From NCBI GenBank assembly GCA_038049695.1, contig CP142453.1:130955001-131019000 (forward strand): a stretch of 64,000 bases of DNA. Direction: 5' to 3'. The position numbers were made by a program, and so were the translations under genes. Under the pieces are notes generated by a model. That model did not search any database. It was not told the origin of the DNA and worked only from the letters and a program-made list of their open reading frames with translations. The DNA is from Cinnamomum chago. Taxonomy: Eukaryota; Streptophyta; Magnoliopsida; Laurales; Lauraceae. Below, piece after piece: positions 1 through 64,000 of this stretch (its first letter is position 1; each line of letters starts with the position of its first letter).

Positions 1-20
1 TAATGCATCAGTGGTGCTGC

Positions 21-137
21 GGACCCTGACTGGGAGCCCGGGCTCCCATGGGTCCGTTGGATCCCAGGGGCGGTTGGGATCCAACGGATCCCATGGGAGC
101 CGGGCTCCCATCCGGGCTCCCCCAGTCGGGGTCTGTA
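21..137. repeat. GC-rich inverted repeat (hairpin), MITE-like
   Basis: The left arm (GACTGGGAGCCCGGGCTCCC, then a stretch with GTCCGTTGGATCCCA) pairs with the right arm (TGGGATCCAACGGATCCC ... CCCCCAGTC) around a short loop near position 72. Smaller palindromes (GGGAGCCCGGGCTCCC) are nested inside the arms. The octamer TAATGCAT occurs just outside both ends (about 1-8 and 149-156). The whole could fold into one GC-rich hairpin in otherwise AT-rich DNA. It looks like a small foldback or MITE-type element. No coding capacity; an ORF that crosses it is a by-product of the palindrome. Confidence 0.6.
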
Positions 138-365
138 GACATAATCTTAATGCATAACCCTCTCACATATATATTCCTCAAGCTGGCATTATTATCAATC
201 TGAACTTGATGTGACAATGGCCTGTCATTGGATTATCATATTGAGCGACATTTTAATTTTCTTCCTTTCTTTCACACCCTTCCAACAGAAAAGGTGCGTG
301 CGGTTTTTTTTTTTTTCTAAATCAAGACTTAAAGAGGATGGAGGATTTTAAAAAAAAAACGATTT

Positions 366-1478
366 ACGTGACCAGTTGGCCTAAAAGATAATTATAATCG
401 ACCTTACATTATATCAATTATTTTACTTAAAAATGTGTTTTTTTTAGCAGTTTCAACTAGTGTCCCTAGCGACCTTAGTTTTATTATGTTAAGGGTCATG
501 AGACCATGCGGTGTACACAAAATAGAACAATATAGGCGTCTTTCCTCGTATTTCGTTGCCAACAAGTCTATTTTCCTTCACCGCATTCATCTGTGCCCAT
601 TTCTTTCGACCCAGCCGTCCAACTATGGTCCCCTCCAACATTCTCTTCGTCTGCTGCTCCTGCTCCTCGCCCTCCTACCAACCGTGGTCCCCTCCTACAT
701 CTTCTCTTTAAAAATTAAGTGTCTTTTTTTATGGTGGGGGAGAGTATATGAGCAAAAGGATCAAATCTTTACCAATGAACAGTGGGATCTTAGATTAAAT
801 CTCGTCCCTACACACCCAAACAAAATAGGTAAGCAGAAAGGAAACACCATTCCTTGGTTGAGACCGGTCCTTTGATGATGTTTAATGCTTTCATGCCTCG
901 ATTTTGGCTTGATGCATTCTCTACCGCAAAATACCTAATTAACAGAATGCCAATGTGGCATTTGTGCTCCATATCCCCTTGGCAGAAGTTGTTTCATCAA
1001 CAACCAGACTAATACGCACTCGGTCTTTGGTAGTGCCTGCTTCCCATAGTTGAGATCCTATACTCAACGTAAATTAGAACCAAGAACCAACTATTGTGTG
1101 TTTCATGGATATAGCCTTAATAACAAAGGCTGTCATTGTTTAGAGATATCCACAGTTGGTAGAAGGGCGAGGAGCAGGAGCAGCAGACGAAGAGGATGTT
1201 GGAGGGGACCATAGTTGGATGGCTGGATCGGAAGAAATGGGCGCAGACAAACGTGGTGAAGGAAAATAGATTTGTTGACAACGAAACACGAAGAAACATG
1301 CATATTTTATTCTAATTTGTATACACCGCAGGTTCGTTAGAGACCTTTAGCGTCACAAAACTAAGGTTGCTAGGGACGCTAATTGAAACTGCTAAAAAAA
1401 ACACATTTTCAAGCAAAATGATTGATCTAGTCTAAAGTTGGTTAAAATGATCTTTTAGGCCAACTGGTCACCGAAAGT
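366..1478. mobile_element. Long inverted-repeat (foldback-like) element
   Basis: Arms of about 320 bp lie in opposite orientation at roughly 366-690 and 1150-1478. For example, GACCAGTTGGCCTAAAAGAT at 370 reappears reverse-complemented at 1450. The stretch that reads TCTGCTGCTCCTGCTCCTCG near 649 reappears reverse-complemented near 1170. By eye the arms are about 85-90 percent identical, so the inversion is not very old. The spacer contains a Copia integrase remnant on the plus strand. The arms could be inverted LTRs of that Copia element or arms of a foldback element that captured it. I did not identify a clear target-site duplication. The 146-codon ORF over the left arm is not a gene. Confidence 0.65.
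893..1150 (+). pseudogene. Ty1-Copia integrase remnant
   Basis: Translation across several stops gives FWLDAFSTAKYLINRMP, then SPWQKLFHQQPD, then a stretch like the family's FGC..YP..RPYN region and a VFLGYS-like end (CVSWI). This is the order seen in the C-terminal half of plant Copia integrase. Stops and frameshifts show it is dead. No gag, RT or RNase H region follows, so this is a fragment between the two inverted arms. Confidence 0.65.
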
Positions 1479-1998
1479 TTTTTTTTTTTTTTTTAATCCT
1501 TAAGAGGATAAGAATAGCTTTATGCATTTGAGAACGTGTTGTAAGAAGGAACTTTTTTGGGATTTTGCCCAAAAATCCCCTTAAACGTAGTGAAGACCAA
1601 AAAAGGCCATGTACGGAGATATAGCTACTTGTTTCCTTCTTCTTTCTCTTTTTTTTTTTTTTTTCGTTTGCTTTGTTGAGCGGCAATATCACAGTTTGTG
1701 ATAGAGTGTGAGGTAGTACGCCACTCAACAAAATAAAAGAAGAAGAAGAAATGAGCAGCCATATCCCCACTCAGGGCTTTTTTAGTGATCGCTAGCTAAG
1801 TCAAAGAGATTTTTTTTGTAAAATTCTCAAAAAAAACTATTATCTCACTTTTTGGCCCACCAGGATACATTGAATAAAATGGATAGAGAGGACAATAATG
1901 GGTCTGATTTTAATTAGGACCTAGCGAAGAAACACTCTAATTAGATCATCATAAGTTCATAACCCTTGATTCTAAGACTTCGGGGATTAATATTCTTA

Positions 1999-3014
1999 GG
2001 TTTTGTTTGGTATCTCTACTCTTTTATTTTATAGACCCATCAAAATAGAATCATTAAAAAAAAAGAGCTCTTAAAAAATAGAGGCTAGAATCAAAAGAAG
2101 TGTTTGATAATGGAAAAGTCTATGTTAAATAGATTTTTTTATATCAATGGTTAAAAGTTTTTCATAAATTTCTCGAGATCCACAAGGTATCAAGCCTTTG
2201 AAATTGACCTTATAGTTGTGATAAACTTTCCAAAGAGATCTAACGGTTTAGATCTTGTGTTTGGGGCCCACATAATCTAAAATATTGCATCCAATGGCTC
2301 AGGTTTTTTTACACATATCTCGAAATTGGTGATGAGCCAACAGCTGACATTTGGTGTCATGGCCGTATTTGATCTTTTTAACATTTTCAATGGTTTAAAT
2401 CTTGATTTACACTCTAAGAAATAATAAAAAAAAAATAGAAAAACGTTCCTGCTCATGGACAAATCCAATATAAAGCATAATACAACAATGACTAATATTG
2501 TTTTGCAAATATCTCGAGATCCACAAGGTATTAACCTTTGAAAATTGACCACATAGTCGTTTTCAACCTTCCAATGAGATCTAACAATGTGGATTTTGCA
2601 TTTGGGATCCACATATTCTAAAATATTACATCAAATGACTCACTTTTTTTGCACATATCTCAAGATTGGTGATGATCAAACGGCTGAAATTTAGTGTCAT
2701 GGCCGTATTTGATCTTATAAACATTTCCAACGGTTTGGATCTTGATTTACACTCTTCGATTTTGAGAAAATAAAAAATAAAAAATGGGGATTGGGATATG
2801 AATGGGCAAGAACACTGGACATCTACCTCTCCTTTTTCCATGTACTTTCTACATGCTATCAATGGTGGGCTGTGGGAAATAGAGACATTACCTCTACTTT
2901 TTTAGAAAAAAAAAAGGTTGTCAAATGTTTACAAATGCCTCTATTCTCAAAACCTCTATCCGATTTAAAGATTTTGAGAAATAGAGGCAAAAATTAGTGA
3001 TACCAAACAAGAGC
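1999..3014. mobile_element. TIR element with TTA duplication, PIF/Harbinger-like
   Basis: The left end reads GGTTTTGTTTGGTATC and the right end, reverse-complemented, reads GCTCTTGTTTGGTATC. Each end is flanked by TTA (1996-1998 and 3015-3017), the target-site duplication typical of PIF/Harbinger and Tourist MITEs. Inside are two direct copies of a 240-250 bp unit (see the repeat entry). There is no transposase ORF, so it is non-autonomous. At 1016 bp it is long for a MITE. Confidence 0.6.
2171..2757. repeat. Two diverged direct repeats inside the TIR element
   Basis: Copy 1 is about 2171-2413 and copy 2 about 2513-2757. Both start CTCGAGATCCACAAGGTAT and share GTGTCATGGCCGTATTTGAT and a CTTGATTTACACTCT end. 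By eye they differ at perhaps 15-20 percent of sites. The two copies were probably produced by duplication within the element. Confidence 0.7.
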
Positions 3015-3017
3015 TTA

Positions 3018-4527
3018 TAAAAGCAATTTCTAGCATAAACTCTAAGGGTGCATAGTGATTAGATCAGTGTCAATAAAATAGATGTCAATTCGAAAAGTTA
3101 GATGTGTCTTTTGACCTTATGGCTGTTCTTAGATCTAACATTTATCCATCAACCATCAAAGTTAAAATACTTCCCGCATTATCATTCATACACAAAGGTG
3201 TGATGTCCTATGATGTAGGAATTTATTAAAACTTCAATAGCTGAGGGGCAAATATGAAGGCTTAAATGCAGCTGTACTGGGCAAAATCCCAATGGAAAAT
3301 AGAGGCAACAGCAATGTCTAAAGCTGCCAAAGGAGAGAATTTGGAAACCATGTGAACACTGAAAAGTTGTCGTTTGCAGAAACGAACAACGTGGACTATT
3401 GCATCTCAGATTCACGTTCACCTGATGTCCTGATCAGACAAAACCCTAGTTTTTGCATAAACGAACGAGCTAGGTTGATGGACAGGGACTGGTCGTAAAG
3501 CTATATGCAGTTCAAAGTTAGCATATAAGACAAATTGCTTTGTACTAGTTAGAGCCATTATCCATCATCTAGGGCTAAAACAGGAAGGAAATCTGAGCCG
3601 ATGAGCGGGAAGATTCATCTCTCTGTCAAGTCTCTTACTGCACATGCATAAAAGACAAATTCTTTTTTAATGCCCACGATAAATTTTGCTCCTTTTTACA
3701 ACCACGTTAAGGTGTTAGAATTGGTCAAAATCTTAACTTCAATAGGACTTTAGGTCATCATCACCCCCGTGCAGTCCCGTCCAAACAAGGTCATGAAAGG
3801 ATCCAGGTCCTGATCTTTAAAAATTTTGCATAAAGTAGCTACTCACAGACATGATATCCAAGACTTTCACCATTGTACCAAAATAATAACCCTAAGTTTA
3901 ATAGGACACCGTCACCTTTAATTTTGTTACCTACCGGGTGTTTAGCCTCTATATTTTAGGTTCGTAAAATTCTAAAGTAAAATAGAATTCATATAATTGA
4001 TTTTAATATTGTTAGGACTAAGCTTTGATGATGATGATAATGATTTTATATTCATAAAATTAAATGTTATGGTTATTTGACAAATCAAAAGGATTATTTT
4101 ATGACTGGGCTTTGGAAAAAAAGATACATGAGCATATAAAGAAAAATGTCTCCCCAAAAAACAATAGAAGTTAAATTATTGTACAGATATGATTACTTCT
4201 CTTATCATTTCCTTTTCTAGCACTTCTAATATCAAAACAGGCATGATTAAAATGAAACTTGCATTACACCTCTTATGATCAAAATTAAACAAAACGCAAT
4301 GGTCCACTTGCCTCATTAGTATCTTATAGAAAGGAGTTGCATTTGTCCAGGATCTTCCACTATGATACAATACTAATGATCGTAGTGATCTTTTTAATTA
4401 TTATTAAACAGCTGCAGCCCCTTGATTCCATTCAAGCCATTCACTTGCCATCGTTCAGTAATCATTCCAGTGAACCATGAACGGAGTTGACACACCTTGG
4501 AGCCAACCACTTCACCTCCCGACTCAG

Positions 4528-4568
<41 letters not shown>

Positions 4569-7500
4569 TGATGTGACCGTGGCAGAACCTGGATGAGGTA
4601 CAATCAATAATAATCAATATCCTCTTTCCCATGTGTTTTTCTTGGAACTATGTTTCCTGTAATGCCCTTCCATTGGGTTCCATGCTCAATAATGTTCTGA
4701 TACGACGCTATTGGGATCACACACATTTACCAAGACAAAAATGACATAGTGGACCAAACGAGGACACACTCGGATTCCGATCTCTGATTGAACCAAACAG
4801 AAATTTTTTGAAAGATGTAAAATATTTTTGAGAGATGAAATGTGGCACTCCCTTGTTGATCTAAACAGGATTCTCCTGTTTGGGGCAAATAGGGTATCCA
4901 TATCCGGACACCCTCACATGACAGATCTAGTTGCAACCACTGGGCTACATACAACATAGTTTACTTTTGACATACAATTCCACGTAAGAGCGATGAAATT
5001 GGGGGTAGATTATACGGGCCAATTTTGGGGCTTTACTCATGGAGTTAAATGGAGTAGAGATTATTCTTTTAAAAAATAAAATATAAGTAAATTATAATGA
5101 TATTTTATTTTTAGTTGTTTATTATGAAATTTTTTTGACTCTTTATATTGATTTTGAAGTTTTTTGTCTTTTAGTGGCGAAATGAGGTTATTTTGGACTT
5201 TTTTTAAAAAAATATGATGGAAATTTTGAATTAAAATGCTTTTCATGAGACTTATTTTTTTATAAGTCAAGCAATCTAGAGAATAAGAAATAACAAAGAA
5301 GAGAAAAATCTAATTCACTACCATTTTGTGTTTTCAGATTAGATAGCAGTATAGCACTGATCTCCTTTTTTTTTTTTTTTATGAACTCCTATATTAGGTG
5401 ATTGGGTCTCAAAAATATGCCAGCCATGTCAATTTCAAAAATGCCACATGCAAGTTTTACAGGGAAGGAAAGGGACAGTCCAAAACAATGTTTTGAAAGA
5501 TCATTTATTTGTGTCCATTTCTATACATATGACTAATGCACATGCCTAAGATTCAGGCATGATCAGATTCATTTATCACAATTATACATCACATGCATAA
5601 ATAATATATGAAAATAGGGCATAAATTAGATCAATTTCCTATGAGAATTTATCCACTAGAACATGTCCTCTTTGGTTCAAGAAGTCCAGAAGCTCATGAT
5701 TTCAAAACCTTTCATCATATTTAAGTTTTTTAAAACTGGGGCTCCAAAAGTTTAATTCGGACCATCAAAATTTTTATTGACCAACTAAACGTCGGAAATA
5801 TTCAAAGACTTTGAGATCATGAAAAAAAATATATATGTAATTTGATATTGAATGATTCAATATTCACTCATGTGAAAATAAAGATGTATAATCAAGCCAC
5901 AGGTCATTGGTTTCGCTCAAGTACACAGTAAAAAAAATTAAGTTTTGGAAAATTCTACCTGTCAAAAATGACATTTCACCGGGCCGACAATGTCCCAGTA
6001 TTTTGGCACCCTGCCCATGCACACAGCCAGTTCCTTGTAAAAGCAACCCACCAACAAACCTGTCCTTGAAAACACAACCAGAAGCACTCACTTGGCTGGA
6101 TGGACACTTACCATGTGACTGGTGGGCCATATTAGGGACCGTCCGGTTGTACTACCACTAGAACACCTTACCTAACCCTCGCATGTCCCGTTTTCATAAC
6201 ACCAAACTGAGTATCGGACTACCTATCCAATCCATTGGGTAAACAGGTTGAGGTTGAGTTGGCCCATACCAAGATTACTCAAGAGCTCAGATGTAAATGG
6301 ATACTTGATTCTCCAATTATTCAGAGGTTCCAACCCATTAAAAACTGGATATGGATCCTTATTTAGACTTCAATAAATAAATGAATTTGGATCTGGTTCC
6401 ACCTTGGTTTGAACCCGACCCGACATACGACCTCAATTTTCGAAAATCTCTCCTAAAAATCAAGTTTTTCTAACACCATTCTCTACCTGGACTCGGATCT
6501 AAACCTAGCCCATACATGATTCTGGTTCCAATTTCAAAGCCAAGAAAACGGTTCCAGGTCCAAATCTGGTTCCAGCTTCTACTTAATGGTTCTAGGTCCA
6601 CCATGGACCCGGACCACAACCAACCCATTTACAATCCTACTCAAGAGTTTGCAAATTTTGTGTGCAAGCATTTATTGATTGTATATTGAGGCTTTAGATA
6701 GAATAGGGGCATAGTCGGGTACATGTCCACATTTTGAAAATAAGATAGGCCGCAAAGGTGCAAAACCACTAAGGACCCAGCCAAAAACAATGCCCTATTC
6801 ACAGCTCTACTCCTTTACTCCTTTCCGATCTATCCTGTGCTAGATTTGCATTTTGAATTTTCCCTTCCCCTTGGTGGGCCATCAACCCGCCTAGGCTCAT
6901 AACTATCAACCAAGTCCAATTGGATCAAACTCGACTAAAACCAATAAGAACGAACCAATTTTAGGTATGCCATTTTTTTTTATAACCCTGGGTATCTCCT
7001 ACCCAGAGTAAATATCAGACTGATACAATACTGGCATAGTGTGCTTTTTAATTTCTATGCTATTTAGTTTATCGGCATGGATCTGACCTGGATCCAATTA
7101 AGGCTTACTATCAATTTATGATGTCCCCATTCCCACTCATCAGAGTCTTGTATCTATAAAACAGACTATTAGTGAAAGGACAAAAAGATTAAAACAATGG
7201 GAAGTTATGAATAAAGTAGCATTCTCACATTTTTTGTATAGAAAGCTAATTATCTCATCTTATATGGCCCCCTTTTTGTAAAAACATATTCCTAGTATTC
7301 CTTTTCTCCTTAATTTCTCCTTGTACATTTTGACTTTCTTCTTCTTATGCGATTTGCACTGTAATTTTGCACAATAGTGGCATTCATAAAACATTTATAA
7401 CGACCTGCAATTTTTACAAACAATCCCTTCCGCTAATTCTAAAATCTCACTCAACCAAGTGTGATCCATTTATGAAATCCAATCCATTTTACCATGAAGG

Positions 7501-8273
7501 GCCAACATGATTCAGACCACATTATTGCCCCAATCTAATCTGAATTGAGGTTGCGTCGAAGGAAGTTTCATCCTTTTGGGAAAAAATTACAATGGGTTTG
7601 TAAATCAGTAAACACGGCCATTGACAGTCAATCTGATCAAGATGGTTGACTGAATTTCTAAAACAATAGAGGTGATTATTTGTTATAAAAAAAAAAAAAT
7701 GAAGGTGGTTACTTGTAATTTCTGAATATCTGTATAGGCACAACACCACCGGCGGGCCAGAATCTCACCTCTAATCCATCCAAAGTAGGCTGGCCACAAG
7801 CTTGAATCCTTCAAACCCAGAAGAGGCACACAGCATGTGGCAAGCTATTTTCAATTTCTTCCCTCCCACCTTCGAAAGCTTAAATACAACTACACACTCC
7901 CGCTCCCAGATAATGTTGCGAACTGTGTTTGGATATAGAGATTAAGTGCTTGACAACTTCGATCAAAACCATTCATATTTGACAATTGATTAATTAATGC
8001 TGTCAATGGGCCAACCTGGGTCTAAGAATATCAAAATTTAGAATAATTCAGCCCATAAGGCAAGGCCTACTCAGTTCAAAATTTTGGGTCTCAGACAACC
8101 CAGGTCTTGGCTGTTGATGACCATATATCTAACATAAAATGAAAGAGCATTTAGCATTAGTTGAGTGACTAGATACCATGTGTGGGTGTGCAGCAAAAGA
8201 TATAGAACAATAAACAGAGGATAGGAGAAAGGGACAACCAAAAATACATAAGAGAATGTAAGGAATATTTACA
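3018..8273. other. Intergenic stretch, no gene seen
   Basis: AT-rich DNA with only short, family-less ORFs. It contains an (AT)n microsatellite at 4532-4566 and several poly-T/poly-A runs. A segment at about 6190-6620 is rich in GGTTCCAGGTCC- and ACCCGACCCGAC-like words and resembles decayed repeat DNA. I see no RNA gene. RMI2 ends at the right border, so its 3' UTR probably occupies the last few hundred bases, to about 8000. Confidence 0.6.
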
Positions 8274-11200
8274 TCACTCTCCGAATGCGGGCAGATAGAA
8301 TAACTTGTACGCTTCAATGACTTCTAAATGCCACATTGCTTCCCGGTCTGGGCAAGATGAAAGGTCAACAATTTTATGAACCTGTGTTGCAAATTGAAAA
8401 GGCACTCAGACTTGAACTCATCAGAAGATTCATAGTAAAACGGCATCCATAATTTGGGCATTAGATGTTTGCTAGTATCATGATTGGTATGCTGCATGTG
8501 CCAGGGCAATATTTATGGGTAAGATAAAACCTTTGAGGTGGGCTCCAGTGCTATCCAGCTAAAAAAAAAATGCCAAATTACTCATCAACCAGGCCAGTGT
8601 GCAAAATGAACAATAAGCCGCTGTCTGAATTTGTTATACATGCTCGGTCAGTCAGATGAGTGGGGCAGCCTAAATTGTTAAGCAGGTAATCAGCACAACG
8701 GGCCTCATCTGATGCATGCCGATGTGGCCATGTGAAAATAAGTGCCGAAGAACCACACATGATTTTCACAAACCCATCTGGGACTGACAATCTCCAAGGA
8801 TGCTATTGTCTACTTGTGACATGATCATATAACATAAATAAAAGGCTTATGCCACTGTCTTTTCTTCTCTGTGACTTGCAATTCAGCCCTATGGCAAGGT
8901 CAGCCACTCGGCATGACTAGACATTGCCCGTTTCACCAGGATGCCTGTCATTTTGAATCCTGTAATGTGAGCAGGGGAAAAATAGTAATTGCATCCATGC
9001 TTAAAGAGCATCTATTTTATCTCGTTACTCGCCTTTACTGGCATGTTGTGTGTTTTTGTCCCGCTTTCAGTGATCTGCCACCAACTCCTTATCACTGTCT
9101 GTTCCATTGATAGTGTAGATATGGGGGATTAAAAGAGAGAAAAACTAAGGAAAAGAAAAGGAAGGGAAGAGTTTGAGAGAGCACTCTCCCCCATTTTACC
9201 TTACAATACATCATTATATATAATTGGGTTTATTAAATCTGAATAACAGACAAATGTACATCTAGTCCTAACACCTTATCTCTCACGACCCCTCCTATTT
9301 GGGTGGTGGCTGCTTTTTTGTGGGATCTTTCCCAGCCGCTTCTCAGTATAGCTCTTTTATACGATAAAGCTTTTGATCAATAGAAATTACCATTTAAAAA
9401 AAAAATGTCAACAACATTAGCAAAAGTAACTTCAAGATCAGCTTAACTGCAAACGGACATCCAGTTCCATCGGTATATTCAAATGCTTCAATGCTAAGAT
9501 GCCCATGAGATGCCCTGACCTGGGACCCGCTCAAATCTCAAACTTCTATCAATGAATTCAAGACGAGCCCGAGGGAGTAGGAACATACATATATTGTTTT
9601 CTACTTCCTTCGCATATGCAATAGCAGGGAATAGATGAGAGGCATATAGGCTTGTCTACCAATCTATGCAATAGCATCTCACCATTGCTAAATGCTAAAC
9701 CAAAAGTTATGGTTTTGCATATGCATCATTTAATAGGTTCAGAGGTGATGAAGGATAGGACCTCAGGCCACATGTGTAGGGCCCAAGTCAATTTAGGACT
9801 TTTTATTTCACTAATTATCTGTTATTAGTTTCTAATTTTATTTAAAGAGTTGTAATTAGGATTTGGTTTAGGGCACAAGTTTTCTTTCATATTTTCATGG
9901 CATTGTAGACATGGATTTTTAGAGTTGAATAATAGAATTGAGATTTCCTTTTGAGATGCATCCTTGTTTATGGTCTTTGCGGGGACGTGTAGTGTTTGCG
10001 TCTGCAAACACATGATTTGGCACTTTCATTGTGCTTCGGCAATTTCCACGCAAGCCCTAACCTTGAGGCATGTATCAAAAGGTTTCAGCTCGTGATCTAT
10101 CACCGCACATCTTTCAATACCTTTATATGCAGGACCCTTCATGAACTTGACATTGAGCACACCACTCTTCATAAGCCCAACAATTAAATTGGTACTTCCA
10201 GACTAACCGACCATCATTACCAAGGTTGTACATTAGGACAAGGACTAACTTCCATCAGCCACTACCATAATTACCAACATGTCAAAGCCATTTGCACAAA
10301 TTACCATTCTGATGGACCAAATACCCAATCCTCCTAGCGTACGCACTCCCCCAACCCCCAGGTAGCCTTAAGAAAAAATACAACACTAAAAAAAAAGGTA
10401 TCCATGATGATATTTAGTATTATTTCACATAAAATCCACGTTAATTCTTTTGAGATCTTTTGAACAGTCATTGGACAACAAAAGGCTGGCTAGCTCAGAT
10501 TTTATCAAAGCAATCCACCCTTCAAACAATATATAACAGCTCCTCTAGGTCAATAACTTCTTCTCAAAACGCTCATGTTGCAGGTCCCAACAAAACAAAC
10601 AGCAATATACTTACTCTACACATGAATTCACACTTATTGTAGTTGATTATAAGTATCTCAAATCATCACAAAACCACTTAGATATTCCCCACTTACTGTC
10701 ACTCAGCATTACAATAAACAGTTGTATCATTGGCAAATTAAAGATGCGGTCTTGATTTTCAGATTACCAATTGAAAACCACTAGGCAAACGCAAACCAAA
10801 TTCCTTGGCTTTTGCTAACATGTAGCATAGAGATTTAGCAACTATCCTAAAGAAAATAGATGAACAAGTGCTGCCATGCCAAAGGCCACAGAAGCTTTGG
10901 AAAAAACCTTTATGAGACAACTGATCGTCGCAAAGAAAAACTACGAAGAGAAACAGACCACCCATCCATGCCACCACTCTTCTCCATAGCTCATTAAACG
11001 GAGTAACCTAAAAACTACAATCAATCATGCCATGAAACTTCCCAAAGTCAGGCTTGTTAAGAAAATCTGGCCTTCTTCCTTTGTATCTGGAATCTATAGC
11101 TCTATACAATCATTGGAAAATAGGATATTTTCAGTCCAGTTACACCTCAACAGAGGCACCTTACTCGTCAAAGATGATAATACGTAAATGCCTTCTTAGT

Positions 11201-14200
11201 CCGACAGAAAGCACTTTCACTAAGATTTGTATGCACTCCAAATAAGACTTACAGTATTGAGAATCCCTCATCACAACCACTCATTTCTTTAAGAACCATG
11301 AAACTAAAAGAAACTCCTACATCTTTGGACAATGACTCTACAAAAAAATTCATGCAAGACATCCTGCCACCTGTTGAAATTTTGGGGGGGAAAATCCATG
11401 GGAAACCCATCCAATCCAAGTGCACGTTTGCCACTAATATTTTGGGGAAAAAAGGAAAGAAAACATACACTCACCTTCTCCTCCAAGGGACTACAAAATC
11501 TAAGAGGTAAAGACACTTGCAGACATACTGAGATGAATTCCACGCCTTCTAGAGATGACTACAGATGATTCTCCTCGGGATACAAAGATGCATAAAAATC
11601 CACTCGCACTCAATATCAATTATCAACACTACTCTTTCAAAAAATACCCCTATCTTCCAAAGCTTGGACTAACAATTGAAATTTGTGTTTCATAATTTCT
11701 CATCAAGTTCCAATATTATGGCGTTTAACATGTACTTGATGTGATGAATCGAAACATAGTTGGACTTAATGCTTTGGAAAAACAATGATGATGTATTTGC
11801 CCATGAATCGGAATGGTTCAGAAGTAGGAAAACACATCAGGGAGATACAGTTTTTCCAATTTTTCCACCCCAAATCAATATAAAATTTTAGTGATATGAA
11901 AGGCCTAAAAACAGCATCCACCTATTTTAGTTACTGATTACTGGGCTACCAAATGGACAAAGGGGTAACTTTCCATTCTACCAAAACACAAAACCACTTG
12001 TGAAATGCAGGGTACATCATCATCATCATCATTGAAGCCTCATCCCAGCTCCATCTAAATGCAATGTTCCTATCCCAAAAAAAAAAAAAAAGGCCTTCAT
12101 TAGAGAATACAGATTATTGTTCTCGCTATTTAATTCATCCTGCACTTGCACTTTCACTCATGAATCAGAATAACTTCATACATATGCTCCACGTGCATTG
12201 ACATGTTTCTATTGGACTAAGACCCTTTATGTCAATAATACAAAACTTGTCTTTGTGGGCATCGTTTCATTCCACACAAGCACAAAAGAAAGAAAATGGT
12301 ATGCAACGATGAGTTTGGATGCCCACTAAAATGCATATCGTTCAGTGTTCTACGGAATATATGGTTGTTCAGGAAATTGTAAGACCCCGATGAAGCGCAC
12401 CTGGTGTATATAAGGCCCCTATCATCCACTTGCCTTTCTAGTGGTTACATGACATGTTTAGTTACACATTCATAAGGATGTACCATGCGCATCCTCTTCA
12501 TTATTTCTTGTTTTTATTTATTTTGAGCATATTTAATACTTTGACTGGTTAGCTGGGAATTTAAGCTACGTGGGTGCTTCATATATTTTTTACTTAATCT
12601 ACAATTAAATGGTAGGATTAATACATCTCAAGCAAAGATCAGTAGACAATATGTGTTTTAAGCTATGATGCATGGATACGGCAAGGACACGTCGTAGACA
12701 TGGCAGGGATACGGATTTTACACATAAAAAGTGAAGTATCGGATATGATACGACACGATACGTTGCCCATTTTGAAGTATCCGTGCATCATAGGTTTTAA
12801 GGCTGGTTTATCCCATGCAAAATGTAAGTATTCGATCGGATGGGGTTGGATATTCATACTGTTGCTTTATTGGAGTGATTATAGTTTCTTCTTCAAAGGT
12901 TAAGAAGTGAAACATAACCACCATTAAGCACAAAATCCTGGCCTTGGCTTCATGTTCACATGATTTCCCATGACTTTCCCCTTTCGAATATCTGCTTGAC
13001 CCATAGTGGCATGGGGGAACTTGCATTGCAATCGAGGGAAATCCTAAAGCAATATTCGTCAACCACATCATATGTGAGATTCAATCATCCCCAATCCCTT
13101 CCACCCCCAACTCTTCTCTTCCCTCCTGGCCTTGGTTTTTTGTTCAGCTAGCTTTCCTTCGGTTTCTCTTCCAATGTTTGCTCCCCCCATATTTTTCTGT
13201 TTTCGCCTAGTATGGCTTCCAATCTTCTGTTTTCACGTGTTTCAAGGTACGTCCAACTCCAACCATAGGTTTCAGGATGTGGGGACAAACCAAATGCACT
13301 ATAATTAGTAAATTTTGAATGTCATTTCATTTGCGCTCAAGTGTGAACATGAAATGAATGTGGCAAACAGGGAGCAAGTAGTATTGGAATCAAATACGCC
13401 GGTTCGGGCCAATTCCTAATAATCCAGCATACATGTGATGTGCCAAACATCTCCTTGATTAAATGTTATAACTCACCAAACCCACACAAAACGCAGTAAT
13501 CAGAGCTCAGGAGAAAACAAAAGAAAAGGAAGTTTGAAGTACCTTGATGAGAGGTGGATCATCCACACGAATGACAAGCACTCCAACGACCATTACATAC
13601 ATCCCTACACAAAATCGAGCCCCAAAAAACAAAAATGCTATCAAGTTGAGAATCTCAGTTCTTCCTACGCAAAATCGAACCCCAGAAAACAAAAATGCTA
13701 TCAAGTTGAGAATCTCAGTTCTTCCTACGCAAAATCGAACCCCAGAAAACAAAAATGCTATCAAGTTGAGAATCTCAGTTCTTCCTACGCAAAATCGAAC
13801 CCCAGAAAACAAAAATGCTATCAAGTTGAGAATCTCAGTTCTTCCTACACAAAATCGAACCCCAGAAAACGAAAATGCTATCGAGTTGAGAATCTCAGTT
13901 CTTCCTATTGATGATTTGGGGATGTGGACGATCAGATTCAGACCTGACTTCCACTCATGTAGCCGAAACTCGTTCGACAGGGAGAGCTCGACAACGCTGC
14001 TTCCATCGTCTAAAATGAACTGCCCTTCCTCCGAACCCGACACCAAAACGCCCTGCACTGCAAAAAATCAAATATCGTAACGGAGATGAAACCTTAAAAA
14101 ACATCCGTTCCTAACTGAGAAGAAAAAATGAGTAAAGAACGAGTACCTGCAACCAGGCGCGCTGGAATAGGATGGAGCCGATGGTCATGGCGGATGAGGA

Positions 14201-14272
14201 GGAAGGGGTTTGGCGGGCGTGCTTGAGCTGCCCGCAGAAGAGCTTCAGAGCCGCCAGGTTAAAATCCATCAT
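8274..14272 (-). CDS. RMI2: RecQ-mediated genome instability protein 2 (RMI2)
   Basis: Four exons: 14272-14147, 14052-13944, 13604-13543 and 8381-8274, giving 134 aa. Visible blocks are MMDFNLAALKLFCGQLK, FQRAWLQ joined to GVLVSG, ILDDGSSVVELSLSNEF, EWKSG joined to MYVMVVG, PPLIK joined to VHKIVDLS, and REAMWHLEVIEAYKLFY before TGA. This matches the plant RMI2 family in order and length. RMI2 is an OB-fold protein that binds RMI1 in the RecQ helicase-Top3 complex, which dissolves double Holliday junctions; that role is family knowledge. All introns are GT-AG and the phases agree. Intron 1 ends in tandem acceptors (GCAGTGCAG); only the second keeps frame. Intron 2 (13943-13605, 339 bp) is a stop-free 60-bp repeat array. 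Intron 3 is 5.2 kb and holds LINE remnants. A second ATG at 14269 could also start the protein. The product is clear; the exact start is less so. Confidence 0.9.
9108..9272. repeat. Possible LTR fragment in RMI2 intron 3
   Basis: A purine-rich stretch (GAGAGAGAAAAA-like, then AAGGAAGGGAAGAG) is followed by a TATATATAATTGGG box and an end reading TAGTCCTAACA. This is the composition of many plant Copia LTRs. No partner LTR, primer-binding site or coding region was found, so the call is tentative. Confidence 0.25.
9290..9406 (+). mobile_element. LINE 3' end remnant
   Basis: The stretch ending CTTTTGATCAATAGAAATTACC and then TTTAAAAAAAAAA looks like the 3' UTR and A-tail of a plant L1-type LINE. 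The coding part upstream is absent. It lies in the last intron of RMI2, in the sense opposite to the gene. Confidence 0.35.
10750..11545 (-). pseudogene. LINE reverse-transcriptase remnant in RMI2 intron 3
   Basis: On the minus strand, RALGLDGFPMDFPPQNF at about 11390-11440 resembles the K(A)xGPDGF motif that opens plant LINE reverse transcriptase. Further along, GLWHGSTCSSIFFRIVAKSL at about 10830-10900 is a decayed form of the [15 protein letters not shown] motif. They are in the right order but in separate frames with stops between, so the element is dead. It has the same orientation as RMI2 and helps explain the 5.2-kb intron. Confidence 0.6.
12664..12794. mobile_element. Small MITE with TATGATGCATGGATAC ends
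   Basis: The left end TATGATGCATGGATAC is matched in inverse by GTATCCGTGCATCATA at the right end, 131 bp in all. The interior contains repeated GATACG words. Related ends occur at about 24929-25286 and 35308 in this window, so it is a family. It lies in RMI2 intron 3. No coding capacity. Confidence 0.55.
13605..13906 (-). repeat. 60-bp tandem repeat (5 copies) filling RMI2 intron 2
   Basis: Five almost identical 60-bp units follow one another; several are exact copies over the full unit. On the gene strand each unit contains CTCAAC (a plausible branch site), a T-rich run and TTTTGCGTAG, a plausible acceptor. The copy next to exon 3 ends TTTTGTGTAG. Because the unit is 60 bp and has no stop on the gene strand, the array is open through the intron. 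The plus-strand frames are open too, which creates the ORFs of 125 and 178 codons seen there; these are not genes. Confidence 0.9.
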
Positions 14273-17114
14273 AGGGTTTGTGCAAAGGGAAATGATATTT
14301 TTGGGTGCTCCTGAGTCGATCCGTATCGGCTTTGATGCGCTGCGTTACGATTTACGAATGTGTGTTTTAACAATTTAACTTGAAGCGAGATCGTTTGGCT
14401 TGGCGGGCCTTTGCCGTTCGATGCGATTTGGAATTTGAGAGCTTTCCATCCTTTTGGCGCATTTTGTAAGGAAGGACACCAAGGGAAATTTTTTTTTGTT
14501 TTTCAGATTTCCAAAAATTCATGTTAGGAGTATTTTTAATTCTTCAAAAGTTATCCCCTCAATTGGAATTTCAAAATTTTTTTTAATGGAAGATTTGAAA
14601 TTCAACAAATGGTAACGAGAGTGAAATTCTAAAAATTTAAAAAGTTTCTTTTTGTGTAGTGGAAATTTGAAACTCTAATGAAATAAATACGGCATTTCAA
14701 ATGCGGGAACAATATATCACATCATGTCTAAAAAAAACCTCCAACCTCCCAAATTCTAGTCATAGATTACAATAAATAAACATGCCCGAATATTTGAATA
14801 GTATTTTTTCATTAAAAATCCCTAAAAAAAATTCGCAATTCTTTCAATCGTGTGTATTTTCATAAAAATATATATATGAAAATTTATAAAAATATCCTTC
14901 TATCATTTTTTTTATTTTAATTTAACAAATTATTCAAGAGAAACGATCAAGTTCAACCCAAATGATTTGTTGGAGCCACTTATGTCATGTATGGTTAAAA
15001 GGAGATTTCATATGGCTAAAAATGTAATTTTATTAGATGGTTATGATCATCAATAATTTTGAGAAGTAAAGAGGTTAAGAAAAGAGGAAAACATGTTGGA
15101 AGGGAATGGTACGTTTATTATTTCTCAAAAAAAAATATGGAGAGGACTTTATTGAAATAATTGTGGAAACAAATTTAAAACTTTTTTGAAATATTCAATT
15201 CTTCATGTCTTTTCTTGAGAACGAGCCAAGAATTTTATACCTTTTTAAAAAATTTCCATAAATAAATGAATGCTAGTACACTTGTGAACATATTAGCATG
15301 AGAAAGTAAAATTAACTCTTGCGTGTAACCCACAAAATTTTGTTCACTTCTTTTTTCATCCTCTTCAAATTTATTGAATTTATATAGTTTTTGTGTTATT
15401 TTTCTTAACTTAAGAGGGTTTTTTTTTTCAAAAAAAAAAGTTTAGATACGTGGGTGTGTGATTGTATTTGCGTGCTTTTCAAATCTAGATTATTCAAATT
15501 TGATTTTATTTTAGGTACGACCCATTTTCATTTAATTTGCCATTTTGTTTTCCCTTATTTGATCAAATGATTTATAAATATTCAAATATATTCTCTGTCA
15601 ACTGTGGAAATTTTGTCTCTCTTTCTTTTTCATTATGGATGAAGAATGGGTTCTCAATAGCAAAAATCAGAAATCTATCACCAAAACAATTGACATAGTA
15701 GTTAACATTACACCCAAATGCTTATCTTATTAGCGTCTCGTTCTTTGTCTCTCAAAAGTCTATAGCCATTTTCAATATTTTCTAGTTAACATTTCTTTAT
15801 TATAATGCGTTCTTATCCATCAATGGGATTAGGTTTGCGACAATTCTATTGATACTCATCTTATTATGAGTAGCCCGTACATTGATAATTAAGTACATGT
15901 TTATTAGCTAGATAAACTTCGCAAACTTTCCAGCCCACAAGAATTGGATCCCTAGTTAAGAATATCAATGGGCCAAGTTGGACTAGATCTACACTTAGTT
16001 TCATGCTTGGCCTAACAACACTCAAAATGGGGATCCTAATTATAGGTTTAGGCCCTTTTTATAAATGTAGAAACTTAAGCCATCGAACACGGATAAAAGA
16101 AAAAGGACCAAATTAAAAATTGATGCATTTTGTCATTTATTAAAACAAAAATAAAGACTTTTGACTTAAAAAAAGAAAGATGATGAATACTGTCGTTTAG
16201 CAATATGGGAAAGTAATATTTATTTAGTTTTTTGTTAAAAAGTAAAGACTTTTTTAAATTTTTTAAAAAATTATGCTCTTTTACTTAAACCCCTTTCATT
16301 TATTATATATTGACATGACTTTCATCAAATGTTAAAAACCTTGCTTCGAGTAAAGAAACAAATTATATGGAAATTTATAAAAAGTGTAATTTTGCCCAAA
16401 AAAGTACATTTAAAAAATGGCTTATTTTGAAAAAATTCAAAAAATCAATCTCCCATTTCACCAAAAGACAAAAAATCCTCTTTTTTTTTCAAAAAAAGTG
16501 AAAAAATTCATCCACATGCCCCAAAAACGAAGAAAGTAAAAAAGATGGAAATTTATAAAAGGAAGATATTCAAATGAGAACTAGTTCGACTCATCAAAAT
16601 CTAGCAACCAAGAGGAAATCCCCTCAGTCACTAATCCCAGTGAATGGCATACATCCAAATGAACCGAACCATTGGATCGATGGTTGAATATGAAACCATT
16701 AAACTTGTGGGTCACGAATGAAGGGTTTAGGGTCAAACTTGATATTTAGAGTGGTCTCACATAGATCTTTTCATCCCCTGGTCTCATACCCAAATGTGTG
16801 TCCCATAAAAAAGTTCTCATATAATACGTGAGAACCAATTATCACATGAATATCATCCAACTTTTTAATAAAAAAAAGTGTGATTTTTGCCAAAAAGTAA
16901 TTTTTTTTTAAATGGGCTATTTCGAAAAAATTCAAAAAGTCACTCTCCCATTTCACCAAAAGACAAAAAAATCCTCCTCCTCTTGTTTTTTTCCAAAAAA
17001 ATGAGAAAGTTCACCCCACATGCCCCAAAAACGACAAAAAAATAAAGAAGATGGATTTTAAAATTATGTATATTTTTTGATAAGACTCTTTTTCATTAAA
17101 TGGTGATGATTCAC
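14273..17114. other. AT-rich spacer between divergent RMI2 and UPL7
   Basis: No coding sequence is recognisable. The first few hundred bases should hold the RMI2 promoter and 5' UTR. The rest is very AT-rich with many poly-A and poly-T runs. A diverged direct repeat is present at about 16380-16552 and 16873-17053. Confidence 0.6.
16380..17053. repeat. Pair of direct repeats of about 175 bp
   Basis: Both copies (about 16380-16552 and 16873-17053) contain TCTCCCATTTCACCAAAAGA, a run of C/T, and ACATGCCCCAAAAACGA followed by AAGATGG. The 320-bp interval between them has no coding sequence. They could be LTRs of a very small element, but no primer-binding site or polypurine tract was seen, so they are listed only as repeats. 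Confidence 0.5.
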
Positions 17115-17117
17115 TTA

Positions 17118-18184
17118 GGGCATGTTTGAGTAGCCAATTTCCACGGAAAAGGTTGTAGTTTTATGTGTTTGGTGCGGCAGTTTTCATGTGTTTGGTGCGG
17201 AAAACTTCTTTTTCATGTGTTTGGTGCGGCAGTTTTCCGCGGAAATGCTTTTTCGCCACGTCAGTTTTTTCCTTCCTAACCATGGAAATAGGCTTCCTAT
17301 GGAGGGTATGAGAAGTCCATTTCCACGGAAAACCGACCCCCCAATTTCCTCTCTCTCACCCTCACTCCACCCAACCACCCTCTTTCTTCCTCTTCCCCTC
17401 CCAACCCCACCCACCCCACACACATACCAACCCACCAACCCAATAGTTTTCACTAAAAGTGGTTTTCACTAAGGGCACGTTTGTGTACACACCCTTTCCG
17501 CGAAAAGAGGAAATTGTCACGTCAGCAAATTCCATATAAATAAAAACCTCGGAAAAGGATTTCCGTAGAATTTAGAAATTCATGTTTGGTGTAAAAAGAG
17601 TTTCCTCATTGAATTGGTGCAGATGTTGTTTGGTGCGACTGTGGATTCCTTATAGAAAATCAAAATTTCTTATTTGGTGATATAATTTTTTGAAGAAAAA
17701 TAACATAACATGTATATTATTTATTTTACATTAAATAATAATTTATATAAAGAAATAAAAAATGAAAAAGTTATAGGGTTTTTGGGTTGAAATAGACAAG
17801 AGTGAGGAAAAGAGGGAGAAGTTTTCCGAGGAAAACCATTTCCCATACCCCCCATGGGAAACCCATTTCCACAATTATCAAGGAAAATGCTGACGAGGCA
17901 GGAAAGTATTTCCGCGGAATTGTTCCGCACCAAACGCCGGAAAAATGGGTTTTCCGAGGAAAAACGCAAACTTTTCCGCGGAAAAGTGTTACACAAACAT
18001 GCCCTAAAGAAATCCATAGTTGCACAAAACAACATTAGCACTAATTCATCGAGGAAAACCTTTTTGCACCAAACATAAAATTTTGACTTCCGCGGAAAAA
18101 CTTTTCTAAAAAATTTAAAACCCATGAATTTTGATGATGTGGCAATTTCCAATTTCCTCAAAAATTACATGTACAGACGTGCCC
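17118..18184. mobile_element. Tourist-like MITE (outer copy, interrupted)
   Basis: The left end GGGCATGTTTGAGTAG and the right end (reverse complement GGGCACGTCTGTACATG) are each flanked by TTA (17115-17117 and 18185-18187). This is the TIR and TSD type of Tourist/PIF-Harbinger MITEs. The interior is rich in TTCCRCGGAA palindromes. A second member of the family sits inside it; without that insertion and its TSD the element is 532 bp. Confidence 0.7.
17473..18004. mobile_element. Tourist-like MITE (inner copy)
   Basis: The left end GGGCACGTTTGTGTACAC and the right end (reverse complement GGGCATGTTTGTGTAACAC) are flanked by TAA at 17470-17472 and 18005-18007. The element is 532 bp, the same as the outer copy, and has the same TTCCGCGGAA palindromes. 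The short ORFs here on both strands are by-products of these palindromes. Confidence 0.75.
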
Positions 18185-18458
18185 TTAAATTATACGTCAC
18201 CATCTTTGCCAAAAGATTCAAGCCGATGCAATCCTAAATTGCATGTTCATACATCGGTCGATCTAAAGACACGGCAGAGCCGGACATTCGACAGCCCTAG
18301 TTCCCTTCGCCAGCCCCGCTGTTTCATCTGTCACTGTCAGTCGTCAAAGACAATCAAAACACTGGTTCGAAGTCGAACGAGAGGAGAGATTTCGGGTTTG
18401 TTTCAAGTTTCACCACCAAAGTGGCGTTGCCGGGGCTCTGGCTTTGGCGTCGAATCCA

Positions 18459-21400
18459 ATGTCTGCCCCTAAGAAACAGCCTCAGGTAATGTTACCTTCT
18501 CCCTTCCATCTTCTAAAATTCAATTCTGTGAGTCTTCTGCAGAAAAAAGGGGCTCCTCCCCCAATCTAGGGTTTCGACTAAATCATAAATCACACCTGGT
18601 GCGGTCGAATTCCAGTAATCTCCATTGTAATCAGATCGAATTATGATCACAGTACTTGCAGTCGAGTTCGAACCATTAGAATTTGAACGGAACGAATTAC
18701 AATTGTAATGGATCTAAATCTGTAGAAATCTCGAACTCCTGCGCGTGATGTGTATATATCCGTATGCATGTGAATCAAAGATTGTAGGTTGAACTTCTTG
18801 TTATGTAAGGTCTTCTGTATGTGATATGGCGAAGCAGGTATCGTTGAGAGGAGCGAGCGCGAAGGAGATTACAAGGGACCTTCTCCTGGAGAAGGTTCTG
18901 CATGAAAGAGAGCTACGGAATTACGCCAGACGTGCTGAGGCTGCGGCGCTCTTCATTCAGGTTTCTGCCTCATACTCGAAATATCTCTGTTGAAAGCATA
19001 AATTCTGCTTTTTTTTTCCCTTCCTCTTTGGTCACTTAGAATTCAAGGAATGACTGTACTTCCATGCATTGAGCTTGAAAGGAGATAAATGCTGGCATCA
19101 GCATTAAGTTTCATTTTTGAATCAACATGCTTTTTTTTTTTTTTTCTAGTGATCTTCACATTTTCTTTGCAGCTTGCCGATTGAGATGTTTTGATGCATA
19201 GCTTTTGTTGATCTCTGGTACCAATATTGCGTTGTTACTTGTTACTTGTTACTTGTTTGTGCGCTTTTAGATATTGTGAGATTAGAGATGCTGTTAAATG
19301 GAATCACTCTGAACAAAGGAATTATCTGGTCATATGCCCCTCAAGGAACATACAGTTTCCTGTAGCCCAAATTTTTTGCACTAGTGAGCCTTTATGTTGC
19401 CCTATTGGCTATTGGTATTGCATTAAAATCTCTTGCATTGGAAGATTTTTACCCTTTGATTGGACATCGGTGGCCTATAATGAATTGCTTACAGAACATG
19501 ACAGAAAAAAAAAAAAGGAGCTGAAAAGTGGATGTCTGCATCTTTCCATTCAGGTAGTTTCAGAACCGCCCCCATCCAAAGTGGTGTTCATCATGTTAAC
19601 ACTCTGGACCGCTGCAACATAAGTCCATGGGAAATTGGACACTTTATAGAATTGAACATTATCTGGGCTCTATATAGTATTGTACCCTAGAAATACTGTT
19701 TTGAACAATTCACAGTTCTAAATGTATTGTTTTCTTTCCACTCAGAGAGTCTGGAGGCGCTATTACAAGACAAAAGAGCTGGCTCGACAGCTTCAGGAAG
19801 AGTGGGAGACTCTAATTCTTCATCATAATTCTTTGATGACATGCAGATGGGTTTCTAGCAATTTACTGAGGCCTTTCCTTTTCTTTGTTAGTTTTGCATC
19901 AACTCGACACCAGAGATTGGAAATAAAAAATGTCGAGTGTATGCTTGCTTGCTTCAAGATTCTCCTTCAAAGCATTAACTCAGCGGGTACTTAAATCTCT
20001 TTCTCTCTGCTTGTGTGTGATATCTCTCCTTTGTTTATTTCATTTATTTAAAGGTACTGCCACCAAGTTAGGAGTATTTATCACACCAACCCTTAGTGCA
20101 CATGATCAAATCACCTCAAATTGAGTTTCCAGCAATTACCAATAGCTGCAACTCCTACAACACCTTAGAGATCTACAATGCTAGATTGCAGTTAAAACTG
20201 TGAGGGCAACAAATAAAGAATTATTGGCTCGTAATACAATGCTCATTTCTCTTTCATTATTTTCTAGTGATCTATTTCTAAGAACCTGTAAGCTTCTGTA
20301 GTATTGCAGCTTTTGATAAATGTTGCTCATTTGTAGGGGACTGCATATGAATTCTAGATACTTAATGGTTGTATTTAGTTTTCTTCAAAGTTCAGATTTT
20401 GTGATTTATTTTGAAACACTAATTTTTGTAACTGAGCATGTCTGGAGCTTGCAGTAGGAATCCGGTGATGAAACTGCTCATCAGTTTAGTTTTCGTGAAA
20501 TTCAGATCAACATAATGGCTAAAGGAATCCTGTTGATCTATTTTATTAAAAAATGTATGTAGCTATAAAAGAATGGCCTGCTTGGCATCCAATTCCAGGC
20601 TTGGTGAGTACTCTTCTTGTTAAGTGGCTATGCCATTTGGGTAATGCGAAGGGAGGTCCATGACGTGCAGTAATTTTATCAAAGTACCATTTTGCTAATG
20701 ATTGATAGGAGGGCCTTGTTGGCCCTTTAAACATCTAGTTTATGGGAAGCAGTAGTATGTTTTTGATAGGTTTTCTTCACTCAAATCTAGTACAGGTGTG
20801 AAAAAGGATTTGTATCCAGTTTTGGAAGGATTTTGTGATGTGGGGAGGATTGTCTAGCTGATTGTTCCCTTCATTTAGCTCCTGATGTGGGAACTCAGTT
20901 TTCTGATTCTTTGGAACTCGTGGGTGGAAAATTTACTTGGACCTTCAGTCAAAATTTATCCAAGACGAGGAAATAGACTATTACTGGCAGTGTTAAGTGC
21001 CTTTGTTTAGGGAATGTGGAGGATGGTCGTCATAGTTTTGTTCATTGCTCTTTTGCTTAAGAAGTTCAGAGTTACTTTACACAATTGTCTTGGGTTAAGT
21101 GGATGTGCCCAAAACTGCGATGTGAGATTATGAAGAGCTGGCAATATGGTTTTATTAATAAATGGGGAGCAGTGGAGCACTTCTTCTCCTTGCTCCTTGG
21201 TAGCTATAATGGGTCTCTCAGGTTGGACAAATAATCGAGTTTTTAATAAAAAATTTGATAGTCCTATTGGTGTGGCTCATAAGGCTTGGGAAAAAGTTAT
21301 TGAGTTATTGTGCTTGAGAATTTTTCTTCCCATTGCCCTGGATTAAGTATTAACCACCACCCCCCTCCCCCCCCCCCCCCCCCCCCCCGGCGCCTCCCCT

Positions 21401-24400
21401 ACCCTTATATTTCCTGGTAGCTTTTAATGAATCCATTACTGTTTCATAAAAAAATGGAGAAAAGATTAAGAAAGATTAAAATTGAGTCTATCACATCCAA
21501 TTACCCCAAATCTATCCACACCTAACCCACAACCTGCACAGAGTCACATAATATTTGCACTTTTGTCTTTAAAAAATTATTATGCGGTTGATTGTTTAGC
21601 AAGGTTTTGATGACTTAGGCTTCTTACATCAGTTATATTTTATTATTCACACAAACATTTACTTTTTAAGTGACCGTCTTGCTGAGCATTTTTGCTGTCT
21701 TCTGATTGTAGATTCCAAGAAAAATTTTTGTTTTCTGGCCGTGGGTACACCTGAGGAAAGAAGGACATGGCTTTATCAATCACAAAAACTTGTTTCAATA
21801 TGCTCATTTATTCTTGCTGAGTGTGACAAGACCTGCTCTTCTGGCCGAGACAAACTTCTGCTTACGTCTCTAGCAATGCAATTGGTTGTTGCTTTAACTG
21901 ATCCAAAAGGTTGGAAAATCATTAACAACGTGAATCTTAGAGATGCACATATTGCAGTAAAGAACTTGATACAGTTTATCACAATAGGAAAAAGTGGTCT
22001 TTACAGCTGCATTAGGAGCTATTTTATGAGGGTTGATGTTCAGATCTCTTCACAAGGATTGGGTGTACAGACAGATGATCATTTATTGATTACTGCAAGT
22101 GCCATAACTTTAGCTTTGCGTCCTTTTCATCTTATGAGGCTTGATATAAGTGATGTTGGCCTCTTGGACGTGAAAGAAGCTGCTGAGCAGTACTGTACTC
22201 ATTTTCTTACAGTTCCTTGGCTTGCTAAACGCTTACCAGCAGTTCTCTTGCCTGCTTTGAAGCATGAGTCTGTATTATCACCTTCCCTCAAGATTCTAAT
22301 GGTATGGCTATTAAAAAGCACAATGAATTTTCAAATATTCTTGATCTCATTCAATGAAACTTTTAGCTGTAAATTTGTCAAGTTCTTGACAAACTGTATT
22401 GTAGTTGTAAGTATGATTTCAACTTCCAGCTTGCAATTGGTTACTAACTGTGGATGGTGTTCTGTACAATATACATTCTAATTCCGTGTTAACATTAGAA
22501 TGAAAGAAATAATTAGTGGGTACGTTTCATTTGCAAATTGAGGAGTTTTGAGAATGGTGTTATCTTGTTTTTATTTTGTGTTTACTTCCTAACTTATCTT
22601 ATGATATAACATAGCCCCGATTTGAAAATCAGGCTATCGTACCTAAACAGCGAATCCCGATTGATCAAAAATCTGGATTAACAAACAAATCAGGAAAACA
22701 ACGAGTGAAAGTAGAAGCCAGATTAGCCCAAATCGCTAATCCTCCACCTAATTAATCTTTAATCCTTGAGAGAAGCACTCAAATCAATGGAGAAGAGAAA
22801 CAATTGCAAAAACCATGCGAAATATTATCGAGAAAATATCAAAATATTCAACTTGGGGTTGCATGTCTCACATGCTTATGCTTTTATAATGTTCCCCATA
22901 AAATAAAGACTAATCTACTTTTAATCCCAGCCATCCATCCTATCTAACTAATAAAGAAAGATTACTAAAATAAAGTCCTTATTACAATTCAATAATGTGA
23001 TCAAAAGAAAGAACAAAATGAGAAAGCTTCTAAAGAGAATCCTTTATGACTTGGATGTCTGATGAGGAATTGGTCTCATTTCCTTCTTTTATCCTTGCCT
23101 CTTGGATTTTAGAAAATTTCCCAACTCTTGGATATTCCTTGGAAAGTTTCCAACTATCCTCTAGCTCATAGGAAATCATTGGGATGCCACATTATGACTA
23201 AAGGCCTAATCAATCACAGGATCCATGAAATCTAGGCCATTCGCTCTTGTGTCACGATGAAGCATTAAAAAAAACGATAATCATGTCTCCCAAGTATATT
23301 TTCTTGGAAAATGTTCTCCTACAAGCAACAGAATGCCGGAAAATGGACGGGTGGCTTCGTCATGGGCTCATCCGTGATGGGTGGCTTCGTCATGGTGTTG
23401 CTCATAGGAGAAGATTCTCCTATTTTCTTTAGGTTGTTGGTTATTGCTTTCTCAGTGTGAGATCTTGCTCCGGGCGGCACCCTTAACCATGGGGTGTAGT
23501 GTGTCAACCACGGGCTTCCAATGGTGAGTCTTCGCTAGTCCCGCATCGAAAATAGTCTTGACCCTGGGCTTATAAGTAAAACCCTGTCTTAACTCATCAT
23601 GATGCGTTTTAAATCCGTGCGCGGTTGGATCCCATAAGAACTTCGGAGTTAAGCGTGCTCGAGCAGGAGCAATATCGGGATGGGTGACCTCCTGGGAATT
23701 CCTCGCGATCACGTGGCCCAAAGTGAACAATATTGGGCTGAGTTGGGCGGGAATGTGACAATTGGTATTAGAGCCAAGGGCAGCTCTATTTCTGGTGGGG
23801 GAGAGTTTGAGATCTTGGTCTGACCATGGGTCGTAGTATGTTAACCTCGGTTTCCAACGGTGAGTCTTCGCCAATCCTACATTGGAATTACCCAAGTCCT
23901 GACCCTAGGCTTATAAGTCAAATCCTGTCTTAACTCAACATGACTTTAAAGCCGTGCGGCCCCAGATCCCATAAGAATTTCAGAGTTCAGTGTGCTCGTG
24001 CGGGAGCAGTACCGGGATGGGTGACTGCTTGGGAAGTCATCGCGTGCTCACGGGGGCCTAAGCAGACATATCAGGCTGAGTTGGGCGGGGCTTTGACAAT
24101 TGGTATCAGTGTTGATGACGACTCTATTTCCAGTGGGGGAGAGTGTGAGAACTTAGGGCGTAGCGTGTCAACCATGAGCTTCCAACGGCGAGTCTCCGCT
24201 AGTCCCACATCAGAAATATTCAAGTCCTGACCTTGGGCTTATAAGTCAAACCCCGTGTTAACTTAACATAACGCGTTTTAAAGCCGTGCGGCCCCGGATC
24301 CCATAAAAACTCCGGAGTTAAGTGTGCTCGTGAGGGAGTAGTACTGGGATGGGTGACTGCCTAGGAAGTCTTCATGCGTGCACGTGGGCAAAAGCGGACA

Positions 24401-27400
24401 ATATCATGCTGAGTTGAGCGGGGTTGTGACATTCAATAGATGTGAGAGGTCTTCCAATCATTAACCTTGGATGGTACTACAAATGTTCCTCACTTTCCAA
24501 CAGAGGTCGATGGAGCTGATCACATTCTTTCTCCTTGTACACAGTTGGATCATCACATTGTCTGTAGGGATGGGAATGTGTTTAGTTTGTACAAGCGGAC
24601 TCTACCTGAACCTGCTGTAACACGGGTTTATGATTTGCAACATGAAGCCTCCAACTTGATGGTTTTATGATTTGGGATATGAAACCCGCCATGCGACTGG
24701 ACATCTAGTAGTCTGTTTAGATACTAGATAATTTTTATTGCAAAATAATATATTGATAATAATAATTCATTTTTATATTTTATTTTGCATGTAGGAGTAT
24801 TTTGACCCACAACTGCTCAAACTCGTTTAGGTTCTTCTACCCATTTCATTACAGTATATGTGTGTATATATGTATGTTTATATGAACACATCTCCTTCAT
24901 ATATTTCCTTTTTTTACCACATGTGATCTATGATGCCCAGATACAGATATGGATACAAACACTGATATGGGGATCGGGGATACGACTCCTTACGTTTGAA
25001 CATATAGGATACGGATACAGATACGGGTGTCCTAAAGTTTTCTTTTGATCACTTTTGGATCTATGAAATTATCATTGTTTTCGTCCATTTGTAGCTTCGT
25101 TTTATTTTTATTTTTTATGGTGAGAAGTAAAACTAATAAAAGAACTATATAAAATGAAGGACTTTATAAGTAGGATATGTTAAACTTGTTCTCTAGAAGT
25201 ATCAATGTAGTATCAGGTACCAATACAAGTGTTGTATCGGTCCGATACGGATACATTTGGCTTGTACAAGTATCCAAGTATCATAGCATGTGATTCTTTT
25301 GATCTTCTTACTGCCTTGGATAGTTGGATGTTGATTCATTTGCATACATATACATCTCCTTCATACACTGCCTCTTTTACCACTTGTGTCCATACTTTTT
25401 TTTTTTCTACAGTTTGTGATCCATTATTTCACCAAAAGTGGAAGATAGCTATGATTGATGCATTACTACTGAGAAAGAGGAGTAAAATGTCAAAGGATCT
25501 GGGACTAGGATGCTGGTTATTTAAGGGTGTCTTGTAGAATCATTTAGATTGTTCTTTTTCAAGCAGTCGTAATAGACATCTATGTTGCATTTTGAGAGGA
25601 AATGTTAAAAGGATTCTTACATGTATTGTATTGTTTAGCCCTGTAGGACACAAATATGTTATTGTGGAACCTTTATATAAAAGAAGTTGGAAATGTTAAT
25701 TTGTAAATGGATTATTTATGCTCCTGTCTGTTTTTTAGCCACATTTTGCATCCTAAAACATGTGGGAACTAATCAAACAATGGCAGGTGGTGGCAGATTT
25801 CGAAGGAAAAAATCTTTTCTGATATGTCCAAACTGGGGCCATCAGGGGTACCTAGTTATAGTTCTGAGCTTATCCCATGTGCTGGTTGGGCTCTGGCCAA
25901 CATCATAAACTTGGCAGCGGAGTATGATAATGATTCTGGTCTCCCCGGACATTTTGTCAGAGGCCTAGATTGTGGTGTTTATGTTCTTGCAGTAACCACC
26001 CTTTCAGAGAACTTGATGCAATGGCTTGCAAATGTTAGACAAATGCAGGAGAATGATGAGGTCCCGTGTGATGAATCCACAGAGACTGTTCATCTTGATA
26101 ATTCTCTAGGGGATGCTGCTTTTGGATCTATTAGAATGTCATACATAGAGCTTCTTAAACCTTTACATCAGCAGTGGCATCTTATGAAGCTTCTGGCCGT
26201 GGTGAACAAAGATGTTCTTAGTAAAGAAGAGGCAGATATTTTTCTTGCAAATCGGAAGCTTGAATATTCAGAAAAGTTGGGATTTGTTGATATTGCAGTC
26301 TTTTATTCATGCATATTGCAAATATTTTCTTCACTCAATCCCTTGGCCGGTTCATTGCCAATTCTTAACATACTATCCTTCACTCCGGGGTTTCTTGTTG
26401 AGCTATGGGGTGTGCTAGAAAGTACCCTCTTCAGTAAAATAGGTCATTTTGCCGAAGGCACTCGTGCAAATGTAATTTCTGGGAGTCAGGATGTTACAGT
26501 CCTGGAGAAAAAGCAAGGGCGGGTCATGAAAGATGCAGGAAGTAAATGGGTGTCTGTGTTACAAAAGATCTCTGGTAAATCATCATCGACAGAGGTGGAT
26601 TGTTCCCATGCAATGGACCCGCCAAGGCATCCAGTGAATGATGATGCTTATGATTATTGGGATGTTGAGCCTTTGAGACATGGTCCTGAAGGTATTTCTA
26701 AGGACGTAGCTCGTCTGCTGCATTTGTTCTGTGCTACTTATGCACACCTGCTGTTGGTTCTTGATGATATAGAGTTCTATGAAAAGCAGGTAAAATCCAA
26801 TGCTGGTTTGCTAGCTCGATTCTCAAATTTTTTGGCGTGTTGCAACTAGGCCTGGTCTGGTCCACTAACCAGCCTCCTTTGGGGGCTGTATATGAGCTGA
26901 ATCAACTAGCCTTTTGCCTTGTCCTGTGCCAAATTTCTAGACCTATTTCTAAATAGGTTATCTGGTCCTCTGTTTGCCTTAGGCCTGGAATGGTGGTCAA
27001 TGGGCTGGTCTCTGGGTTTACTTTCAGGCTTGTGTTTTGTTTCTGGTCTTGAATAGTTGACTTGGTAAATAAGTGGCTGGATTTGGCATGAGTCTGTTGG
27101 CCTTTGAGCTAGCCTGGACCTGATTTCTAGATTGATAGCTGAATGGGTTTTATGCAGGATGTTTTATTTAAGGTCTGAAAAGATGGCACAGCTCAGCTTT
27201 GCCGGACTTTTTTACATAGTTTATCTGGCTCTTGGCTAATGAGCTTGGTCAGGCCTTTCATGCTTGTTGGACTGGTAGTTGTAACTCTACTTTTTGATGT
27301 TTCTAAATATCTACCTATCTTGCTGTGAGCTAGGTACCCTTTGTGCTCGAGCAGCAGCGAAGGATTGTGTCAATGCTAAATACCTTAGTGTACAATTGCT

Positions 27401-30400
27401 TCTCTTATAACAACGGACAACACAAGGGACAGAACAGTAAACCTTTAATGGATGCAGCAGTGAGATGCCTTCATCTGTTGTATGAGAGGGATTGTAGGCA
27501 CAGGTTTTGTCCTCGTCCTTTGTGGCTTGCACCTGCTAGAAAAAATCGGCTTCCAATTGCTGTTGCTGCCAGAGCTCATGAAGCTGTATCCACTAATGTA
27601 CGCTTTGGGGATACCTTAACCAATCCATGCTTGGGTTCTGTAATCACAGCAATTCCACATGTATTTCCATTTGAAGAGAGGTAACTTTTACAAGAAGTTC
27701 TGAAGAATCTAGGATTGTTTGCTTATGACAAAATGATGTGGTGTTTTTAAGTTTTTTTTTTTTTTATACCATATTTGTAGGCATTGACATATATATATAT
27801 ATATATATTTGTCTCTATATGCATGCTTATGTGTTTGTCAAGTATCTGTAGCAATGCGGTTGATTTTTGTTAATATAATTTTGCACATTTCAAATTGTGA
27901 ATCACACCATTTGACGTGTAGGACCTAGTTCGGACGGCTTGCAACACAAAAATAACATAGATGAGATGATCATAATTATTCGTACTTTCTTTTAATGGTT
28001 CTATTCAACAAGAGCCTGTAGCTTAGTTGGATGGTGCTCAGTGTCGCAATTATGATGGTCAAGTCTCAAGTCAAATTACCCATTTATTAAAAAATATATT
28101 CCTTTTCTTTAATAATGTTAACATGCATATTTTTTTGAATGATGACTTTATAAATGAAGAATGCAAAAGACAATATAAGTGAGATATGCTGAAGCCCCGA
28201 ACAAAACAAAGAGAACCAAAAACATTAAAAGGTCAAAGTTGAAAGATCAATAAGGAAAATCCCTTTGCATCGAAATGGATAAGGTCTGACTCCCTGCATC
28301 CTCCATAGCCAAGGGTTCAACAGCTTTCTTAATGTGAGAAAAGGCTGCCACATCAGCTAGCCTCCAAGGTGACTTGCTCATGCCTGAAGCTTACCTGATT
28401 ACACAGATTCACCCTCGTAATGAATATTGAGGCGCCGAGCTTCCTGAAGGCCTGTCCTTAAGGCTAGCATTTTTACTTCATTATCTGTGCAACTGTCCAC
28501 TGGCTCAAAGAAGGACAAAGTACAAAGTTGCTGCACTATCAAGAATAACACCACCTTACCTGTGGGTTTCAGGTCACCGACAACGCTACCATCAAAATTC
28601 AGCTTAAAGAAGCCCTCTGGAGGTGGGATACAATTGAAGTGGGGTGAGATAAATGAGAGAAGGCCACCTCCTCCGAGTTCATCAAAATGGAAGAAATGGA
28701 GAAGTCCATAAACTGTGGAGGGATTGACACCCATGATGCAACAAGAAACTTTCATCAAAATGGAAGAAATGGAGAAGTCCATAAACTGTGGAAGGATTGA
28801 CACCCATGATGCAACAAGAAACTTCACCTTTCCCAGCATGTTTTCTTTCAAAGAGGCCCTACCTTAAAAGCAACACGCATTGCGCATTTCCCATATCACC
28901 CATATAATGGCCAAAGGAAACTCTCCACATAGTCTTACCCCTAGTCAAACCATCTGACATTGCCCAAGCTTCAAATAGCTGAGTAACTGGTTTGGGGAAA
29001 GCCCAATTGCATCTGAAGCATCTTAACACTGAGTTCTGTAGGAAGCAATCAATCATGCACTTGACTCTTGAGGAACAAATGGTCCAGTGATTCTGCATCT
29101 TGCAAGCACATAGAACAGATGTTCACAATGTTGAGTCACGGCGATGGACATTATCCACAGTAAGAATGCTCCCCCTAAGGGCTGACTCTCCTGAACGCTA
29201 AAACCATCAAAGGGGCTTTGACATGCCAAAGTCACCTCCTAGGCATGGTTTAAAAAATCGGCCGAGTCCGAGTCGACTCGGACTTACACACACACCGAGT
29301 TGGGTCCTATGGGACCCAGACTTGAAATCATGTGACTCGGCTGACTTGGCCATGCCGCCATAGGACTCAGCCCTCTTGAACATTTTATTTGAAATTGGAA
29401 CTCGGCTGAGTCGACTCGGACTTGGCCATTGCTGAGTCGGGTCCCGAGTCCGATTTTTTAAATGTTGCTCCTAGATGAATCTGGGATAGAGCTTGTTGCT
29501 AGAATCATGTAAAGAGAAGAAACAAAGAATAAGCCATCCATCAGCAGTGCACACCTTGTGGCCGCTACCGCTGCTGGGATATACACTCTGGTGAAGCATC
29601 CAACATAGCTGCTGGGATATACACTCCGGTGAAGTATCTAACATAGCAAAGGGCCGGCGTTCCTCTTCCTATGTTAAACTCCTTCTGAAAATTGGACGCC
29701 AAGTGATTAAATCACCTGATTTGCTCATGTAACTTTGCTCCATGGACCGTGGATACCTTGTGCAATGAAAAAGGAAAGGGAACTGACTAGCTAAACTTTT
29801 GTCTCCCACCTAGGTATCTAACCAAAATTTGATATAATCATTTGTACTAATGCGAAATTTGATGTTCAACATAAATGCATCCTTCACTGACATAAGACCC
29901 CTCCAAATACCAGATTTCTAAGAATTATGATTAGGAATGTCCCACCCTTCTCTACTAAGCCCATATTTAGCTGTGACAATCTGCTTCCGTACACCTTCAT
30001 GATCATCCCTTAGTCTCCATAGTCATTTGTCCAAAAGTTCTTGGTTCATCAGTCTGATAGGTCTGAAATCCAAACCACCCTCCTTGTTGAACTTGCACAA
30101 CGAATCCGAGGCCACAAGATAATACTTCCATTTGTCCTCTCGCCCATGCCATAGGAAGTTGCTTTGGAATCTTTCAATCCTGCATGCAACCACCACTGGA
30201 CACTTAAACAGCGACATGTAGCATGTTCAAAGGTTAGATAGGGCCAAATTTATGAGGGTGATCCACCCCCTAGAAATAGATACCTCGATTTCCAAGTCAC
30301 CTATCTTCTCTCCATTCTTTCAACCACGGGACTCTATCCATGGAACTTTGGAAGCCCTTCCTAAAGACAAAGGAAGACGAAATAAGTTGTCAGGAGAGTG

Positions 30401-33400
30401 CTTGCTTTACAGACCTTAAGGTCTGTCAACCTCTAAAGGAAATCAAATCACAAACCCCAATAATCTCGCTTTTGAAGAAGTTAACCCTGAGCCTGGAAAC
30501 CGGGTCAAAACACAGCAAGGTAGCCTTTGCATTTTTTTATCTCATCCTCCGTCGCCTCAAAAAAAAAATAAGGATGTCATGTGCAAATTTATGATGGTTG
30601 ACGGAGAGGTCATCCGTAGCCGAATTAAACCCAGAAATAAGCCCAGCATTCCCTGCAGCTCTTATCATCTTGCTGAGAGCCTTCCTATTAAATAGGACAA
30701 AGAGGAAGGGGGACAAGGGGTCACCTTGACACAAACCCTTTGAATGAGAAAGAAGCCTTTTATAGGGACCTATTGATAATGTTAAATCTTAACGCGTATA
30801 GATATAAATTTGGATCTTGCGTGGAGATCATGGTGTTTGATACCATATCCGCTCCAATAGATATGCGTATCTGTGTCCTTGTAACAGACTTCTTGCTTGT
30901 TAGCACTCCAAAATGATTCTGTCGTCTTACTAGATCAGATCTATTGTTTCTTGCGCCTTGTGTTTTCCTAGTTCCAACTGGTAAAGGTTGAGTACAGTTT
31001 ACCGGATTAGAAGAAAGTTTATGCAGCTCAATCCACATCCATGGACATTGATCGAGAAATACAAGACATTGATTGAGCATTCAAGTATTTGGATGGTCAT
31101 GATCGGAATGGGCCAAGTCCCCATAACCATGTCAGGGGCTGTTTTGACAAACAGTTATAATGCAGGGCTTTTTCTGTAAATTACAGGAAACTGCAGAAAA
31201 AATACAGCAGACATGCTACAAAAAAAAAAAAAAAAAAAAAAAAAAGAAGAAGAAAAAAGTAAAAAGTAAAAGAAAGAAAAAAAGAGGTTAGCCCAAGGGT
31301 CCTCATAACATGTGCCAGGTCGGCCAGGTGAGACCCACAGAACTGAATGTCCATACGGCCTTGAATGATCCTGGATTTGATTCTTTTCCTTCAACTTTCC
31401 TGCATTCAAGTAATTAGAGATTCCCTATTTTATTTAAGTAGATATTTGATGAGTTGGGTAAGGATTTGAGTTTAATCTAAAGATTTTTAGGATTTAGAAG
31501 CTCTATATACATAATATTGTTGGATTGTTATGGGTTTTCTCTGACTTTTCTGATTTCAGTAAGTTGACAATTTGAACAATTATTCATTGATATTGTTTCT
31601 CTCCTTGGTCGAATATCATTCCTTGGTCTAATTTAGGTTAGGCAATTTAATTTATGCTCCATGTTATTTCTGATTTTCTGTAATTTCTCGGGATTTTCTA
31701 TAAATTGTGGGCTTGGGTTTCACCAACGGTCCAATTTGTGAATCAGGACTACATCAAAAGTTTACATTTTGTTTTGTTTATGTGATTGCAACAGATCTTC
31801 ATATAACAGGTGTATAGTATCTCCAAGACTCCAAGTGCCTAATAGTTTCTATTTTTATTTGCATTACAAGCTTGTGCTTTTAGTGCCTAATAGAAGGGTC
31901 TTAAGAGTTTTTACTTTAAAGACTATTCCCTTCACTCTAACGTAATTAGGAACAGGAGTGCGCGGCTCTTTTTGTAATGTGTTGTATGCTCTTTTATTTT
32001 ATTTTTGTACACTATGTTTATTTATTTTAGCAATTTTTTTATTATAGAAAATAATCATGTAGATATTATCTAAAGCACTTGAGCATCCTTTTTTTGACTT
32101 TTAATTTTTATTTAGGCACTTGACTACCACTACAGTGGGTTGTATTCAAAGCAGGGTTTTAAAAATCAGTTGCACCTTTTTATAAGTGACCGGAGAAGTC
32201 TCATTCCAAGTTGGCTGAGTCTGAATCTGAGTCTAAGTCGGCCAAGTCCCATTATAAAGGGCTTCTTTTGCAAGGTTTATGGATCCTGAAGGGGACTTGG
32301 TCGGACTCGACTGAGTGGCATGCGACTCTTTTGCTTTACTCTACTTGAGGGGGACTGAGTTGCCCCTGAAGACTGAGATTTTAAACCTTGATTCAAAGTA
32401 GCCTGCAAGTTTAAATGGTTCTCGAAGTTGTAATGCTGTAGTTGTGACTAAATACTTGCCCTTCCTATAATTCGGTAGTTAGCTTATGCCTTCCATCAAC
32501 CCTAAATTGTGCTTATTTTAATGAGATGTTCGTACTTTTTGCAGAGTTCAGATGTTTAGAGAATTTATCAAAATGGATAAAGTTTCTAGAAGAATGGCAG
32601 GTGAAGTGGGAGGGCTTTGCCCAGGTTCAATAGAGATAGTAATTCGCCGGGATCATATCGTTGAGGATGGATTTAGACAGTTAAACTCCCTTGGATCAAG
32701 GTTAAAATCAGGTATAAACGTGTCATTTGTTAGTGAATTTGGCCTTCCTGAGGCTGGACTAGACTATGGTGGATTGTCGAAAGAGTTTTTAACTGATATA
32801 TCAAGGAAAGCCTTTGATCCTGAGTAAGTTTAAATGTAAATTTTTTATATTTTCTTCTTTCACCGTTTAAAATTTTCTAGACATTCATACAATTTCAGAA
32901 AGTCAGTTATTATTATTATTAATATATTTTCATTGGCATAGGTATGGACTATTTACTCAGACCTCAACTTCAGAGAGACTCTTAATTCCTAATGTCACTG
33001 CAAAATTGGTAGAGAATGGCATTCAGATGATTGAATTTCTGGGACGAGTTGTTGGCAAAGCACTTTATGAAGGAATACTACTGGATTATTCTTTTTCACT
33101 TGTTTTCGTGCAAAAGCTTTTAGGCCGTTATAGCTTTCTTGATGAGCTATCAACACTGGATCCTGAACTCTATAGAAATCTGATCTATGTAAAGGTAATT
33201 CCTACAACTGCAAACACATTCTTTTTATTTTTATTTTTCGGCTTCAGTTCTTTTCTCATCACTTCATAATGTTCTTGAATGTTATAAGTCAATGTTTTGC
33301 TGCTAGTGAAGTATGATATACTGGAGCTTGTTAAGCAGTCATAGACTGTGACTTTGGTTTGGTTGGGGCTAATTTGATAATGGTTGTGGTCAAACTCTAT

Positions 33401-36400
33401 GATGCTCTGGTACTTGTATATGCCTACAGTGATCAAACTTTTTTAGATAATCCATGCTCTGGTCTAACACATGATTCTTATTGATTGGGCCTCTTGAGCC
33501 TGCATCATTGTCACCATTAAATTTGAATGGGCCTCTTGTGCTCTCATCGTGCCCAGTTCCATGACATAGCATTCTTATCCATTGTTCACAATTGGAAGAA
33601 AATTGCTCTCTCCTCTCGTTCCCCATCTTCAATCTGTATTCTTCTATCTCCTCCCACAGGTTGTGTAAGCTAATTTTGATGGTAGTGTGGTGTGTAACTC
33701 AGGTGCTGCACAGGTAGGAGGATTAATTCGCAGTGATGTTTCATTGTGTCTTTTGTCGTTCTCAGGCCCAGCTGGTAGATGCCATCTATGAGTGAATTGT
33801 CAAAAAAAAAAAAAAAAAAAAAACCATTATCATTTGCGAGCTAGTCGTTTTAATCTTCTAGACATTATGGTGGAAGGTTAATTTTGTGTGTTATTGGGTG
33901 GGCTTCCAGTCCTAGGTTCCTTGAAAGATGGCAGATCTGGTGTAGGCGGCATTAGACATTGCTCATCATCTCAATGCTTCCTTCTATCATGTGAAGTGTG
34001 ATGCAAATTCCAAGGCGGATTTGCTCGTGAAGGGAGGAGGTGGGAAACAAAGCCTGGTTATTGCAGCAGACGAGGATATTTCTTTAGCCCTTTAGTTTTA
34101 TATTTATTTAGTTCTTTAGTTTTATCTCTTTTTTTAGTCTTGTTTTGTCTGTGTTGTGTGTTGTAATGAGTATAGTTCTCCAATGCTGTCTTTTGGTTGG
34201 TTTTAATATAGTTATCATTCCCAAAAAAAAAAGAGTCCGACATGTGCTTTATGACTTGACTTGGTTTTATTTCTTTATTTTTGAATGGTAACATGACTTG
34301 AACCCACAACCTCATGGTTGCTACAAGGAGCAACTTTCAATTGCGCTATGGACACAAAAAAGACTCGCAGAGCACAAAATGCACACAAACACACACTGGG
34401 CTACAAATTGCACACAAACGCACATTGGGCATACACTCACAGCCAGTGATGGAGCCAGGATTTCTTTTAGTAGGGGCAGACGATAGTCAACTAGCAGCAG
34501 TGAAGGTGGAATTTATTTTAGAGGAGATCGATAATATTTCCATATTTATTGATTTCTTTTAGTTATCATTTAAAATTTTTATTTATTTATTTCGTTCAGA
34601 GGTTTTTTTTTTTTTTTAATAATACCTAAAGAAAAAATCTTAAATTCGAAAATTCCAATTAAACTTAAAGATAATTGATCAAAACTATGAGAATAATTAA
34701 AATACAAAAATAATAGAGCTCACCATAATGAATCCAAGCTGCTAAAAAAAATCATTTATTCCTTATTTTAGGATTGAGAGTTGTATCCCACTCTAACAAA
34801 ATTGGGCCCATGCCGGATTAATCACTTGTAAATCAATCCTCGCATAATTAATTTATGAATTATTCAGTACTTGTGATTTTTTGATGGGCGACGAGCCCGT
34901 GATAGACATTGGTGGTTGAAAATCTATAGATTAATGACTTGTAATCTTTTGATGGGTCATGATGCCTGCAGTAGAATAGATGATTGAGAGAACATCATTG
35001 ATAGCCATTCATTAATATTATAAAATGGTGAACAACGTAGGAAGATCCATTCTACTCAGACTAAAAGCTCTTCCTTTAAGTGGTTTCCTCAAATTTTACT
35101 CCAACAGGAGTTAGTCCCACCGGTTTTTTTAATAATAACTCCAACAAGAGTTAGCACAAGATATTTTTATTTTGAGGGGACATCCCCTAACAATTTGATG
35201 TTATACATTGAAAAGAAAAACCTACAAAAAAAAATTCCTTTAAAAAAAAATCCTTGCGAAAAAAAGAAGAAGAGAGAAATTCACCGCCATCATTATTTCT
35301 TGATGTATATACTATGATGCCCATGTTTGGACATAGATACATACAAATATATTGTCAACAAATCTGAATATACAGAATCCATAAACACGCATTTTCTGTG
35401 CTTGATTTTGTATGCTAACATATACCCTGAATTATTGATTCTTCCTACACATTTATTCTGATTTTCTCATTTTTCACCTGTCTGGATTTGCCACTACAGC
35501 ATTTTGATGGTGATGTCAAGGAACTCTCTCTTGATTTTACTGTTACAGAAGAATTATTTGGCCAACGAGTTGTCACTGAGCTTAAACCTGGTGGTAAAAA
35601 CATGGCTGTTACAACTGAAAACTGTTTACAGTACATTTATGCAATTGCTGATTATAAACTCAACAGACAGGTTTGTGAGCTTCTGCCAGTTCCATGTTAT
35701 CAAATATTCTTTTGTTTGTTGTGCCAATGCATTCAATGTTGACCTGCAGATACTGCCATTTGCAAATGCATTTTATAGAGGCCTGATTGATCTCATATCA
35801 CCATCTTGGTTGAGCTTATTTAACGCAAGTGAATTCAATCAGGTATACCCTTTGAAATTAATCCTATTAACAATTTTTGAATCTGTGAATTTCAGCATTA
35901 CAAGTAATTCTTCCTTGTCAATAGTTTAGTCTTAGAAGTTATTATCTTTGAAGGTTTAGGGACGAAGAAGAAAGAGGAGGGGTTAGAGAAATTATGATTT
36001 GGCGTAGATGGGAATATATGCATACATGTATAGATAGCATCTATTGCTTGCTCTAGTTGTGGAGCATGGTTCATGCTTGGCATTATTTTAAAACTTGGCC
36101 GAGTTCGAGTTGAGTCGGCTATGTCTTATTGGACATGGTGCCTACAGAATCGCTTGTACCTTGATCACAGTCTTAGTGCAACTCAGCTGAGTTGTAACAG
36201 GATTGCTGGTTAGTGAATCAGTGATTGACGCCAATTTTTAAAATCATTTTACCAAGCCTGGAAAGAATAAAATGTAGTCGGTTTCTTCCAAGTTGGTGAG
36301 GAGAATTAACAGTATGGTCCCCAAAATGTTGTACACCACAATTCTGATTCCAAAGCATTGTACAGCACATGTATCCTTATATATAGCTCTCTCTTTGATG

Positions 36401-39400
36401 AAGATCCAAAGCAAGTTTGAAAAGACATTGGGTGTGCAGGTTGTATAATGTCAGTTTCACTGCACAAGTTATGCATGCTTGGAGCTTACATTTTCTCCTA
36501 CTTGCATCATTTGGGACATACAGGAGGATTTATTTATTTATTTATAAAAAATCTTGTATTTAATTATTTGAAAAAATATTATGATAGAGACAATGATAAT
36601 GTGTAGCCTGCTGAGCGTTCTACTCAGCATCTATTACCAGCTTGCCATAACCCATATATATCAGGCCTTATTGCGCACCTCGCTATGGGGCCCAAGACTA
36701 GGGATGAAAATATGCACGGCACGGCCCACTGAAGAAGGGCCCAGCCATGCCTGGGCCGGGCCGGCAAGACCCATGATAATTATGCGGGCCGTGCTGTGCC
36801 TAGCCCAATGCCTTTGGGGTCAGCCCAGCACGGCCTAGGGCACGGCTCTGGTCGTGCTGTGCTGGGTTAGGCCTTAGTCGGGCCTGGGCCATGCAGCCCG
36901 TGGGCGGCCCACATATCCCCCTCCCCCCTTTTTTATTTTTTTACTTTTTTAAGTTCTTTAAGTCTTAGAGACTTAGACTCTTCACTCTTGGTCTCGGACC
37001 AATTTCATTAAAATAAAGAAATTAAGAGAAATAACAAGTAGAATAACACTAATGATGTTTTGAAAAAATACATCAAATAAATTGTATTTCCTTGAAATTT
37101 AAGTTACAAAAGTTCAAAAAAATTACAAGTTTGAAATATATATAATGAAATTCAAACCTTCGGATAAATGAAAAAAGAATTACAACTTTAAAAACCTATG
37201 ATACATTCTAAAAAAAAAATTACAAGTTGAAAGCCTATTATACATTCTAAAAAAAATTACAACCCCCCCATTTGACCGTTTATAGCGAGCGGGCCGCGGG
37301 GGGCGGGGGGATTTTTAAAAAAACAATAGCTGTTGGGGCCGGGCCGGGCCGCCCGCAGGCTAGGGGCACTGGCCCGGCCCAGCACGGTATGGATTTTTAA
37401 CTGGGCCATGAACGATTTTTTCGTGCCGTGCTCGGGCTGCCCGCCTAGATTTTCACCCCTACCCAAGGCCCACATGGGGCTTGTTTTTTATTTTTTTGGG
37501 GGGGGGGGGGATTTGAAGATCTGGTTGGGGCCCTCCTATGTACAAAAAGTAACTACATGTGATCATCCTAACCTTTCATCTACAACCCACAAATTTTTAC
37601 CATACAAAATGGTTCCACAGTCGATCCAATGGTTCAGTCCATTTAGATAGGTTTAAACTCAGGGGTTAGGTGACTATCAGGGGTGTGTGTGGTCCATTTA
37701 GATGGACCATCAGGTGGGCCCCACTATGAGGTGCTCACGAGTGTGTACCTGATAACTGATATATATATTCAGTTGTTTGTTAATTAACATTTCCTTGCAT
37801 TTTGACTTAAATAAACATAGGCACGTGAGTGTAGAAGGGAAAGAAAACATCAGTTTTGTTCATTCAAAATCATACAACGACGCACAACTTGTATGACTCT
37901 GAGTGGTCTGGAACATCCTTTTTTTTTCTCCCCAAAAATGAAGATGCATGCATTCCTTTTAATTGACAGCGAAAGTAAACTTAAAAAATCTAACATTTTC
38001 AATACTCTTGATTCCTTTTTTTTTAGCAATGATAAAATTCGCTCCGATACTTGATATGTATCGCTTCGGGGACTGGCTGATGTGCTCTCTAATACTGATA
38101 TTTTGACAATTTTGCTATAAAGGTGGCATTGTTATGGATAGGACCTTGGTAAGTATCATCAACTTTTATGGTTCTTTCATCACGGTTGATGTGCAAAGGT
38201 CTTTGATAATTATTTTATTAGTTCATTAGCCTTAGGCAAGTCAAGCCTGTTTTAAGTAGAGCTTCAGCCCACGCTCAAGCTGAGTCCTTGTTGAGCTGTT
38301 AGAAAGTGGAAGGCAAATCTACTTAACACTTGTTAATCTCTTGAGTTGAACAGTGCCTAGCTTGAGCTTGGCTTGTGAGGTAACCAAGCTGGGCCAAGCT
38401 CTGCTCGGCAATCTCACGAGCCAAGCTTGAGCTGAGCCAAGTTGGCCTGCAAGCTACCTTGGCTTGTTGACTGCTCGACAGTCAAGATACTGCACCCTTG
38501 CTCATGCATGTGATGCCAGGAAGTACAAATGTGCTTTGCATCTTGACATCGAGGATTATGGTGTGCTTTCTTATCCTTTAAACATAAGGGATAATGATAG
38601 GCTAATATAAACTCTTATCCATATCGCTGAGAAAAGAACATCAACTATGAAGTTCAGAAATACAAGAGGTTACCCACCAGTAAATCCTATTATTCTGCTT
38701 CGTAAAACAATCCCAACACTCTGATGGTTGAGCACACTGCGCCCAATGAACAGAGTTGATGTGAAAATTTCTTCTCATCCTTGGAATTGTCATCCTTCCA
38801 TCTTAGGTGTCTACCTCCTTCCACTAGTAGCTCGATTAGATTGACCTTCAAGGGATCTCTAGGATACTAGACAATTGTAGCACCTACTCTTGTAAGACTG
38901 CTCGAACAGTAAAGCCTAACTGGTGCAGTTTTTCTTCTATTTTGTTGATCTTGTTGCTGTGCTTGTCCCCACTCATGGCAGCTTCATGATAATTCTAGTT
39001 CTGACATAGGTAATTTGCTTCAAATTTTTTTTTAAATAATGAAGAGCTATTATTATATACAATTAAGTAATATACCGCAATATCTCAAATAGTTGTTTCT
39101 AGACAGCGGTACTTTCTTATGAAGAAGAAATGGAAATCATGACCTATCAGTCTGAAGTATCAGCATTTAAACATTGTGCCAAACCAGTTGGGACACTCTA
39201 GATTCTACTAAGAATTCACTTTATACATTTTGATGCTTAAAAGGAGGTAGCATTCATAATGAGTTTGATGAATAATTGGCTTATCTCTACTTGGAATATA
39301 ACTATAAAAGAACAAATATCAAACTTGGTATAAAAGTGCAAAGCTTCTAGAAACTGGCCAAATTTGAGGATGAATTAAAAAGGACAAAAGGGCATTTCAT

Positions 39401-41354
39401 TCTAGCTCTTTCCCGAACTTTTTTTTATTGCTTCTTTTTCAGATTGATTGATCGTTAGGACTTGCTAACTTTTTTTGTGTTATATTCTGCAAGTTTAGTC
39501 AGAACAGAAATTTCTAATTAGTATTTTCTCCAGAACTTATACATCACCTGAAATAATCAAATACATATTTTTCTAGTAGAGCGAAACATTTATGAAATTT
39601 ATCCATCATTAGTCTACTTTAATGCTGGAGAAATTGGAGAACAACTTCCATGAAAATGCCACCTTTAGAATTATGGAGTCCTGATTCTGATTCTGGTTTT
39701 CATTACTATATTGCAAGATATCTTGATTCCTCGCTGTTATGGATATAAATAATTTGTAAATGCTAGACTGTTAGCCATAGTAGTTTTTTGGCAGTCCTTT
39801 GATTTAATTACTGATGTCTATTAAAATATGCAGTTGCTTTCAGGTGGAGAGCATGACATTGATGTCCTGGATTTAAGGAACAACACTCGGTATACGGGTG
39901 GTTACTCTGACGGTAGTCGTACTATTAAACTATTTTGGGAGGTATTATCCCCACAGATGATTGGCTGAACATTCTTTTGTACTTATTTGTTCTATTTGCT
40001 GTCTCCTTTTGAATGGCTCAACTACATGTTGGAATGCATGGAGCATTTTAGCTTCATCATTGTTTTATACCAATCAATGCACTAATAAGCATCCAGCCTC
40101 TCATTTTCATATAGATTGTTGCTTCCTGATTTTTCTTGCACCAAAGGGAAAATCCTTTTGTGCATTGCTGGTTGTGCTTTTTTCTTTTTTACTATTAGTA
40201 AATAGATTTATAGAGCTTAAGGAGGTAAATAACCTGTGGCCTTTGGAACGTGCGTGCTTTGGAATGAAAGAGAGTGTTATTTTGTGTTCTTACTTTTCCC
40301 CCATCCTATTGCGATATTGCAGGTTATCACAGGATTTGAATCGAAAGATCGTTGCATGGTGCTAAAGTTTGTGACTAGTTGTTCTCGAGCTCCATTGCTT
40401 GGATTCAAGCATTTGCAACCTACTTTTACTGTTCATAAGGTATGATATTTGTCTAAATTTTTAGTGAGATTTCCTTGCACTATCACCTTTTGTTTGCCTG
40501 GAGTTATTATTGTCAAGTCAGACAGGCAATGGATCCCAAAAGCTTAAGTTAGAAAGCGGAAGACAAATCTACTCAAACCCTTCCGTCTCCCAGTGGGGGA
40601 GAGTGTAAGGTCCATATGATTGTGACCCACCCTGAAGAAGGGCATCTGTTGGGGTTTCCTCTGGCACTTGGGTTTGCAATGTATAGAATTACATGAGTCC
40701 CACATCGGAAGTAGACAACTCCAAAGCCTGCGCTTATAAGGCAAACCTCGTCTTAAGTCACCATGACACGTTTTAAAGCCGTGCGGTCCCAAATCCCATT
40801 AAAATTTTAAAGTAAGCATACTTGTGCGGGAGCAATACTGGGATGGGTGACCACTTGGGAAGTTCTCGTGCATGCACGTGGGCCAAAGCAGACGATACCA
40901 AGCAAAGTTTAGTTCTATGCCACTAAGTGGTTTTCAATTTTGACGGGATCTACCTGGGAAGTCCTCGTGTGCGCACGTGGGCTAAAGCGGCCAATACCAA
41001 GCAAAGTTTTGTTCTATGCCATTAAGTGGTTTTCAATTTTTGACCGGATCACCACACTCAACCTTCAAGCCCACTAAATTCTCTCTATAGTTTTTTCATT
41101 CTGTTAATTTTCGAATTTTGACTCAAGAGTCTATCTTCCAAAGTTACGGCCAATTATTTGCTTGATTTCTGGCCTACATAATTAGCAGCACATCATTTGC
41201 AAACCATGCACATAGAGGAAATTCATCTTAGGTCGCCTGCAAAGTCAGTTATAACCGAGGTAGATAGTTGGGGCTCAAAGGAGACCCTTGGAGTAACAGA
41301 CTCCAACTATGAACTTTATCATCTCATCCATAGCTCTTACACTCAATACCATCC

Positions 41355-41400
<46 letters not shown>

Positions 41401-41765
41401 CAAGGCTCTCCTAAGTTTCAGCTTAGGAGAAAATTTCATAAGCTCATGCTTGTGGGGCCCATCTTTGGTCCATCCAAATCAACTAAACGACCCCCTTAAA
41501 TTGCACATGTCCACCAACTTTCGGTCAGATCCGAATTTATTGGACCGTTGGATCGACTATGTATCGATTCGAATGGACTATTGACCATTAAACTTGTGGG
41601 CCTATATGGAGATGATAGAAATCACGATTGGAGTTCATTTTTTTTATAGAGATTAAGATCCCAAGGAGGCCTTGAAATTCCCCCCATCCCCATGAGGGTC
41701 CCCAAGTGGGTCCCACCACACACTTGAGCTTATCTTATTGTATACTTGAGTTTAGGAGAGCTAGC

Positions 41766-41811
<46 letters not shown>

Positions 41812-44643
41812 GTGTGGATGTGAGGACCCCCACCTTATCTCTCATAGTAAGGTGAGAGCATCTCTTATATATCCAAAGCCATAAAATTACATGGAAATTC
41901 TTACTCGTTAAGTTTTCCATGAGTAGTCTCGGCAGGGATATGGATATGTCAATATACCCAGCATATGGTTGGTTGATTCTTAGAAACATTACATTCTTGT
42001 TTTCGACATTGCTCCATCACATTGTCTACTCGTAGTTTGATGGTTCGGCAGTTTCCACAATTCTGGAACTCTTGTTTGTTATTATTAGAAAATGGACAGT
42101 ATCTCCATTGGTGGCCATTTTTCTCATGGTAATAAGTCTTTTTAAACAATTTGGCTCGCCAAAGCAATTCCCCCCACAGAAATAGGTACACCACCTGTCC
42201 TCAATCTCTGTTTTTCATTGTTTTTTTCCAAAATCTTCTTCATATCTGCTTCAGACGTTTGATTAATTATCTCCCCCTTCCACTCCTTGGTATTCTTTTT
42301 CACAATTTATTTTGGACGACTTTTGACCTTTTAAGCATGTTTGTTTGAATTAGTATACATAGAAATTCATGGTCGAATAAGTTCTAAGGATTATTAGATA
42401 GAAGATGGCAAATATAGATGGGGACCTTGACTTGACTAGGAATTGAATTATTAGGGTGATGGCTGAGTTAAAGGGGAGGTTATTTGCTGGTCACTTCTGT
42501 ATATTCACCTTGGACCCTCATTTTTAACCATTTATTGCATGATTCCTATGCAAGCAAATAGGCCCTTGGTCGTTTACGGGAGTGAAGCACAACTTTGAAG
42601 CACTCCCACAGTTAAGCTATTCTGTTTGACTGTCCCTTTTCTCAGGCCTCTCGTTCTGTTTGATTCTGTGGCATAACTATTTTTCTGTGCATTTGTTCAA
42701 TGACTAGTAACAAAGCACGGGCAAAAAGTAAGATATTACATTTTGAATTTATAAGATATCAAAATTAATTATAAACATATAAGCATATATTTATCATATT
42801 TATATAAAAGCAGTCAACACATCTTCAATCACAAATGCAAGTGGTCAACATCAATAATAAACTATTACAAAGATAAAGCTAAAAAAATCCATTCAACAAC
42901 AACATAAAAATAATAATTACAGCAATAATTACTAAAGAAGGTATAGAAAAGCGAATTTTGTTTGAATTGTTCAAACCATTTTTTAGCTCTAGATTTTAAA
43001 AAAAACGTATAAATATCATGCTAGTGTTATTTGATCCCAGTAATAATTGACCCACATTGGATCAATGTATATATCTCTTAATTATGAGTCCATGTGGGCT
43101 CACGAAAGTGTAATTTATGGTAGGTCAAACCTAGGGCCATATATGTCTATATAATCAGATCAGAAAATGATGCCTATAAGATTCAACAAAAAAACTCCAA
43201 CCTCAAAACATTTTTATCACAAGCCCATCCATGAGATGGCCTACCACAAGGCCGGGTTCGATTTTCGTTCACATGTAACAATCTTTGAATGGAATAGAGC
43301 TGTATTTGGAAACTAAAAGAAAATGATATTTTTTATGAAAGATTTATCAATATGAATTGTAGAAGGTGGGCTCGAAATATTAAAATAAAAAGATGACAAT
43401 GTTGAGAGGATGTAGAATAAATGGTGTTGAGAGAGAATAACTTTAGCAAAATAGAGAGATTTTATGGGATATTGATTGATAGACTTTATGAGATAGAGGA
43501 TATGGATAAAGAGATTTTTTTGGAGAAAAAATTGTAGCATATGATGATAAGGCACCTTGAAGCACTCTAGATTTTTTTATCCATATTTATTTGAAAGGAG
43601 AATGATTGGATTGCTGAGGTAGCACCCCTCAAAGCCCACCTCTCCTTTCCGGGCCTAAAAAATAAAAAAAATTAATAAAATATTTTCTTTAGAATATTAT
43701 TGATAAATATTTTTTTAAATTTAATATTTTCTTTAGAATATTATTTAGAAACCAAAAGGCGTAGAAACTAACAACAATTGCATACCAATAATTATGTGGG
43801 GCCCACCTTGTGGATCTTAATCATATCTATGGTCCATATGCTCCTAGTGAATACAGGCGTGCATCAGGGTGGGCCCTGGTCTGAGCTCATTTTGTCATAT
43901 AATAAATAGCAAGGCAGTATGTAATGTGCATGAGAATCTATTACGTGAGTGAATCCAACAGTTTACAAAATCAATACTAAAATCATAATGACGAGGATTG
44001 GTTAGACAAATTTTAGTATGGATTAAGAATAGAGAGTGATTTGAGAATTAAGATAAGAAGATAAAATAGAAAAGTTAGGAAAAGAGATTTTTTATGGGAA
44101 GTTAGAAGGATTTTAGAAATATTGGTTTAGAAAACCATAATCTTAATTTTAATTTAAATGGAGAGATTTAGGAAGGAGATTTGGGAGGTGTAGTGGCCCA
44201 CATTATACCCAAAGATTTGTGTGATTTTATAAGTATTTTTATTAAAGAAGAACTCACATACTAATGATGTGGCACCCTCCAGATCCCTCCCCGTTTGTTT
44301 TAATATATATAATTTATTTATTTTTTCTATAGGAATAAATTTAACGACTCTGAAATTGGATTTAGGTTGCATGCGATGTTCCTCTTTTGGCCATGATTGG
44401 AGGGCAGGACGTGGACCGGCTACCTTCAGCTTCAACATGCTACAACACACTGAAGGTGTTTTGATGATGAAAAAAAAACTTGCTTACAACCCAATTTGTT
44501 AGAAGTTCTCATTTGTATTGATTTTTGTTCAAAATGTGCATCTTTCTTTTTTTTTACAGCTCCCAACGTACAAGCGTGCGAGTACTTTGAGAAGCAAACT
44601 CCTCTATGCGATCAATTCCAATGCAGGATTTGAACTATCATAG
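18459..44643 (+). CDS. UPL7: HECT-type E3 ubiquitin-protein ligase UPL7
   Basis: Fourteen exons join in frame to 1171 aa: 18459-18485, 18838-18960, 19746-19986, 21712-22301, 25797-26789, 27334-27680, 32545-32823, 32942-33194, 35500-35670, 35750-35842, 39834-39941, 40323-40439, 44366-44455, 44560-44643. All introns are GT-AG. An IQ motif ([14 protein letters not shown]) sits near residues 44-60, as in plant UPL7. The HECT domain runs from about residue 800 to the end, with [13 protein letters not shown] before it. The active-site loop [14 protein letters not shown] holds the predicted catalytic Cys1139, and the tail ends GFELS. HECT ligases take ubiquitin from an E2 onto this Cys and pass it to substrate; UPL7 substrates are not shown by sequence. 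An alternative ATG at 18826 is in frame with exon 2 (MAKQVSLRG). The gene looks intact despite more than 22 kb of intron. Confidence 0.92.
20800..21480 (+). pseudogene. LINE 3' part in UPL7 intron 3
   Basis: Plus-strand translation gives HSFVHCSFA, then [10 protein letters not shown], then [13 protein letters not shown] and [10 protein letters not shown] in shifting frames. This resembles the zinc-binding RT-associated region at the end of plant LINE ORF2 (…W..ERN.RIF…). A C-run of 22 (21367-21388) and a tail CATTACTGTTTCATAAAAAAA follow. Stops and frameshifts show it is dead. Confidence 0.5.
23456..24431 (+). mobile_element. Cassandra-type TRIM array: LTR-int-LTR-int-LTR
   Basis: Three LTRs (23456-23760, 23806-24098, 24144-24431; 305, 293 and 288 bp) alternate with two 45-bp internal segments. 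Each LTR starts TGTGAGA or a close variant and ends in TGACA. Each internal segment starts with ATTGGTATTAGAGCC or a decayed form, the usual primer-binding site for initiator tRNA-Met, and ends with the polypurine tract GTGGGGGAGAG. Each LTR carries 5S-rRNA-like sequence. Small size, no coding region and 5S in the LTR define Cassandra. The extra LTR and internal unit point to unequal recombination. Flanks (CTCAG and TTCAA) show no 5-bp duplication. It lies in UPL7 intron 4, in the sense of the gene. Confidence 0.85.
23626..23706 (+). repeat. 5S rRNA-like segment of Cassandra LTR 1
   Basis: Contains GGATCCCATAAGAAC, GGAGTTAAGCGTGCTCGAGC and GGGATGGGTGACCTCCTGGG, which follow plant 5S rRNA from the middle to near the 3' end, including the A-box and C-box promoter parts. 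It is part of a retroelement LTR and not a 5S gene: the 5' third of 5S rRNA is missing or replaced. Equivalent decayed segments lie at about 23962-24050 and 24292-24380. Confidence 0.8.
24929..25286. mobile_element. MITE with TATGATGC...ATAC ends in UPL7 intron 4
   Basis: The left end TATGATGCCCAGATAC pairs with GTATCCAAGTATCATA at the right. The interior has many GATACGGATAC words, as in the 131-bp element at 12664. It is probably a longer member of the same family. No coding capacity. Confidence 0.5.
28012..28095 (+). mobile_element. tRNA-like SINE fragment
   Basis: GCCTGTAGCTTAGTTGGATG resembles a tRNA A box and GGTCAAGTCTCAAGTC resembles a B box about 35 bases later. The rest cannot fold into a cloverleaf, so this is a SINE head or remnant and not a tRNA gene. 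It lies in UPL7 intron 6. Confidence 0.4.
28678..28823. repeat. 73-bp tandem duplication
   Basis: Two adjacent copies, 28678-28750 and 28751-28823, begin TTCATCAAAATGGAAGAAAT and differ at about one base. The duplication is much younger than the LINE it lies in. Confidence 0.85.
29249..29462. mobile_element. MITE with TTTAAAAAATCGG ends, GAGTCGACTCGG-rich
   Basis: The left end TTTAAAAAATCGGCCGAGTC pairs with the right end GACTCGG...CCGATTTTTTAAA. The interior is built from GAGTCGACTCGGACTTGG-type words, themselves palindromic. Related copies lie at about 32155-32386 and 36087-36246. It is nested within the LINE remnant in UPL7 intron 6. Confidence 0.6.
32155..32386. mobile_element. Second copy of the GAGTCGACTCGG MITE family
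   Basis: Left end GGGTTTTAAAAATCAG, right end CTGAGATTTTAAACC, with GGCTGAGTCTGAATCTGAGT and TCGGCCAAGTCCC inside. More decayed than the copy at 29249. It ends about 160 bp upstream of UPL7 exon 7. Confidence 0.5.
33655..34232 (+). pseudogene. LINE 3' end with RNase H remnant in UPL7 intron 8
   Basis: Plus-strand reading gives an ANFDGSVVC-like start followed by [20 protein letters not shown], the RNase H start seen in plant LINEs. A later stretch reads [16 protein letters not shown]-like, resembling REANxxADFLAREG. It ends TATAGTTATCATTCCC and an A-run at 34221-34232. Stops interrupt it. It has the opposite orientation to the intron 6 LINE. Confidence 0.6.
34283..34347 (-). mobile_element. 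tRNA-derived SINE fragment (family also at 54100 and 55062)
   Basis: On the minus strand AGGTTGTGGGTTCAAGTCAT is a good tRNA B box (GGTTCAANNC). The same phrase, with changes, occurs at about 54100-54170 and 55062-55132. The preceding GCGCAATTGAAAGTTGCTCC fits a decayed A-box side. No complete tRNA can be folded. Confidence 0.45.
36087..36246. mobile_element. Third copy of the GAGTCGACTCGG MITE family
   Basis: Left end ATTTTAAAACTTGGCCGAGT, right end CGCCAATTTTTAAAAT, with GTTCGAGTTGAGTCGG inside. It is shortened and lies in UPL7 intron 10. Confidence 0.45.
36699..37461. mobile_element. Ds-like non-autonomous hAT element
   Basis: The left end is TAGGGATGAAAAT and the right end reverse-complements to TAGGGGTGAAAAT. 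This agrees with the 11-bp TIR of the maize Ac/Ds family. Flanks CCCAAGAC (36691-36698) and CCCAAGGC (37462-37469) match at 7 of 8 bases, as expected of an 8-bp hAT target duplication. The subterminal DNA is GC-rich with repeated GGGCCGGGCC words, while the centre (about 36920-37260) is AT-rich. No transposase ORF. It lies in UPL7 intron 10. Confidence 0.8.
40545..41055 (+). mobile_element. Truncated Cassandra-type TRIM with internal duplication
   Basis: A short internal segment ends in the polypurine tract AGTGGGGGAGAG, and the 3' LTR starts TGTAAGGTCC at 40604. The LTR carries decayed 5S-like sequence (about 40787-40880: AAATCCCATTAAAA, GGGATGGGTGACCACTTGGG). The part from about 40857 is duplicated in tandem with a period near 99 bp (second copy from about 40956, GGGAAGTCCTCGTGTGCGCA). 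The 5' LTR was not found. It lies in UPL7 intron 12, sense orientation. Confidence 0.65.
41396..41768. mobile_element. MITE framed by two (AT)n microsatellites
   Basis: The left end GAGCAAGGCTCTCCTAAG and the right end (reverse complement GGGCTAGCTCTCCTAAAC) are imperfect inverted repeats. (AT)n runs lie at 41360-41395 and 41769-41807, directly outside each end. Insertion into a TA-rich site, followed by growth of both flanks, would explain this. No coding capacity; the ORFs there run through the microsatellites. Confidence 0.5.
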
Positions 44644-46053
44644 GAATTTACATATGATGGAATTACACCTTCCCCAACCCTCTGGACAGTCAATTTGAGT
44701 TCTAGTAGTAGTTCTGCTTACTCTAGATGATGAACATGCATTGCAGTGTTCCGGTCAGATTGACAATTTCTTTCTGTATTTGTTTATATAATTAAATTGT
44801 ATGCAACATTTTTTTTAAGTTTTTGGTCACCACATGAAATCAATCAGTGAACGAGTTCCCAAGTGGGAGGTGCCTAACCAGTACACTTCTCGTCTCGGGT
44901 GGCAAATATAATGCTTCTTGTAAGTCATACGATCATATTTACTGATACATGTAAATCCAATATAAATTTTACTTTTTCTTGTACCTTGATCTTAGATGAA
45001 ACAGAGGCAAATAAGCATTGAAGCATTCTGCTGCAGCCCTCTTCCGTTTGGTTTTTTGTGTGCGTCAGTGTTTAATATAAATATTCCGTGAAAAATACAT
45101 ATCTAAAACTGTTGGATATACTCAGTTTTTTGGCTAAGTCGGACTAATAGTCAGGAGTGATGGTTTAAACTTGAAGATCAGGATCAATCTTGGGTATGTG
45201 AATGGTACCAAGATACTAACACCTCTCGACCATGAACGTGTTGTATTGGAAGTACTCATTTAATTATATAAATTAGTGATTTTAACAAGCATAGTAGTGT
45301 GTTCCACATGTATAACATTTGTATATGAAAACATTCATATCCCATGCATAGCTTAGCTACCCCTTGTATATTTTGACGTACCTGAGGAAGGTGGTGGGCA
45401 CCTATCTTCTTCAGGTTTAAATTTGGCACGTCTTAACAGAAAAAAAATCAATTAGGGCATGGACCAATACAGGAGGAACTCAAAAGGACCTGTTTGTTTA
45501 TTGTCAGTCACTTTTTTTTTTTCCCCCGAAAGGTAAGCAGTCTAAATCATCTCGAGTGTCTCGACTACTTTGATGATCCTGTCTGCCTAATTTGTGGCCT
45601 TGAGTGGGACAAAAGATGACCATAATCCAACTGGAAAACATGGCAACCTGGACTTGCCCGGGCCCAGGCATTTTCTGATTGATGTCATCTCCAGAAGGTG
45701 TTTTGTTCATAGATAGCAAAGGTGCATAGTCGACGGTTACTCATATGCAGCGTCTAATATAAAGGACCAGATTGACTGGTTCAACTGGAACCATTAAACG
45801 GTGGTTGAAATGGTGTGCCTCTTTCGATTGAAGATTGTCAAAAGCCCTTTTCCAAGTAAGGAGAAAGATCTTATTATGTTCCCTTTTTAATTTTCTACTT
45901 TCAGTTAGATGGCTGCTTACTAATGCACAGAATTCATAAATTACTTTAAAAAGTGAAACATCATATGCATACCTCTGTAAATGAAGGATTCTCTTGAGCA
46001 TTTCGAATTTCTTTGTATGAAGTGAATCAAAGCTGCCATTCCAATTCTGATAC
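44644..46053. other. Spacer between convergent UPL7 and PPR genes
   Basis: Should hold the 3' UTRs of both genes. I see no other coding sequence. A 114-codon minus-strand ORF (45741-46085) overlaps the PPR end and has no recognisable family features. Confidence 0.6.
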
Positions 46054-47886
46054 CTACCAAAAGTCGCTGCAAGAACATGATCCATCTCTAAACCGATGGA
46101 ACCGATTCCTGTCCCTTAAAACGATTTCTCGATGGTAAACCCTTGAAACATCCTTCATCATGGTGTGACAGTCATTACACACGCGGAGGTTCTTCACTAT
46201 CCTTACACTCGTCGAAGAATGAGTGCTAATGAGCCCAAAAGCAAGTGCCAATTTCTCACTGTGAAGAAGGAGCGATTTTCGCTTCTCATCTTCCTCAATG
46301 TCAAGCAACACATCTGAGGTATCCATAACATACCCTGATTCCTCTAACTTCAGCACGACTTCCTCCACCATACCATAGATTTCTTCAAACCGGGGATGTG
46401 ACCTGTCGCCGGCTATGAATTCATGAATCACACCATTCACCTCTATAAAACTACATCCGGGAGTTTTCCTAATCGCGCGTTGTTTCATCAATTTCCTCAC
46501 CCTAGCAACATCATCCCATCTATTGTTATAGGCATAGATATTCGAAAGTAGCACATATGTAGCGTCATTATATGGTTCTATCTCCATTAAATGACCAGCC
46601 ACATGCTCAGCCAGCTTTACTTCCTTAGGATTCCGACGGCAAGCACTCAGCATAGAACCCCATAAAGCCGCATCCGGCTCCAGTGGCATGGTCTCTATGA
46701 ACTCAATTGCTTCACTTAACATCCCCGCCCTACTAAGGAGATCGGCCATGCAACTATAATGCTCTGATTTAGGCACAATTCCAAAATCTCTAGTCATGCT
46801 AGAGAAAATGCGACGGCCTTCATCAACCAACCCTGAGTGGCTACACGCAGATAAGACTCCTAAGAATGTGATGCCATCAGGTTTCACACCCTCTTCAATC
46901 ATATTTGAGAAAAGAGCGAGAGCATCACCACCGTGCTCACACATTGCAAGCCCTCTTATCATGACGGTCCAAGACATCACATTTCTCTCACACATTTCAT
47001 CGAACACCTTGCATGCGAGCTCAATACACCCACACTTTGCATACATTTCGACCAAAGCAGTGCCCACAAACACATCCAACCGAATCCCGTTCTTTATGGC
47101 ATAATCATGTATCCACTCACCTGCATCCAAAGCACCCAAATCAGCACAAGCACTCAACACGCTCACAATGGTTATCCCATCTGCCCTCACTTCCTCTCCC
47201 TCTATTTGAAGCATTTGATCGAACAACTCCAAGGCGTGTTTGGAGTGTCCACTCTTCACGAACCCCGAAATCACAGCATTCCACAAAGCAACACTGGTTG
47301 TCGTATAAGGACATTTCACAAACACCAGGTGTGCAGCTTCGGGATCTCCGCACGCGGCATAAAAACTAATGAGGGCGGTGCTTATATGGAGATCGGAAGA
47401 GAGCCCGTGTTTGAGCAATTGAGCATGAACGCTTCTCCCTCGGTGGATGGAGCTGAGGTGCGCGCAGGCTTTCAGAACGAAGGGAAAGGTGTAGGCATTT
47501 GGAACGACGGGGCTCTCGAGCATCTGGGCGAAGAGGAGGAGGGACTGGTGGGGAGCAGAAATTCGAATGTAGCCGCGGATCATGGTGTTCCAGGTGAAGA
47601 TATCTGGGCCGTCGATGCGGGAGAAGATGGAGAGGGCGTAGTCCATAGCGCCCACAGGGGAGAGGCATATGGAGGTGAGGAGCTTGCTGACATGGCGCTG
47701 GTGTTGGGTCTTGATCATGTGGGCGTGGATTTGCTGGAGATGTTTGGTGGTCTTGCATTGGTTGAGTAGGGAGAGATGAAGTGGTTGTGGTGTTTGGCTG
47801 TTCGATTGTGATTGTGATGTGTTTTGCTCAAAGGGTAGAGGAGAGGGATCGAATTGAGGAGAGGCTGACACTGAAATTGTAGCCAT
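46054..47886 (-). CDS. PLS-class pentatricopeptide repeat protein, E/DYW type
   Basis: A single-exon gene of 610 aa. About a dozen PPR units (WNTMIRGY, NAYTFPFVLKAC, GTALVEMYAKCG, SWTVMIRGLA, GITFLGVLSACSHSGLVDEG) span residues 60 to 440. The E region follows (WGSMLSACR, YVLLSNIYAYNNRWDDVARV, GCSFIEVNG) and then a full DYW cytidine-deaminase domain. The zinc and catalytic signature is present: HSE at 542-544 and CNDC at 570-573, with a second set H574, H597, C604 and C606. The C-terminus is DFW instead of DYW. The family edits C to U in organelle transcripts after binding RNA through the PPR array. The Ser/Gln-rich, acid-poor N-terminus fits an organelle transit peptide, but plastid or mitochondrion cannot be told. 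Long antisense ORFs on the plus strand are shadows. Confidence 0.93.
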   Translation of the reverse strand: MATISVSASPQFDPSPLPFEQNTSQSQSNSQTPQPLHLSLLNQCKTTKHLQQIHAHMIKTQHQRHVSKLLTSICLSPVGAMDYALSIFSRIDGPDIFTWNTMIRGYIRISAPHQSLLLFAQMLESPVVPNAYTFPFVLKACAHLSSIHRGRSVHAQLLKHGLSSDLHISTALISFYAACGDPEAAHLVFVKCPYTTTSVALWNAVISGFVKSGHSKHALELFDQMLQIEGEEVRADGITIVSVLSACADLGALDAGEWIHDYAIKNGIRLDVFVGTALVEMYAKCGCIELACKVFDEMCERNVMSWTVMIRGLAMCEHGGDALALFSNMIEEGVKPDGITFLGVLSACSHSGLVDEGRRIFSSMTRDFGIVPKSEHYSCMADLLSRAGMLSEAIEFIETMPLEPDAALWGSMLSACRRNPKEVKLAEHVAGHLMEIEPYNDATYVLLSNIYAYNNRWDDVARVRKLMKQRAIRKTPGCSFIEVNGVIHEFIAGDRSHPRFEEIYGMVEEVVLKLEESGYVMDTSDVLLDIEEDEKRKSLLLHSEKLALAFGLISTHSSTSVRIVKNLRVCNDCHTMMKDVSRVYHREIVLRDRNRFHRFRDGSCSCSDFW

Positions 47887-50852
47887 TGTCGTCTAAGAAA
47901 AAGTCTCTGTGGCCCTCATGGGGACCGGGCCATGGTTCGGTCCCCATATTCCGGCCACATAGCACCCCTGGTCGTCTAAATGCTATCGATCCCTTTTATA
48001 GAAGCTATAGATGCAGTTAACTGATAAATATAAATAGATAAAGAAAGAATACAGATCACCTCAACGTGGGAATGGAAAATCAGCTCATTTCTAAATCCTA
48101 TCATCTTCGTTCAGACCCACAAGTTTAACAATTTCCGCTCTCTTTAGATGGGGTGTGCAGCCTACCCAACGATTCAGCCCATTTGAATGGGTGCAAAACC
48201 CTATGGGCATGTGAAATTCGTGAAAAAAGGGTCTGTGGTCCAGTCGGATGGAGTATTAGTTGGGTCCCACCCCAATCGCGCATCTTAAACCATTCTAAAT
48301 AGATATATCATATACTTTCCAAATAGTAACAGCCTGATAAAAATCCAACCAGTTGAAAGTGGGAACCAGATCCAGCCTACTAAAAACAAAAGAGTTTTGG
48401 AGGCTAAGAATGTTAACATGGCTAGGCCTGTTAGACCCAGAAGCACGACCGGGTGCTCTTAAAGTGGACTCAGAAGAACCAATCTGAATTTGACTAAGTC
48501 TCATTGACATCCTTACCTGTAAACACCTGTACAGATGTCGCTATCACCCGACTTGGGTGGAAAATCCAAGAGTCCAACTTCTGTTATCAAGGCTTCAAAC
48601 ATGTGAGCAGAGGATTTTTAACTTTTTCTAAAAGTATCATTTGGTTTGAGAGTTTTCTAACATCACTCAATTCATTGGCTAAACACAAATATAATCAAAT
48701 TAAGGTCCTAAATTCTTTACTATTTACTTGATCTGCCTCTAAAATTTTTTAGTTATCTAAAATTTTTCTAATGAGTTTTCATATTTATTATAAATGATAT
48801 ATTAATATTTATTTATAATTTATTTAAATATTTAAAAATATTTTTAATTATTTCTTTAATCATGCATGCCAGTTGCACTAGTTACAATCATAAGCAAACA
48901 TGCTCTTGATGAATACAGTCAAAAGGTATTCAAACCAAGAAATCACCTTAAAAGGTGGAAACAACAATTGCTAATAGCACCCCCAACTTACTCGTGACAA
49001 GATGCTGCAGTATTCAGAGGATGACAAAAGGGCCTCCAGCACTGGTTCCCCAAACCGGAACCAAGGCAGCAAAATGTCATTTTAGGTTACTTGAATTTTT
49101 AATTGGCTTCCACAGTGGGGCTCACAGGCTAATCCTACCAAATATTGAAAGAAAATTAAGGAGAAACACTTCCACAATGGGTCACACTGATTAATCTTAA
49201 TGAATATTGAAATGAAAATAAAGAGAAAAAAGTAGCAAAATACAACCCACGAAAGTGACCCCGTAAATTGTGAGTTTGGAAAGAGAAAAAATCTAGCTTT
49301 CATAATAGGACCCCATAGATTTATTTTGTTAAATTAGTAAATGTAAATGATAAAAAAAACTCTGATAAAAATGATATCTCATGAGAGAAATTTTAGGAGA
49401 AGATCAAGTACATAGTAAAGACTTTAGGACTTTGATTTGATTCTATTTGTGCTTAGGCATAAATTGAGTCTCATTTCAAAATTTAGGGTGGATTTTGAAA
49501 TTAATTAGCTTCCACAATGGTCCCACGGATTAATCATGCCAAATATTGAATGAGAAATAAGGAAAAAAAAAGTACAAAATACCAACTACGGAGGTGCCTT
49601 AGATTTTTGCAACTTCAATTTGACATGAGGGTCCCACAAATTCATCAGCAACAAAATTTAATACATATATGCCCACCTTTATTAAAATCATGGCCAACTT
49701 GATCATTATGTTTTTCATCCGCATGTAAGGCCCACTATGAAAGTTAAAGGGCATTTGTTCCTTCTTTTTTCCTTTTTGTTAGGAAAATGATTTTGGGATG
49801 GACCAATGAGCAATTAGTACATATGCTATGTTTTAGGGATGAATAGTGAAAAAATAGATAACTGTTCTGAAATTTGAAAATCCAAGAACAACTTTAGAAA
49901 ATGGTTATCCCCAGATTGTTTTGAGAATTTTTGCGGGTGAGCTCCTTACTATGCTTATAAGCCATGTGCCTATGACAGCTTGGAGAACAAAGCTCTTGCT
50001 TACAATTTACATCCATTTTTCCTACGGGGTTAAAAACACACGGAAAGAAAGTGCATAATGTATATAACACAAGAAACGTCCATTCAGAGCAAATGGAGCC
50101 TGCTGTATCCCGAACTTCGCCTATATAGCCTATAGGTCAGAAAACTCAAGCTCATGTGCAACAGTGCGAGACTGCAAGCATGTAATACTAATTCTTACTG
50201 CACCTTTAGAATAATGAAAATATGAGCATCATCTGTTACAGAACCAAAAGCTAAAAGAAAGTGCGTATCAACATAAAGAGGATTAGAGGAGGGATATATA
50301 ATTCCATGCATAATATTAAATTGGAGTCTATAAATCTCATGCTAGCTTGTTTAAAAGCTAAGGAAAGCTTTTTTACCAAAAAAAAAAAAAAAAAAGCTTA
50401 AAAGAAGCCAAAGCATGAAAATGTTAACCAAAATCTCCATTTCACAAATCCCAAAGCATATCACTCTTGAATTCAGCATAATATTCAAAAAGATCTCAAA
50501 GAAATTATATTTGAACAAAAATAATATACAAATAACACCAAGTGAAAAAAATTTAAGCAAAAGTTAATGGAACAATGCTCTCCTAGAAGCATACTGCATG
50601 TGCAGTCCAACTCTATGGGCCCACTTGGGCATTAGAATTTTAGGCAGTTAATCAATGGTTATGACAATCTGGTGGGGCTGATTTCTTGGCTTCCCATGTC
50701 TATGATGAGACCTTTCCATCTGCCTTCCTCTCATTAATAAATATGAATCTCAGTGGAGCCCGCAAGCTGGACTGCATATTACTAATATTGCCAGTAGAAC
50801 ATTGACCAAAGATTATGATATATATTAGAAACTACAAAACAACATGAATGCT
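47887..50852. other. Intergenic stretch upstream of the PPR gene
   Basis: No gene is recognisable. The first few hundred bases upstream of 47886 should contain the PPR promoter. About 49095-49620 holds three diverged copies of a 100-200 bp unit, marked by GGCTTCCACAGTGGG, ACTTCCACAATGGG and AGCTTCCACAATGGT followed by a TATTGAA(A/T)GA phrase. The rest is AT-rich. Confidence 0.5.
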
Positions 50853-51700
50853 GCTACCTACACACTGCAAACAGCTCTCCACACACTACATTTAAAACAA
50901 AAAAAAAACAAAAAAACAAAAAAACAAAAAACAAAATAGAAAAATCCCTCAACTACCCCTATCCCTCTCCTTCCCTCTCTTCCTGCTCCGGCCACATCCC
51001 CTGCACCCACCCACATCCCTACTCCACCGACCCATCTCCCTCTCCCTCTCCCTCTCCCTGCTCCTACCCATCCTCCGCCTAACACACTGCAAACAGCCCT
51101 GCTCCCACTTCCCCGCACCCACCCACATCCCCATCCCCTTGGTGCTGCCGAAGGTGAGGGAGCGACAGAGAGAAAGGGACGGAGAGGGACCGTCTTCTCT
51201 CATTTCTTATTGATATTTACATCATCAGACGGTTACAATGATTATTCACCATCAATTCAATAAATTCATTAAAGGAGAAGGAGTTTGAAAGAAGGGTCGG
51301 TTGGGTTTCTTGTAAAATGGATTTATTATTGAATTGGATGGTTGAATTTATGTGAATTTCGGTGTTACCACGTGAATCTATCAATTGGAAGCTTCAAAAA
51401 TGAGAGAAGACGATCCGAAGAAGATATTTTCTTTATAACCCCCTTCATCCGGAGGGCAGGGAGAGGGAGAGGGAGAGGGAGAGGGAGAGGGCTGAGGGTG
51501 AGGGTGGGGGCGGGGTCGGGGTCGGGGAGAGGGAGGGAGAGGGATCGGTGGCGGCGGGGTTGAGCGGAGGTGACCAGAGCAGGGAGTAGGGAGAGAGGGA
51601 AGGAGATGGATAGGGGTAGTTTATGAATTTTTTTTAATTTTTTATTTTTTTTAAAAAAAATATGCATTGTGTGGAGAGCTACTTGCAGTGTGTAGGTAGC
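50853..51700. mobile_element. TIR element of about 850 bp with CT/GA-rich arms
   Basis: The left end GCTACCTACACACTGCAAAC continues with AGCTCTCCACACA; the right end reverse-complements to GCTACCTACACACTGCAAGT and AGCTCTCCACACA. Further inside, CCCTCTCC-type repeats on the left pair with GGAGAGGG repeats on the right (51460-51545). The whole could form a long hairpin. I could not define a target duplication. ORFs in the arms are repeat shadows (for example Arg/Gly-rich). It lies 650 bp past the 3' end of the NRAMP gene. Confidence 0.6.
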
Positions 51701-52350
51701 CACTCTCAAACAACATTTAAACTAGCAACAAAAGAATCTATAAAGAATCTGAGACGGTGTCATGTCCAATGCATGTACGATGCAGGTAGTAGCTCATTTT
51801 AAAAGAAACCATGCAACATATACGGCTATGCATGTTGATAACTATAGAAATAAATGCACACTTGCACTGGAGTCTGGATCACATCCAATTAATTTGTTTT
51901 GCCAACGAATGGAGAAACCCCAACCAATTGTTGACTTGTAGATACAGCAATAACATTGGCATAAACATTGATGCTAGATATTCATGATATAAAGAATCAC
52001 CTACCTTTCTTGAAATATTAATTGTAAAGTACCTATCTGTTGAGGGCCATTTACCACAGGGTTTGGATAAGCATCCACAGATGGCACAGCATCTCTGAAT
52101 GTTGTGATAAGAATGCCCGTGCCTGACTATACAGTAAAGGCTGCATGGTACAGAGAGGGAGCAATGGTACAGTAATCATCTATTTTTTGTAAAACAACTA
52201 TACAGCTGGCTCAAATAGGCATGGATTCAGCAGACAGGCTCAAGGCAGTTAAAGCAACTGAAGCAGCGTGTCACCCTACTTGCAAATGGGCTGCTTTGCT
52301 GCATGGCACATTTCCCATCTTTGGCAGCAAATTAGATAATTGGCTCAAAA

Positions 52351-53025
52351 TCATATGATTAGTTTCCAGTTTCTGTGAACCTTTGAGAGCATTTCATGAA
52401 ACCAAGTGGAAAATCTGCTATCCCTTGAAACAAGATAAATGATAAACGTGACATACGCCACCGTGGCAGCACACATGAAAGAAATTAACCATGGACCTCT
52501 TACTTCAGAAGAGAAGAACTCCAGCAAAAGATACCCATTGATCACCATCACCAGCAAGGCCACAGACCACGCCACAGTCTGCAACATAAACATGTGAAAG
52601 AGCAGCAACAGTTATCAGCTAACAAACAGAACAAGCTACCGCCCATTTTAACATTAGCAGGCTTCTATTTATAACCTTTTTTGAATGCTAGGTTTCTATT
52701 TATAACACAATTGCATTTGCAACATGTAGCTACTGTAATAGCAGTGATACAACCAACAGCACAATTTGACTCGACTCCTGCAGGATCCTGATCCCAAAAG
52801 AGTTGGACAATGCCAAATAGTCAGTTAAAGAGGACAGCGCAAAATGTGGGCCACCGTTGCATTGTTGTTGTCGTTATTTTCCCCGAAATACAATGGAACT
52901 TTCATTGAAACTGAAAGCCAAGTACATAAAAAGAATGGTCCACTAAACCAATACACAGTGTTGACTACTGTGCGTACATGACACAACAATCAACTATTTT
53001 AGAGGTTATTAATACAGGGGTGTTG

Positions 53026-53061
<36 letters not shown>

Positions 53062-53612
53062 CGTGGTTTGTTGGGGTTGTTACATCCAGAATCTTAATGA
53101 AATAAAAAAGAATCTGGTCACTAGTTAATTGGACAACCACTGTTAGTTCGATCTCATATCTTCACTTTCTCCCTCCTTTTCCTCTTCTCTCCCACTTTCA
53201 TGTCTTTTTCTTTCTTCTTCTAAAAATCACTTGAATTTCTTGCTTTAATCCTTCCAACTTGGCATAAGAGCATTGGGACACTAAGGCACATAAGACCGTT
53301 TCCACGAAAAGGTTTTCCAAGGCCGTTACACAAACATGATGTAAGAGGGGCAAGGGGGAGGAAGGCTTTCTCCAACATATAGCAGCCAAACAACCCCTAG
53401 TGCTGATGTTAACCAGGTAATTGCTAACGCCAGCTCCCTAGGGTTGGAAAGAGTAAGGAACAAAAATTGCAGTTTGCTGATTGGGGACATTCAACAAAGT
53501 AGGTGAATTAGTATTTAGTAGATGATTCTATTAATTGTATAGTGAGATTTTTGTAAAGAGTAAGGGGTTTCTTCGCAAAGGTAAAGTGTTGTTTTGGTGG
53601 GTGTGGGTGTGT

Positions 53613-53643
<31 letters not shown>

Positions 53644-54842
53644 GGGGTGGGTTTGTTAATATTTTGGTGTGTGTGGGTGTTTTGTTAATATTTGAAGGTT
53701 CCTCCTTTCGGTGAAAGGGTTGTAATTTGTAAATCTATTCTCTTGTCATGGATTTTAAGTCAGAGGGGAAGGTTTCATTGCAACCCCAATTTCAGGAACT
53801 GTCAATCCATATAACAGGATGATGATAGTCTTGTGTAATGAATGTGTAAAACATATACAATGGTCTTTAAGACAGCAATTGTTGGAACAAGAAGGCATCA
53901 TTACATGGATGGGAGAATCAAAGAACTGTCAATTGATGAGAGCATGTTGGTAATGAATCAAATTCTCAACTCCTTTGAAGATGTAATTGCAGCTAGTTTC
54001 CGCTACAGAAAGACTGCAAAACACCCTAACACACATCCAGCACCATCAACTTACGCCGTCTTTCCAAATTGAGATCAGCTTTGAGAGACCCTTTTTCATC
54101 AATGGTAAAACAACTTGAGCCTACAACCTTGTGGTTGCAACAAGGGTGACCTTCTAACCATGCTTTGGGACTTGACTGATTTAAGAGACTATTTAGGCTA
54201 TAACTTGAGATATGACGATGTAAGTCCTAATCACTAGCTAAGATTCATATAACAAAATGATCTCCTGGTAAATAACCCACATAGGGTCCACCTCTGATCC
54301 CTTATCGATATGACGTGAACCATATTGTTTGGCCCATGTTTCAATTTAGAGAATCAACATCAAACTAAGATTTGACAAGTAGGCGAGTTCTGTCTTATTT
54401 ATTTAACAATAATCTGTTGTAGTTATATGCTTAATTTAAGTAAGTTAGGGCTTGATAGCTTTTATTTGACTAGCTGGAATAAGAATATTGTCTTAAGGAA
54501 ATGGTTCTGAACAAACAGAACAGATTGGTAGAATTAGGTACATAAAAGATGAATACAACCTCTAAGCCTCACCAGAAAGTGTGTAATAGGCTAATAGTTC
54601 AATGATTGAGCACTCATGTTTTTTTTTTTCACATAGTTTTCTAAATTTAAAAAAATAATATTTTTATATTGTTCACAACAAAACTTGACAAATATGGGAA
54701 TACTGAGGTCCAATGGGTAAAAAAAATACATTAAGAATAAAGTTATTCGCCAAGATTATTTGATTAATTGGAAGTAAAACCAATGGTTATAATGAGTTGA
54801 AATATGAGCACAAATTCTTAAAAAGAAGAAGAATGATATATA

Positions 54843-54876
<34 letters not shown>

Positions 54877-57632
54877 CCAGTCATCAATGTCTAATTTCAA
54901 TCAAAATCACTATAACATTGTCTACTGACACAAGAACTAGCACAGAAGCCTATATATTCACAACATTCTGGATGACTAGCGAATTATGGGATGTTTTGAC
55001 TCTGTCGGAACTGTTTTTTTACTAGAATTCACAGAATAAAATAAAACCAGTACACTTTTTAAGTGGTGACATGACTCGAACCGACGACCTTACGGTTGTG
55101 GCAATCAGCACCTTCCAACTGGGCCCACAGGCTCTTGTAATCTCTTCCTTCTCCAGTTTCAATTTTCATTTCCATCATTTTTTTGTTTTTTGAAATTAAC
55201 ATAATTATCTCATGATTACTTGCCTCATTAGGAAAAATAGTTCTCCCCCAAAAATTCAAAAGAAAAAAGAACATATATTGGCTTTCTTTTTTGTATTATA
55301 CCTGGAAATTTCAAAGATTTTTTTTATGTTATTAGTGTGAAATGAACAGAACACCAAATATCCAATAGCACCAATAAAACCAAAAACAGACTCTGCAACA
55401 GAATTGACATTTGACAACAATTGACTAGTGACACATAATAGTGGATAGTAGATGAGAACAAAGAAACTACAGCAATAGTGGAATGGCAAAAGATCTCTTA
55501 CTTGTAGAGTCCGACCAATTTTAAAGACACCCATGACCTGCTCCTTGGACACCAGGCAGAGAAGTGGAATAAGTGCAAAGGGGATCTGAACTGATTGAAG
55601 CACATTCAGCCACTCATTTAATACATCCAACATGCCGTCAGAACTATTGAAAACAAGAGCAACGATCATGGTTGGGACAATAGCAAAACTTCTTGTAATT
55701 AATGACCTCAGCCATTTCTTCAAGCGGAGGTTAAGAAATCCACCCATTATGAACTGCCCTGCATATGTCCCAGTGATGGTGCTACTCTGCCCAGCTGCTA
55801 ATAACCCAATTCCCCAAATGTAAAGAATTGGAAACACGCCTCCTCCATACTTGTCTTGAAGATACTGCCCGGCATTTACAAGGCCGATACTATTAGCTTC
55901 TTTTGTACCATAAAAGCCCTTTGCGAAAACAGTTGTCACAAACAAATTGATCATGAAGGAGATGAATAAAGCAACACTGGACTCGATAGAATAATAATTG
56001 AGGGCCTCCTGAATCCGACCTTTCTTGTCGGTGTCAATTTTTCTTGATTGCACTAGAGCGGAATGCAAGAATACATTATGTGGCATAATAACACAACCCA
56101 CCACACCCACAGCTTGACGTATAGTTCTCGAGCTAAGTTTAGGAACCAAAACACCTGATAAAAAAGAATGCAATTCAGCCATATTCATCCACAAATCTGC
56201 AAGCGAAGAAACAAGACAATCGAATTGAGAAGCATGAAACTACCTATAAGAAGTTCCTTGCCACTGGGGTTCGTGTCCCCAAACATCCAAGCAAACGAAA
56301 GCGCCATCGTCACAATAAGTATAGCGAAAACGGATTCCAATTTCCTCACCCCATAGTTCTCAAGGAATAAAAAGATGAAACTGATCACAAGAAACAAACC
56401 AAAAAACCCCCATGTCAGTATAGACACCTGTGCGCATGGGCATTAACCTGAAGATCTGAAAGTTCACATGCCGGCTCCGGATTGGAAGTCCAACAGTAAA
56501 ATCTCACAAAGCAGGACAAATCTAAACTTCGAGTCTCATCGATTCAAGTAATATATTCATGCCTACTAAGATTAAGCCATTGACCTTCTCCATTTAACAC
56601 TGCGGATTTTCCAACTGATCAGAATTGACCCAAGGCCACCTAGATTGAGATAAACCCATAGAACTAGCAGTCCCCACCATAATTACCAATAGGAACAAGT
56701 CTCATATTTCATTTCAGAATCTATCGGCAATTTAAAGAGACGAGAAACAGATGCCCATCTAATAGAGCTACATTCCAATGATTTATAGATCCACAGACCT
56801 CCCAATAAACAGTTTGAATTACTAGCCAATAGCCATGACTCAATTTAATTTGCAATTTAAGAACAGCACTTGAGCCATGCAGGTCCAACTAAAGAACCCT
56901 AATTTTCTTAAAGAAGAAGAAGAAGAAGAGGAGGAGAGGATTCTCTCTATTTCTGAATTAAAAGCAGCTAGATCTAAGACAATGAGAGCGAGAAAGAGAG
57001 AATTACCAATCCAAGGCGGTGATGACGACGCCGGCCCAGATAGGCAGCACGCCGTTGCTGAGAATCTTGATTGCAATTGCGCTACCAATCACCTCCTGGA
57101 TATCGGCACCAATCAACGCCAGCTCCGCCATCAACCAGAGCGCGTATCTCGCCCACGGCGGATACTCCTCCCGGCAGAGCTCGGCGAGGTGCCTGCCGGT
57201 GGCGACACCTAGCCTTGCCGAGAGGAGCTGGATCAGGAGCCCCATGACGGTGGCCCACAGCAGCAGCCAGAGGAGCGAGTAGCCGGCGATGGCGCCGGAC
57301 TGGAGATCTCCCTCGAGGTTGCCGGGATCGAGGAAGGCTATGCTCATGAGGAAGCCGGGGCCGGTGAACAGCCAGAGCTTCTTCCATGAGAAGGGTGGGA
57401 TGAAGGACGGATCTCCGCCGTCGAATACGGTCTCGTCCGTGTACCCGTCGATCGAGATGAGGATCTTCTCGGTCGAATCGAATGCGGTCTCTTCCTCTTC
57501 ATCATCTTCCTCTTGTTGTTGCTGCTGTTGCTGTTCTTGTAGTTGTTGTTGTTGTTGGGGTTTGGAGGGAGACGGAGGAGAAGTTGGAGAGAGTAAACCG
57601 TCTTCCTCTTCTTCTCCCTTAATAGAATCCAT
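52351..57632 (-). CDS. NRAMP divalent-metal transporter (NRAMP2/3/4 type)
   Basis: Four exons, 57632-57007, 56380-56244, 56154-55502 and 52578-52351, give 547 aa with GT-AG introns. The TM1 metal site DPGN is at 102-105 ([12 protein letters not shown]) and the TM6 site MPHN at 278-281. [18 protein letters not shown] is the conserved transport signature. About 11-12 membrane spans follow. These features place it with plant NRAMP2-5, H+-coupled Mn/Fe carriers of vacuole or TGN membranes. The N-terminus adds a Gln tract (26-40) and a Glu/Asp run (41-48) not usual at this length. EEDGLL (residues 9-14) fits the ExxxLL vacuolar sorting motif. An in-frame ATG at 57755 lies next to the TATA box, so the ATG at 57632 is preferred. 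Intron 3 (2.9 kb) carries G-runs and SINEs. Confidence 0.92.
53027..53061. repeat. Homopolymer run of 35 G
   Basis: G at every position from 53027 to 53061. It lies in NRAMP intron 3, so the transcript would carry a C-run. Such runs are prone to slippage, and the exact length may be a sequencing estimate. Confidence 0.85.
53601..53647. repeat. (GT)n followed by 21 G
   Basis: A GT microsatellite (about 53606-53626) runs into G at 53627-53647. The region downstream repeats GTGTGTGGGTGTTTTGTTAATATTT-like phrases. Same intron as the 35-G run. Confidence 0.8.
54100..54170. mobile_element. tRNA-derived SINE fragment
   Basis: Contains ACTTGAGCCTACAACCTTGT and GGTTGCAACAAGGGTGACCT, matching the family at 34283. 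The minus strand carries the B-box-like GGTTGTAGGCTCAAGT. Located in NRAMP intron 3. Confidence 0.4.
55062..55132. mobile_element. tRNA-derived SINE fragment
   Basis: Contains GTGACATGACTCGAACCGAC, ACCTTACGGTTGTGGCAATC and CCAACTGGGCCCACAGGCTC. On the minus strand this reads as A box (GAGCCTGTGGGCCCAGTTGG) and B box (GGTTCGAGTCATG), so both promoter boxes survive. Located in NRAMP intron 3. Confidence 0.5.
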
Positions 57633-57760
57633 TGCGAGAGGAGAAAAGTGGCTGCTTTGGATTCGGTAAAGATAGAGAGAGAGAGATATCGAATTGCATG
57701 TATGTATACCCTTTGCGCTTTTTGTCCGTTTGAGGCGTAGAACGAGCGGTCGCAATGGAA

Positions 57761-57766
57761 TTTATA
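57761..57766 (-). promoter_or_regulatory. Probable TATA box of the NRAMP gene
   Basis: TATAAA on the minus strand about 130 bp upstream of the preferred ATG. A (CT)n tract (about 57676-57687), common in plant 5' leaders, lies between. This puts the start site near 57730 and excludes the ATG at 57755 from most transcripts. Position and motif only; no direct support. Confidence 0.45.
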
Positions 57767-58399
57767 CTAGTGTCGCTTGATCCATCGTTTTCCCGGAATC
57801 AAATTTCTAGGTACAAGTCTCATTTAATTTCAAAATGACAAAAGAAGCTTTTGATTTCATTCCCTCCCCCAAAATATTGGATCAACTGTAATATCACTTT
57901 TACTTATTCCTAGTAACTTATATAACACAATGCTTTAATTTTACTGAAATTTATGTTAATAATTAGTGCGCTCAAATGTTGGATTGATCATGATGTGAAA
58001 ATTGAAATTAACTATTGATTAGGTTTATAATTAGAGTGCTCACCTAAAAAATTTAGAGCTGTTTTGAAAACTTTATTTTTACCTGCTTACTACTCACTAA
58101 GGGTATTTTTGTCCTTTTGAGTTTTTAATTTATACAGTGGATATGGATTGTCTAATTGGACTTGAGTGAAAAAAGTCTTGCAAACTTTCGTACGTTTTTT
58201 AAATATTAAATTCTTTTGACCATTTTTTGAAAATCACCCAAAAGTTAAGGTTTTTTTTTTTTAATTTCCCTAAAACCTATGGTTAAATGAGCTGAACTGG
58301 CTCTGATCTAGGCGTGGATCATGCTTAAATTCAACCTATAGAATTGGGAGCCTAGATGAGTCATTATGTAATAGTGGGTTGACAGTTGCAAGGATTATT

Positions 58400-58517
58400 T
58401 TTTTTTATATATAACGGAGGGTTTAAATCTCCTATGAACCCAATGTTGTAGCACAATTTCTAACCCTCAACTTCACTAACCAAACATTGGTTCTAGGCCA
58501 ACTGAGCTACCCCTCAG
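58400..58517 (-). mobile_element. tRNA-derived SINE (Au-like head)
   Basis: On the minus strand GAGGGGTAGCTCAGTTGGCC is a good tRNA A box. A GGGTTCATAGGAG B-box-like phrase follows about 75 bases later, as in plant SINEs whose head has two spaced boxes. It ends near a TTATATATAAAAAAAA tail, which supports retroposition. Confidence 0.55.
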
Positions 58518-61187
58518 GATTGCATTTGCAATGAATTGAATATATGGAAATTCAGGGTCAACTAGGTTTGCTAAAGTATCAATTATTAAAGAAGTGAAGA
58601 GTGACGAATGTAGAGCGGAGATGCAAATGAAATATTGATTTTCCTGGGATTTGATTTATTAAATTGATGTGTTTCATTTTCCATCTTCTTTTAATTCATT
58701 CCTCATTAAAGGTGAGATTATTTGTGGTCCTTTTTTATATTCACATTTACTTTTTCATTTTTAACAACTTTAAGAAATAGAAGTCCTAGAATTCCTAAGA
58801 ATTCATTTGCATGAAACCAACAGGCCCTCTAGAAAATATGATGTTTTATTTTTCATTCTCTGAGATTTCTTGACAAATTTCCCACAAATGGCATTCATCT
58901 GCCTACACAGCAATTTAAAACCATTTATAATTTATTTGCAGCTATGTAACAGTACCGAGCCTTTCGGCCCAAAACAATAAGGGCCCTGTTTTAAAACAAA
59001 GCCTGATGGGAACAAAACTAGAAGACAAATGGCATCTTGACCTAATAGCCTAGTACCCTGAATGTGCATCTTATCATTCTACTGTTAACTTTAGCAACAT
59101 CTGTTTTCGCATAGTTTGAAAACTTTAGTTACAGTTTAGTAGTCCTAGAGGCTTATCAAGATTGTGGTTTTCCATGTTCCCAGTAGTCATGGTTTGTGTT
59201 AAGCTAGTACAGGCTGGGACATGAGTCTGTAACTATTTAGGTTATAACTATGAACTTAAAAGGCAGACGCAATCCTGAACTTAAAAGCAGACACAATCCT
59301 GATTAAGTATAATCAACATCTGAATCTAGGTGATGTTCGGGTTTTTATCCAAATTGAATCCAATGTAACCATATAATTGGGTTGGACTTTGTACACGACT
59401 CTAATTCTATTTAGAAAAAAAGATTTTGCTTTCCACAAAGTCATGACTCATGAAAACTTGCATTTGGAAAATCTAAATCCCCAAGGGTTTGAGCCATCTA
59501 AAATCCTCAGTTTTTTAGAATTCGCAAGCTCAAACCCCCCATAGGTGGAAATCCTCAGCTGAAAAGTGGAGGAGGCCATATAATCCTTGATGAATGGGTT
59601 TTTCACCTATAAAAATCCTCAGTGAGAAAGTCTGGATCAAGTGGCAATGAGGAATCCACAAAATCTGCCAATTCCTCATCTGAAATCAAAGAAGAAGGAA
59701 TTTCAATTTTGACTGAAAGATCCCACCGAATATAAGCACCAAATGACACCATAACAATATTCAAAAGGTCTTATCTAGTGTAAGCCTGTGTAGGATAAAA
59801 TTACAGACAAACTCAACGGTGAAAACAAGGCGATGGAATTGAAGAGTCCGTGCGTATAACGTGTTCGCTAATCGCCAAATGGAACAAGTGGGAGTTCGTC
59901 AGCCACAGATGATGCGCATCAAAGAGTACAAAAGGAAGACAGTGGGACTCACAGGCACCTCTAAAAGAGTGGTAATGGATGATGAATCCTTTTCATTCCC
60001 TGTAATGGCATCATCTATCTGATCAGACAGCACAATGCTATATAGAGGTTCTTGGACCCTCCAGCCCTGGTCAATGAAAACATTCAAACTTGTATTATTG
60101 CACTTGCAGGCTGAAAATGCAACGGCAAGTTGACAGGGATTCTCACTTTGAAATTGACTATTACTACCATTTTTTATTCATTAATTGAACTATTATCATA
60201 ATGTTTAAGAATGATTCTAATAGTAAATGATGTTTATTCTGATTTTTTTCCCTTCCCTATGATATATCAAAGGAATCCATATATTTGAAATTATAACATC
60301 AACTATGTTGATCATTTTATTGCTACATTTTACCATTGTAATCCACTCAAGAAATTTGCAAAGTTTATAAATATATAGTAGCACAAAAACCCGTACTAAT
60401 CATGAGTATACATGAAAAGGTAAGATTCGGTATGTTAGAAACGAGGGAGATGTGAGTCTGTAAGTGGGGGAAGTATATTAGTGAAAAACAGAGGGAGAGT
60501 ACATTAGCAGTTGTAAAAACTGAAAGTAACTTCCGGTCAAAATTAAAAGTACAGTTAAGATCGGATCCAAAACCTTCTAGCTTAATATAATATATAATAG
60601 GCCTCCTCCCTACCAATGTAGTCCCTAACCAGGTTCTTAAAATAAGGTGGTCTAAACTCTAAATACCTTAATCTCATTGTTGGGGCCATGATAGATCGGG
60701 TCAAAAGTTACAATAATTGGAGGAAAACTCAAACTCTGATTAGCAGATGCCCTCATGCAGACAGTCCAGATTGAGGATAAAACAGCAAATGAGATGCTTA
60801 ATAGCATTAGTGCTGGCATTAAGATAAGAGCATCGGAAGCATATAAATCTGATTCTGGTCCCAGCCCAGTGTTTCCGGACTTTATTCGTCTTCACAAGAA
60901 ATGATAATAAATTGCATTTATATAAGAATAAGAATAAAGCTGATAAGTTTTTGTGAAAACAAAGGGAAGGAATATGAGTTGAAATAGATATGTACAGCCA
61001 TGCTGCTCTATTTGGATGGTGTTCTTTGTTTTCTCTGTGGTTTTTATTGTTTTTTTTTTTTTTCACATATTCCTTTTATACTGATAATCTTTGATTGATA
61101 TATTTTATCATTAAAAAAATATCTACGGCCATGTTATCTCTTTAAATTTGTTTGTTTACAAAAGAGTAAAGCGAAGTAGCGTAGAAA

Positions 61188-61290
61188 TAACCCTAATGGG
61201 TTGGCCGAGTAGTCAGGAATCAGGATCACAGTTCCTCCCTCTTTCGGAACTAGAAGTTTTGGCATCGACTCCCGGTGCTCCCTTCTTTAG
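61188..61290 (+). mobile_element. SINE with tRNA-Ser/Leu-like head
   Basis: GGTTGGCCGAGTAGTCAGGA resembles the A box of tRNA-Ser or tRNA-Leu (GGCCGAGTGGT), and TTGGCATCGACTCCCGGTGC resembles a B box followed by an acceptor-like end. The spacing fits a long-variable-arm tRNA. Mutations in both boxes make a functional tRNA unlikely. Confidence 0.45.
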
Positions 61291-61722
61291 GACTCGAAAG
61301 TTGAGTCCACTAGTGCTACCATCTTGGAGCCACAAAGGTGTTTACCCGACTTCTCTTTGGGCCCAAAGGGATTAGTCCAGCACTAACCCTGACAAGTAAA
61401 GTAAATAGGTTTGCCCAACGTACAGTTACTCCAACTCTTGGTTTTTTCTCTCCACAAGTACTTATGGGGCGGGGTAACCTTATTTTAAAATGACAGCTGA
61501 TCGCCAAGGATTTAAATGAACGTCTAGGAAATCAGGTGCAGCTTCATAGACAATTGCTGTAAATGATCATGCACATCAAATCCTATGCAGATTTTTTTAT
61601 TTCTAAATCAGAAGGATTTGGCCCAAGATGATTGAATTGAAATCAATCAAAACACTCCATTTCTTTGCAAAACATACCCTAGTAGTACTGTCCAACTTCC
61701 TGGTGTGTTTACCTTATTTTAT

Positions 61723-61907
61723 TTTTTTTGCCGACGAGAGTCAAGAACCAACTATTTCCGGTCCTGCCTCCCCCACACATCAAATAAGCTAGGCTTTTGT
61801 CTGAACAAGTGACCCCAACCCCAAGGAGTAAGTGTAAGTTCAAAACCACAGCCTCTAATTCCTCGGCCGTGCTCCTAGCCAACTGTGCTGCCCTTGGGTC
61901 ACTTAGG
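61723..61907 (-). mobile_element. tRNA-derived SINE fragment
   Basis: On the minus strand GGGCAGCACAGTTGGCTAGG (A-box side), a GTTTTGAACTTACACTT B-box-like phrase and a tail ending at an A-run (AAAAAAAATAAAATAA). Decayed. Confidence 0.4.
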
Positions 61908-63075
61908 TCCCATGTCATGTTAACTTCAAAGAGAGTGAAATAGCAGTTGACCACTGAAGTTGTGTCCACATCGGAAAATTAATGCTGATTTCCACTATGG
62001 ATAATCTCACAAGGTCATAATTCTAATAGAGTGTGCAAATCATACTGATGATACTTGTTGGCATCTATTGATACGGCATATGATCACATGTTAGTTGGCC
62101 CAATAATAAACGGATAACAATGCCCTCACAAATAAGGAAAGATGGCTTCGAGGGGAAAAGGAGAGAAACCGTTCATATACGTTATGCAAAAGATTTCACA
62201 GGGGAAAAGATCTCAAGAGAAAGCCAAAACCCCGTTTTGGTTTCTTTTGGTATGATCCTATCCATCCATCCATCATTACTCTTTATTTTATTTTTAATAG
62301 ATAGATGAGTGGTACACAATTGTGAGAACAAGCCTACTCACTCGGATCGATACATGGATAGCTGTGTGAGATGAAACACCCTTGCCACTGGGGTGTCTTG
62401 TGTTTCTCCATTACTCATAGTTTCTTGTTGGAGGGAAACCCATGAGATCGATCTTTAGTAGACAATATTGGATTCTCACAACAGATGCATGATCCAAACC
62501 AACACAATGAAATCAGACCAAAGTAAAATCTTCCCTAGTGTATTCGAGACCGACTTCCAACATCCAATGACTAGGCTCAAATAAGTTCATAACATGGTTT
62601 AACAGTTCTGAAAGCATTAGTCTAAATGTGATGGAACTCAACTTGGGGGCTTCTAATTTTGACAATTTGTAGTGTCAAAGAAACGTTTCAAATCTTTAAT
62701 GGTAAACTGCTGATGAGCAAACCCAGCCATGAATGGCAAGTGCATGTGCTCACTAGACACTGCACGGGTATGAGTTAAGGCAAACATTCAATGATTCAAT
62801 GAAGCAAAAGCAACTGGCATGAGGATGAAGCCCCAACTAAAGGCGATTAGAACATGTTCAAATGGTACAACAGTAAGAAAAGCGCATGATGCCTGCACTG
62901 TTGAGATAAAATAATCACCATCTCTTCCAGTTACAGAAGGCTCTCGGTCAAGCAGAGTGTCCACTGGGAGCTCGGCCAAAATAATAGTTTCAATATGGAA
63001 ACTGGTGATAGCAGGTAAATTGATTGGTTATCCATGAGTTTTCCAATGGGAATTAGCTGCCACTGAATACAGCAG

Positions 63076-64000
63076 TCAACCTGAGTATCTTCTAGTCTCC
63101 ACATGTGAGTGCACAGATTCGAATTTGTTGCATTGACCATTTGTTTGGTCAGGTTGGACCCCAGGCAAATCAGTTTCCTTCCTTTTAGTTGGTTTCGCAT
63201 TATCTGTCAAGGCCTCACCAGCTGCTCGGCCTTCTAACATGGCTTGTCTTCTCTTTCTTGATTCATATCTTGCTGAATTCCATCGAGGGGTTGTACTGGC
63301 AACCTTTCTACTTCCCTTCCTATTTGGTGTGGCATGAACGGTCGATAAATTGAAGGGTTGTAGCTCCTCAACTTCAATACTAACCGAACTGTCTGCAACC
63401 ACCGCCACTTCTGGCACAGGCTCCTTTCCATTAGTTGTGGCAGATATGCTGTCCTTGTTTGGAATGCTATTTTCTGTTTCACTTGCTTCCTTGGTTGCTG
63501 AAACCACTTTTTCCTCAGGCTGAGGCTCGTTTACAGTAGTTTTGGGAGGGATGTTGTCTTTGTTTGGGGTGTTAATTTCTGTTTTACTAGCTTCCTTGTT
63601 TGTTGAAATGACTTTTGTCTCTGTCCCAGGCTCCTTTACACCCATTTCAGTATGGTTGCTATCTTGGCTCGGAGTGTTATTTTCTGTTTTACTTGATTTC
63701 TTGTTTGCTGAAACTACCTTTACCCCTGACCTGGGCTCCTCTAGGTTAGCTTTGGTAGAGATGCTGTATTCATTTGGGGTGCCATTTTCTTCTTTACTCT
63801 CTTCCTTGGTTTCCGGAAGGCAAAAGCTTCTACGAGTGTTCTCAAACCATATGCTAACCTGAAATCAAAGCAAATGAAATTTTAAGGGGGCTGAAGAGGG
63901 GGAAAAATCTTGAGAGAGAAGAAAGAAAAGCCAGTAACGCAGCTATTTTCCCCCTTAGATTACCTACTCTACATCACACATGAAGGGAATAAACAATGGA
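63076..64000 (-). CDS. Homeodomain protein, HAT3.1/PRH-like (3' exon, partial)
   Basis: The last coding exon is 63858-63076 (260 codons plus TGA); the rest of the gene is beyond the right edge. It follows a TTTGATTTCAG acceptor and starts VSIWFENTRRSFCL. This is homeodomain recognition helix 3 with W48, F49, N51 and R53 all present. WFENTR is typical of plant PHD-finger homeodomain proteins of the HAT3.1/PRH kind, which bind DNA in the nucleus; no PHD finger is visible here, so the subgroup is inferred. After it come four imperfect 35-residue repeats (K-SKTEN-TPNKDxI...EPxxExKVVSANKE), then a Lys/Arg-rich tail (PNRKGSRKVA, SRKRRQAMLEGRAAGEAL, KPTKRKETDL) that could be a nuclear-localisation signal. 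An intron at this point of helix 3 is common in homeobox genes. The bases from 63859 to 64000 look intronic. Confidence 0.72.

Follow-up and report, generated by a model that had tools for sequence, protein, structure and literature searches.

The second intron of the Cinnamomum chago RMI2 gene (13605..13943, minus strand) is most likely, at a probability of roughly 0.75, a young minisatellite that would have arisen by duplication between TAGG tetramers, is normally spliced out and would see only low-level use of its inner acceptor sites. Within the window, by which we mean the whole stretch of DNA analysed (64,000 nucleotides), this intron spans 339 bp with GT...AG ends and no stop in the gene frame. 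It consists of a unique leader of 38 nt (13906..13943, -; donor CAG/GTCTGA, the slash marking a boundary here and below), five 60-bp tandem units (13606..13905, -), of which units 2-4 are identical, and a final G. TRF delimited the array at 13604-13907 (period 60, 5.1 copies, 97% matches, score 566), bearing out the 339-bp intron of five near-identical 60-bp units that an earlier, sequence-only reading of this DNA had described. The 28-mer at the unit start, with up to three mismatches, occurred five times in the window, against zero expected from 100 shuffles. With highly similar tandem units of 60 bp, inside the usual range of about 10-100 bp, the array qualifies as a minisatellite.

RMI2 is encoded on the minus strand by four exons separated by three introns, and translation of the spliced product gives 133 aa. 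Exon 1 (14147..14269, -; MDFNLAALK...AWLQ; donor CAG/GTACTC), assigned from its translation and the Pfam RMI2 match, is followed by exon 2 (13944..14052, -; GVLVSG...EWKS plus the first base of a G codon), exon 3 (13543..13604, -; GMYVMVVGVLVIRVDDPPLIK) and, beyond intron 3, exon 4 (8274..8381, -; VHKIVDLSSCPDREAMWHLEV...GE and the stop). Intron 3 (8382-13542, -) is 5161 bp long, far exceeding introns 1 and 2. The spliced protein matched Pfam PF16100 at 118.9 bits (cut-off 29.4 bits) in a single stretch covering profile positions 1-132 of 132, and all five of its PDB matches were RMI2 chains, which we take to be human. Both PDB alignments shown crossed the exon 2-3 junction free of any insert (KSG/MYVMVVG against VPGKYVMVMG), with a one-residue gap in the PDB-chain alignment three residues ahead of the junction codon. 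The canonical junction from 13944 to 13604 is predicted on protein homology, and normal RMI2 would be produced by splicing across it, with the whole array removed. Since the protein is conserved, removal of all 339 nt is suggested as the productive splicing choice. In the species' own assembly (1.06 Gb, 14 contigs), the gene and the intron 2 array were found at one location each within the limits of the search, and two further matches to the RMI2 protein were at chance level (E 8.0 and 8.6). A dispersed repeat or paralogous copy was rejected on the grounds that this search found array and gene once each. Searches of collections in which plants are not expected returned five pattern matches for the RMI2 protein among viral contigs, none of them confirmed, and no match for a 27-mer of the unit among genome contigs.

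The two edges of the array read CATCAATA/GGAAGAAC and TTTGTGTA/GGGATGTA and share TA/GG, two bases on either side. The ancestral intron, some 99 bp long, would have carried TAGG twice, once inside (AATAGG) and once across the 3' splice site (GTAGG), and a microhomology duplication between these two tetramers would have copied the intervening 60 bp. With the tetramers 60 bp apart, the unit would end exactly at the acceptor, and because one TAGG straddles the splice acceptor, every copied unit would carry its own acceptor, together with its own pyrimidine-rich tract. Slippage or unequal exchange would later have extended the array to five units, the three middle ones still identical. Units 1 and 5 each show three differences from units 2-4 and four from each other. 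Minisatellites that grow from within have identical middle units and differing edge units, and the identical middle and diverged edges seen here point to such a later expansion from within. The recent expansion of an acceptor-carrying module, as proposed earlier, looks right. Overall, the array looks like an ordinary repeat expansion, and copy-number differences between alleles are a plausible prediction. In this explanation, the anatomy, the edge match, the pattern of the units, the single copy found and the best RMI2 match without the intron are observed, and we infer the sequence of steps, the ancestor with one copy and what splicing yields.

A recent gain of intron 2 itself, by insertion or duplication and with the repeats as a by-product, is unlikely. 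The intron lies in phase 1, in the G codon before MYVMVVG. Arabidopsis RMI2 is described as having three exons and two introns (PMC5070779), against four exons and three introns here, so intron 2 may be a gain, and intron gain by tandem duplication is reported from potato (PMC4974935). Against this, the best match of the leader or unit to the flanking exons and the window (E up to 1) was a T-rich segment of just 15 bp (E 0.002), and the 3' junction reads AGGG, where the duplication model described as widely cited would expect AGGT (PMC4974935). A duplicated exon was rejected because neither leader nor unit resembled the flanking exons to any meaningful degree, and the AGGT duplication model because the array borders lack AGGT.

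The array carries a TTTTGYGTAG acceptor at all five unit ends, as had been claimed for every unit; the last G of the acceptor is the base that follows the unit. The canonical acceptor (13605..13614, -; TTTTGTGTAG/GGATGT), placed by protein homology across the junction, belongs to the last unit, and the other units repeat it; as the acceptor of unit 5 is the canonical one, the inner acceptors number four (units 1-4). Inner acceptor 1, at the end of unit 1 (13845..13854, -; TTTTGTGTAG/GAAGAA), would define a 99-nt intron and add 80 aa. It is followed by inner acceptor 2 (13785..13794, -; TTTTGCGTAG/GAAGAA; 159-nt intron, +60 aa), inner acceptor 3 (13725..13734, -; TTTTGCGTAG/GAAGAA; 219-nt intron, +40 aa) and inner acceptor 4 (13665..13674, -; TTTTGCGTAG/GAAGAA; 279-nt intron, +20 aa). 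The expectation of 20 aa per unit on use of an inner acceptor held as regards in-frame 20-aa steps, and is refined to four sites that would add 80, 60, 40 and 20 aa. With unit (60) and intron (339) lengths both divisible by three and no stop in frame, every splice choice is in frame: the predicted inner-acceptor proteins (153, 173, 193 and 213 aa) are all open, as is the 246-aa product of full retention, which agrees with the sequence-only reading in that the intron has zero stops in the gene frame and that either an inner acceptor or retention keeps RMI2 in frame.

Splice sites were scored with matrices of approximate plant frequencies, untrained on this species, that give a rough ranking only. 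On these matrices the acceptor of unit 1 scored 6.38, those of units 2-4 3.94, the canonical acceptor of unit 5 5.41 and that of intron 1 8.30. The inner acceptors thus come near the canonical one, and among all 7473 AGs scored across the window they fell within the best 0.3-2.1%. The donors scored similarly, at 3.14 for intron 2, 3.25 for intron 1 and 3.63 for intron 3. The 3' end of intron 1 (14058-14053, -) offers two AGs with an offset of five bases (TTGCAGTGCAG/GGC). Each is among the best 0.2% of AGs on the same approximate matrix, and splicing at the upstream AG would lengthen the product by 5 nt, with a frameshift. The branch-point consensus in plants is YTNAY. TTGAT in units 2-5 fits it, whereas unit 1 has TCGAT; CTCAAC, which had been named as branch-like, is not the best match. 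A length of 99-279 nt is sufficient for a plant intron, and purine-rich sequence such as the GGAAGAAC that follows each inner site is enhancer-like. RNA structure hiding the acceptors was rejected, as intron 2 with 20-nt flanks folded no better than shuffles (z -0.04; 46 of 100 shuffles at least as stable). The four inner acceptors look usable, and a low-level ladder of isoforms from them is plausible. If the intron is a minisatellite that is normally spliced out, they would probably be used at a low, unregulated level, and some leakage to them, without function, is to be expected.

Heavier leakage, with the four inner acceptors competing with the canonical site and a sizeable share of the mRNA gaining 60-240 nt, is rather unlikely. 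It would place inserts in 20-aa steps before the conserved OB-fold strand, most of them non-functional, and the repeat number would set the dose of good RMI2. The high rank of the inner acceptors, the adequate intron lengths and the enhancer-like sequence after each inner site all speak for it, and inner acceptor 1 outscores the canonical site on the rough matrix, so that substantial inner-site use could occur. As all the inner-acceptor products are in frame, nonsense-mediated decay should not remove them, and the one-unit-longer isoform reported for the ABCA7 VNTR sets a precedent (PMC5954066). On the other side, the acceptors of units 2-4 fall below the canonical one (3.94 vs 5.41) on the approximate matrix, and damage to RMI2 by the insert is an assumption, the +20-aa form still matching the Pfam RMI2 profile at 107.3 bits in a single stretch. 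The profile scan of insert forms took in the +20, +80 and retained forms; the +80-aa form scored 104.4 bits and the retained form (+113 aa) 104.0 bits, in two stretches each. All of these are far above the cut-off of 29.4 bits, so the scores place the insert just before the conserved MYVMVVG and destruction of the protein does not follow from them. Together with the nearby gap in the PDB alignment, they suggest that inserts near the junction may be tolerated. A partial retained frame, without exons 1 and 4, matched RMI2 at 22.4 bits over residues 4-42. That the array acts as a length-variable, in-frame acceptor cassette, yielding isoforms longer by 20, 40, 60 or 80 residues with the repeat number tuning working RMI2, is very unlikely. 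If it were true, the isoforms would be invisible to nonsense-mediated decay, and a repeat array would affect the amount of a protein that itself keeps repeats stable, Arabidopsis RMI2 being reported to guard the copy number of rDNA repeats (PMC5070779).

The open frame of the array is close to chance expectation and is weak evidence of anything more. When the one-copy 99-bp intron (leader plus unit 5, ends fixed) was shuffled, its frame was open in 19.7% of 20,000 trials, and a shuffled 60-bp unit in tandem was open in 29.8% of 5,000 trials. Three of the six frames of the real unit are open, two of them antisense, compared with an average of 2.14 of six from shuffles. Having five copies adds nothing independent to this, since copying an open unit leaves it open. 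An open one-copy intron (0.197), a remainder of 3n length (1/3) and a unit of 3n length (1/3) would coincide with a probability of about 0.02 if independent, a mild coincidence that was picked post hoc. Across the array on the opposite strand run two stop-to-stop ORFs of 180 aa (13538-14080, +) and 150 aa (13459-13911, +), which an annotation pipeline could mistake for a repeat protein.

Variation among the units gave no sign of coding constraint, judged on only five variable positions. All five are C/T on the gene strand, and four change the amino acid while one is synonymous, a count that covers few sites and compares units rather than species. A single transition can be made in 60 ways in the 60-bp unit (38 non-synonymous, 21 synonymous, one stop), and with 38 of 60 non-synonymous, four non-synonymous variants out of five show no constraint. 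Three of the five variable sites (23, 35 and 57) stand in a CpG context in one of their forms, which would fit the decay of methylated cytosines. The stop-prone CpG (CGA, unit position 49, where C-to-T gives a stop) is unchanged in all five units; this is what coding selection would give, though it counts for little with units so young.

An exitron or newly coding repeat, in which a regulated isoform would include the translated array and selection would act on it as protein, is very unlikely. Intron 2 resembles an exitron in being a stop-free intron of a multiple of three in length (339 bp, zero stops) with splice signals, and exitrons are reported to have 3n length in about half of cases (PMC4484396). 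The intact CGA in five of five units also speaks for this reading, as does the retained protein, in which the two halves of the RMI2 domain are both present. Exitrons are also described as having weaker splice sites than other introns, a trait on which the approximate matrices gave no clear separation (donor 3.14 vs 3.25 and 3.63 in introns 1 and 3; acceptor 5.41 vs 8.30 in intron 1). Known exitrons, however, are described as alternatively spliced stretches within annotated coding exons, richer in G+C than introns are (PMC4484396), whereas intron 2 is an intron by homology and by composition. Its G+C is 0.389, compared with 0.351 and 0.389 in introns 1 and 3 and with 0.602, 0.541, 0.468 and 0.435 in exons 1-4. 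The mainly synonymous substitutions of exitrons also find no counterpart here (one of five synonymous), and by homology the full-length protein is the spliced rather than the retained form (118.9 vs 104.0 bits). The suggestion that the intron could become coding or is exitron-like is not supported, in view of the intronic G+C, the four of five non-synonymous variants, the near-chance open frame and the RMI2 match, which is higher and unbroken once the intron is removed.

For the frame running from exon 2 through the intron into exon 3, the best of five AF2 models showed repeated strands over the array, with block-mean pLDDT of 57-85 across residues 51-150 and below 50 in the exon parts; the other four models had mean pLDDT of 27.9-35.4. 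An antisense-frame control of the array gave no structure (mean 40.8), a result that counts on the side of a coding array and that does not by itself prove the array model false. AF2 is reported to yield confident false beta-solenoids on perfect repeats (PMC11795689), so the strands were given no weight and, with four of five models poor, were set aside as evidence of a folded insert. The insert encoded by the array is moderately hydrophobic: the unit mean was 1.16, and no 19-residue window within the most frequent unit type exceeded 1.46, less than the 1.54 of spliced RMI2. In the retained frame the highest such window (2.12) lay across the boundary between unit 5 and exon 3. The array peptide in the gene frame, GRTEILNLIAFLFSGVR, is a candidate marker of a translated array.

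Splice-site minisatellites have been published from human genes, so the kind is already known, and the RMI2 array is a candidate acceptor-side, in-frame member of it in a plant. In the human ABCA7 intron 18 VNTR, the unit begins with a splice donor and gives an isoform one unit longer (PMC5954066). The two are alike in being minisatellites at an exon-intron border that hold a splice site in the unit, an extra unit of which can enter the mRNA. The ABCA7 unit is described as a frameshifting 25 bp with a donor, present in up to about 427 copies and with a splicing change shown on RNA (PMC5954066), whereas the RMI2 unit holds an acceptor, is 60 bp long and in frame, and is described here from DNA sequence. 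Minisatellites at exon borders of human duplicated genes are likewise reported to give rise to alternative splicing, and many of their units are in frame (PMC2812944); they share with the RMI2 array an expansion at a splice border, in-frame units and the ability to alter splicing. Those repeats are described from recently duplicated, polymorphic families with transcript support (PMC2812944), whereas the RMI2 array belongs to a plant gene of which the genome search found one copy, and was read from DNA. Polyubiquitin UBC is reported to splice in steps of one unit through AGGT sites (PMC10809524); its in-frame units with a splice site at every border, and its isoforms stepping by one unit, recall the RMI2 array. 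The UBC repeats, however, are coding, and their AGGT serves as both donor and acceptor (PMC10809524), whereas the unit borders here read TAGGAA or TAGGGA, have no AGGT, and the TAGGAA boundary could serve only as an acceptor.

The array offers a clean natural case of a minisatellite that copied a splice acceptor in frame, and the choice among near-identical acceptors could be read from an mRNA ladder. An intron that would have grown more than threefold would also show how introns of its type can be tolerated. The consequence for RMI2 biology is probably little: the feature is real, its function had been over-read and its interest is modest unless an RNA ladder exists.

Judged by its genes and introns, the window reads as plant DNA, and several other features were recorded in it. 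Tandem repeats of 332 bp (2.8 copies, TRF) occupy 23492-24431. 5S rRNA-like segments at 24269-24382 and 40769-40879 (the second place extending over 40769-41050) score slightly above the Rfam threshold, and may recall 5S-bearing Cassandra-type TRIM retroelements. A near-perfect 73-bp tandem duplication (28678-28824, 98% matches, TRF) lies within a 154-aa ORF, and a 105-bp tandem repeat (63413-63808, 3.8 copies, 70% matches, TRF) within a 262-aa ORF (63076-63864, -); neither ORF had a Pfam match at E 0.001. Pfam also identified a frame with a partial HECT ubiquitin-ligase domain (32871-33269, +), an uninterrupted frame for a PPR-DYW protein (46054-47892, -) and an Nramp-type transporter in two open frames (55256-57761, -).
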